Below the pieces are notes generated by a model that was given only the letters and a program-made list of their open reading frames with translations, ran no database searches and was not told the DNA's origin. Shown in pieces: positions 1-34,495 of a stretch of DNA of 34,495 nt. The first letter of the stretch is position 1; each line of letters opens with the position of its first letter. Source of the DNA: a virus; the IMG/VR virus record IMGVR_UViG_3300009159_002684, positions 1-34,495 of that record; one strand, 5' to 3'. Both the position numbers and the translations under genes were made by a program.

Positions 1-507
1 CTGAACATTATGATGAGCCCGGACAAGTTTGACGAATGCTATCAGGTTGCTCTTAAAGCAACAGAGTTGCAAAATACTAGCATTGCATTACAACCGTTAA
101 TACACGACTTTGGTGATACACTGTATGACTACACAGACGAGCAAAAGAAGGTCTTTGAAGATCAGTGGAAACTCATTGGCAGCAAAACTGTTTGGACTAA
201 GTCATTGGAAAACTATCGTGGCGCAATGACAATGGTCACCGAAACAGGATCTAAAACTAGTTTGCCTCCGCACGAATTTATTTCTAAAGGGATTAACAAT
301 TGGTTTGGTTGGAAATGCTATTCTGGTGTAGAACAACTTATTGTAGATATGGATGGTAGTATACATCGTGGCTGGTGTAAAGTAGGACGCCCAATTGGCA
401 ACATATGGGATGAAAAAATTCATTTCCCAAAAGATCCTATTACCTGCAATAAAGTAATGTGTCATTGTAACTTTGACATTATGTCTACTAAGGAAAAAGT
501 TCAATGA
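1..507 (+). CDS. Radical-SAM protein, C-terminal part (5' truncated by window edge)
   Basis: The frame is open from base 1, so the N-terminus, which should hold the radical-SAM cysteine triad, lies outside the window. What remains (about 168 codons) looks like the end of a radical-SAM barrel followed by a cysteine-rich auxiliary module. Counting from the ATG at base 10, the module is C103-x19-C123-x22-C146-x4-C151-x-C153, a SPASM/twitch-like pattern expected to bind an auxiliary Fe-S cluster. The stretch ending DYTDEQ around residues 40-45 resembles the end of the next gene's barrel (DYTDSE), which supports a paralogue. The stop overlaps the next start as ATGA, so the pair is translationally coupled. 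The substrate is unknown. The radical-SAM call depends on homology to the neighbour, because the catalytic motif is not visible here. Confidence 0.7.
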   Translation: MNIMMSPDKFDECYQVALKATELQNTSIALQPLIHDFGDTLYDYTDEQKKVFEDQWKLIGSKTVWTKSLENYRGAMTMVTETGSKTSLPPHEFISKGINNWFGWKCYSGVEQLIVDMDGSIHRGWCKVGRPIGNIWDEKIHFPKDPITCNKVMCHCNFDIMSTKEKVQ

Positions 508-1550
508 AGCAATTGGCTGTTGGGACTGACAACGGATACGTTAATGCCAGCATAGAGGATTTAATTAGTTCCAAGTTAAATCAATTTCAAGGATGGCACT
601 GTCAAGCTGGCGTACAAAATTTGTATATAGACTTTGATGGCAAAGTTTGGATATCTAATTGTGCCAGTACGCCCGGGACAAATCGTGTACACTTCCAAGG
701 AACAAGACGTTGGGGAAATCTTGGCACTATAGAAGAAAAGTACACATTCCCTACCAATGGGGTGATCTGTCCAATGGCCAGCTGTGGTTGCGGTTCAGAC
801 ATTGTAATCACAAAATGGTCCTCGGGCACAGAACCTGCGCACTCCAATGTTCGATTTGTGCCCTTTAAAGATGTCACAGAGATAACATCAGTCAGAACCA
901 ATTATCATATGCCCAAACAAGTATTGTGGGATATAAGTCGCCGGTGTAATTATGATTGTAGTTATTGCTGGCCTGAGGTACATAATACCACAGATGAACA
1001 TAAATCTTTGGCAGTACTAAGATCGGCGGCAGATCACATCATTGACAATTGGGCCGGCGGTGAGGAAGTTCGTTGGTACTTTGGTGGCGGCGAACCTACT
1101 TTAAATCCAGACTTTGAACCATTTGTTGAGCATCTAGCTAACAGGAATCAATGGATTATGCTAGTATCCAATGCAAGCCAAGGACCTAGCTACTGGGCAA
1201 AAAATGCTAACCACTACAACACATTAATTTTTAGTGCTCATTTTGAATTTATGAAACCTGCGCTGTTTGCTAAAAATTATAAACAAGTTGGCGAAGTAAT
1301 ACTCAATGGCGCAACTAGATTAAACGATTTTATAGTAAAGCTAATGACCAAACCTGGAGAAATTAAACAGAGCATAGACTTTGTGAATGAACTAAAAGAG
1401 TCAGTTGGATACGACTTGTTAACAACGGGCAATAAAAATAAATTTGGATTTGATATGGTCCCACTGCGATCAATCAATGACGGCAGTAAGTTACATCCAG
1501 ACTACACTGACAGCGAGTTGCAGGAAATTCTTGAGTTTAATAAGCAGTAA
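504..1550 (+). CDS. Radical-SAM enzyme with N-terminal auxiliary-cluster module
   Basis: The 348-aa protein has the radical-SAM triad C148-x3-C152-x2-C155 (RRCNYDCSYCW) and the GGGEP motif at about 194-198, so it should bind a 4Fe-4S cluster and cleave S-adenosylmethionine. Before the core, residues 33-96 hold C33-x19-C53-x35-C89-x4-C94-x-C96. That is the same signature as at the C-terminus of the preceding gene, so here the auxiliary module lies N-terminal to the core, a reversed domain order. The protein ends where the barrel ends, with no C-terminal SPASM. It overlaps the preceding gene by 4 bp and is followed after 5 bp by a putative sugar-transfer gene. The substrate could be a peptide, sugar or nucleotide and cannot be read from sequence. 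Confidence 0.88.
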   Translation: MKQLAVGTDNGYVNASIEDLISSKLNQFQGWHCQAGVQNLYIDFDGKVWISNCASTPGTNRVHFQGTRRWGNLGTIEEKYTFPTNGVICPMASCGCGSDIVITKWSSGTEPAHSNVRFVPFKDVTEITSVRTNYHMPKQVLWDISRRCNYDCSYCWPEVHNTTDEHKSLAVLRSAADHIIDNWAGGEEVRWYFGGGEPTLNPDFEPFVEHLANRNQWIMLVSNASQGPSYWAKNANHYNTLIFSAHFEFMKPALFAKNYKQVGEVILNGATRLNDFIVKLMTKPGEIKQSIDFVNELKESVGYDLLTTGNKNKFGFDMVPLRSINDGSKLHPDYTDSELQEILEFNKQ

Positions 1551-1555
1551 TTAAA

Positions 1556-2605
1556 ATGAGATATAGGATTTTTTATATTGATTGGTTAAACAATTCTGGT
1601 ACTAAATCTTGGATAGACTTAACTCGTAGGTTTCCTAGTGTAACCCGTATAAGTCCCAAAGACACAATAGCAGAGACCTTAAGGTATTGTGCCGAGAATT
1701 CAGACACTGCTTATTTTTGGGTTGCTTCCAGTCTAGTAGACTACAAAAACTTTCATTTCAAGGATTACGGAGAATATGGCTTTGAACCGTATTTGCAAGT
1801 ATTCAATTCTAGCACGTGGTTTGGTAGTAAAGAATACTTTAGACATTTGGACGGAGATTTAAAGTATGTTGAAGCATTTCCAAATTTACACTTTGTTAAA
1901 GACTCTACTTTAAAAGCCTCTGATGGATTGCTGGACATTGTCTACATAAGCAATGGCGAGCCGCTGGCAGAAAACCACTACCAGCACTTGCAAGAAACAG
2001 TAAAAACAGGCAATATGATACGTAGAATTGACGGAATCAATGGCCGCACGGCAGCATATCAAGCAGCCGCTCGTGCTAGTACTACCGCCTGGTTTTTTGC
2101 GGTATTTGCAAAAATAGAAGTAGATCCGAACTTTGATTGGACCTGGCAACCAAAACAGGAACCTTGGCACACTATTTTTTATGCTAAGAACCCAGTCAAT
2201 GGATTGACCTATGGGCATATGGCTGTGGTGGCCTATAACAAATATCAAACTTTGGTCACAGACAAAACTGGATTAGATTTTGTAATGACTAAACCACACG
2301 AAATAGTTCCAACAATCAGCGGCACTGCACACTACAATCAGGACCCGTGGACCACGTGGCGTACAGCATTTAGAGAAGCAATTAAACTGAAACAAAGCAA
2401 TAGCGACGAGTCTCGCACTAGATTAAAGGCGTGGACTGATAAAGGAACGGGTAAATTTGCTACCTGGAGTAACAGGGGTGCTCGTGATGGTGCAAAGTAC
2501 TACGACGAAGTCAACGGGGAACAAAGCCAACTGCTTCTTAGCTATGACTGGGCGTGGTTGAACGATCGGTACCAGTCTTTATACAGTCAATTACCGCCTC
2601 AGTGA
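1556..2605 (+). CDS. Conserved phage protein, possible GT-A-like glycosyltransferase
   Basis: This 349-aa protein has no signal peptide or membrane segment. It is rich in Trp, Tyr and Phe. A central block (about 180-235: AWFFAVFAKIEVDPNFDW, then FYAKNPVNGLTYGHM) resembles a domain I recall in marine phage proteins annotated as glycosyltransferases or hypothetical. The acidic and aromatic motifs could fit a nucleotide-sugar binding fold, but no clear DXD catalytic motif is identified, so the glycosyltransferase label is inference. It starts 5 bp after the radical-SAM gene and is the last gene of the rightward block. Its last 68 bp overlap, tail to tail, the end of the leftward aminotransferase gene. 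Confidence 0.6.
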   Translation: MRYRIFYIDWLNNSGTKSWIDLTRRFPSVTRISPKDTIAETLRYCAENSDTAYFWVASSLVDYKNFHFKDYGEYGFEPYLQVFNSSTWFGSKEYFRHLDGDLKYVEAFPNLHFVKDSTLKASDGLLDIVYISNGEPLAENHYQHLQETVKTGNMIRRIDGINGRTAAYQAAARASTTAWFFAVFAKIEVDPNFDWTWQPKQEPWHTIFYAKNPVNGLTYGHMAVVAYNKYQTLVTDKTGLDFVMTKPHEIVPTISGTAHYNQDPWTTWRTAFREAIKLKQSNSDESRTRLKAWTDKGTGKFATWSNRGARDGAKYYDEVNGEQSQLLLSYDWAWLNDRYQSLYSQLPPQ

Positions 2606-3725
2606 TATATTCAACTTCGTTGTCGGTTAATTCTGGATATATCGGTAAACTTAATTCTGTTCTACAAAAAGATTCCCCATATGGGTATGCGCCCAATTGG
2701 CTTAAGAATTGTGTGTGCGGGTTGCAGGGCAGTTCGTTGAGCGGTGTTGAATAATGTATTTTGGTATCAATGCCGCGGTGTTCTAAGTTGCTTTTAACTT
2801 GGTTTCTAACTGGCAAAAATACTTGGTCACGGTGGGTTCTATTAAAAGCAAAAGAATCATCGATCCAAATTGGAAATTTATGCCAGGCGTGTTCTATATC
2901 ATTGCTGGTCTCCGTCACTCGTACGTGGGGCCGTAGGCGTTCACAGTAATATTCGGCAATTTGTTGTCGACGTTGTTGCCAAGTGTCAAAGTACTTTAAT
3001 TTAACAAGCATCTGAGCGCAGTCTGACTCACTCATTTTACTATTAGTTCCGGTACTGATATGACCGTCGTCTTTACCATTGTCTCTTAAGTTGCGTACAG
3101 ATTCTGCAATTTTCCAGTCGTCTGTAAGCAACATACCACCAGATCCATAGTTGGGTAAATTTTTAGTAGGATCAAAACTAAGAACACTAACATCGCCTAG
3201 CTTACCAGATGGGGTATCTTTGTAATAAGCGCCAAAACTTTGTGCGGCATCTTCGATGACAAATAGTTCATCATTGTTAAAGAACTCGTTGATAAGGCGC
3301 ATACGATCAAAGTCAACTATGTTACCAAATAAGTTAACATACATCAACCCGCCAATTTTGTGTGTCCTAGGATGAAACGTTAATGTTTCTAAATCTATTA
3401 GACCGTGTTTGTCAACGTCACAGTAAACAGGATCATTGTTGGCCATAAGCACACTATTAGTAGTGGCAGCAAAACTAACAGTAGGAATAATAATCCTATC
3501 CTCTTTTAAGTCTGCGGCTATCTGTGCAAAGATTAATGCTTGGGTGCAACTATTAACAGCAAATGCATAGTCCCTGTGGCACCTTGCGGCCATTAGTGTT
3601 TCAAATAGTTTAGTCTTTTCGCCATCGAGTACTTGGCCGCTGGCGTAAACCTCATCGGCAGAATTGAGAAGTTCTTCTCGTAAATTTTCGTACTGTCTTT
3701 TCAGACCAAAGAACGGAACTTTCAC
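2538..3725 (-). CDS. DegT/DnrJ/EryC1/StrS-family PLP aminotransferase
   Basis: This is a sugar aminotransferase of the DegT/DnrJ/EryC1/StrS family (fold-type I PLP enzyme), which moves an amino group to a nucleotide-linked keto-sugar. The family EDAAQS motif (Asp about 159) and the PLP-lysine region SFDPTKNL (Lys about 188), followed by a GSGGML turn, are present. I place the start at a GTG at 3725, giving VKVPFFGLKRQYENL, the usual family N-terminus (395 aa). That GTG overlaps the upstream stop as GTGA. A TTG at 3746 would extend it by 7 residues. It is coupled to an SDR sugar epimerase/dehydratase, so both may make an amino sugar. Its 3' end overlaps the rightward gene by 68 bp. Confidence 0.92.
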   Translation of the reverse strand: MKVPFFGLKRQYENLREELLNSADEVYASGQVLDGEKTKLFETLMAARCHRDYAFAVNSCTQALIFAQIAADLKEDRIIIPTVSFAATTNSVLMANNDPVYCDVDKHGLIDLETLTFHPRTHKIGGLMYVNLFGNIVDFDRMRLINEFFNNDELFVIEDAAQSFGAYYKDTPSGKLGDVSVLSFDPTKNLPNYGSGGMLLTDDWKIAESVRNLRDNGKDDGHISTGTNSKMSESDCAQMLVKLKYFDTWQQRRQQIAEYYCERLRPHVRVTETSNDIEHAWHKFPIWIDDSFAFNRTHRDQVFLPVRNQVKSNLEHRGIDTKIHYSTPLNELPCNPHTQFLSQLGAYPYGESFCRTELSLPIYPELTDNEVEYITEAVIDCIKTGTDRSTTPSHS

Positions 3726-4699
3726 TTTGCAATTTTTTGTTGCCAATACGGGCTAGTGCTCAGCCAATCGTAGTAGTGTTGAAACCCTTCTTCTACATCT
3801 ACTTTGGGTGAGAATCCAAAGTCATTGCGAGCGGCATCGATGTTTAAAGCGCCACGGCTAGGAAAGTCTGCATCTTTATCTCGCACATTGATATTGCCCT
3901 GGCCTACAACTTTAACAGCAAGCTCGGCAGCTTCAAGTAGTGTTCTGCTATGCGACTTGGTGATGTTATAAGTCTTATTTTCTGTGTTATCACTGAGTGC
4001 GGCTGCTACAATACCATCGGCAGCATCATCAACATAGGTAAAGTCCAGTGTTTCATTGGCACCATTTACGTTTAACGTGCCGCCTCGCATTGCGGTAAGC
4101 ATAAACTTAGCAATAACTCTATCCTCTACATCCAACGGTCCATACACAGCACTGGGACGAATAATAGTGTAAGCAAGATTATCTCGGCGTGCATAGTCTT
4201 TAACCAGCCATTCACCAGCTAGCTTCATAATGCCATATTGACCTTGTGGGTTGCACACTGCATCTTCTGTAACATCGTCAGTGAAGTCTCCGTAGACCAT
4301 TGAGCTACTGATGTAGATAAACTTTCTTGTTTCGTATTTCTTTGACGATTCTAACAGGTTAATCAACCCTTCGCTCATAACACGACTACCCCAGGCTGGA
4401 TTAGCATTGACAACTTTTTGTCTAGGGAAGCTGGCCATATGAATAACAATTTCAGGCTCGTGCAGTGCAAACGCCCAGTCTACGTTAGCAGCCAGTGATA
4501 TATCAATAGGATATACCCACGGGTTGGACATATCAATTTTCTTTGTACGCTCTACCATAAGGTAGTTGAGTTCTTCCTGATCAACAATACCATAGTTAGT
4601 GCGTATATCTAGGATAGATACTTCGTGTCCTAGTTGTTGTAGGCGTGATACAACATTATGCCCTATTAGGCCCATTCCGCCAGTTACTAAAATTTTCAT
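3722..4699 (-). CDS. NAD-dependent epimerase/dehydratase (extended SDR)
   Basis: This 325-aa extended short-chain dehydrogenase/reductase acts on nucleotide sugars. The N-terminal Rossmann glycine motif is TGGMGLIG (residues 6-13), followed by an acidic residue at the end of beta-2 (ILDIR). The catalytic set is SSSMVYG at about 131-137 with Y155-x3-K159 (YGIMK). The family includes 4,6-dehydratases and epimerases, and the exact substrate is not readable. It overlaps thyA upstream (ATGA, 4696-4699) and the DegT aminotransferase downstream (GTGA), so the three genes are probably one translational unit. A joint role with the aminotransferase in making a modified sugar is inference. Confidence 0.92.
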   Translation of the reverse strand: MKILVTGGMGLIGHNVVSRLQQLGHEVSILDIRTNYGIVDQEELNYLMVERTKKIDMSNPWVYPIDISLAANVDWAFALHEPEIVIHMASFPRQKVVNANPAWGSRVMSEGLINLLESSKKYETRKFIYISSSMVYGDFTDDVTEDAVCNPQGQYGIMKLAGEWLVKDYARRDNLAYTIIRPSAVYGPLDVEDRVIAKFMLTAMRGGTLNVNGANETLDFTYVDDAADGIVAAALSDNTENKTYNITKSHSRTLLEAAELAVKVVGQGNINVRDKDADFPSRGALNIDAARNDFGFSPKVDVEEGFQHYYDWLSTSPYWQQKIAK

Positions 4700-5622
4700 A
4701 CAGCCATCTCTGCTTTAATTGCATCGTGCGACACATAGTTTTCTAATTTAATATCATCCATTGTGAACTTGGTGATATCTCTAATCTCGGGATTCAGCCA
4801 CAGCGTTGGTAACGCATATGGTGTACGTGCTAACTGCTCTTTAACTTGTTCTACGTGATTTGAGTAGATGTGTGCATCGCCTAGCACGTGAACAAACTCT
4901 CCAACGTCTAAATCGCACACTTGAGCAATCATTGATGTCAGCAATGAATAGCTGGCAACATTGAACGGTACACCCAGGAACATATCACAACTGCGTTGAT
5001 ACATTTGGCAACTTAATCTATTACGACCATTGGGTACTTTTTGCACATAAAACTGAGCAAGAACGTGACAAGGTGGCAAAGCCATATCTTGTAGTTCAAT
5101 GGCATTCCAGGCAGACAATATATGCCTACGTCCGTGCGGATCTCGTTTGATGCCTTCAACAAGATTCTTTAGCTGATCAATTTCTACTTTTTGTATGCCG
5201 CCTTGGACACTGTAGTAATTGCCAAACTCATCTTTAATGCTACCTGATTTAACTTCCTTAATGCCGCGCCAGTTGCGCCACTGTACACCGTAAATGCGAC
5301 CCAGGTCACCTTTAAATTTTGACTTAGGTACCCAGTAAGGCGCTGTGGCATTGTCGGACCAGATGGTTGTCTTTTCAGACTGTCTGCTACCATATAAAAT
5401 CTCTCGCAGACGATTTTCGTCCCCCGACCCTTCAATAAACCACAGCAATTCTGATACAACACTACGCCAGGCCAGCTTCTTTGTAGTAACTGCCGGGAAT
5501 CCTTCTTGCAGGTTGTATCTTTGTTGCATTCCAAAATAACTAATGGTACCAACACCAGTCCTATCGTCTGTTGTGGTACCATTCTGTAATACGTAATTTA
5601 GTGCTTCTAAGTATTGATTCAT
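4696..5622 (-). CDS. thyA: Thymidylate synthase ThyA
   Basis: This enzyme makes dTMP from dUMP using methylene-tetrahydrofolate and supplies phage DNA synthesis. The 308-aa protein carries the nucleophile in LPPCHVLAQFYV (Cys185), the phosphate-binding RRHILSAWN stretch (about 165-173), the RSCDMFLGVPFN folate/dUMP block and HVLGDAHIYSNH near the C-terminus. It is longer than the approximately 264-aa bacterial enzyme because of insertions around 72-106 and 118-147, as in phage forms such as T4 Td. No intron or frame break is seen. It is followed by the SDR gene with an ATGA overlap. The preceding gene ends 17 bp upstream, and no promoter is visible there. Confidence 0.97.
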   Translation of the reverse strand: MNQYLEALNYVLQNGTTTDDRTGVGTISYFGMQQRYNLQEGFPAVTTKKLAWRSVVSELLWFIEGSGDENRLREILYGSRQSEKTTIWSDNATAPYWVPKSKFKGDLGRIYGVQWRNWRGIKEVKSGSIKDEFGNYYSVQGGIQKVEIDQLKNLVEGIKRDPHGRRHILSAWNAIELQDMALPPCHVLAQFYVQKVPNGRNRLSCQMYQRSCDMFLGVPFNVASYSLLTSMIAQVCDLDVGEFVHVLGDAHIYSNHVEQVKEQLARTPYALPTLWLNPEIRDITKFTMDDIKLENYVSHDAIKAEMAV

Positions 5623-5639
5623 TTAATGCTAACCTATAA

Positions 5640-5981
5640 TTATAGGTCCTTAAGAAAGTTATCAGTAATTGGTTGAACCAGTTTGGCAACATCATCGATG
5701 TTGACATAAAAGTCAACATCATTGATGATGTGGTCCAGTGCAGTTAGTTTTTGTTCTAACATTTGCTCTATGTCATCCGGGCTATAGCCCTCGGCTAATA
5801 GTTCTTTTATGCTAATGTCAACTGCGGTGCCATCGAAAAGATTAACAGTAATAGATTCTAGCACCGTTACCGGAACTTCGCGTTTTTCAACGTCTTTTAA
5901 AATCTTTTCCCACTTTTCTCTAGCAGTGACATTAAGCCGCTTTAACTTTGACCGCTTTTTTCTTTGTGGTTTTTCCGACAT
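5640..5981 (-). CDS. Conserved T4-like phage protein, unknown function
   Basis: This 113-aa protein has a very basic N-terminus (RKKRSKLKRLN) followed by an acidic helical body and ends in VQPITDNFLKDL. It resembles a protein I recall as conserved in T4-like cyanophages, with no known function. It starts inside the 3' end of the upstream gene (50-bp overlap in another frame). No strong ribosome-binding site is visible, so it may be coupled to translation of that gene. No catalytic motif, membrane segment or metal site is seen. Confidence 0.75.
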   Translation of the reverse strand: MSEKPQRKKRSKLKRLNVTAREKWEKILKDVEKREVPVTVLESITVNLFDGTAVDISIKELLAEGYSPDDIEQMLEQKLTALDHIINDVDFYVNIDDVAKLVQPITDNFLKDL

Positions 5982-6612
5982 TTGTTGTAGTTGTAGTTGG
6001 ATCTAGGCTTGCGGCCTCAGACATAAGACGCTCTGCCTCTGCTAACATTGTAGCGGCATTCTTCTTCATCATTTCTGCTTGGGCAACACGACTACGTGCA
6101 ATATCGGAATCGCTTAACACACCATTGGCTGATGCTTGTGGCATAGCGGCTGGCTGAGTTCTGCTACTTGGAGGAACACCCACTTCTTGTTGTTCAACTT
6201 TGCGCTTCTTACCAGTTAAACCTTTGTTAGCATCTAACTCGGCAAGTCGCTTAATGGCTTCGTCACCTTTTTTCATTTCATTTAAGATGCTGTTCAATTC
6301 GTCCAAGCGCACAGTGGCAGACGGAGTAGGAGTCATAATAATTTGATTATTAGCCACCTTCTTGATTAAACCGTTCTTGTGCAATGCTTCCAGGCAGTTA
6401 ATACCGTCGGGCATCATATTTCTAAACAATGCATCTGCAAAACTATCGGCCTGTTGTCCAACTGGGCTTTCTAGCACTGTCATAACTGAATCGTGATAGA
6501 TTCTAGGCAGCAAATCACTGTAGACTAATAGTGTCATATGATCTTCGCCCGGTACTTCTCTATATAATACGACTACTTTCTTTTCGCCGTGTCTACCAAT
6601 ATGTTTTAACAT
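5932..6612 (-). CDS. Conserved T4-like phage protein, unknown function
   Basis: This 226-aa protein has a conserved N-terminal globular part (about 1-110; MLKHIGRHGEKKVVVLYREV, later TPTPSATVRLDELN). It is followed by a low-complexity linker (Pro/Ser/Gln/Ala), a helical segment and a Lys-rich tail (TKKKAVKVKAA). The first part resembles a conserved cyanophage protein of unknown role that I recall. The start is supported by AAGGAG 6 bp before the ATG. The tail region is shared out of frame with the next gene. A structural or head-associated role is possible but not shown. Confidence 0.82.
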   Translation of the reverse strand: MLKHIGRHGEKKVVVLYREVPGEDHMTLLVYSDLLPRIYHDSVMTVLESPVGQQADSFADALFRNMMPDGINCLEALHKNGLIKKVANNQIIMTPTPSATVRLDELNSILNEMKKGDEAIKRLAELDANKGLTGKKRKVEQQEVGVPPSSRTQPAAMPQASANGVLSDSDIARSRVAQAEMMKKNAATMLAEAERLMSEAASLDPTTTTTNVGKTTKKKAVKVKAA

Positions 6613-6614
6613 AA

Positions 6615-6854
6615 TTACTCCTTGGGGGGTTCGGTTGGTGTTTCTTCTTCGCCGGGCATTTTAACTGCACCAGTTGAAACTAAAAATGCGTACAGGCGAT
6701 CATACAGGCCGCCCACTGAACTCATTTCGTCTGCTCTAAATGCACCACGTGTGGCGCAGGTTCTTACTACTTGGAGCACATTGACTAAGTCAGCAATATT
6801 TAAATTTGGGTTTTTTTGCTCTTCGGTTGAAGAGGTTGTGTTATCATCACTCAT
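6615..6854 (-). CDS. Small conserved phage protein, unknown function
   Basis: This 79-aa acidic protein has a disordered start (SDDNTTSSTEEQKN), a helical core (NIADLVNVLQVVRTCATRG then FRADEMSSVGGLYDRL) and a Pro/Glu-rich tail. Similar small proteins occur beside the same partner gene in cyanophages, from memory. Its ribosome-binding site (GGAG, 8 bp before ATG) lies inside the right arm of a 13-bp hairpin, so translation may depend on RNA structure. The next gene follows after 2 bp. Confidence 0.75.
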   Translation of the reverse strand: MSDDNTTSSTEEQKNPNLNIADLVNVLQVVRTCATRGAFRADEMSSVGGLYDRLYAFLVSTGAVKMPGEEETPTEPPKE

Positions 6855-6859
6855 TGAAA

Positions 6860-6894
6860 ATCTCCGTTAAATCGTTAAAGTATTTAACGGAGAT
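6860..6894 (-). terminator. 13-bp hairpin: terminator and/or RBS-masking structure
   Basis: There is a perfect 13-bp inverted repeat (6860-6872 with 6882-6894) and a 9-nt loop. On the leftward transcript the stem is followed by ATTTTC, a weak U-tract, so it could terminate the gene ending at 6918. The 3' arm contains the GGAG ribosome-binding site of the gene starting at 6854. A read-through transcript would therefore hide that site. Confidence 0.6.
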
Positions 6895-6917
6895 ATAGTA
6901 TCAGATAATTTTTTTTC

Positions 6918-7217
6918 TTACCAGTCGTAGCTGGTTACATTGATATTCGGAAGAAACAATCCAAAATAGCTAGCTTCTTCGTGCCGTTCAAAAGCGGCAA
7001 CCTTGTGCATAGTTAAGCTAGATCCGGGAGATTCTGGGTTGGGTAAAAAGACATCACCTATGTAAAATCTACCTGAAAGATGTTCGTGTACCCAATCCGA
7101 AATACTCTTGACGTTGGTACGCAGATCAAATGTAACCTGTATAAAATGCGGCGGACAATATTCCATCTGCCTTAGGCCAAAGACAGACAACGGATTAACC
7201 TCACCGTATTTTAGCAT
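6918..7217 (-). CDS. Hypothetical phage protein
   Basis: This 99-aa protein of unknown function has a mixed alpha/beta composition with many aromatics. Features include YCPPHFIQVTFDL, a DWVHEHLSGRFYIGDVF block and a C-terminus rich in Phe and Asn. No recognised motif is present. It is the last gene before the hairpin at 6860-6894. It begins 6 bp after the previous gene's stop with a weak purine-rich site. Confidence 0.65.
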   Translation of the reverse strand: MLKYGEVNPLSVFGLRQMEYCPPHFIQVTFDLRTNVKSISDWVHEHLSGRFYIGDVFLPNPESPGSSLTMHKVAAFERHEEASYFGLFLPNINVTSYDW

Positions 7218-7223
7218 AACATC

Positions 7224-7478
7224 TTACTCGTAGATTCTAATATTGAGTTCTTGATTTTCACCAATTGCAGGAACTACAACACGGCTCTTAAGTTGTTCTT
7301 CTGCGGCTTCTCGGAAGCTGGTCACCAGGTGAAACTGCTTGGTGATTTCCGCAATCTCTACCGAGCGTGACAAGTCATCAAGAGCTTGTTCTCGGGCCAA
7401 AAGGCGCACTTGAAGATCATCGATGATTTTACGAGCTTCGGTGATTTTTTTAACTTCTTTGGGATTGATTGGTTCCAT
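7224..7478 (-). CDS. Small helical phage protein, unknown function
   Basis: This 84-aa, mostly helical and charged protein has a coiled-coil-like centre (EARKIIDDLQVRLLAREQAL). I prefer the ATG at 7478 (MEPINPKEV), which lies 2 bp after the upstream stop with GGA about 7 bp before it. An ATG at 7490 or a TTG at 7499 would add 4 or 7 residues overlapping the upstream gene. No function is recognised. Confidence 0.65.
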   Translation of the reverse strand: MEPINPKEVKKITEARKIIDDLQVRLLAREQALDDLSRSVEIAEITKQFHLVTSFREAAEEQLKSRVVVPAIGENQELNIRIYE

Positions 7479-7480
7479 AA

Positions 7481-7765
7481 TTAAATCCATTTTAAACAAA
7501 ACAATGATAGTGCTTGATCATCTATTAGGTAGATAAAACAAGGTCCATCTAAGGAGTTTCCAGTAACGTGCCAAGCCCATTGCGAATTGAAATGATAGGC
7601 CACCTGTGAATCTCGCTCACAGCCCGCCCCCCAAGTTTCCCAACACCAAGTACGGATCTTATTGAACTCTTCAATCCTGTATTGTTGGTGTCCTGCAATT
7701 TCTGCACGATGTTTAAAGTGCTGGTGTCCTGCAAAACGTTTATCTAAGCCTTGCAAGAAAATCAT
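7481..7765 (-). CDS. Hypothetical phage protein
   Basis: This 94-aa protein is rich in Trp, His and Cys (WCWETWGAGCERD around 42-54). It has no family I recognise. The start ATG overlaps the upstream VWA/metallopeptidase stop as ATGA (7762-7765), which argues for a real, coupled gene. A metal site is possible from the His/Cys content but no clear ligand spacing is seen. Confidence 0.6.
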   Translation of the reverse strand: MIFLQGLDKRFAGHQHFKHRAEIAGHQQYRIEEFNKIRTWCWETWGAGCERDSQVAYHFNSQWAWHVTGNSLDGPCFIYLIDDQALSLFCLKWI

Positions 7766-9048
7766 TTCTTGCCCTTGGCAGCTTCTTCATAATGGGCCCA
7801 AATGCCAAACTCGGGCGTAGCTTCTGGGTTGCTTTTGATAACCCAAACGGTATCGCAGTAGTCTTGCACTTGCTCTGGGCTCCAACCAAAGAAGCAAAAG
7901 TCTGTAAACATAATCAACTTCTTGGGCTCAATGTCGTTTTCTTTAAGGTATTCCCAAACGCAATGAGGGTCAGTACCGCCGCCGCCACCGGGCTCGTAAC
8001 TAGTAATATCCTCTGCAGAGTCCGGGCTGTAGTCTGCAGGATTGTAGACTTCAGTGTCCCAAGTAATAATATGCACCTTGTAGTCATCATACATATCCAT
8101 AATACCTTTGACCTCGCTTAGGAACAGCTTAAGGTCATCGTTGCTAATGGAGCCTGAAGTGTCAATGGCCACGCAAATATCGATGGTCTGTGCATTCTTC
8201 ATTCCAGGCAAGATAGCATCCATATGCCAGCCTCGACGGCTAGGACGGGTCCAGCTATAGTCGTTCTTAATAATGCTTTGGATCTGTTGTTGCAACAGCT
8301 CTCTCCAATTAACCACAGGAGCTGTCAAATCCTTGATCATTCTTTTAATGTTGCCAGGCACGTTGCCTGCACCTGCGGCCTCGGCTGCCGCTAATACAGC
8401 TTCTTTAATCTCGTCTCGGATAGCTTTCTTTTCTTCTTTGCTCAAACGTGGTCGGCCATTGTTGCCTTCTTTGTTGCCATTGCCATCGTTGTCGCCATCG
8501 TCGTCACCTTCTTCATCGCCATCAAGGTGCTCGTCGAGCACTTGCTCCAAAAGCTTCTGGACGTCAATTTTACTTGCGTTCTTGTACAGGTCGTCGTAGA
8601 CTTCCTCGGCACTCCAACCTTGGTACTTGTTATTGTACAGGATTGGCACTTTGGTAATCTTGTCACCAATCTTGTGCTCAATTAAGTCTGCGTTGACACA
8701 ATAGTCGTCGGCAATGTTCCACAGGCGGGGCTCACGGTCGCCTCGACGTCCCATATGGTCATAGACCACGTGCAGGACTTCGTGTCCAAACAAGAACTCG
8801 CACTCTTTAAGACTTAGGCGGTTAATGAATTCGCTATTGTAAAAGAAGTGACGGCCTTCTGTAGCCGCAGTAGGGCACCAGGCGTCGGCGTTTTGTATAA
8901 TAAGGCGGGTGGCCAAGTTACCAAAGAAAGGAGCCTTGAGCAAGAGTCCAACACGAGCGGTGATCAATTTTTCTCGTGCCGCGATGTCCACGCGAGGATT
9001 TGTTACTGTGACAACTTTGCTTTTTTCTGATAAAGTACTATCGCTCAT
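7762..9048 (-). CDS. VWA-like/putative metallopeptidase protein (DUF2201 type)
   Basis: This 428-aa protein has an N-terminal zinc-metallopeptidase-like segment with HEVLH (H89-E90-x2-H93) and a further H98. A very acidic Asp/Glu/Gly/Asn linker at about 172-200 follows, then a helical part. The C-terminus is a von Willebrand factor A domain with a MIDAS-like DTSGS at 296-300. The architecture matches the predicted metallopeptidase/VWA-like family usually paired with a MoxR-type ATPase. That ATPase is encoded directly upstream. The pair probably remodels or loads metal into a target complex; the target in a phage is unknown. The gene has its own promoter and a TAAGGAG ribosome-binding site. 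Confidence 0.9.
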   Translation of the reverse strand: MSDSTLSEKSKVVTVTNPRVDIAAREKLITARVGLLLKAPFFGNLATRLIIQNADAWCPTAATEGRHFFYNSEFINRLSLKECEFLFGHEVLHVVYDHMGRRGDREPRLWNIADDYCVNADLIEHKIGDKITKVPILYNNKYQGWSAEEVYDDLYKNASKIDVQKLLEQVLDEHLDGDEEGDDDGDNDGNGNKEGNNGRPRLSKEEKKAIRDEIKEAVLAAAEAAGAGNVPGNIKRMIKDLTAPVVNWRELLQQQIQSIIKNDYSWTRPSRRGWHMDAILPGMKNAQTIDICVAIDTSGSISNDDLKLFLSEVKGIMDMYDDYKVHIITWDTEVYNPADYSPDSAEDITSYEPGGGGGTDPHCVWEYLKENDIEPKKLIMFTDFCFFGWSPEQVQDYCDTVWVIKSNPEATPEFGIWAHYEEAAKGKK

Positions 9049-9071
9049 ATCTGCTCCTTAGTAATGTATAT

Positions 9072-9100
9072 ATTATAGCATAAAAAAATAACCCGGACAA
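9072..9100 (-). promoter_or_regulatory. Sigma70-like promoter with -35 in terminator loop
   Basis: On the minus strand there is TTGTCC, a 17-bp spacer, then TATAAT with an extended TGC just before the -10. It sits 24 bp before the VWA gene start. The -35 hexamer (9095-9100) falls in the loop and arm of the terminator at 9090-9110. Confidence 0.8.
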
Positions 9101-9110
9101 GAGCCGGGCT
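9090..9110 (-). terminator. Rho-independent terminator after the AAA ATPase gene
   Basis: On the minus strand, AGCCCGG, a 7-nt loop and CCGGGTT (7 bp with one G-U) are followed by ATTTTTTT. It lies 8 bp after the ATPase stop. Confidence 0.85.
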
Positions 9111-9117
9111 ATTCATT

Positions 9118-10245
9118 TTACTTGGCACTTGCGGCTACGATGTACTTACCAAAACGCTGATGGAACTCGTTAAAGTTCTTGAGCTTGCCTGGCACAAAGG
9201 GCAGGTTGTAAGTAGTCAACGCAACACGGATACCCATTACCACAAGCTCTGTGGTAAAATTGTCCATAACGTAGCGCAGGAAGTTGTCGCTTTGGGTGTA
9301 CCAGTCTGACAGACCTTTGGTGTCCTTGCCATCCTTGGCAACCTTGGTGTAGTTGTCTTGGAGCTCGTAGCACAGGCTAATAGTCAAAGAGTACATAGCA
9401 GAGATCTCTTTAGTCTTAAGATCTTTAACTTTGCCTGACAGGATGTCTGTAGGGTTGGGCATATTGCCCGACACTTTGCGGTGAGCCATAAACTTAACAG
9501 CAAGGCCTTCACCAATGGTACCTGCAATAAGGTCCATATTAGTAGAGTCGTCGCCATCTTCCAACAGCTCAGACACAAAGGTCCAAGAGCGCGGTGTGGC
9601 AAAACTACGACCCGAGCTACGGGGGTCAAAGTCGTACAGGTCCTGCTTGGCAAAGCTAATGTAACCTACCACGTCTTTGTGGATACGGTTCTTAACTGCC
9701 CAGGTCTGCCAGGCTTCAAAGTCCGAACGCATTTCCAAGTGGATAAAGCGGTTAGCCAGTGGGCTGGGCATACGATAAGAAATACCCTTGTCGCTTTCTC
9801 TGTTACCTGCGGCAACGACAACAACGTTGTCTGGAAGTGTGTATTTTCCAACACGACGATTCAAAATAAGTTGATAGGCACTGCCTTGCACTGCCGGTGC
9901 GGCCTGGTTCATCTCGTCCAGGAACAAGACAATAATAGGATACTGCTCAGACATTTCTGCGTCGGGCAGTTCAATTGGAGGAGCCCAATCCATTTTGCCG
10001 TTGTCTTTATTGTAGAATGGGATGCCACGTAAATCTGTGGGTTCCATCTGACCTAAGCGTAGATCGATTGTAATGCCGCCTAGCTCTTCTGCAATTTCTG
10101 CAACAAGTTCGGACTTGCCAATGCCGGGAGGACCCCAGAGGAATAAGGGGCGTTGCTTTTTAAACGCACGAAGAATTGAACGACGGGCCTCAACAGAGGT
10201 TACTGTACGGGCTTCACTAACACTTGCACTTGCTGTCTTTGCCAT
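9118..10245 (-). CDS. MoxR-like AAA+ ATPase
   Basis: This 375-aa AAA+ ATPase has Walker A GPPGIGKSE (38-46), Walker B VLFLDEMNQA (Asp110-Glu111) and a sensor-like VVVAAGNRE. These features place it with MoxR/dynein-related (AAA_5-type) ATPases that work with VWA proteins as chaperones. The VWA/metallopeptidase partner is the next gene downstream, separated by a terminator and a fresh promoter, so the partners are transcribed separately. AAAGGAGCC precedes the ATG. The N-terminal Ala/Ser-rich segment looks flexible. The role in infection is unknown. Confidence 0.92.
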   Translation of the reverse strand: MAKTASASVSEARTVTSVEARRSILRAFKKQRPLFLWGPPGIGKSELVAEIAEELGGITIDLRLGQMEPTDLRGIPFYNKDNGKMDWAPPIELPDAEMSEQYPIIVLFLDEMNQAAPAVQGSAYQLILNRRVGKYTLPDNVVVVAAGNRESDKGISYRMPSPLANRFIHLEMRSDFEAWQTWAVKNRIHKDVVGYISFAKQDLYDFDPRSSGRSFATPRSWTFVSELLEDGDDSTNMDLIAGTIGEGLAVKFMAHRKVSGNMPNPTDILSGKVKDLKTKEISAMYSLTISLCYELQDNYTKVAKDGKDTKGLSDWYTQSDNFLRYVMDNFTTELVVMGIRVALTTYNLPFVPGKLKNFNEFHQRFGKYIVAASAK

Positions 10246-10274
10246 TGTTGGCTCCTTTGTTAAACAATACTTCT

Positions 10275-10303
10275 ATTATACGAGAAAACAATACCCCACA
10301 CAA
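10275..10303 (-). promoter_or_regulatory. Sigma70-like promoter with -35 in terminator loop
   Basis: TTGTGT, 17 bp, TATAAT on the minus strand, 30 bp before the ATPase start. The -35 (10298-10303) lies wholly inside the 11-nt loop of the preceding terminator. Confidence 0.75.
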
Positions 10304-10319
10304 CCGTCGGGGTATTGTT
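10287..10319 (-). terminator. Rho-independent terminator, 11-bp stem
   Basis: A perfect 11-bp stem (AACAATACCCC with GGGGTATTGTT) encloses an 11-nt loop and is followed on the minus strand by TTCTCG. It lies just after the stop of the gene at 10327-10848. The U-tract is short, so efficiency is uncertain. Confidence 0.7.
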
Positions 10320-10326
10320 GTTGCTA

Positions 10327-10848
10327 TTATGCAACGTCTTCTGTCTGTGCGGCCAACGCTTCGTCGAGACGCACAAGGCCACACTTGACCAAGCCCTCAA
10401 CATCGTACACCGAGCCGGCGTACCACACACCGTCCTTCATAATATAGTAGTACTCGGCAAAGCACAAGTCTACCTGTTCCAAGAACTCTGCGAATGTGTG
10501 GGCTACCTTGAACTCCGTGTCAGTCTCGCCGCGATCACGACCGTAGAAAGTAGAGTAGCCTGCTTCCTGTGCCGCTTCGTGCGAAGCTTTGGCTTCTGCT
10601 TCAAGGCGATCGTTTTCTTCGTCGCTTAATTCCGAGCTCCGTACAGTGAACTGGCTAAAGGCGTGCTTCTCACCAATGTTGGGACGCAGGCTGGACAGAT
10701 CGCCAAGTGCTACTAGGTTGTTGGCTTTGGCACTGTTATAGTGCTCTTGCAGAATGGCGCCATTGTACGACAGATAGCCGTCCCAGTGGCAGTAAACACT
10801 TTTAACAGTGTCGCCGTGCATAACCCCGATGCGTGAACGTGTACCCAT
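10327..10848 (-). CDS. Conserved phage protein (MGTRSRIG type), unknown function
   Basis: This 173-aa protein has a distinctive N-terminus (MGTRSRIGVMHGD, then SVYCHWDGYLSYNG) that I recall in many phage hypothetical proteins. The middle is Glu-rich and helical, and the C-terminus ends in an acidic tail. No catalytic residues can be assigned. It has its own sigma70-like promoter and an AAGGAG site, nearly identical to those of the next gene upstream, suggesting strong early expression. Confidence 0.8.
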   Translation of the reverse strand: MGTRSRIGVMHGDTVKSVYCHWDGYLSYNGAILQEHYNSAKANNLVALGDLSSLRPNIGEKHAFSQFTVRSSELSDEENDRLEAEAKASHEAAQEAGYSTFYGRDRGETDTEFKVAHTFAEFLEQVDLCFAEYYYIMKDGVWYAGSVYDVEGLVKCGLVRLDEALAAQTEDVA

Positions 10849-10855
10849 TTGCTAA

Positions 10856-10910
10856 CTCCTTTTTGCTTACTATGCTAGTATTATAACACACTTCGAATTT
10901 TTGGGCAACC
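10856..10910. repeat. Promoter-leader direct repeat, copy 1
   Basis: About 55 bp containing the promoter and leader are nearly identical to 11302-11356: the segment from the AAGGAG site to the -10 is identical, with scattered changes in the spacer and -35. It marks duplication of a regulatory cassette in front of two unrelated genes. Confidence 0.85.
10880..10908 (-). promoter_or_regulatory. Sigma70-like promoter (TTGCCC-17-TATAAT)
   Basis: TTGCCC (10903-10908), 17 bp, TATAAT (10880-10885) on the minus strand. The leader down to the AAGGAG site is almost identical to that at 11303-11354. Confidence 0.85.
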
Positions 10911-10915
10911 GTTTT

Positions 10916-11296
10916 TTAATCGGCGCCAAAAGTTGTTGCTAAAAACTCACGGCATTGTGCTTCTGTGCGTTTAGTCACTACAACCTTGCCGCCCATAAAG
11001 CCCACGAACAGATTGCGGTGTTCCACAAACTTGATCTCGCCATCTGCACCGGTATGCTTCTGACGCACAGGTGCTTTCTTGGCTACTACTTTTTTAGTAG
11101 TTTTTGCAGGAGCCTCTGCAGGCAGTTTTGGTTCTGTTTTGGCAACGGCACCGGTTAAGGGTGTATGCTTAAAACCGTGTTTGGCATCGTAGTTGGCCAG
11201 CTGGCGCTCGGTCATACCCCAAGTGTCCAAAAGACGCTTGACTTCTGTGCCGGGCAGTTGGTGCCAGTTAATACAAGTATCAGTCCAGTTTTTCAT
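10916..11296 (-). CDS. Hypothetical phage protein with Lys/Ala-rich linker
   Basis: This 126-aa protein has two parts joined by a basic Lys/Ala/Pro linker (about 51-80; PAKTTKKVVAKKAPV). The N-terminal part is WTDTCINWHQLPGTEV. The C-terminal domain is a short alpha/beta unit (FVEHRNLFVGFMGGKVV, then EAQCREFLATTF). The composition resembles nucleic-acid-binding early phage proteins, but that is inference. The start is backed by AAGGAG and a strong promoter. Confidence 0.75.
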   Translation of the reverse strand: MKNWTDTCINWHQLPGTEVKRLLDTWGMTERQLANYDAKHGFKHTPLTGAVAKTEPKLPAEAPAKTTKKVVAKKAPVRQKHTGADGEIKFVEHRNLFVGFMGGKVVVTKRTEAQCREFLATTFGAD

Positions 11297-11301
11297 TGCT
11301 A

Positions 11302-11356
11302 CTCCTTTTTGCTTACTATGCTAGTATTATAACACAATTCGAACTTTTGGTCAACC
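11302..11356. repeat. Promoter-leader direct repeat, copy 2
   Basis: Second copy of the cassette at 10856-10910, in front of the gene starting at 11296. The two copies share ACTCCTTTTTGCTTACTATG and the following CTAGTATTATAACACA on the plus strand. Confidence 0.85.
11326..11354 (-). promoter_or_regulatory. Sigma70-like promoter (TTGACC-17-TATAAT)
   Basis: TTGACC (11349-11354), 17 bp, TATAAT (11326-11331) on the minus strand, 30 bp before the ATG at 11296. It overlaps the last codons of the upstream zinc-ribbon gene. Confidence 0.88.
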
Positions 11357-11635
11357 GGGGTATTTTGGATACTTTGGACGCTTGGGGCAGAAAGGGCAAT
11401 CGGCATCCTTGCAAACACCTTCCAACCAGGCGTTGCAAGGATCACAATAATTGCTGTCAAATTCGACATTATAACTGCGATAAGTGCCACAATGAAAACA
11501 TCCAATATCCTCCTTAGGGTCAAACTGTAGCTTGACCTTGGGATTGGCTTTGCGACGACTAAGATTTGGATTGCGGTCGTGCGCCTCTGCTTTCATTGTT
11601 GTGAGATACCCTCTACTATTTTCCCAACCATTCAT
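11351..11635 (-). CDS. Small zinc-ribbon-like phage protein
   Basis: This 94-aa basic protein has paired cysteines C46-x2-C49 and C64-x2-C67, followed by C75, C80 and C83, a pattern expected for one or two structural zinc sites. The C-terminus is Lys/Pro/Tyr-rich (PKRPKYPKYPG). I place the start at 11635 (MNGWENSRG), with GGGAG 7 bp upstream. A further in-frame ATG at 11665 lies at the promoter -10 region and is unlikely. The expected role is nucleic-acid or protein binding; the target is unknown. Confidence 0.78.
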   Translation of the reverse strand: MNGWENSRGYLTTMKAEAHDRNPNLSRRKANPKVKLQFDPKEDIGCFHCGTYRSYNVEFDSNYCDPCNAWLEGVCKDADCPFCPKRPKYPKYPG

Positions 11636-11667
11636 AGTTTTTCTCCCTTTTAATTTGTAATACAATT

Positions 11668-11696
11668 ATTGTAACATCTTTCGGGCTTTTGGTCAA
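11668..11696 (-). promoter_or_regulatory. Sigma70-like promoter (TTGACC-17-TACAAT)
   Basis: TTGACC (11691-11696), 17 bp, TACAAT (11668-11673) on the minus strand, 33 bp before the zinc-ribbon start. It shares TTGACCAAAAG then CGAA with the promoter at 11326-11354. Confidence 0.85.
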
Positions 11697-11700
11697 CGAA

Positions 11701-11738
11701 TACCAAAGTAAATTTTAGGGTTATACCAAAGTAAATTT
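11701..11738. repeat. Two 15-bp direct repeats upstream of a promoter
   Basis: TACCAAAGTAAATTT occurs at 11701-11715 and 11724-11738 (23-bp period), starting about 4 bp upstream of the -35 of the promoter at 11668-11696. The spacing near two helical turns fits an activator, UP-like or repressor site; the role is inference. Confidence 0.7.
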
Positions 11739-11763
11739 CTTGTGGTTTTTACGCAACACAAAG

Positions 11764-11790
11764 AAAAACCCGCCATTTTGACGGGTTTTT
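11764..11790 (-). terminator. Rho-independent terminator
   Basis: AAAAACCCG, a 9-nt loop and CGGGTTTTT form a 9-bp perfect stem with A/T tracts on both sides, so it could work in both directions. It follows the gene ending at 11829. Flanking TTTTTACGCAAC copies at about 11747-11758 and 11799-11810 form a short direct repeat around it. Confidence 0.85.
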
Positions 11791-11828
11791 GGTGTTGTTT
11801 TTACGCAACTGTTACTAAAGTATTACTC

Positions 11829-12389
11829 TTAGACTATGCCAAAAAATGCGTAGTGCTGTGGCAAATCCCAAGTGTTTGGATCCACTATAGGTTGCCCGTT
11901 GTAGGTCTCAAATTTGCTATTAAGTACAGAGTACCTTTTAAAGAAACGCCAATTGTCTGGACTGGTCTTAGACAATCCATTATCTTGCAAAACTTTGTCA
12001 CTGTGTTTCTTAATAAGGCAGGTTGGTGTATTTAATGCTTGGTTGATGGTCAGGCGCCCCTCAATTAACATATCCCGAACACTGCTAGCCGGAATTACGT
12101 GTTCAAAAATACTTTCACCTTTACGCACTCCTACCTCTATATAATGACTTTTAATTTTACCCCTAATAGAGTAATCGTGGTAGCGACGGATATGGTGGTC
12201 AATGCTGTCTCGCAATAACCTAGCCCGCATATCTTCTTCGAAGACTGTGCCACGATAGATTTCTAGTAGACGTTCTAGTTCCTCTGTAGTAAATGCAAGA
12301 CACTGGCGGTATGCTTTGTCATTGCGTTTAACACCTTTGTTACGCTCGGGCTTTCTATAGCCCTCAACAAGTTCTTGAAAGGTTGACAT
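11829..12389 (-). CDS. Hypothetical phage protein, possible HNH-like fold
   Basis: This 186-aa basic protein starts at ATG 12389, one base after the upstream stop. An ATG at 12431 would add 14 residues overlapping the upstream gene. The N-terminal half is helical and Arg-rich (ERLLEIYRG, then RARLLRDSIDHHIRRY). The middle has EHVIPASSVRDML followed by an Asn/Thr-rich stretch, vaguely like an HNH nuclease core, but the second His/Asn set is not clear. It may be co-functional with the DGQ-motif protein it follows. Confidence in function is low. Confidence 0.7.
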   Translation of the reverse strand: MSTFQELVEGYRKPERNKGVKRNDKAYRQCLAFTTEELERLLEIYRGTVFEEDMRARLLRDSIDHHIRRYHDYSIRGKIKSHYIEVGVRKGESIFEHVIPASSVRDMLIEGRLTINQALNTPTCLIKKHSDKVLQDNGLSKTSPDNWRFFKRYSVLNSKFETYNGQPIVDPNTWDLPQHYAFFGIV

Positions 12390-12390
12390 T

Positions 12391-13596
12391 TTAGTACAAA
12401 TCTTTCTTGGCTGGTTGGAAGGCAGTGTCAATACGCAAGGTGGGCTTACGACCAGTCCAAGTCTTGTTCAATTGATACCACAAAAAGGTACCACCGTTGC
12501 GCCAGTTCTTAGTAAAACTAATACGTGTCGGTGCCTGTACTGCACCGGCCCAATACTTGGTATGCCAGGACTTATAAGCATCGCGCACTTTGTCCCAAAA
12601 TGCACTAGCTTCGTGGAAGTCAGCACCAAACAGACTGTGCAAGTGATTACCCAAGTCCACTACTTCCTCGTCAGTATAGTCAATGCCGTCTTTCTTGGCC
12701 ATATCAAACCAAGCACACATAATCTCAATCTCCTGACTAGCAATAGGACGAGCCACTGGAAAGGTAGTAGTGTACAAGGCAAACTTACGGATAATATCAG
12801 AGCTATAGTGATTGAGCTCTTGCATACGACCAATGGCGCCGGGCATATGAGTATCACCAAACTTGTCGGCTGTGACAAACAAATCTGCTTGTTCTAGGTA
12901 TTGTTGTTTGAGCTCTGCATCTACCCACGCCGGATTGGTGTTACCATCAATACGAACTCCGTAGATCATCTGCATCCAAAGATCAATTAAGTCCAACAAC
13001 TTCTTGCCAACATCGCTGTTTCCGCTGACAAAGTTTTCACGGATGTCTGCTTTCTTGCTTACTTTGTAAATGTTGACAGGGACCATTACGTCTTTGGGGT
13101 CTTGACCCAGGATTAATACTGCAATAACATAAAATGCCGCGGCAGTGTTCTGACCGTCCCAACTTGCATACAGTCCTCTTTTTCCTGTAGGGTAGTATTT
13201 AAAGTCTGAACTGTTACCAGTTACCTGATACACTTGTATAGGCATTGCCTGTACGTCACGAAAGTTGCTGACAATGTAAAAAACCCAATAGAGAATTAAC
13301 ATACGTTGGATTGTGGTATCAATCAAGATGTCACTGAGTGGCATTTGAATAGATTCGACAATGTCTAGATCGGAGAACTTTTTAACATTGGGATAGCGTT
13401 TCTTGAAGTCGTTGATAGCTTTTTGTAGCTGACTTCTCATACCGACTTGTTTCATAAGTGGCAATCCACTTATGGCCTGGTTAAATCGATCTTTAATGTC
13501 TACAAAGATCGAATCGGTTTGCGAGTACCGAGAGTTTATCTGCGAAGCGCAAGAGGGTGCAGGTGCTTGTTTGAGCGCAAGATTTGATTTTGCCAT
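12391..13596 (-). CDS. DGQ-motif protein, ParB/DGQHR-like
   Basis: This 401-aa protein has a motif RGLYASWDGQNTAAAF (about 140-155) resembling the DGQHR or ParB-like core in which Asp-Gly-Gln-x-(R/T) contacts nucleotide or DNA. It follows a strand-rich segment (AMPIQVYQV) as expected for that fold. The rest is helical, with a basic Trp-rich C-terminus. Function is uncertain: a nuclease, CTPase or DNA-binding role are possibilities by analogy. It has a strong AGGAGG site, its own promoter and overlapping palindromes that could be operators. It is not a canonical plasmid ParB. Confidence 0.78.
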   Translation of the reverse strand: MAKSNLALKQAPAPSCASQINSRYSQTDSIFVDIKDRFNQAISGLPLMKQVGMRSQLQKAINDFKKRYPNVKKFSDLDIVESIQMPLSDILIDTTIQRMLILYWVFYIVSNFRDVQAMPIQVYQVTGNSSDFKYYPTGKRGLYASWDGQNTAAAFYVIAVLILGQDPKDVMVPVNIYKVSKKADIRENFVSGNSDVGKKLLDLIDLWMQMIYGVRIDGNTNPAWVDAELKQQYLEQADLFVTADKFGDTHMPGAIGRMQELNHYSSDIIRKFALYTTTFPVARPIASQEIEIMCAWFDMAKKDGIDYTDEEVVDLGNHLHSLFGADFHEASAFWDKVRDAYKSWHTKYWAGAVQAPTRISFTKNWRNGGTFLWYQLNKTWTGRKPTLRIDTAFQPAKKDLY

Positions 13597-13657
13597 AATA
13601 TGGCCTCCTAATTGTACTTGGCAAAGTTTTTAATATACAGTGCCAATATGGTAAAAA

Positions 13658-13681
13658 GTAGTAGACAGAATTGTCTACTAC
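13658..13681 (-). terminator. Perfect 10-bp hairpin at the promoter start point
   Basis: GTAGTAGACA, a 4-nt loop and TGTCTACTAC form a perfect stem followed on the minus strand by TTTTTACC, so it looks like a terminator for the gene ending at 13719. It lies exactly at the predicted +1 of the promoter at 13689-13717, so it could also be an operator or a 5' stem-loop. Confidence 0.7.
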
Positions 13682-13688
13682 AGGGCTA

Positions 13689-13717
13689 AGTGTACAGGAG
13701 GTACACTAATCTGTCAA
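13689..13717 (-). promoter_or_regulatory. Promoter (TTGACA-17-TACACT) covered by a palindrome
   Basis: TTGACA (13712-13717), 17 bp, TACACT (13689-13694) on the minus strand. A perfect 7-bp inverted repeat, AGTGTAC-N5-GTACACT (13689-13707), spans the -10 and spacer, placed as a repressor operator would be. Confidence 0.75.
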
Positions 13718-13718
13718 C

Positions 13719-14078
13719 CTAGGTGATGCGAATGTTGTTTTTTTGCATCCTGTCGCTATACAGGCAACGGCCACGCTTTCGCACCAATTCGGCCATACCC
13801 TGGGGATCGCTTTCAAAAGATGCTTTGATATCTTCTTGGCCAACATTGGCATCAACGTCAATGGCATAAATTTCATAATGTCTTTGCGAATTAAATTTAG
13901 CCCTGAGCATAATCATATTGGCAATCTGATTAGGATTAGATTTGTTGTCTACGCCACGTAAGATATCAAAGGTTTTTTGACGATCCATATCAGAAATGTT
14001 AATACAGGCTTCAAGTCCGTGCATATCCCAACTAAGTAGATATGTTTCGACATCGTAGTTTACTTCACTTTTTTTCAT
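13719..14078 (-). CDS. Hypothetical phage protein
   Basis: This 119-aa protein is preceded by the lysin gene with an ATGA overlap, which sets the start at 14078 (MKKSEVNYDVET). It has alternating charged helices and strands, with an EIYAIDVDANVGQEDIKASF block and a basic C-terminus (RKRGRCLYSDRMQ). The block resembles small phage proteins with a repeated regulatory fold, but no family is recognised. It could be a lysin partner by coupling only. Confidence 0.7.
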   Translation of the reverse strand: MKKSEVNYDVETYLLSWDMHGLEACINISDMDRQKTFDILRGVDNKSNPNQIANMIMLRAKFNSQRHYEIYAIDVDANVGQEDIKASFESDPQGMAELVRKRGRCLYSDRMQKNNIRIT

Positions 14079-14635
14079 AAAGATATCCAACTGTTTTTTG
14101 CTCGATTATAAAACTTGTGGCGACCAATTTGCACAATATAATGATTCTGATCTACCCACTTAGGATCTTTAATATAATCTGCGTGATAGAATAAACTGCG
14201 CTCTAGGCCAGAAACTCTCCAACCATTGACAGCACGTTGAGCAATGGTTTCGCACTCTTGCCATAGTTTGGCATTGGGCTTGGGTAAGGTCTTCATTCTA
14301 GTCCAGCTAAACTGTGATTTAGAATAAACTACTGCACAGATACTGTTACCCCAATATCCATTGGATACTCTGTTAAGGGTAATATTTGCCACAGCATACT
14401 TGCCTGCGGCAGATTCGACGCCAGCCTCATAATAGATATTACGAGTCAGACATTCTATGTCTTTTTTACTGGCCTGTATCTTAGTTTCTCTATGCACCAA
14501 ATCGCCAATTTGGTCAATTTGGTTTTGCATTTGATCCAAGCAGCTGGCAATACGGTCAAGGTAGTTAACAATGTAGCCAAGACCGGAGACCACCGCCACG
14601 GCTGTGGCAGTCAATACAACGTTTTGTACTTTCAT
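14075..14635 (-). CDS. SleB-type cell wall hydrolase (membrane-anchored endolysin candidate)
   Basis: This 186-aa protein has an N-terminal hydrophobic segment (5-24), which would act as a signal-anchor. A short coiled coil (about 26-50) follows, then a Hydrolase_2/SleB domain from about 60. NIYYEAGVESAAGKYAVAN (67-85) carries the family glutamate E70, and later motifs include SQFSWT and SLFYHADYI. SleB-like enzymes cleave peptidoglycan glycan strands, so this is a good lysis or wall-remodelling candidate. The N-terminal segment suggests export to the periplasmic side. It is coupled by TAATG to the upstream gene and ATGA to the downstream gene. Confidence 0.9.
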   Translation of the reverse strand: MKVQNVVLTATAVAVVSGLGYIVNYLDRIASCLDQMQNQIDQIGDLVHRETKIQASKKDIECLTRNIYYEAGVESAAGKYAVANITLNRVSNGYWGNSICAVVYSKSQFSWTRMKTLPKPNAKLWQECETIAQRAVNGWRVSGLERSLFYHADYIKDPKWVDQNHYIVQIGRHKFYNRAKNSWISL

Positions 14636-14913
14636 TACCGTGCGATTTTAAACAGTTTACCGGCCGTAGACGCTGGCTTTCCCTTAGATTTTGGTTTCGT
14701 GTCAGCAGGGAACTCTTGATTTAAATAATGCTCGATTAGCGATTGGGAAGTCATTGACTTGACACTAACGTCGTTGAAAGCGTAGAACAATACAGGGCAC
14801 TTGCCCCAGGTGCCATTGCGATAAAACTCTGCAACGTATCGACGGTGCTCTGCATTTTTAGGATTAAAAATCACAGTGGGTCGACGATTCACATCAAGTA
14901 AGGTTTGGCTCAA
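14635..14913 (-). CDS. Conserved small phage protein
   Basis: This 92-aa protein has an N-terminal globular part (VNRRPTVIFNPKNAEHRRYV, then GTWGKCPVLFYAF) and a disordered Lys/Pro/Ser tail. I recall similar hypothetical proteins in marine phages, with no known function. The start is TTG at 14913, supported by AGGAG 7 bp upstream. Its stop overlaps the lysin start (TAATG), so both are co-translated. Confidence 0.75.
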   Translation of the reverse strand: MSQTLLDVNRRPTVIFNPKNAEHRRYVAEFYRNGTWGKCPVLFYAFNDVSVKSMTSQSLIEHYLNQEFPADTKPKSKGKPASTAGKLFKIAR

Positions 14914-14938
14914 TTTAAAACTCCTGGTTGGTTGAAAA

Positions 14939-15388
14939 TTAATTATACACTAAATTACCGCGGTGGGCTTTTTTCTTGTACATTAGTTGATTAAGAGACT
15001 CAAGTATTTGATTGACTGGAACGCTGTGGTGCTTATAGCCATCCATAACACATTCTTTATAATGGTCCGAGGGAAGGTCGTCTTTAACTCCGGGATTCAT
15101 ATAATACACTTCTGCTTCAACTAGCTGGCCCTGGTGTTCCACTGACACTGTGCAACTGTTATAAAAATTTGGATAACCCTCTAGTCTGTCCAGTGCTACG
15201 AGACAGTCTTCGGTGATATCCCATAGCACCCCATCAACCACAGATCCCGGTTCTTCGACAACATCGGCACACCCAGCAAATCGAAAACGCCAATTGGGTA
15301 GCTTGGCTAATCCAAGACAAACGGCCTTAGGACAGCGACTGGCCATTTCGTCTCTATTGGTGTTCATACCATATGCAAAATACAACAT
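14939..15388 (-). CDS. Gamma-glutamylcyclotransferase-like (GGCT/AIG2) protein
   Basis: This 149-aa GGCT-fold protein has the N-terminal substrate loop YFAYGMNTN (3-11) and the catalytic acid in ALDRLEGYP (Glu70). The family converts gamma-glutamyl-amines or gamma-glutamyl amino acids to pyroglutamate or 5-oxoproline-type products. In phages the substrate is unknown; it could be gamma-glutamyl-linked DNA modifications or host metabolites. The length fits the family. The start overlaps the upstream stop as TAATG. Confidence 0.88.
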   Translation of the reverse strand: MLYFAYGMNTNRDEMASRCPKAVCLGLAKLPNWRFRFAGCADVVEEPGSVVDGVLWDITEDCLVALDRLEGYPNFYNSCTVSVEHQGQLVEAEVYYMNPGVKDDLPSDHYKECVMDGYKHHSVPVNQILESLNQLMYKKKAHRGNLVYN

Positions 15389-15765
15389 TACTGATGGGCC
15401 TCTAAATTAGTTAAGTAAGTTTCAAGATCGTTACCGTGCAATTGTAACATAATTGCGGTGACTTCGTCAAATATAACCACATTCTTAATGTGGGCAATAT
15501 AATACGGGTAATGTATGTGGCGTTCTAACAATAGTAGTACTTTGGGTGTAATACTTTTTGGCAGTGTAAACTTGTAATTGCTCAGTTTCAACTTTTCGGA
15601 TAAGAACTTGTACCCGGGCTTGGTTAGCCGCATACTCAAGTGGTTTGAAGGATTAAAGAATATTGACAGTCTGGCATCACCGCCCCAGACATCAAACGGA
15701 AGTTCGGCACCTTGTTGCCTAAGTAACGCGATCCATTCTTCCTGATTAAGGGTAGATTTGATCAC
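15388..15765 (-). CDS. Conserved phage protein, unknown function
   Basis: This 125-aa protein has an N-terminal part with DVWGGDARLSIFFNP and a C-terminal part with HIHYPYYIAHIKNVVIFDEV then AIMLQLHGNDLETYL. I recall a similar C-terminal block in phage proteins, of unknown role. The start is GTG at 15765 with a weak ribosome-binding site, overlapping the upstream gene by 20 bp. It is coupled downstream by TAATG to the GGCT-like gene. Confidence 0.72.
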   Translation of the reverse strand: MIKSTLNQEEWIALLRQQGAELPFDVWGGDARLSIFFNPSNHLSMRLTKPGYKFLSEKLKLSNYKFTLPKSITPKVLLLLERHIHYPYYIAHIKNVVIFDEVTAIMLQLHGNDLETYLTNLEAHQ

Positions 15766-16033
15766 CGGCTTTAAGCAAGACTACAGTAAATTTCTCACTC
15801 TTGTACAGACTGTTTAATTTCTTGGCCAAGTTGATTGCGTGTCCGGGATTACTAAAGGAGACCTTTTTGTATTTTGGTCCGGGGTACGAGACAAGAATGT
15901 TGCTAGTTTTAAGATTTATGGGCTTGTTATCATAGAACACAGCCCAGATGCCTTCACTGTTTAAAACTTGGTCACATTTGTACGTAGTCTTATTAAGATG
16001 TTCTAAAATAACAGTTGGCTTTGGTCTTGACAT
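15746..16033 (-). CDS. Small basic phage protein
   Basis: This 95-aa basic protein of beta-strand character is rich in Lys, Ser and Asn (ILVSYPGPKYKKVSFSNPGH, then AINLAKKLNSLYK). The alternating strand-helix layout suggests a small alpha/beta fold repeated in phage accessory genes; similar lengths and composition are seen in the neighbour at 16094-16558. No function is recognised. Confidence 0.7.
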   Translation of the reverse strand: MSRPKPTVILEHLNKTTYKCDQVLNSEGIWAVFYDNKPINLKTSNILVSYPGPKYKKVSFSNPGHAINLAKKLNSLYKSEKFTVVLLKAGDQIYP

Positions 16034-16054
16034 AATATGCTCTCTCGATACATT

Positions 16055-16062
16055 TATTTATC
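16055..16062 (-). promoter_or_regulatory. Late-promoter-like octamer GATAAATA
   Basis: GATAAATA on the minus strand, 22 bp before the ATG at 16033, is one base from the T4 late promoter octamer TATAAATA. It is a lone weak candidate in a 60-bp gap with no other clear element. Confidence 0.35.
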
Positions 16063-16093
16063 ACAATTTTATGCGTACTTAACTACTTTTGTC

Positions 16094-16558
16094 TTAGGCC
16101 AACCCAACTAATTTAGTAAGAGCCTCGGTTTCTGATTTGTAGGGTCCAAAATATGGATATCTATTTATTGTTATGCTTTTAGGGCAGAACTGGTTCTCCC
16201 AGTGATCATCTATTTTAACTACATAGTAACCAGCACAATAAAAGCTCTTACTTTTTGCGGCTTTGGTATAGAAAGGCAGTTTACGCCGTACATCGTAGAG
16301 CTCGTTGAACGGGGTACAATCCACTGGAAAATCGTAGATATTGTTGCTGTTATCTACAATTTTTTTGTCTTTTCCGCCTTTGTTTACACGGATATTATAC
16401 TTGGTGCTCAGTAGTTTAAAATTAACAAATTTTTCTCTGGCAGAACCTTTGACTAGAAAGACTCCGTCGGGCGATGCTTGGATGGTGGCAACTTTTTGAC
16501 CACCATCCTCAACAATCCAAAATTTATTCTTGATAATTGGTTTAGCTTCTAGCATCAT
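16094..16558 (-). CDS. Hypothetical phage protein
   Basis: This 154-aa basic, strand-rich protein has VEDGGQKVATIQASPDGVF and a C-terminal YCAGYYVVKIDDHW then FGPYKSETEALTKL, which looks like a small alpha/beta unit as in the neighbour at 15746-16033. No known family is recognised. The start overlaps the upstream stop as ATGA; a second ATG directly follows in frame. Confidence 0.7.
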   Translation of the reverse strand: MMLEAKPIIKNKFWIVEDGGQKVATIQASPDGVFLVKGSAREKFVNFKLLSTKYNIRVNKGGKDKKIVDNSNNIYDFPVDCTPFNELYDVRRKLPFYTKAAKSKSFYCAGYYVVKIDDHWENQFCPKSITINRYPYFGPYKSETEALTKLVGLA

Positions 16559-16761
16559 TTCTTATTCTTTCGTTGTTTAATTATTTTGATACCTTTGTAT
16601 AAAGGCCAGTCTTTAAGTACAGAATCTTTATGTCCTGTAGCGATACAAAATTTTTGAAAATCGCTTTCCTCTAGTAGGATAGTGTCAATGGGAATTTCTC
16701 TAGCACCAGCGGTTCTAATTTCCAATTCTAGTCTAGACAATATTTCTTTTTGATCAATCAT
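16555..16761 (-). CDS. Small phage protein, unknown function
   Basis: This 68-aa protein is helical at the N-terminus (QKEILSRLELEIR) and basic at the C-terminus (IKIIKQRKNKK). ATGA overlaps on both sides tie it to the translational chain from 17211 down to 16094. No recognisable motif is present. Confidence 0.65.
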   Translation of the reverse strand: MIDQKEILSRLELEIRTAGAREIPIDTILLEESDFQKFCIATGHKDSVLKDWPLYKGIKIIKQRKNKK

Positions 16762-16988
16762 TGTGCTTTTAAAATATCAAAGGTTAATTCATAGTTGTAC
16801 ATATAAGCCACTGGTTTGAGCCAACCTGCATTGATTGCAGTGACAAAGATGCTTTTGTATTCAGCAGGACAGTTATTGCCGATTTCAAATCCAGCACGAC
16901 AAAACTGAGTCAATCCATCAGTAATCACAAAGTTAGGATCGCCTGGTTTAATGGCAATAACGTTACTCTGGTGCTGAGTAAAAGACAT
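16758..16988 (-). CDS. Small phage protein, unknown function
   Basis: This 76-aa protein starts at ATG 16988, directly after the upstream stop, with GAAGAG about 7 bp before it. A TTG at 17003 would add 5 residues. Motifs seen are NVIAIKPGDPNFVITDG and FRAGFEIGNN-like CRAGFEIGN. No family is recognised. Confidence 0.65.
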   Translation of the reverse strand: MSFTQHQSNVIAIKPGDPNFVITDGLTQFCRAGFEIGNNCPAEYKSIFVTAINAGWLKPVAYMYNYELTFDILKAQ

Positions 16989-16989
16989 A

Positions 16990-17211
16990 TCACTCTTCCC
17001 CAAAGAATTTGATAATCAAATTAAGTGCGTCAATGAGCTTGATGTTACCTGCTACATCATCAGGGTGCAGCCAATAACCATCCGGATTATTTTCTGTCCT
17101 GGGATTCTTCCGCCAGTCTTTTAATTCTTTCTTGAGATACCCACGGTACTCTTTAAGATTTAATACCGTAATACGATCTGCTACTATAGCGTCTAATTCA
17201 ATTTTTTTCAT
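16990..17211 (-). CDS. Small phage protein, unknown function
   Basis: This 73-aa protein is charged, with basic and Trp-containing helices (LKEYRGYLKKELKDWRKN) and WLHPDDVAGNIKLIDAL. The start overlaps the exonuclease stop as ATGA, so it is coupled to it. A role as a nuclease accessory is only suggested by position. Confidence 0.68.
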   Translation of the reverse strand: MKKIELDAIVADRITVLNLKEYRGYLKKELKDWRKNPRTENNPDGYWLHPDDVAGNIKLIDALNLIIKFFGEE

Positions 17212-18197
17212 ACTGGGTAACTCGCACTTAAGAATTCGGCAAAACTAGTAGCATTATCGCTGATTCGATTAAGCTCGTACTTGCCGCAGAATTTAAGAAA
17301 TTGTGCGCCAATCATTGGGCGGCTCAGCGGCATACTGCCATTGGCAATGGTTTCTGCAATAAGCATTTTAATGTGTTCGGGCTGTGCAGTTAAGTCGATC
17401 AATTGACGATTGCGTTGATAATCATCAAGCACTTTATGTTCTTCGCCATTGTGGTCGGTCCAACGTTGCAACATTAGATTGTTCCAAGAGAATCCACCTC
17501 GATCCATATCGGCAAATGCTTCTTCAAGGCCAACTTTGTTTTTACTGCCCTTGGTACGCACACCGGGATAAGCAGAGAAGACATTGTCACTGCTATCGCC
17601 ACGCATACATTTTTCAAATAGAATAAATTTAGGATCGGGAATCTTCTTGGGCTCTTTAGTTTTCTTGTCGATAACTAGTTTACCTTTTTTGTCGAAGATT
17701 CCTTCAAGAGTGTGGAGTTCATCAGCGATTCCGTTATACTGGCGGACATTGGGTGCGAGCAATTGATAGAAGTCAGTGTCACTGCTAACGATGACGTGTT
17801 GATCCTCACGATGTGCTTGTATCCACCCTGCCACCAAGTCATCTGCTTCCAATTGCCCGTGCTGGAGTACAGTACAATTTGTGCGCTCTTGTAGGAATGA
17901 CTTAAGGGCATCAAATGCTTCCCAAAAGAGGCGATCTTCTTCCGCTTCTGTTTCGGTAAGTGAGGCCCTAGCCACTGCTCGATTCTTTTTATAAGGTTCA
18001 TAAAAATCCTTGCGCCAGCTACGCCCCTCTAAGCAGAAAACCACGTGGTCGGCTTTCTGTTCACGCCAGGCTTTATTAACACTGGCTAAGGTTACGTGTA
18101 TGGCAAAACCTAGACGGTCCCAAGTGTCGCTTTGACGACTTGCGCTATGTCTAGCACGAAAGAAAGTATTAGCAGTGTCTACGATTAAATATTTCAT
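17208..18197 (-). CDS. 5'-3' exonuclease (T4 RNase H / FEN-type)
   Basis: This 329-aa structure-specific 5' nuclease, as in T4 RNase H and T5 exonuclease, removes RNA primers and flaps at the replication fork. The N-terminal MKYLIVDTANTFFRARH has the first metal-binding Asp. The KNRAV region and LEADDLVAGW followed by VIVSSDTDFYQLL hold the further acidic cluster typical of the family. I start it at ATG 18197; an upstream in-frame extension to 18323 runs into the promoter and the upstream gene. A strong promoter (TTGACA-17-TATTAT) lies directly upstream. The downstream gene overlaps by 4 bp. Confidence 0.93.
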   Translation of the reverse strand: MKYLIVDTANTFFRARHSASRQSDTWDRLGFAIHVTLASVNKAWREQKADHVVFCLEGRSWRKDFYEPYKKNRAVARASLTETEAEEDRLFWEAFDALKSFLQERTNCTVLQHGQLEADDLVAGWIQAHREDQHVIVSSDTDFYQLLAPNVRQYNGIADELHTLEGIFDKKGKLVIDKKTKEPKKIPDPKFILFEKCMRGDSSDNVFSAYPGVRTKGSKNKVGLEEAFADMDRGGFSWNNLMLQRWTDHNGEEHKVLDDYQRNRQLIDLTAQPEHIKMLIAETIANGSMPLSRPMIGAQFLKFCGKYELNRISDNATSFAEFLSASYPV

Positions 18198-18203
18198 AGA
18201 GTA

Positions 18204-18232
18204 ATAATAGCATATTACCCTGGGCTTGTCAA
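18204..18232 (-). promoter_or_regulatory. Strong sigma70-like promoter of the exonuclease gene
   Basis: TTGACA (18227-18232), 17 bp, TATTAT (18204-18209), with TGC just before the -10, on the minus strand. It overlaps the stop of the preceding gene and ends 6 bp before the exonuclease ATG, so the leader would be nearly absent. Confidence 0.82.
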
Positions 18233-18633
18233 CTGATTTCTGCGCGACCGCCGCCAATATCTTTCCGAACGGTCTGTCTTGGGTTGTTGGCTTCGTACTG
18301 CTCATAGGTTTCCAAAACGACATTTCGGCAAACGTCCTGGAACCACCGGTCGACTATCTCGTTTTCGGGCTCGTTAACTTTAACTTGATATCCAGATCGG
18401 ACCAACTGTGCCAGGAACTTGTCGTTCCAATCTAATTCAAATGCACCTTGTCCGATGTTCTCTGGATCGATGTCTACACTTAAGATGCCAACCCAGGGCT
18501 CGCCCTTTTCGTTGGCAATGTCTTTTGATGTTTTCTTTGTAGCCTTGGGTTCTCTGACCTTGGGTGCAGGCTCTGCTTTGACTGGCTCGGGCGTTACTTT
18601 GTCCTTGCCAAATAGTTTATTGAATAGTCCCAT
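18229..18633 (-). CDS. Conserved T4-like phage protein
   Basis: This 134-aa protein has a basic, Pro/Lys/Ala-rich N-terminus after MGLFNKLFGK, then a conserved body (ELDWNDKFLAQLVRSGYQ, DRWFQDVCRNVVLETYEQY) that I recall in cyanophage hypothetical proteins. The start is ATG 18633 with AGGA 6 bp upstream, rather than the GTG at 18636. No catalytic residues are recognised. Confidence 0.8.
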   Translation of the reverse strand: MGLFNKLFGKDKVTPEPVKAEPAPKVREPKATKKTSKDIANEKGEPWVGILSVDIDPENIGQGAFELDWNDKFLAQLVRSGYQVKVNEPENEIVDRWFQDVCRNVVLETYEQYEANNPRQTVRKDIGGGRAEIS

Positions 18634-18642
18634 CACATTTCC

Positions 18643-18996
18643 TTACTTAACAAGATGTTGTGCCAACACCATTAAACTTAACCAAACCCAAATAGTATTA
18701 AAGCCAACTAGTGTGGGCAACAATTTTTTGTTACTAGCCCATATTAAAGTTAAACTGGTTGCCAGCGTTAAAAAGTACAACCACCAAATTTGAATACCAA
18801 ATACCAATCCTGGTATAATAATTATGGCTTTAGCAACCCAGCTGGCAAATTCTACTATGTTGTAGTTGGTCCAGTATTCGCGAGTAAACCACATACTGTA
18901 GCACTCACGAATCTTTGACAATCCACTATGACTATAGACACCACCAATTAAAACTAGCCACACCAAGGTGGCTATAATAATTTGATCACTAGTCAT
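18643..18996 (-). CDS. Four-helix membrane protein
   Basis: This 117-aa protein has hydrophobic segments at about 5-20, 47-63, 67-85 and 92-112, so it is an inner-membrane protein with four likely passes. Conserved-looking polar loops are WFTREYWTNYN and SNKKLL. The family is unknown. The start overlaps the QueE stop (TAATG), which ties it to the deazaguanine genes by expression but not necessarily by function. A transporter or holin-like role cannot be shown. Confidence 0.75.
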   Translation of the reverse strand: MTSDQIIIATLVWLVLIGGVYSHSGLSKIRECYSMWFTREYWTNYNIVEFASWVAKAIIIIPGLVFGIQIWWLYFLTLATSLTLIWASNKKLLPTLVGFNTIWVWLSLMVLAQHLVK

Positions 18997-19844
18997 TAAG
19001 TGCCCCAGGCGTTCTTGAACAGCGGCACCTGCAATCTGTCGCTGTAACGATAGCCTCGCTTCATTGCAAGCTCTGCGACGCGGCGATTATTAAGAGAGTA
19101 TACGCTTTCAACTCCACCAACAGGCATAAGATACACAGGACCTTTAAAGCCTGCACGACGATATTCTTGTACAGCACGATCTGCATCAATAACATCCTCC
19201 TGTGTGGCTACTACTAATTTTAAGTAAGCATAACCAACGTCTTCATAATCGCAAACAATCTCTGGACAAATGGCCTCTTCCCACTTCTCACCACTGCAAG
19301 GCAGTTTAGCACTGACACTGAAAGTGATTTCTCTACCTGGTTGCTCAGCAAGCCAAATACGCAAGTAGTTTTTAAAATTACCGCTTAATTTTTGAGTGCC
19401 ATTGGTTTCAAATGTAATTTCAGTTAATGGTGTCATACAGGGCTGGTCTAGTAGATCAGGATAAGCACGTTGCCAACCCAGTAATGGCTCTCCGCCTGTG
19501 ATAACAAGATGTTCTTTTTTCCACTCTCCGTATGGAAGCGTCTTAACAATATCTTTGGCAAGACCTTCTACAGCAACCATTGGGCTAAGATCCTTAAACA
19601 TTGGATCCCAGCTGGCGTAACTATCACATCCAGTTTTAACCAACGGAAGTTCGTTATAGTTGTTAAACATATGAACAACCTGGGAGATTTCTTCTCGCTC
19701 TGTGCTCAACTCACCTCTGGGCATACCAAATCCACCACAGGTAAAGTTGCAACCAAATGTGCGTAAGAACACACTAGGAACACCCATATAGCGTCCTTCA
19801 CCTTGAATGCTGTAGAACAGCTCTGCTACTTTGAGTTTACTCAT
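18996..19844 (-). CDS. queE: 7-carboxy-7-deazaguanine synthase QueE (radical SAM)
   Basis: This enzyme converts carboxy-tetrahydropterin to 7-carboxy-7-deazaguanine. The 282-aa protein has FYSIQGEGRYMGVPSVFLR and the radical-SAM GGEPLLG motif (ITGGEPLL). The cysteine triad is unusual: C32-x3-C36 (FGCNFTCGGF), then C73 in TGCDSYASWDP, which matches the WCDT-YAW part of canonical QueE. About 36 residues are therefore inserted between the second and third cysteines. It is larger than the usual roughly 210-225 aa. It is coupled by ATGA to the MazG-like gene and TAATG to the membrane protein. With FolE, QueD and DpdA it belongs to a predicted 7-deazaguanine DNA-modification route. Confidence 0.9.
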   Translation of the reverse strand: MSKLKVAELFYSIQGEGRYMGVPSVFLRTFGCNFTCGGFGMPRGELSTEREEISQVVHMFNNYNELPLVKTGCDSYASWDPMFKDLSPMVAVEGLAKDIVKTLPYGEWKKEHLVITGGEPLLGWQRAYPDLLDQPCMTPLTEITFETNGTQKLSGNFKNYLRIWLAEQPGREITFSVSAKLPCSGEKWEEAICPEIVCDYEDVGYAYLKLVVATQEDVIDADRAVQEYRRAGFKGPVYLMPVGGVESVYSLNNRRVAELAMKRGYRYSDRLQVPLFKNAWGT

Positions 19845-20128
19845 ACTTGAATTTCGCTTTCAAAAATATTAGACCATTGTTTAAGTTTTGCAATTTTATT
19901 ATTCGATGCAGTGAGTACTTCATCTTTGTCAACTAGGTTATGGTCAATACACAGGTTGATCATTGCCTGTAAGTCGCCTAGTTCTTCTGCCAAGTGTTGT
20001 CTGTTAGTCAACGGTTTACCTGGCTTAAAGTTGTCTAGGCCAAATCGACTAATTTTACTAACAGCAACAATTACCTCTGCACACTCTTCTTGTGTAATGT
20101 CAAGGATTTCTTTTTCTTTTGAATTCAT
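19841..20128 (-). CDS. MazG-like nucleotide pyrophosphohydrolase
   Basis: This 95-aa all-alpha NTP pyrophosphohydrolase fold has metal ligands EECAE (E15, E18) and EELGD (E49, D52), the E-x2-E ... E-x2-D pattern of MazG-type enzymes. Such enzymes hydrolyse nucleoside triphosphates to monophosphates and pyrophosphate. In phages they can reset host nucleotide alarmones or help set dNTP or modified-nucleotide pools. It is coupled to queE by ATGA and sits between queD and queE, so a role in the modified-base pathway is worth testing. Confidence 0.85.
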   Translation of the reverse strand: MNSKEKEILDITQEECAEVIVAVSKISRFGLDNFKPGKPLTNRQHLAEELGDLQAMINLCIDHNLVDKDEVLTASNNKIAKLKQWSNIFESEIQV

Positions 20129-20129
20129 A

Positions 20130-20324
20130 TTAGCTTCCGCAATCTATACGCCAGGGGCAAGTTGATAACATTTGTGTACTACAGTCATCCTCACCAAAAC
20201 AACTAGGTTGGTGTGTACGCTTTAATCTAATTACTGTATGTATCCGGCGCCGTTCTTCGCTATCACCAAACCCTGTATTACAGAGCTTGGCTTCTTCGTT
20301 TAATAGATCTTGTAGATTAGGCAA
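20130..20324 (-). CDS. Cys-rich small conserved phage protein
   Basis: This 64-aa protein has cysteines at about 15, 42, 48, 56 and 62 (QPSCFGEDDCSTQMLSTCPW), which may bind zinc or an Fe-S cluster. It starts with TTG at 20324, with GAGGA 8 bp upstream, overlapping the end of queD by 8 bp. The placement inside queD-MazG-queE suggests a link to deazaguanine synthesis, but no family is recognised. Confidence 0.65.
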   Translation of the reverse strand: MPNLQDLLNEEAKLCNTGFGDSEERRRIHTVIRLKRTHQPSCFGEDDCSTQMLSTCPWRIDCGS

Positions 20325-20871
20325 ACAAGTCCTCGTTCCATTCGCGATGGCCTTCGCGGAAAGCCATATTGGACTGTGTCTCTCTGACTTCTACACGATA
20401 GCACCACAAACGCTTGGCTTCACCCTCGCCCCACATCTCGGGAATGTAAACTCCATTGACATACTTGTAGAGCATATCACTAAGACCTTCACAACCTAGT
20501 TTAGGCAGTACTACAATCTTGGCCATATTCTTTTCTTGTAGCAGTTGGAATGTGGGCATATCAGGATCATCTGCGGCTACAATCAGCGTGTGATCAAATT
20601 GATCTTCTAGGATCTTTTTAAGTTCTTTTAGGCCACCGTAGTCCGCGGCCCAGTTACGAACGTCTAGGTCGTTGGTACCAAAGTAAAACTTCATTGAGAA
20701 GCTGTACCCGTGAATTAGGTTGCAATGACTGTCAGCTCGCCACTGACGATACGCACAAGGAAAAGCATCGTGATACTCTTTGGTGCTGGTATATTTGTAA
20801 CTGACTGGACCCACGTAAGGAAGGTTGTCTTCTAAGTGTCTGATTAAATCAGCTGTTGATGATTTTGCCAT
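20317..20871 (-). CDS. queD: QueD-type 6-carboxytetrahydropterin synthase
   Basis: This 184-aa T-fold enzyme should convert dihydroneopterin triphosphate (FolE product) to 6-carboxy-tetrahydropterin. The SHCNLIHGYSF block has the catalytic Cys50 and His54, and DHTLIV (about 93-98) is the family active-site His. The second zinc His of canonical HGH is Tyr56 here, and the usual first His position aligns to Cys39 or Tyr41, so the metal site is altered or its ligands are elsewhere. Some bacterial QueDs also carry HGY, so this may be a subfamily trait. An extended -10 promoter and AGGAG lie upstream. It is followed by the small Cys-rich gene, MazG-like and queE. Confidence 0.88.
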   Translation of the reverse strand: MAKSSTADLIRHLEDNLPYVGPVSYKYTSTKEYHDAFPCAYRQWRADSHCNLIHGYSFSMKFYFGTNDLDVRNWAADYGGLKELKKILEDQFDHTLIVAADDPDMPTFQLLQEKNMAKIVVLPKLGCEGLSDMLYKYVNGVYIPEMWGEGEAKRLWCYRVEVRETQSNMAFREGHREWNEDLFA

Positions 20872-20888
20872 TATTTTCTCCTATGTTA

Positions 20889-20894
20889 ATTATA
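20889..20894 (-). promoter_or_regulatory. Extended -10 promoter of queD
   Basis: TATGCTATAAT on the minus strand gives a TGN-extended consensus -10, 18 bp before the queD ATG. No good -35 is seen at 16-18 bp. The 81-bp gap to the upstream gene is otherwise without a clear element apart from ACTAAATA at 20950-20957. Confidence 0.65.
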
Positions 20895-20952
20895 GCATAG
20901 GCAGCAGAATTTGTATAGCGGGTTGATGCTCGGAGGCCGCTTTGACATCTAT

Positions 20953-21288
20953 TTAGTATTGTTTTTCAAGTTGATCCAAATGTTCTTGAAAATTATGCTG
21001 TTCAATATCATCTAAAAATTTAATCAAGAACATACTGGCCGCACTGGCATCAGCGCCATCAAAGTGCAACCTGGTTCCACCGGTCCCGTCCTGTCTATGA
21101 TAACAGAACTTGCCCTTACCATAACGAACACGATGTTTTACGTGTTCGCGTCCTCGATTATCCCAGACCGTGTCTTTGAACACTTCTCCGCCAACTAGCC
21201 TATACCATTCAATCATTTCTTCAGTTAGACTGCGGACTTCAATGTGTATTGGGTAGTGTACTTTACAGCCTGGCGGAAGTGGAATCAT
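20953..21288 (-). CDS. Hypothetical phage protein
   Basis: This 111-aa basic protein starts at ATG 21288 (MIPLPPGCKVHYPIHIEV), which overlaps the upstream stop as ATGA. It is strand-rich with an Arg/His/Lys centre (NRGREHVKHRVRYGKG) and a C-terminal helix. It may form a unit with the cupin gene before it. No recognised catalytic signature is present. Confidence 0.68.
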   Translation of the reverse strand: MIPLPPGCKVHYPIHIEVRSLTEEMIEWYRLVGGEVFKDTVWDNRGREHVKHRVRYGKGKFCYHRQDGTGGTRLHFDGADASAASMFLIKFLDDIEQHNFQEHLDQLEKQY

Positions 21289-21746
21289 TTTACGGCTCTC
21301 TCGGTAAGGTATTGTTCGTTTTGAATCCATTTGTTTTTAACTAGGAATCCCCATTCGCGTTGTTGAGGACCAGGCATAAACAATGTCCAACATTCTATAC
21401 TAGGATCTAATTCAATGCGATGGTAACTAGTTGCTTCGCATATTCTAAAACTGCCCGGACCTCTCCATTTTGCAATCTCTCCAATCTTTAATCCTTGATC
21501 ATTAAATTGCGGAATCCATTCCCAATATCCGCCTTTTAGGATAATAGTAGCATAAGGCCAAGGATGGTCGTGGACATCATCGGGATCTGATTTAAGAAAC
21601 CTATGAAGAAATATGTTAAATGGAAACCAAGTTCTATCTTTAAGAAAGAGATAATACCGCTCAAGGTAAGGCTCATTGTTTATCCTATCCATTACAATAC
21701 GTTTACGACCCAGGCTGTCAAGCCAATTTAAGAATGCTTTTTTCAT
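21285..21746 (-). CDS. Cupin-like protein
   Basis: This 153-aa cupin-fold candidate has DDVHDHPWPYATIILKGGYW (about 54-73), which matches the first cupin motif with two metal-binding histidines and the GG turn. ATSYHRIELD (about 104-113) offers the later His of the second motif, and aromatic residues line the strands. The family includes dioxygenases and sugar isomerases; the reaction here is unknown. It is coupled to both neighbours by ATGA. Confidence 0.78.
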   Translation of the reverse strand: MKKAFLNWLDSLGRKRIVMDRINNEPYLERYYLFLKDRTWFPFNIFLHRFLKSDPDDVHDHPWPYATIILKGGYWEWIPQFNDQGLKIGEIAKWRGPGSFRICEATSYHRIELDPSIECWTLFMPGPQQREWGFLVKNKWIQNEQYLTERAVK

Positions 21747-22018
21747 TCAGTACTCTTTAGTAAATGAAAGCTAATTAGTTTTCCTAGTTCTCGATCAAAG
21801 TTCTTCTTATTATCAGGAATGACATAGTAACTAGGACGATGATGATTCTCTGTTTTAATGGCAATAATGTATCCACCGGTAGCTTTAGTAACACCAATGG
21901 TGTAATTGGGTGCTATATCATTGCCGCCTAATGAAATAGTGTCAATGCTCATAGGTCCGAGACTGTACGAGCCCGATGAACCAGTGATACCAATTGTGCT
22001 CATATTGATCATACTCAT
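21743..22018 (-). CDS. Small Gly/Ser-rich phage protein
   Basis: This 91-aa protein has a Gly/Ser/Thr/Ile-rich first half (STIGITGSSGSYSLGPMSID) resembling small structural beta-repeat segments, and a second half with NHHRPSYYVIPDNKK and a C-terminal helix. It resembles, in style only, the protein at 29793-30143. It may be virion-associated. AGGA precedes the ATG. Function is unknown. Confidence 0.65.
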   Translation of the reverse strand: MSMINMSTIGITGSSGSYSLGPMSIDTISLGGNDIAPNYTIGVTKATGGYIIAIKTENHHRPSYYVIPDNKKNFDRELGKLISFHLLKSTE

Positions 22019-22019
22019 A

Positions 22020-22712
22020 TTAATCCTTTTTGTCGCCGGTTAGGTTTAACAGACTTAGGAAAATGTTAATAAAGTCCAGGTACAGTGTAATTGCACCCAT
22101 AATCTCTGCACCATCGTCTGCATTACTGTCGTATAACATTTCGCGTATTTGCTGAGTGTCATAGGCGGTCAATCCCAAGAAGATAACAATGGCCACAGCA
22201 CTGATCACCATTTGCATTACGCTACTGCCAATAAAGATGTTAATAACGCTGGCAATGATGATGGCAACGAGCCCAATGAACATAAACTTTCCAAGGCTGT
22301 CAAGGCTACGTTTAGTAAAGTAGCCATAGACGCTCATAATACCAAATAGGATACCGGCACCCATAAATGCACTAACAATACTGCCCATTGTGTATAGTGC
22401 AAAGATTGTGGCAAAACTTAACCCCATCAATCCTGCAAATGCGTGTAAGGTTAACACCTTGCCACCTTTAGAAATTCCCGAACTAAGCAAGTACGGAACA
22501 GCAAAAATAAACGCCAGTGGTGCAAGAATCACAATCCATTTTGTCCAGCCGGTAAAGAATAATTGCAGTAGAGCAGGACTGGTGCCCACTAGGTAACTAA
22601 CAATCATACTGTTAATTACAGCGGCCGCCATATGTCCGTATACACGGCCCATTGCTTGATTGATCTGATCTGCAGATCGGTATGTGATAGTGTCAATTGT
22701 ATCTGTAAACAT
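22020..22712 (-). CDS. Bax inhibitor-1/YccA-family membrane protein
   Basis: This 230-aa integral membrane protein has about seven hydrophobic segments and the family C-terminal block LTAYDTQQIREMLY. The N-terminus (DTITYRSADQINQAMGRVYG) fits bacterial YccA/YbhL-type members. Bacterial members are linked to membrane-protease (FtsH) control or ion leak; a phage copy might counter host membrane quality control or death. AAGGAG lies 6 bp before the ATG. It follows folE by 9 bp. Confidence 0.9.
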   Translation of the reverse strand: MFTDTIDTITYRSADQINQAMGRVYGHMAAAVINSMIVSYLVGTSPALLQLFFTGWTKWIVILAPLAFIFAVPYLLSSGISKGGKVLTLHAFAGLMGLSFATIFALYTMGSIVSAFMGAGILFGIMSVYGYFTKRSLDSLGKFMFIGLVAIIIASVINIFIGSSVMQMVISAVAIVIFLGLTAYDTQQIREMLYDSNADDGAEIMGAITLYLDFINIFLSLLNLTGDKKD

Positions 22713-22721
22713 TGTATCTCC

Positions 22722-23465
22722 TTATCTTGGTGCAAAATCTTGTTGCAGTTTAATGTTATCAAAAAACTCTTTCTTTGTACTTTGGTCTGTGTTGAACGCA
22801 CCTTTAAGTACAGTAGTCTGAGTCAGCGAACTATGTGCCATAATGCCACGATTCTCACAGCATCCGTGTACTGCTTGAACATAAACGCCTACGTCTCGAG
22901 CATCTGTGGCCTTCATAATTTCTCGAGCTATATCATTACACAATTCTTCCTGGAGGGTACCTCGACGAGCACACCATTGTGCAATACGTGTATATTTGGA
23001 AAGTCCTATGAGCTTCTCAGCCGCGATAATACCAATATAAGCAACCCCAGTAACGGGTTGATGATGATGACTACACATACTGCGAAGTTCACTACGAACC
23101 ACAAGCATACCTTCATACCTATCTGTAGTATCGTTTGGAAACGCTGTTGCATCCGGCCTTGGTTCATATCTGCCTGCCATTATTTCATTAAAGTACATTT
23201 TAGCCAGTCGGCGTGCTGTGCCTTTTGAATTGGGATCGTTTTTGCGATCAATTAATAGTGCATCTAGTACACCTTCGAATGCTTCTGCGGCTTCGTTGAT
23301 AAGTTTTTCTTTATCGCCGTCCCACAGGTACTCACTGATGTTGTCTCCGGCCCAAAATCTTTTGCCGTCACGTGTCATTTTAGCGCGAATATACCCGCCT
23401 AGATAGCCTTCTTCATATCCACCATCGCCTGCCATTGCGTCCAGGCCTGTTTCTTTATTTGTCAA
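22722..23465 (-). CDS. folE: GTP cyclohydrolase I FolE
   Basis: This enzyme opens GTP to dihydroneopterin triphosphate, the first step to 7-deazaguanine (and folate). The 247-aa protein has MCSHHHQPVTG (zinc ligands C131 and H134), EKLIGLSKYTRI (GTP/cluster block), ARRGTLQEEL and VHGCCENRG (His200 and third zinc ligand C202). All core residues are present. The start is TTG at 23465, with GGAG 10 bp upstream; an ATG at residue 11 would drop a charged extension. It is preceded by a strong promoter and followed by the BI-1 gene. Confidence 0.95.
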   Translation of the reverse strand: MTNKETGLDAMAGDGGYEEGYLGGYIRAKMTRDGKRFWAGDNISEYLWDGDKEKLINEAAEAFEGVLDALLIDRKNDPNSKGTARRLAKMYFNEIMAGRYEPRPDATAFPNDTTDRYEGMLVVRSELRSMCSHHHQPVTGVAYIGIIAAEKLIGLSKYTRIAQWCARRGTLQEELCNDIAREIMKATDARDVGVYVQAVHGCCENRGIMAHSSLTQTTVLKGAFNTDQSTKKEFFDNIKLQQDFAPR

Positions 23466-23504
23466 TTGTATGTTTCTCCGAGTTATTGTCGAGGATGACA
23501 GCTT

Positions 23505-23533
23505 ATTGTAATGTATTTAGAATCTTTAGTCAA
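23505..23533 (-). promoter_or_regulatory. Promoter of folE (TTGACT-17-TACAAT)
   Basis: TTGACT (23528-23533) overlaps the galE stop codon. A 17-bp spacer and TACAAT (23505-23510) follow on the minus strand, 40 bp before the folE start. The spacer contains TTCTAAATACATT, also found before the clamp gene. Confidence 0.8.
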
Positions 23534-24521
23534 CTAGTAATGGAAGGTTTTTTTGCCAATTCCACGTTGTATTAACTATATTTCTAATGTCACTATTTCT
23601 AGGCCGCCATTGTGTTTCACTTTGGAATAGATCGCTATTGGCAACCAAAATGTCTGGATCTCCAATGCGTCTATCTTTAACTTCATAGTTGATCTTCTCT
23701 CCAACTACTTCTTCACAGGTTTGCATAATGGTCTGGTTACTGTGACCGTGTCCTGTGCCTAAATTGTATGCACCGAATTGCCCTGGCTCAAATCGATCTG
23801 CTAAACATACTGCCTCTAGGTGTGCGTGGGCAATGTCAATTACGTGTAGATAGTCTCGTATGCAGGTACCGTCGGGCGTGTTGTAGTCGTTGCCATATAA
23901 ATGAAAATTTCTTTTATTTTGGTAAGCACTTAACACCCTAGGGATCATATGAGTGTCATCGACTACGTGCCCTAAAATACCATCAGGGTCGCATCCACAG
24001 GCATTAAAATATCGTAGTGCAATACCTTTGAATCCGTGTGCGCTACAATGACCTTGAATAATCTTTTCACAAAACAGTTTACTCCAACCGTAAGGGCTGA
24101 TTGGATTTTGTGTGCTAGATTCTGTGATGTTATCAGCATCAGCTGGAATGCCATATGTAGCGGCACTGCTACTAAAAATGATTTTGCCAGACCACCCGCC
24201 TAGGTTGTGCAGATCTTCTAGCATTGAGTTGGTCTTGCCACTGTTGTTGTCGTAGTAAGTGTATGGGTCGCTAAGACTTGGTCCAACCAGACTAGTGCCG
24301 GCGCAGTGAATAATAGCGTCGGGTTGGTGTATATTTGCCGCTCCAACAGTTATACCATCAACAAAGTCATTGACTAACAGCTCATCTAGATAATAAGCAG
24401 ACTGCAAAACTGTTTGACTTTTGTCAATGCCAACAACATAGTATCCAGCATCCTTAAAGACCTTGGCAGTATGCCCGCCAATGAATCCCATTGCACCAGT
24501 GATGATCACAGTCTTATTCAT
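23526..24521 (-). CDS. galE: UDP-glucose 4-epimerase-like GalE
   Basis: This 331-aa extended SDR has a Rossmann motif TGAMGFIGG (8-16), SSSAATYG (117-124), and Y144-x3-K148 (YGWSK), plus family stretches LRYFNACGCDPDG and RDYLHVIDIAHAH. These match GalE, which interconverts UDP-glucose and UDP-galactose, or a near relative acting on another UDP-sugar. The length fits GalE (about 338). It is coupled by ATGA to the small basic gene upstream and followed by folE's promoter. It may feed the GT-B glycosyltransferase two genes upstream. Confidence 0.92.
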   Translation of the reverse strand: MNKTVIITGAMGFIGGHTAKVFKDAGYYVVGIDKSQTVLQSAYYLDELLVNDFVDGITVGAANIHQPDAIIHCAGTSLVGPSLSDPYTYYDNNSGKTNSMLEDLHNLGGWSGKIIFSSSAATYGIPADADNITESSTQNPISPYGWSKLFCEKIIQGHCSAHGFKGIALRYFNACGCDPDGILGHVVDDTHMIPRVLSAYQNKRNFHLYGNDYNTPDGTCIRDYLHVIDIAHAHLEAVCLADRFEPGQFGAYNLGTGHGHSNQTIMQTCEEVVGEKINYEVKDRRIGDPDILVANSDLFQSETQWRPRNSDIRNIVNTTWNWQKNLPLLVD

Positions 24522-24712
24522 TTTTGCTTTTTTCTTTTGGGCTTTTCAACGGGTTGGATAGCAACACTGGCAATGGCTTCTCTTACATCACGTAGCAATG
24601 CTTCATCATCCCACTCTAGTTTAGTAGTTCCATCAGAAAAAGTAGTAACTGTCAAGTGACTACCTTTAACCACGCCACTGGGATCTTGTTCTTTCTTTTT
24701 ACGTGTTGCCAT
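24518..24712 (-). CDS. Small basic conserved phage protein
   Basis: This 64-aa protein has Lys-rich ends and a central globular stretch (HLTVTTFSDGTTKLEWDDEA then LLRDVREAIASV) that I recall in small phage hypothetical proteins. AAAGGAA precedes the ATG. It may be coupled to galE (ATGA, 24518-24521). No function is known. Confidence 0.7.
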   Translation of the reverse strand: MATRKKKEQDPSGVVKGSHLTVTTFSDGTTKLEWDDEALLRDVREAIASVAIQPVEKPKRKKQK

Positions 24713-24723
24713 TTTAATTCCTT

Positions 24724-25899
24724 TTAATATTTAGATTCACTAGTGTGTTTACGATAATCTGTGCCCATACGCAACCATTGTGCGCCTTTATCTTCCATAA
24801 TGTCAATGATGCGATCTATGGTGCCATCGTTATAGTTACTGATCTCGCCTAACCTTGGATGTGGTGCTTCTAACAATGTATCCAATTTGTTCAACGCATC
24901 CTCTATGCTCCAGGGCACATAGAGCCTTGTATGGTCATTTGAAAAAGTCTCAGGAAAAGACCTATAAGCAGGGTATAGAACATTACATCCCAAAGCATCC
25001 GCTTCACTGACAGTGTTTGAAACCCAGTCTTGTAAAGCACAATTAAACACGACACGGCTATCGTTAACAATGTTATAGTAGTCATTCTTTTCCAAATCCT
25101 CGTGTAACTTTAATCGGCCCACTGCCTGCATACTACGAGTACGTTGCATATAACTGTCGTTGTTAGACTTTAGCTTTGCACCACTGCACACAGCAAACTC
25201 TACTGTGCTAACAGGATTACGTTCGAAGTAAGCATCTATTAGATCCATATAGAAGTCTGGTTGCTTCTCTTGGTCCCAACGTGCGCTAAACACCACACGC
25301 TTCTTACGTTCACTAAATGGTTTAATAATAGGCACACGACTTTGTACCTCTGCCTTGCCAAATGCAAGACCTGAAATATTGTAGATAGGAGCCTTCCAAC
25401 CTGCAATCTTCATATGCGCCACCATTTCCTCATTGGTGGCCAGTACGCCAGTGGCAAAGCTATCAACCATCTTTTCGTAAAGACTCATCCACTCACTCAT
25501 ACCCCATACGTGTACAAAATCGTCCGGGTCAATGGTCTGTGCTAGACAACGTACAAAGATCTGTGGCCTTAGGTGTGTGGGAGTTTGATCCATAATGTAT
25601 GGCAAACTTTCGATGCCTGGTTGGAACATATCCTCAAAGTAGACTACATCGCTGGCAGTTACTTCTCCGGCCTTCATCATACGCACCAGGTTCATAAGCT
25701 GGCTCATACCAAAGTATGTGCGTCCGTGTGCATCTAACACTTGCCCTGTGACAATAGCTTGATCGTTGCTGAGTGTTTCGCCTGGGACAATAACATAGTC
25801 AATGCCTCTACGTTCAAACACTGCACGATTCCACTCTTGTAACTGTAGTGTATATCTTGCCTTGTAGGGCTCTAGGCCCATATAAAATAGTTTTCTCAT
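24724..25899 (-). CDS. GT-B fold glycosyltransferase
   Basis: This 391-aa protein has N- and C-terminal Rossmann-like halves. The C-terminal half has VVFSARWDQEKQPDFYMDL (sugar-nucleotide-binding type, as in family 1/4-like transferases) and SNTVSEADALGCNVLYP, the E-x-(D/A)-LG acceptor/donor block. It probably transfers a sugar from a nucleotide donor to phage DNA, a virion or host surface polymer; the acceptor cannot be read. The N-terminus (MRKLFYMGLEPYKARYT) fits phage relatives I recall. It sits next to galE, with one small gene between them. Confidence 0.8.
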   Translation of the reverse strand: MRKLFYMGLEPYKARYTLQLQEWNRAVFERRGIDYVIVPGETLSNDQAIVTGQVLDAHGRTYFGMSQLMNLVRMMKAGEVTASDVVYFEDMFQPGIESLPYIMDQTPTHLRPQIFVRCLAQTIDPDDFVHVWGMSEWMSLYEKMVDSFATGVLATNEEMVAHMKIAGWKAPIYNISGLAFGKAEVQSRVPIIKPFSERKKRVVFSARWDQEKQPDFYMDLIDAYFERNPVSTVEFAVCSGAKLKSNNDSYMQRTRSMQAVGRLKLHEDLEKNDYYNIVNDSRVVFNCALQDWVSNTVSEADALGCNVLYPAYRSFPETFSNDHTRLYVPWSIEDALNKLDTLLEAPHPRLGEISNYNDGTIDRIIDIMEDKGAQWLRMGTDYRKHTSESKY

Positions 25900-25900
25900 T

Positions 25901-26311
25901 TTAAACTGTCTTAATAGAATTCAGTATGCGCTTGGCAGTTTCGGCGTCTAATGTTGGAATTGGAGCAACCTTTAATTGCTCTTGATGCCAACTGTAGCTG
26001 TCGTTGTGCCACCCCTTGGCGGAATCGTACTTTATTGATTTATCACTGTAGGCTAACCTGTCCAGTGACTCTTCGAGTTTACGTGTACGACGATTTAAAT
26101 GGTTGACATCATCAACTAACCTTCGCAAGGGCCCTTTTGATGCGCCTTCGGCAAATTTGTCGGGTTCGGGTTTAGTTAAGATAACCACCATCAATAGACT
26201 GCGTAGTGCATCAACAATTCTAGGATCATTGCTAGTTAATGCTGTATCAAACATATCAATGAATCGATCCAAGTCAAAATCTGACTGATCCTTGACCCGT
26301 AACCCACTCAT
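25901..26311 (-). CDS. Conserved helical phage protein
   Basis: This 136-aa, mostly helical protein (FIDMFDTALTSNDPRIVDAL, then VDDVNHLNRRTRKLEESLDR coiled coil) has a C-terminal segment ETAKRILNSIKTV. Similar proteins occur in T4-like phages from memory. The start overlaps the upstream stop as TAATG. The function is unknown. Confidence 0.75.
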   Translation of the reverse strand: MSGLRVKDQSDFDLDRFIDMFDTALTSNDPRIVDALRSLLMVVILTKPEPDKFAEGASKGPLRRLVDDVNHLNRRTRKLEESLDRLAYSDKSIKYDSAKGWHNDSYSWHQEQLKVAPIPTLDAETAKRILNSIKTV

Positions 26312-26541
26312 TACGCTCTCCTAGTTTGGCGGATAATATAGCCCCAGTTGTCACGTGGCCACTTGCCACGCTTAGTACGGGCCAAGTCGCCCCAGGGACC
26401 ACGATCGTTGTATAGATCGGCTTCGTTAAAGGGGTAACCCTGTTTAACACAAAACTCTTTGTACTCTTCCAAGTCCTCGAGGATACGATTAACTTCTGGC
26501 TTCATACGCAGATATTTTTTGAGCCAATTTGGTTGTGCCAT
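26311..26541 (-). CDS. Small basic phage protein
   Basis: This 76-aa protein is rich in Lys, Arg, Trp and Tyr (QPNWLKKYLRMKPEVNRI, then GPWGDLARTKRGKWPRDNWG). Possible nucleic-acid-binding character is inferred only from composition. It is coupled to the next gene by TAATG. Confidence 0.68.
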   Translation of the reverse strand: MAQPNWLKKYLRMKPEVNRILEDLEEYKEFCVKQGYPFNEADLYNDRGPWGDLARTKRGKWPRDNWGYIIRQTRRA

Positions 26542-26551
26542 TTTTTATTCC

Positions 26552-27007
26552 TTAGATAGCAATGGATTGATACGGGCGAGAAACTTCATATTCGATGAGG
26601 CAGCCGTTCTCACCATCTTCGGCTACCTCAATCCACACTGCACGACCGGGATACCGATCAGCAATTTGTAGATACAGGTCATCGGCGATCATCTCGCAGG
26701 ATTTAAAATCTAACGACAAAACACCTTGTGCGCTACTATACAGTTGTTCAAGCCACCGTTTGAATTGAATAAACTCCACATCTCTGTCGTTGTGGAAAAC
26801 GTCAATCCAAACCCTGAAATGAAAAATATGGCGATGAGGATAGCCAAGAAACGATACATCATAATTATCTCCGGTTGCTAGTGCTGGGTCGGTTGCGGCA
26901 GCAGGGTATTTGTGGATTCCTTCTTTGCGGAATGTGATCCAGATTTTACGTTTTGCATCCTGTTTGATTCTATCAACAGTTGCTCTTTGTTCTTGAGTTA
27001 GTGCCAC
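26552..27007 (-). CDS. T-fold (QueD-like) phage protein
   Basis: This 151-aa protein looks like a diverged member of the tunnelling-fold family that includes QueD, FolE and QueF. YPHRHIFHFRVWIDV (57-70, with H58 and H60) resembles the HGHsy zinc-binding strand. EFIQFKRWLEQLY resembles the DF-xxLK helix. SCEMIADDLYLQI (103-115) resembles the PTxENLA helix, and WIEVAEDGENG the late beta strand with a Glu. A catalytic Cys-His pair is not obvious. It could act on a pterin or deazapurine beside dpdA, or be an inactive paralogue. The start is GTG at 27007. Confidence 0.65.
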   Translation of the reverse strand: MALTQEQRATVDRIKQDAKRKIWITFRKEGIHKYPAAATDPALATGDNYDVSFLGYPHRHIFHFRVWIDVFHNDRDVEFIQFKRWLEQLYSSAQGVLSLDFKSCEMIADDLYLQIADRYPGRAVWIEVAEDGENGCLIEYEVSRPYQSIAI

Positions 27008-27336
27008 GCTTTTAGCCTTTCTAATGTTACGATTTCTTCTAAGGTTGTACCAAAACTGCCGCCCTCGGGGATGACATACAATGTGTTATTAACACGATCG
27101 GTTTTCTCATCATAGATATGTGTTTCAATAACACTACCACCTTGTGCGGCATACAGATTAAAAGTCATTGAGTGACTTCTAATTTCGCCACTGCTCGAGA
27201 CTGTCCTATTACGTCCACGTTTAGTAGCGGACAGTAGGTTACCAATGGCATTACCGTCGGACTCGTCACGCTCCAACATCCTGTTTGGGTAGCTGGACAC
27301 CCACTGTAAAAGTTTGAATAGATATTTCTGTATCAT
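26998..27336 (-). CDS. Hypothetical phage protein
   Basis: This 112-aa protein has a basic N-terminus (MIQKYLFKLLQWVSSYPNRM) and a strand-rich body (SHSMTFNLYAAQGGSVIETH, then LYVIPEGGSFGTTLEE). It begins within an ATGA overlap of the preceding gene and ends in a 10-bp overlap with the T-fold gene. No function is recognised. An internal ATG at residue 20 is a possible shorter start. Confidence 0.68.
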   Translation of the reverse strand: MIQKYLFKLLQWVSSYPNRMLERDESDGNAIGNLLSATKRGRNRTVSSSGEIRSHSMTFNLYAAQGGSVIETHIYDEKTDRVNNTLYVIPEGGSFGTTLEEIVTLERLKAWH

Positions 27337-27884
27337 TTAACTATTTGGTCTTGTGTGTATTTAGACCAGTCTGTAAAGTTGCGGCGGGCTTTTAAATCAT
27401 TTAGACTATGGCACCAGACGCCGGGATTGGTGGCCTTAAAGTCTTTGTCGTCTAGCTTGATTGTAGCATTATATCCTAGTAGTTGTAAATAGGGCAATTT
27501 CACCGAAATCATTGGAATGAAGTTGTGATGCTCGCACAGGCCACCTTCAAGCAGACCTTCTACACAAGAAACATCAATGTCTAGAGTACAGAAGTATCCC
27601 TTTTCTAAAAAGTAAGTGACCATTGATTCCCAGGGCTGCCACCTACCAGAATCATTGGTATCTAATTTAGGAAAACTCATATTAGCGCCAAAGTAAATGT
27701 GCTCAATGTGTTTAGATTTATCTTCGTAAGAATTGAAGTCATCCAACCAATCTTGTATTTCGTTAAAAGGTTGTACACCAACCACAAATAGAGTTTTCTT
27801 TCCATATGCAGGTGTGTGCTCTACTTCTGTGCCAGTAAAAAATGTAACAGCATTGGTTACACCAGTTTCATAGTCTCTATTCAT
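27333..27884 (-). CDS. Conserved phage protein near dpdA
   Basis: This 183-aa protein has TGTEVEHTPAYGKKTLFVVG (17-36), IEHIYFGANMSFP and LLEGGLCEHHNFIPMISVKL. It resembles a cyanophage hypothetical protein I recall. The CEHH segment echoes zinc-binding loops but no complete site is visible. It lies between the T-fold gene and dpdA, a position that suggests a possible role in the modified-base system. This is inference from context only. Confidence 0.75.
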   Translation of the reverse strand: MNRDYETGVTNAVTFFTGTEVEHTPAYGKKTLFVVGVQPFNEIQDWLDDFNSYEDKSKHIEHIYFGANMSFPKLDTNDSGRWQPWESMVTYFLEKGYFCTLDIDVSCVEGLLEGGLCEHHNFIPMISVKLPYLQLLGYNATIKLDDKDFKATNPGVWCHSLNDLKARRNFTDWSKYTQDQIVK

Positions 27885-27885
27885 T

Positions 27886-28092
27886 TCAGCGATCGTCCTC
27901 TAAATCGACACGTTGATTTTCTTCGTATTGTTCTCTTCGAAGCCTACTAAGTTCATCCAATACTGCTAGTTTTTGTTTTTTAAGATTGTGTAATTGTGTG
28001 TCGGTAAACTTACCGGTACGTTCAAGAGTATCAACTTCGTTGTCTAGTCTTGTGTGTTCTTTTTCCAAATGTTTAATGCGTCCTTCAATCAT
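27886..28092 (-). CDS. DUF465/YdcH-like small coiled-coil protein
   Basis: This 68-aa, almost wholly helical protein is highly charged with heptad-like Leu and Glu spacing (RIKHLEKEHTRLDNEVDTLE). It resembles the YdcH/DUF465 family of small coiled-coil proteins. It lies directly after dpdA with no gap and before the conserved protein at 27333. Function is unknown. Confidence 0.7.
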   Translation of the reverse strand: MIEGRIKHLEKEHTRLDNEVDTLERTGKFTDTQLHNLKKQKLAVLDELSRLRREQYEENQRVDLEDDR

Positions 28093-29619
28093 TTATACCT
28101 CCAGTTGGTTAAGTTTATCTTCGTCTAACACAGGCTCCTCGTAGGCCACGTATTCAAACAATGCGTTAAACATAGTATTGGCATTTACAGTTTTCTTACC
28201 TTTAAAGCCACGAGTGCCTACAATTTCCATCCAATACTTACTATAGTGTTCAATGATAGCCTCTGAACTGGCACGGTCTGGTGCGGCAAAGATAGCTTCT
28301 ACAATGTCTTTGAACTTTTCTCCGCCCGGCCCACTGTAGCGCATCATTGCAGGGTACTCGCCTAGGTCATATTGACGATTGGCACGTTGTACTGCTTCTA
28401 GGTGTGTCCAAACATTATGACCCATTAACAGTGCATAACTAAAACTATCCCAACTAGTCTTGCCTTCCTTGCCAATCTTATTTAGGTCGCCGGGCTTGTA
28501 GATACAAATATCTTTAAGGGTCAATTTCTTACTAATTGGGCTTTCATCAAACACAGGCCAATGACCTTCTGCAATGGTAGCAGGACCATAAGGTCTAGTG
28601 TCGGTGCTAAACTTCTTATCGTCGATGCTGGGCGCCATACGATAAGACCACTTCTCGTTGTGTGTTAAATCTATTTGGTGATAGACTTGCCCGTTCGCAG
28701 TCGCCAAAAACGGACTAGCACAATCAAAGCTAATAGTAAAAGAAGGATTGACATATTTTCTCACTGCTCGTTGAATATCGGTTAGTAGCACAGCCCACTC
28801 TAATTTGCTAGTACCCAAGAAGTGCATCCAATCGTGCAGGCCCTCTTGTAGCAAGTTGTCGTAACGTAGTGCTACCAAGCGTTTTAATACCAAGTGTACG
28901 TCACACATATTTTGGCCACCCATTGCCCAACCATCAAAGTGTGTATCTGGGTACACAGTTGGGTCGCAGAACTCTTTCATCTCTTGATACCAAGCCTCTG
29001 CACTGCCGTGGTTGTCACCTTGCAGTACATTTAGGAACTTGGCTCCGCCATTGTTCTTGCCCTTGCGGTTAGCCATAAAGTAATTGTTATTAAACTTAGT
29101 AGCATCCACAGCTTCTTCTAGTGTGGTAATCTGGCAAGCCACACTAGCTTTCTTATCGTGGATGACCCAGGTTGGAATATCTAGAATCATTCCATAGTCT
29201 GCAATACCATCTAACCATTTAAGCACAGCATCACGTTTCTTTTGTGCCTTGGGACAACCTGAATTGGCCTTCCAGTCGCCTTCCCACAGGCCCTTGGCAA
29301 TTTGGAACCCACCAGAGTCGCCCAGTATAAAAGTTCCTGGCTCTCGATTACGAACCATATCTTCACTCCAGTCTTGTTTAGCAAGATCAAGATTGGCGTG
29401 TCCCCCGGAGTACAAACTCCATTTGTATGGAAATAATCCTTTAGAACTATTAAGCCAATTGAGTTGTTCCATATCAGTGATACCCTGCGGTAACCTAGTT
29501 GGGTCGACATAATTCTCGTTGCGTTGTTTGCCTATGAATGTAGCATAAAATCCGCTAATAGCAGGCAGGAACACAGCATAGTCTGATTGTTTGGCTGTTA
29601 GATTGTCTTGTTCAGTCAT
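28093..29619 (-). CDS. dpdA: DpdA-like DNA guanine transglycosylase (TGT family)
   Basis: This 508-aa member of the tRNA-guanine transglycosylase superfamily has the base-recognition motif GDSGGFQ (100-106), VLQG (198-200 region), WAMGG (230-234) and the nucleophile motif SFDCASPF (D298). It lacks the CxCxxC zinc site of bacterial tRNA TGT, which fits phage DpdA proteins. Known DpdA enzymes replace guanine in DNA with preQ0 or a related 7-deazaguanine. With FolE, QueD and QueE also present, DNA modification is the best reading. It is coupled at its start (8-bp overlap) to a small gene. Confidence 0.9.
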   Translation of the reverse strand: MTEQDNLTAKQSDYAVFLPAISGFYATFIGKQRNENYVDPTRLPQGITDMEQLNWLNSSKGLFPYKWSLYSGGHANLDLAKQDWSEDMVRNREPGTFILGDSGGFQIAKGLWEGDWKANSGCPKAQKKRDAVLKWLDGIADYGMILDIPTWVIHDKKASVACQITTLEEAVDATKFNNNYFMANRKGKNNGGAKFLNVLQGDNHGSAEAWYQEMKEFCDPTVYPDTHFDGWAMGGQNMCDVHLVLKRLVALRYDNLLQEGLHDWMHFLGTSKLEWAVLLTDIQRAVRKYVNPSFTISFDCASPFLATANGQVYHQIDLTHNEKWSYRMAPSIDDKKFSTDTRPYGPATIAEGHWPVFDESPISKKLTLKDICIYKPGDLNKIGKEGKTSWDSFSYALLMGHNVWTHLEAVQRANRQYDLGEYPAMMRYSGPGGEKFKDIVEAIFAAPDRASSEAIIEHYSKYWMEIVGTRGFKGKKTVNANTMFNALFEYVAYEEPVLDEDKLNQLEV

Positions 29620-29803
29620 TTTTATTTAATAGCACCCAGGTTTTTAATTCAGGCGGTAGTTCGTTTTCGATTTCTTTACAGCGTTCTTTTAATTGAAGAA
29701 TTGTGGTGTGTAAGTGCCCAGTGCTAGTCGGGCGCACACGTTCTCGAAGAATGGCTATCTCTTGTTGCAAAACTTGCCACCTAGTTAACGGATCAATCAG
29801 CAT
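29612..29803 (-). CDS. Small helical phage protein
   Basis: This 63-aa, helical, charged protein has LTRWQVLQQEIAILRERV and LQLKERCKEIENEL. It overlaps dpdA's start by 8 bp and the preceding gene's end by 11 bp, so all three are co-translated. No domain is recognised. Confidence 0.65.
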   Translation of the reverse strand: MLIDPLTRWQVLQQEIAILRERVRPTSTGHLHTTILQLKERCKEIENELPPELKTWVLLNKND

Positions 29804-30143
29804 TGCCAGCTTCTTTGGTCAGTATGTCTATAATTTGGAACTGCTCGTAGGCCTGTCTAAGACCTGGGTGCCTTTCCATACGTGCCTTGAGAGCACTTTC
29901 TTCATTCATCTTATTAAACGCCCAGTCAATGGCACTTTGTGCCACGCCAGATAATCCTATACTTGGCGAAGACATATTAAGTTGCATCCAATTGTTACCA
30001 TCAAATACTTCCATTTTTTGCATAGAAGTATTATAACGCATATTGCCTACGCCTTGAGCACCTGAGTACCCATTGACATAGGTACTAGCACTACTCCCGC
30101 CTATGGTAATATACGGAGAAGATGAATGGATTGAGTCTATCAT
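29793..30143 (-). CDS. Small phage protein with tail-fibre-like motif
   Basis: This 116-aa protein starts at ATG 30143, overlapping the clamp stop as ATGA (an upstream ATG at 30173 lies inside the clamp gene). The first part has Ser/Gly/Tyr-rich beta sequence and GNMRYNTSMQKMEVFDGNNW, typical of phage tail-fibre or short structural repeats. The second half is helical (AIDWAFNKMNEESALKARME). A virion role is plausible; its location in a replication block is odd. Confidence 0.72.
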   Translation of the reverse strand: MIDSIHSSSPYITIGGSSASTYVNGYSGAQGVGNMRYNTSMQKMEVFDGNNWMQLNMSSPSIGLSGVAQSAIDWAFNKMNEESALKARMERHPGLRQAYEQFQIIDILTKEAGNAD

Positions 30144-30871
30144 TTTGTCTGTGCAGGCAGTGTGTAGTTCCAAATAGCAATACCGCTGTTAACAGTAATC
30201 TGTGCGGCACCTTCATCACTGATACGCAACATTTTGTCACCGGGCAAGTTTAAGATGCTGATAACAACACCAACTGGCCAAGCCCAGGCCTTGCTCAAAC
30301 TGCCACTAACGCCATTGGCAAACACAAAGTTACCTGCGTGACTACTATGGTCACCAAAGTAAAACTCTAGATCGCCTTTGTTAGTTTTGGCGATAAAAGT
30401 AGTTTCTTCACTGTTAGCACTGGCTTGGAACTTCAAACGTTGAATGCCAAGATTGGTTGGCTCAACTTCTACACCCCACTTGACGCCCTTGAACTTTACA
30501 GTTTTAAGTTTGTCATTGATAATTTCTGCAGTCATAAAACGATAGTCGTTTTTAAAGTCGCCAGTTTTGTTTTCAAAGTGGATGCCAACTGGAACATCCT
30601 CTCCATTACGATTCTGTTTAAGAATATCTGTCTTAGCGCCTTCTTTGTATTCGCTAATGTTAAGCACTGTATTGAGCTTGCCCAAGTTAGGCATACCAAA
30701 GGTGCCCATAAAGTCTGCTACGGGGCCTGCAAACTTGGCCTCAACCATAACGCTACGATCTTCTGCAATAGCATTTACAGTGGTTTCTTGTTCAGTGCCA
30801 ACGACCTTAACTAGGTCAATGACGCCTAAACCGTGTGTGTGTTGTACAATATCTAAAAGTTGGTCTTTCAT
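30140..30871 (-). CDS. 45: Sliding clamp (gp45-type)
   Basis: This 243-aa protein is similar in size to T4 gp45 (228 aa), the ring that tethers DNA polymerase and supports late transcription. Characteristic stretches are FYFGDHSSHAGNFVFANGVS, KAWAWPVGVVISILNLPGDK and the C-terminal NSGIAIWNYTLP. It lies directly downstream of the gp43-type polymerase, with no clamp-loader genes between them, unlike the T4 order. Its promoter is at 30889-30917, with AGGAG 7 bp before the ATG. Confidence 0.85.
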   Translation of the reverse strand: MKDQLLDIVQHTHGLGVIDLVKVVGTEQETTVNAIAEDRSVMVEAKFAGPVADFMGTFGMPNLGKLNTVLNISEYKEGAKTDILKQNRNGEDVPVGIHFENKTGDFKNDYRFMTAEIINDKLKTVKFKGVKWGVEVEPTNLGIQRLKFQASANSEETTFIAKTNKGDLEFYFGDHSSHAGNFVFANGVSGSLSKAWAWPVGVVISILNLPGDKMLRISDEGAAQITVNSGIAIWNYTLPAQTK

Positions 30872-30888
30872 AGGTTCTCCTGTGTGTA

Positions 30889-30917
30889 ATTATATAGAAT
30901 GTATTTAGAAAATACAA
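30889..30917 (-). promoter_or_regulatory. Promoter of the clamp gene (TTGTAT-17-TATAAT)
   Basis: TTGTAT (30912-30917), 17 bp, TATAAT (30889-30894) on the minus strand. The spacer holds TTCTAAATACATT, shared with the folE promoter and close to T4-type late octamers. Confidence 0.75.
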
Positions 30918-30931
30918 GTCAAAAGGTAAAA

Positions 30932-33592
30932 TTATTCAAAGCTGAATAAGCTATCGAATGTGGTTTTAATTTCTGTAAAGTCTGGAATGTTCCAGTTAAG
31001 TACACCTAAAAGGTTTTCTACCTTTTGGTCTACAATGCCCATTTCCATACTGTCTTGGTCAAATGGTAGGTCTTTAAACCATTGTGGAATGTGTGTTTCA
31101 TCTGTTGGGTAACCAACTGACGTATATCCCAATGGGTTATCTTTCAGCTTACAGACAATAGTTTTCATACCATCTGTGATGGCCAAACTATAGTTGTCAC
31201 CGTGCATACGGCGTAGGCTATTCCAGTTCATTGCGGCTCTAACGTGGCCGGGCATATTGGTCTTGCCCAGTCTTTCTTCTTCCTTGGTAAACTTGGTCAA
31301 GTTATTAACACGCTTAGGAGTACCTTTTTCCCAAGCAGGTCTGTCAGCAAACAACAATTTAAATGCACGTACACGATCGTAAATTGATTCTTTGGTAGCA
31401 CCAGTTAGCACTTCCTGCAGGATCTCGCTTAAGAAGTCTTGCACAACTTTTGGAGTATCACTACGCTTAAGGTCCAAGCCCATTGCCTTGACCTTGCCAG
31501 GCTTGCCGTGTAGATCTAATCTGTTGTTTTCTAGATCATAGATCAATACTGCGTAACGTTTCTTCTTGATGAACAGACCTTTGGAGGCAACCAACTCTCG
31601 ACCACCCTTGATCAGTTCGCCCATCTCTCGCGGACAGTGGAATGCACGTTCCATAAATCCAGGAAAGCTCTCGTTGACTTGATCACCAATTTGGTCATAC
31701 AGTTGTACGCATATTTCTTTGTTCCATTGCATACGCCCTGCTTCTACATCTTCCTTGATGGCAGGCCAGGCACTAAAGTACACAGAGTCTGTGTCACCGT
31801 AGATAATACTTTCGCCAACGTGATCGTAAGAGCCAAAGATGCATTCATTAACAAAACTATCCATATGCTTGGCAATGGCACGACCAGTTAAAGTAGTGCT
31901 CTGACCAATGCGCTTGTCAAAGAAACGACAACCGGGATTAAGAATAGCACCGTATAACGAGTTGAGGTTAATCTTCTTAACCAATTGCCTCTTGTCCCAA
32001 AAGGCCTTGTCCTCTGGAGTAGTTGCTTCTTTCTTTTTAGCCTGTAATTCTTTACGTTCTGCATACCAGCGTTCCAGGATTCCTGGGATAACTCCTTTGG
32101 CATCATACTTAAAAATAGTTCCATTGGAACTTAAGATCCAGGGCTGTCTACTGTCAAAGACCAGCTTCCAGATATCAGCCGCACTCATAACGTCACTGCC
32201 ACCGCCTTCCCAATCAATGGTAATTTCTGTTCCGGGCTCACAGTTCATCACAGCAGTGTATTCTAGGCTTCCGAATAATCCTTCCCAAGCTTCAGCAAAG
32301 CTGGACCCGGCTGCGATTTTATCTGCAACGTATTTGTCTGACATTGTTTGTCTAAGTTGTCCGACAATTGTTTCTGGGGCCATATTAAGGGCTCGAATAG
32401 CCGAGGGATAGAGCGAGTTGATGTCAATTGCTCCAATCCAGTCGTGCATACCTTTTTTGGGGTAAGCAACATAGGCACCTGCCGCTTGCGTGTCACCTTG
32501 ATCATCTCTGTTTCTCCTATTTTGAACTACTAAACCTCGTTGATGTGCTTCATTAATAATGGCCTGTTCTGTAACAGCCACAGCACCCATTGTTGTTGCC
32601 AACAGCACAGTATTATCGTGTGCCAGTTCGTTGGCCAGGTCTAAGAATCTTAACTTCTTATCCAGCCTGGACAACAACATTGTATCTTGTCGATTGTACT
32701 CAATAAATTTAGGAAAGTCTTTATTGTAGAGTTGATCCAGTGTGCCTTCGTATTGTGTTTTACGTTCACCAAGCTCGTACTCAGCAATGGCATCTAGACT
32801 GTAACTATGTCTTTCTTCGTATGTGTATTTGCGATATAGTTGCATATAGTCTAGATGTACACGACCTATTAGATCGAATGTTAGATTTTCTGCACCAAAT
32901 CGCTCAAAGGTTCTTTCCTTGGGAAACTGACTCCACAGACAAAAGCGGCGTGTGTCATCTTTGGTAAGGATGCGTTTAGTACGCATAACCATATATGGAA
33001 TATCAAAGCCTTCTGAGTTCCAGCCACTTAAGATGTCTGCATCGTCGATCAAGTTAAGGAAGGTATCTAGTAGGTCTTCCTCACGCTCAAAGAGAAAACA
33101 GTTTTCATATTTGTCGGCAATTTCTTGTGCAGTTTCTCGACTGAGGCTCTTTGGGGGTATCACCAGGGTAACTAGCTTATCCATCCAGTCCAAGTACACC
33201 GACACCGCAGTAATAGGATTAAAGGGATCTGCAGGTTTACTAAAACCTCGCAGTGGATCAAAGTCTACCTCAATGTCAAAGAAAGCTGTTTGTAACCTGG
33301 GCGATTCAATGCCAAGGTAGTGTTCTGCCAGACATCTAAAAATAGGATTGATGTCAGATTCCCACAGGCGCTTGCCAGAGTGTACTTTTAATTCTTTATG
33401 GAATTCTTTGTTGTTGCGAGTGCTAAATCTGCTAACAGGTGTGCCGTACACTGTGTTAAATTTGCCTCTAGGGTCATCGTAGTAGAATATGTAATTGGCA
33501 GGATATTCATTATAAACCCTCTTGCCGTTTACACGTTCAACTACGTGAATTCGATCGTTGCTACGATCGTACAATGCGTCTACGTAACTCAA
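30932..33592 (-). CDS. 43: Family B DNA polymerase (gp43-type)
   Basis: This is the replicative DNA polymerase with 3'-5' exonuclease; 886 aa, near T4 gp43's 898. Exo motifs: DIEVDFD (D106, E108), SEGFDIP (193-199) and YNRQDTML (D303). Polymerase motifs: DINSLYPSAIRALN (D390), KKINLNSLYGA (539-549) and YGDTDSVYF (D600, D602). The C-terminus ends in TTFDSLFSFE, a clamp-binding peptide style. The start is TTG at 33592 with AGGAG 8 bp upstream. No introns or inteins are seen. The clamp gene follows after 60 bp. A 78-bp gap upstream holds no clear promoter. Confidence 0.97.
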   Translation of the reverse strand: MSYVDALYDRSNDRIHVVERVNGKRVYNEYPANYIFYYDDPRGKFNTVYGTPVSRFSTRNNKEFHKELKVHSGKRLWESDINPIFRCLAEHYLGIESPRLQTAFFDIEVDFDPLRGFSKPADPFNPITAVSVYLDWMDKLVTLVIPPKSLSRETAQEIADKYENCFLFEREEDLLDTFLNLIDDADILSGWNSEGFDIPYMVMRTKRILTKDDTRRFCLWSQFPKERTFERFGAENLTFDLIGRVHLDYMQLYRKYTYEERHSYSLDAIAEYELGERKTQYEGTLDQLYNKDFPKFIEYNRQDTMLLSRLDKKLRFLDLANELAHDNTVLLATTMGAVAVTEQAIINEAHQRGLVVQNRRNRDDQGDTQAAGAYVAYPKKGMHDWIGAIDINSLYPSAIRALNMAPETIVGQLRQTMSDKYVADKIAAGSSFAEAWEGLFGSLEYTAVMNCEPGTEITIDWEGGGSDVMSAADIWKLVFDSRQPWILSSNGTIFKYDAKGVIPGILERWYAERKELQAKKKEATTPEDKAFWDKRQLVKKINLNSLYGAILNPGCRFFDKRIGQSTTLTGRAIAKHMDSFVNECIFGSYDHVGESIIYGDTDSVYFSAWPAIKEDVEAGRMQWNKEICVQLYDQIGDQVNESFPGFMERAFHCPREMGELIKGGRELVASKGLFIKKKRYAVLIYDLENNRLDLHGKPGKVKAMGLDLKRSDTPKVVQDFLSEILQEVLTGATKESIYDRVRAFKLLFADRPAWEKGTPKRVNNLTKFTKEEERLGKTNMPGHVRAAMNWNSLRRMHGDNYSLAITDGMKTIVCKLKDNPLGYTSVGYPTDETHIPQWFKDLPFDQDSMEMGIVDQKVENLLGVLNWNIPDFTEIKTTFDSLFSFE

Positions 33593-33670
33593 ATTTTTTC
33601 TCCTATGTCACTTTTAGCTGACAAATACTTTTCTTCTTGCCGTTTATAGTCCGGCGAGACTTTGATGTAT

Positions 33671-34312
33671 TTAATGTTTACTATTGTCGATAATAAAATT
33701 ACCTGATACGCTAATTCTGTAATCATCGCTGGTATAAAAAGAGAATGCTTCGTGAATAAATTTTGAAGGAAACACTATTATACTACCTTCTGCAGATTTA
33801 TCAACCTCAATTATCTCGTTTGCAATCTCTCCAATGGAGTTACTGTAGCAAAAAGAAAATGCTCCTGGTACAGGACTGTTAGAGTGTTTACCGGGGGATA
33901 CACGTTTTTCTTCTTCAAGGTCGTAGGGGACTTTGACCCAAAGAACAAAACTTAAAACTCCTGAGTGTCTGTGCGGAGGATTAAACTCGTGTTTCTTTTG
34001 AAAATTAACCCAGGCATTGCCCAAACATATTGGCGATTGATGTTTTAAATGACCAAATGTATCAAAGTAATTAAACTGCTGGTTGTATGCCAAGACATAC
34101 GGCATTAGTGCAGTCTCTATGGCAACACCGTTGCTGAGCTCGTATTCACGTTCTATTTGTCCGTATAACGCGGGCGCGGCAGTTACGTTCTTAGCGTCGT
34201 CAAAGTTTGATTGTATACGATCAATCTCGTCAGTGATAGGTTTCAACTCTTCGGCACTGAGTTTTGCACGTATGTAACCGTAGTTGGGAAATGTCTTCCA
34301 GGCAAATTCCAT
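33671..34312 (-). CDS. 2OG-Fe(II) oxygenase-like protein
   Basis: This 213-aa protein has PPHRHSGVLSFVLWVKVP (112-129, H114/H116), FPSKFIHEAF (H187) and YRISVSGNF (R199). These are in the order of the iron ligands and 2-oxoglutarate-binding Arg of phage 2OG-Fe(II) oxygenases. The second ligand (Asp) is not in the usual HxD position; a ligand at H116 is possible. Such enzymes hydroxylate proteins or bases, and a role in DNA base hypermodification or virion modification is inference. The start overlaps the upstream stop as TAATG. Confidence 0.8.
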   Translation of the reverse strand: MEFAWKTFPNYGYIRAKLSAEELKPITDEIDRIQSNFDDAKNVTAAPALYGQIEREYELSNGVAIETALMPYVLAYNQQFNYFDTFGHLKHQSPICLGNAWVNFQKKHEFNPPHRHSGVLSFVLWVKVPYDLEEEKRVSPGKHSNSPVPGAFSFCYSNSIGEIANEIIEVDKSAEGSIIVFPSKFIHEAFSFYTSDDYRISVSGNFIIDNSKH

Positions 34313-34495
34313 TACAATACCATCCTAATCAATCCAACGGTGTCGATTGCGGTAAGCAGGCAGTAATTAGCCAGCATACCAAAGGAACGCCGACTATAAG
34401 CGCACCAAGCGTATATAGCACAACCTGTAATCCAAATGGGGTACAAGGCAAGAAGAGGAGGAGTAGGCACGGTGACGGCCATAGTGATAGAACAG
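34312..34495 (-). CDS. Membrane protein, C-terminal fragment (truncated by window edge)
   Basis: On the minus strand, an open frame enters from the right edge and ends at a TAA that overlaps the oxygenase start (TAATG). The visible 60 residues include two hydrophobic segments around LLALYPIWITGCAIYAW and GMLANYCLLTAIDTVGLIRM, so it is a membrane protein. Similar short integral proteins occur in phages; no function is assigned. Its N-terminus is outside the window. Confidence 0.65.
   Translation of the reverse strand, partial: CSITMAVTVPTPPLLALYPIWITGCAIYAWCAYSRRSFGMLANYCLLTAIDTVGLIRMVL

Follow-up and report, generated by a model that had tools for sequence, protein, structure and literature searches.

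The locus described here raises the question of how a virus completes a 7-deazaguanine modification of its DNA when its genes stop short of QueC. We analyzed a stretch of 34,495 nucleotides (the window; IMG/VR virus record IMGVR_UViG_3300009159_002684, positions 1 to 34,495), which is the terminal part of a 93,878-bp (93.9 kb) record. Its genes for FolE, QueD, QueE and DpdA amount to a pathway for modifying DNA with 7-deazaguanine that has no QueC. How a phage modifies its DNA influences which bacterial defences are effective, and such modifications supply new DNA chemistry. The carrier is a T4-like phage and probably a jumbo phage; among the 20 records listed as best matches to its family B DNA polymerase (30932-33592; PHROG 262, E 3.4e-189), 19 measure 321-490 kb. 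This polymerase and a sliding-clamp-like protein upstream of DpdA (30140-30871) are replication neighbours that lie outside the pathway. The latter matches PHROG 12062, which has no function assigned, and its profile matches a gene of phage Phosso that is annotated as a sliding clamp.

All genes discussed here are on the minus strand. FolE (GTP cyclohydrolase I, 247 aa, 22722-23465) was recognized by PF01227 (136.7 bits, cut-off 27); its listed start is a TTG and is uncertain. QueD (6-carboxytetrahydropterin synthase, 184 aa, 20317-20871) matched PF01242 (53.2 bits, cut-off 22.4) and PHROG 2389 (E 2e-35), and QueE (18996-19844) matched PHROG 2076 'QueE-like' (E 3.3e-49). An earlier sequence-only reading had placed these three genes and DpdA in this region as a route without QueC, with a MazG-like enzyme in the queD-queE group. 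The profile matches and, for DpdA, the predicted fold agree with this, and the MazG-like nucleotide pyrophosphohydrolase (95 aa, 19841-20128) scores 25.1 bits against PF03819 (cut-off 22). The same reading had divided the genes into two clusters. They form instead one continuous same-strand stretch: two genes were overlooked in the supposed gap, one for a T-fold protein (26552-27007) and one for a GT4-like glycosyltransferase (24724-25899), and both are linked to DpdA in relatives. A cupin-type protein (21285-21746; PHROG 4786 'cysteine dioxygenase', E 2.1e-38) was matched in no more than 2 of the 80 related loci, some of which stop short of that position.

The third cluster cysteine of QueE is seemingly lost, which would suggest a defective enzyme. 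We could rule this out, as the cysteine is kept in a CDS motif, displaced by an insertion to a position 37 residues further on. A similar insertion occurs in QueE of nt-1 and of other large phages, and the DNA of nt-1 is reported to contain dPreQ0 (PMC6884629).

The DpdA-like DNA guanine transglycosylase (508 aa, 28093-29619) gave no match in Pfam, PHROG or NCBIfam. Searches of PDB sequences with the protein and with the DpdA alignment returned nothing useful, and a scan of viral contigs seeded with the DpdA of PA5oct found no relative. The AlphaFold model is of moderate confidence (mean pLDDT 69.5). Its top Foldseek match is the archaeosine tRNA-guanine transglycosylase 1j2b (E 3.7e-5), and the best 50 matches listed by VIA-align (Z 13.3-14.9) all represent tRNA-guanine transglycosylases or subunits of these enzymes. 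The protein is thus predicted to have the tRNA-guanine-transglycosylase fold. Furthermore, the motifs DSGGFQ (101-106) and SFDCASPF (297-304) show little or no variation among 28 sequences.

No QueC was found in the window. The sequence-only reading had noted that QueC and QueF were not visible, and this was borne out in the complete 93,878-bp record, which matched neither. The QueC profile (PF06508) scored over cut-off in 0 of 18 records, the 93.9-kb record included, and in one of 12 further records, where the frame is an NAD synthase (170 bits, as against 22.4 for QueC). Hence there is no convincing QueC in this record and 29 relatives (34-353 kb), all 30 of which are linear and may be incomplete. 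Thirteen weak PF06508 matches (L081-L085, L168-L175) were inspected, some partially, and four others lie in the records G019, G020, G023 and G030. A Pfam scan of 10 of the thirteen identified five as NAD synthase and left five without a QueC match at E ≤ 0.01. A QueC motif scan missed two of four positive controls and was left out of the results. The QueF profile (PF14489) scored over cut-off in none of 22 records, the 93.9-kb record among them, with two weak matches below cut-off. A QueC hidden elsewhere in the genome, one of the options offered earlier, is now unlikely; for this group we reject it as far as the possibly incomplete records reach.

A candidate for the missing function is the 151-aa protein encoded at 26552-27007. 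The best Foldseek match of its AlphaFold model (pLDDT 86.1) is E. coli QueD (4ntk), and the VIA structure comparison puts 6-pyruvoyl-tetrahydropterin synthase (PTPS) on top, with Z up to 11.7. The protein is therefore predicted to be a T-fold of the PTPS/QueD type. This kinship appears in the predicted fold and not in the sequence alone; the T-fold profile compared with the QueD profile gave a probability of 10%, and an alignment searched against PDB sequences gave nothing useful. His32, His58 and His60 are invariant among relatives and are putative metal ligands. QueD has a catalytic cysteine between its three zinc-type histidines, plus an Asp-His pair. The window protein has neither the cysteine nor the pair; some relatives have a cysteine at varying places, or LDH before the SCE motif, and neither feature is conserved. 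Conserved are the motifs HNDRD.EF, SCE and ED.E. There are at least 598 relatives in IMG/VR.

In 21 named phage records the T-fold gene and QueC are almost mutually exclusive. QueC scored over cut-off in all 9 records that lack the T-fold gene and in 1 of the 12 that carry it (Fisher p 3.4e-5). Phage D479 has a T-fold gene together with a QueC-family frame over cut-off, and this frame has no SGGxDS motif. The two genes are swapped between phages X1 and Ps15, which have FolE (67%) and QueE (74%) in common. Ps15 carries QueC but gives no match to the T-fold gene, whereas in X1 both the T-fold gene and the glycosyltransferase are present and DpdA is only 33% like that of Ps15.

The T-fold gene is also linked to its neighbours in the window. 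With DpdA as bait, it was recovered in 44 of 44 loci and the glycosyltransferase in 38 of 38. With the T-fold gene as bait, DpdA occurred in 65 of 65 loci and the glycosyltransferase in 51 of 51. Two glycosyltransferases used as baits gave loci that carry the T-fold gene in 63 of 64 and in 48 of 48 cases. These IMG/VR counts are not independent, because most loci come from one broad group. The sole glycosyltransferase locus without a T-fold match, even at a relaxed threshold, is L287. In a set of 22 records all had the T-fold gene, twelve of them having been fetched by it, so that only the 10 DpdA-fetched records count as a test. Among 74 DpdA loci that extend 9.5 kb downstream, QueD turned up in only 56, a count that mixes DpdA-fetched and T-fold-fetched loci and includes at least four contigs twice. 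The conserved protein between DpdA and the T-fold gene (27333-27884) has a tblastn match in 76 of 80 related loci, and homologues occur in PA5oct-type phages and in ACP17. Its alignment against PDB sequences gave nothing useful; the matches to designed repeat proteins cover 32 residues. A relationship to the 'glycosylase' of Phosso was rejected, as a comparison revealed no likeness.

The GT4-like glycosyltransferase (391 aa) is a candidate DNA-base glycosyltransferase that is linked to the T-fold gene. Eleven of 21 family members match Glyco_trans_1_2 at E ≤ 0.01, and the window member reaches 24.5 bits, slightly below the cut-off of 25; the alignment against PDB sequences gave nothing useful. 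The window also encodes a GalE-like sugar-nucleotide epimerase (23526-24521; TIGR01179, 284.9 bits, cut-off 262.3), and in 84 of 93 loci the 3 kb downstream of the glycosyltransferase contain an epimerase homologue. Viral-contig scans seeded with the glycosyltransferase of X1 found no relative, and those seeded with that of ACP17 found one contig only, 100% identical.

From the observed genes, predicted folds, near-exclusion of QueC and gene linkage we infer every reaction of the following pathway. By homology FolE, QueD and QueE would convert GTP into 7-carboxy-7-deazaguanine (CDG). The T-fold protein would take CDG where QueC otherwise would, and most likely remove its carboxyl group to give 7-deazaguanine. 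We liken it in this respect to DpdL, the proposed CDG decarboxylase that Cui reportedly named in 2023 together with dDG and dCDG. DpdA would then swap guanine in the phage DNA for the resulting base. The glycosyltransferase and epimerase probably belong to the same pathway, perhaps transferring a sugar onto the modified base, and the modification would serve as protection against host nucleases. We lean towards a pathway of known kind that ends in a different way, i.e. a QueC-less module in which the T-fold protein acts on CDG and DpdA inserts the product. The label 'preQ0-type' given to the route earlier is probably wrong, because a T-fold gene in the same group, which nearly excludes QueC, fits better. 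As to the options then listed for the QueC gap, host supply and insertion of unchanged CDG are less likely alternatives to the better-fitting T-fold protein, and QueC elsewhere is unlikely as far as the records reach.

A sugar on the base is a more tentative proposal, which we regard as somewhat doubtful: DpdA would insert CDG or the T-fold product, and the glycosyltransferase, fed by the epimerase, would add a sugar to give a glycosylated 7-deazaguanine in phage DNA. Titles and abstract openings in the literature surveyed describe no such base. Decarboxylation and glycosylation fit poorly together, because 7-deazaguanine offers no obvious site for a sugar. This lack of a handle favours a different view, to which we give a slightly better chance while still holding it short of probable, namely that the glycosyltransferase and epimerase serve other ends, e.g. 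the decoration of virion proteins or of the host surface with sugars, and that their position is accidental or reflects expression timing; the base would then be plain dDG or similar. Six of 11 distinct T-fold phages are indeed without a glycosyltransferase match, and phiST and RHph_I1_18 are examples of such phages, and the association over the 21 records is modest: the profile matches in 5 of 12 records with the T-fold gene and in 0 of 9 without it (Fisher p 0.045). However, the absence from those nine phages speaks against a separate purpose, as does the position in the five matching phages, where the glycosyltransferase adjoins the T-fold gene or, in X1, is one gene away. It also accompanies two types of DpdA and T-fold proteins whose mutual likeness falls to 37%. 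A separate purpose of the glycosyltransferase is compatible with action of the T-fold protein on CDG and insertion by DpdA.

Other explanations concern the base itself. DpdA might insert CDG unchanged, as dCDG, with the T-fold protein acting elsewhere, e.g. on a pathway intermediate, or assisting QueE or DpdA. The genes of known function lead no further than CDG, and such an insertion is allowed for the QueC-less phage Bipper (PMC6884629). The carboxyl group could in this case serve as a handle for the neighbouring glycosyltransferase; carboxymethylcytosine, which also bears a carboxyl group, reportedly provides such a handle when DNA is modified further (PMC12783734). We nevertheless consider unchanged CDG unlikely, as it leaves unexplained why the T-fold gene is present where QueC is missing. 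The near-exclusion of the two genes is equally unexplained if a host QueC turns phage-made CDG into preQ0 and DpdA inserts dPreQ0. The dpdA of 9g alone reportedly gave dPreQ0 in E. coli plasmid DNA from host supply (PMC6884629), but it would be odd for a whole group to have its own FolE, QueD and QueE and omit the final step, and we find a host QueC improbable. Finally, the genes could supply queuosine for host tRNA and not a base for phage DNA, a role that was raised for phages with pathway genes and without DpdA (PMC6884629). The DpdA-like gene with its predicted TGT fold, in the module as in all T-fold-fetched loci, and the QueF result above make this very improbable.

The missing QueC leads to a testable rule: among named phages and across hundreds of IMG/VR stretches, a QueD-fold protein would be its stand-in. 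A specific glycosyltransferase is named as travelling with it. Phages whose hosts are named, e.g. ACP17, X1 and BUCT-ZZ01 (the last on Synechococcus elongatus PCC 7942), allow tests of both. If the sugar reading is true, hundreds of viral sequences would encode a hypermodified base of a new type, in which a guanine analogue carries a sugar. Even without it the T-fold family merits a function, because the 26 phage records found list its genes as hypothetical proteins, with a fused or overlapping gene named in some.

In the dDG/dCDG phages attributed to Cui in 2023 the pathway reportedly ends at CDG, with QueC dispensable and a separate enzyme removing the carboxyl group, and the present module may resemble them in this. 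The T-fold protein shares its predicted fold with QueD and PTPS (4ntk, 2dtt) and has three zinc-type histidines in the same order as QueD, whereas its family is set apart by its own motifs and by the lack of a conserved cysteine between the histidines or of an Asp-His pair. The T4 alpha and beta DNA glucosyltransferases act on hydroxymethylcytosine. The glycosyltransferase in the window is GT4-like by sequence and its base would be a 7-deazaguanine; the comparison is an analogy between phage glycosyltransferases tied to DNA-base modification (PMC13216743). The preQ0 and archaeosine phages 9g, CAjan and nt-1, as described by Hutinet in 2019 (PMC6884629), combine the same FolE, QueD and QueE with DpdA in one phage; in contrast, no QueC, Gat-QueC or QueF was found here, a T-fold protein is present instead of QueC, and a glycosyltransferase is linked to it. 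PA5oct-type Pseudomonas phages and Sinorhizobium phage Phosso are among the nearest named phages by DpdA and T-fold protein, Phosso also by polymerase. The window DpdA is 34% identical to that of the PA5oct type and 31% to that of Phosso, and the annotation of these phages lists their own DpdA and T-fold genes as hypothetical. The gene order is DpdA-glycosyltransferase-T-fold in PA5oct and T-fold-glycosyltransferase in Phosso.

The sequence-only reading had named genes for QueE (18996-19844), a MazG-like enzyme (19841-20128), QueD (20317-20871) and FolE (22722-23465), and Pfam or PHROG matches bore out each of them in its place, all on the minus strand. A Bax1-I family membrane protein (22020-22712; PF01027, 176.2 bits) is encoded between QueD and FolE. 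The protein of 28093-29619, read as DpdA, had no match in Pfam, PHROG or NCBIfam; this assignment held up on its predicted tRNA-guanine transglycosylase fold and on family motifs. A structure model based on the window protein together with 22 relatives (mean pLDDT 69.5) gave an archaeosine tRNA-guanine transglycosylase as top Foldseek match (E 3.7e-5), and all 50 matches listed by VIA were tRNA-guanine transglycosylases or subunits (Z 13.3-14.9; rmsd 4.7-5.8 over 287-315 aligned residues). The protein contains the motif DSGGFQ and a FDCASPF stretch, which presumably resemble the two active-site aspartates of this family.

The 34.5 kb of the window form one end of a 93,878-bp IMG/VR record, with identities of 100% (1-617), 99.994% (618-18617) and 100% (18096-34495). 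Among the best 20 of 2,593 records, its DNA polymerase comes closest to those of Sinorhizobium phage Phosso (51%), Agrobacterium phage Atu_ph07 and further phages of about 350 kb. The largest contigs that bear relatives of the locus measure 342-353 kb. Because its relatives are of this kind, the window is probably a piece of a T4-like jumbo phage. It also encodes a radical SAM protein (504-1550, PF04055), a consecutive DegT aminotransferase, second sugar epimerase and thymidylate synthase (2538-5622), a DUF2201 metallopeptidase/VWA protein (7762-9048) adjoining an AAA ATPase that weakly matches MoxR (9118-10245), and a 2OG-Fe(II) oxygenase-like protein (33671-34312, PF13759).

Neither QueC nor QueF had been visible in the first reading, and a search of the rest of the record agreed: QueC (PF06508) was found neither in the window nor in the 93.9-kb parent record. 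It exceeded the cut-off in none of 18 records (the parent and 17 relatives) and in one of a second set of 12 (G023), all 30 records being linear and possibly incomplete. The G023 frame was rejected as QueC, scoring 170 bits as NAD synthase versus 22.4 as QueC. Weak PF06508 matches below the cut-off occurred in several records; 13 were inspected and four others left out. QueE was matched in 17 of the 18 records of the first set, in two of them over 34 residues only, and in all 12 of the second. QueF (PF14489) passed its cut-off in none of 22 records, with weak matches in two. Two relatives carry a NAD synthase gene directly 3' of queE (L083 1408-2229, L168 1414-2181).

A gene that may stand in for QueC, at 26552-27007, encodes a 151-residue protein with an unnamed PHROG and no Pfam match. 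Its structure model (pLDDT 86.1) had E. coli QueD as first Foldseek match (E 1.5e-4) and 6-pyruvoyl-tetrahydropterin synthase (PTPS) as first VIA match (Z 11.7, 93 residues, rmsd 2.1); the further VIA matches listed were PTPS/QueD, QueF-like, dihydroneopterin aldolase, GTP cyclohydrolase and urate oxidase proteins and one uncharacterised protein. Sequence profiles alone did not detect kinship between this family and QueD. Fifteen aligned sequences (one from the window, three from IMG/VR loci and 11 from named phages) keep three histidines in the PTPS order, with no conserved cysteine between them and no conserved QueD Asp-His pair; a few members have a cysteine between the histidines, or LDH preceding an SCE motif. 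As neither the cysteine nor the Asp-His pair is conserved, the modelled protein is a T-fold protein with a predicted active site unlike that of QueD. It forms the C-terminal portion of a longer protein in Vibrio phage Bakedbeans (L194 3221-4372) and Chryseobacterium phage MA9V-3 (L196 5491-6372). Between DpdA and the T-fold gene lies a conserved 183-residue protein (27333-27884), with a tblastn match in 76 of 80 related loci and homologues in PA5oct-type phages and ACP17.

In IMG/VR loci fetched with DpdA, the T-fold gene was present in 44/44 with 4.5 kb downstream and a glycosyltransferase (24724-25899 in the window) in 38/38 with 7 kb downstream; in those fetched with the T-fold protein, leaving out four contigs already in the DpdA set, DpdA was present in 65/65 with 4.5 kb upstream and the glycosyltransferase in 51/51 with 4 kb downstream. 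Loci fetched by two glycosyltransferase types had the T-fold gene in 63/64 and 48/48 (2.5 kb on both sides). With both the DpdA- and T-fold-fetched sets mixed, four contigs at most being counted twice, FolE occurred in 73 and QueD in 56 of the 74 DpdA loci that reach 9.5 kb downstream, and a homologue of the GalE-like epimerase (23526-24521) followed the glycosyltransferase within 3 kb in 84 of 93. Genome collections contributed 11 loci, which are likely phage contigs placed in bacterial or archaeal bins; the glycosyltransferase followed the T-fold gene in eight, and one of the remaining loci (L259) stops about 2 kb past that gene. T-fold homologues in L258 and L262 lie on contigs, possibly viral, binned with Nitrosarchaeum and Nitrosotalea genomes.

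The IMG/VR loci are best-scoring relatives, related to one another, so their counts overstate independence; the named phages are better evidence. By tblastn the T-fold protein occurred in 26 of 50,697 phage records. We compared 12 of these (one of 11 PA5oct-type, one of two ACP17, two of five Cellulophaga and the other eight) with nine phages having QueE or the pathway: nt-1, 9g, CP220 and CAjan, chosen as QueC carriers, and GR11A, GR7B, Peetri, NCTB and 1.081.O (a relative of nt-1), taken from a QueE match list with QueC status unchecked beforehand. QueC exceeded the cut-off in 1/12 T-fold phages versus 9/9 controls, and the T-fold profile matched 12/12, a set chosen for it, versus 0/9 (Fisher p 3.4e-5, 21 records). 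The p value was 2.5e-4 once close relatives were merged; restricting the controls to the five from the QueE list, with GR11A and GR7B counted as one, gave 0.0037. In D479, the exception, the frame of the QueC family is missing the SGGxDS motif; the match in NCTB is weak too (35.9 bits), and phage X1 has a weak one below the cut-off.

FolE (67%) and QueE (74%) are common to two further phages, X1 of Xanthomonas and Ps15 of Stenotrophomonas. The order in Ps15 is FolE ... QueC-DpdA-QueE, with no T-fold match in the whole record, and that in X1 is FolE ... glycosyltransferase-DpdA-T-fold-QueE; their DpdA proteins are only 33% identical. From these sequences, the last pathway enzyme and the transglycosylase seem to have been exchanged together.

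The glycosyltransferase is GT4-like: Glyco_trans_1_2 matches 11 of the 21 sequences of its family (E up to 0.01), and the one from the window scores 24.5 bits, where the cut-off is 25. By tblastn it occurred in four of 50,697 phage records (BUCT-ZZ01, ACP17 twice, X1), and its profile also matches PA5oct and Phosso, giving 5/12 T-fold phages versus 0/9 others (Fisher p 0.045). It adjoins the T-fold gene in four of these five; in X1 it is one gene away, with DpdA between. BUCT-ZZ01 and the window are 67.5% identical in the glycosyltransferase and 37% in the T-fold protein, and BUCT-ZZ01, ACP17 and X1 have a different kind of DpdA, one without a match to the profile of the window DpdA. Since these identities and DpdA types differ, comparison of the proteins indicates that differing parts have been joined with one another more than once.

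For these families it is established that FolE, QueD and QueE lead to 7-carboxy-7-deazaguanine (CDG). Here too they would make CDG, the T-fold protein would take QueC's place, and DpdA would then swap guanine in DNA. Guanine- and pterin-like compounds are ligands of T-fold enzymes, and Cui and colleagues reportedly described, in 2023, a CDG decarboxylase named DpdL and the DNA base dDG; for these reasons removal of the CDG carboxyl group is our first, tentative choice for the T-fold protein. The glycosyltransferase is probably part of the pathway, and a sugar would suit dCDG or another product better, because plain 7-deazaguanine is without an obvious handle; a sugar step is thus in tension with removal of the carboxyl group.

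Among the papers listed by literature searches, titles and the beginnings of abstracts held no description of the near-exclusion of QueC and the T-fold protein or of a dedicated glycosyltransferase; part of these observations may already be in Cui 2023. The kind of pathway itself is known: Hutinet 2019 (PMC6884629) describes it, and already allows for CDG insertion in a phage without QueC.
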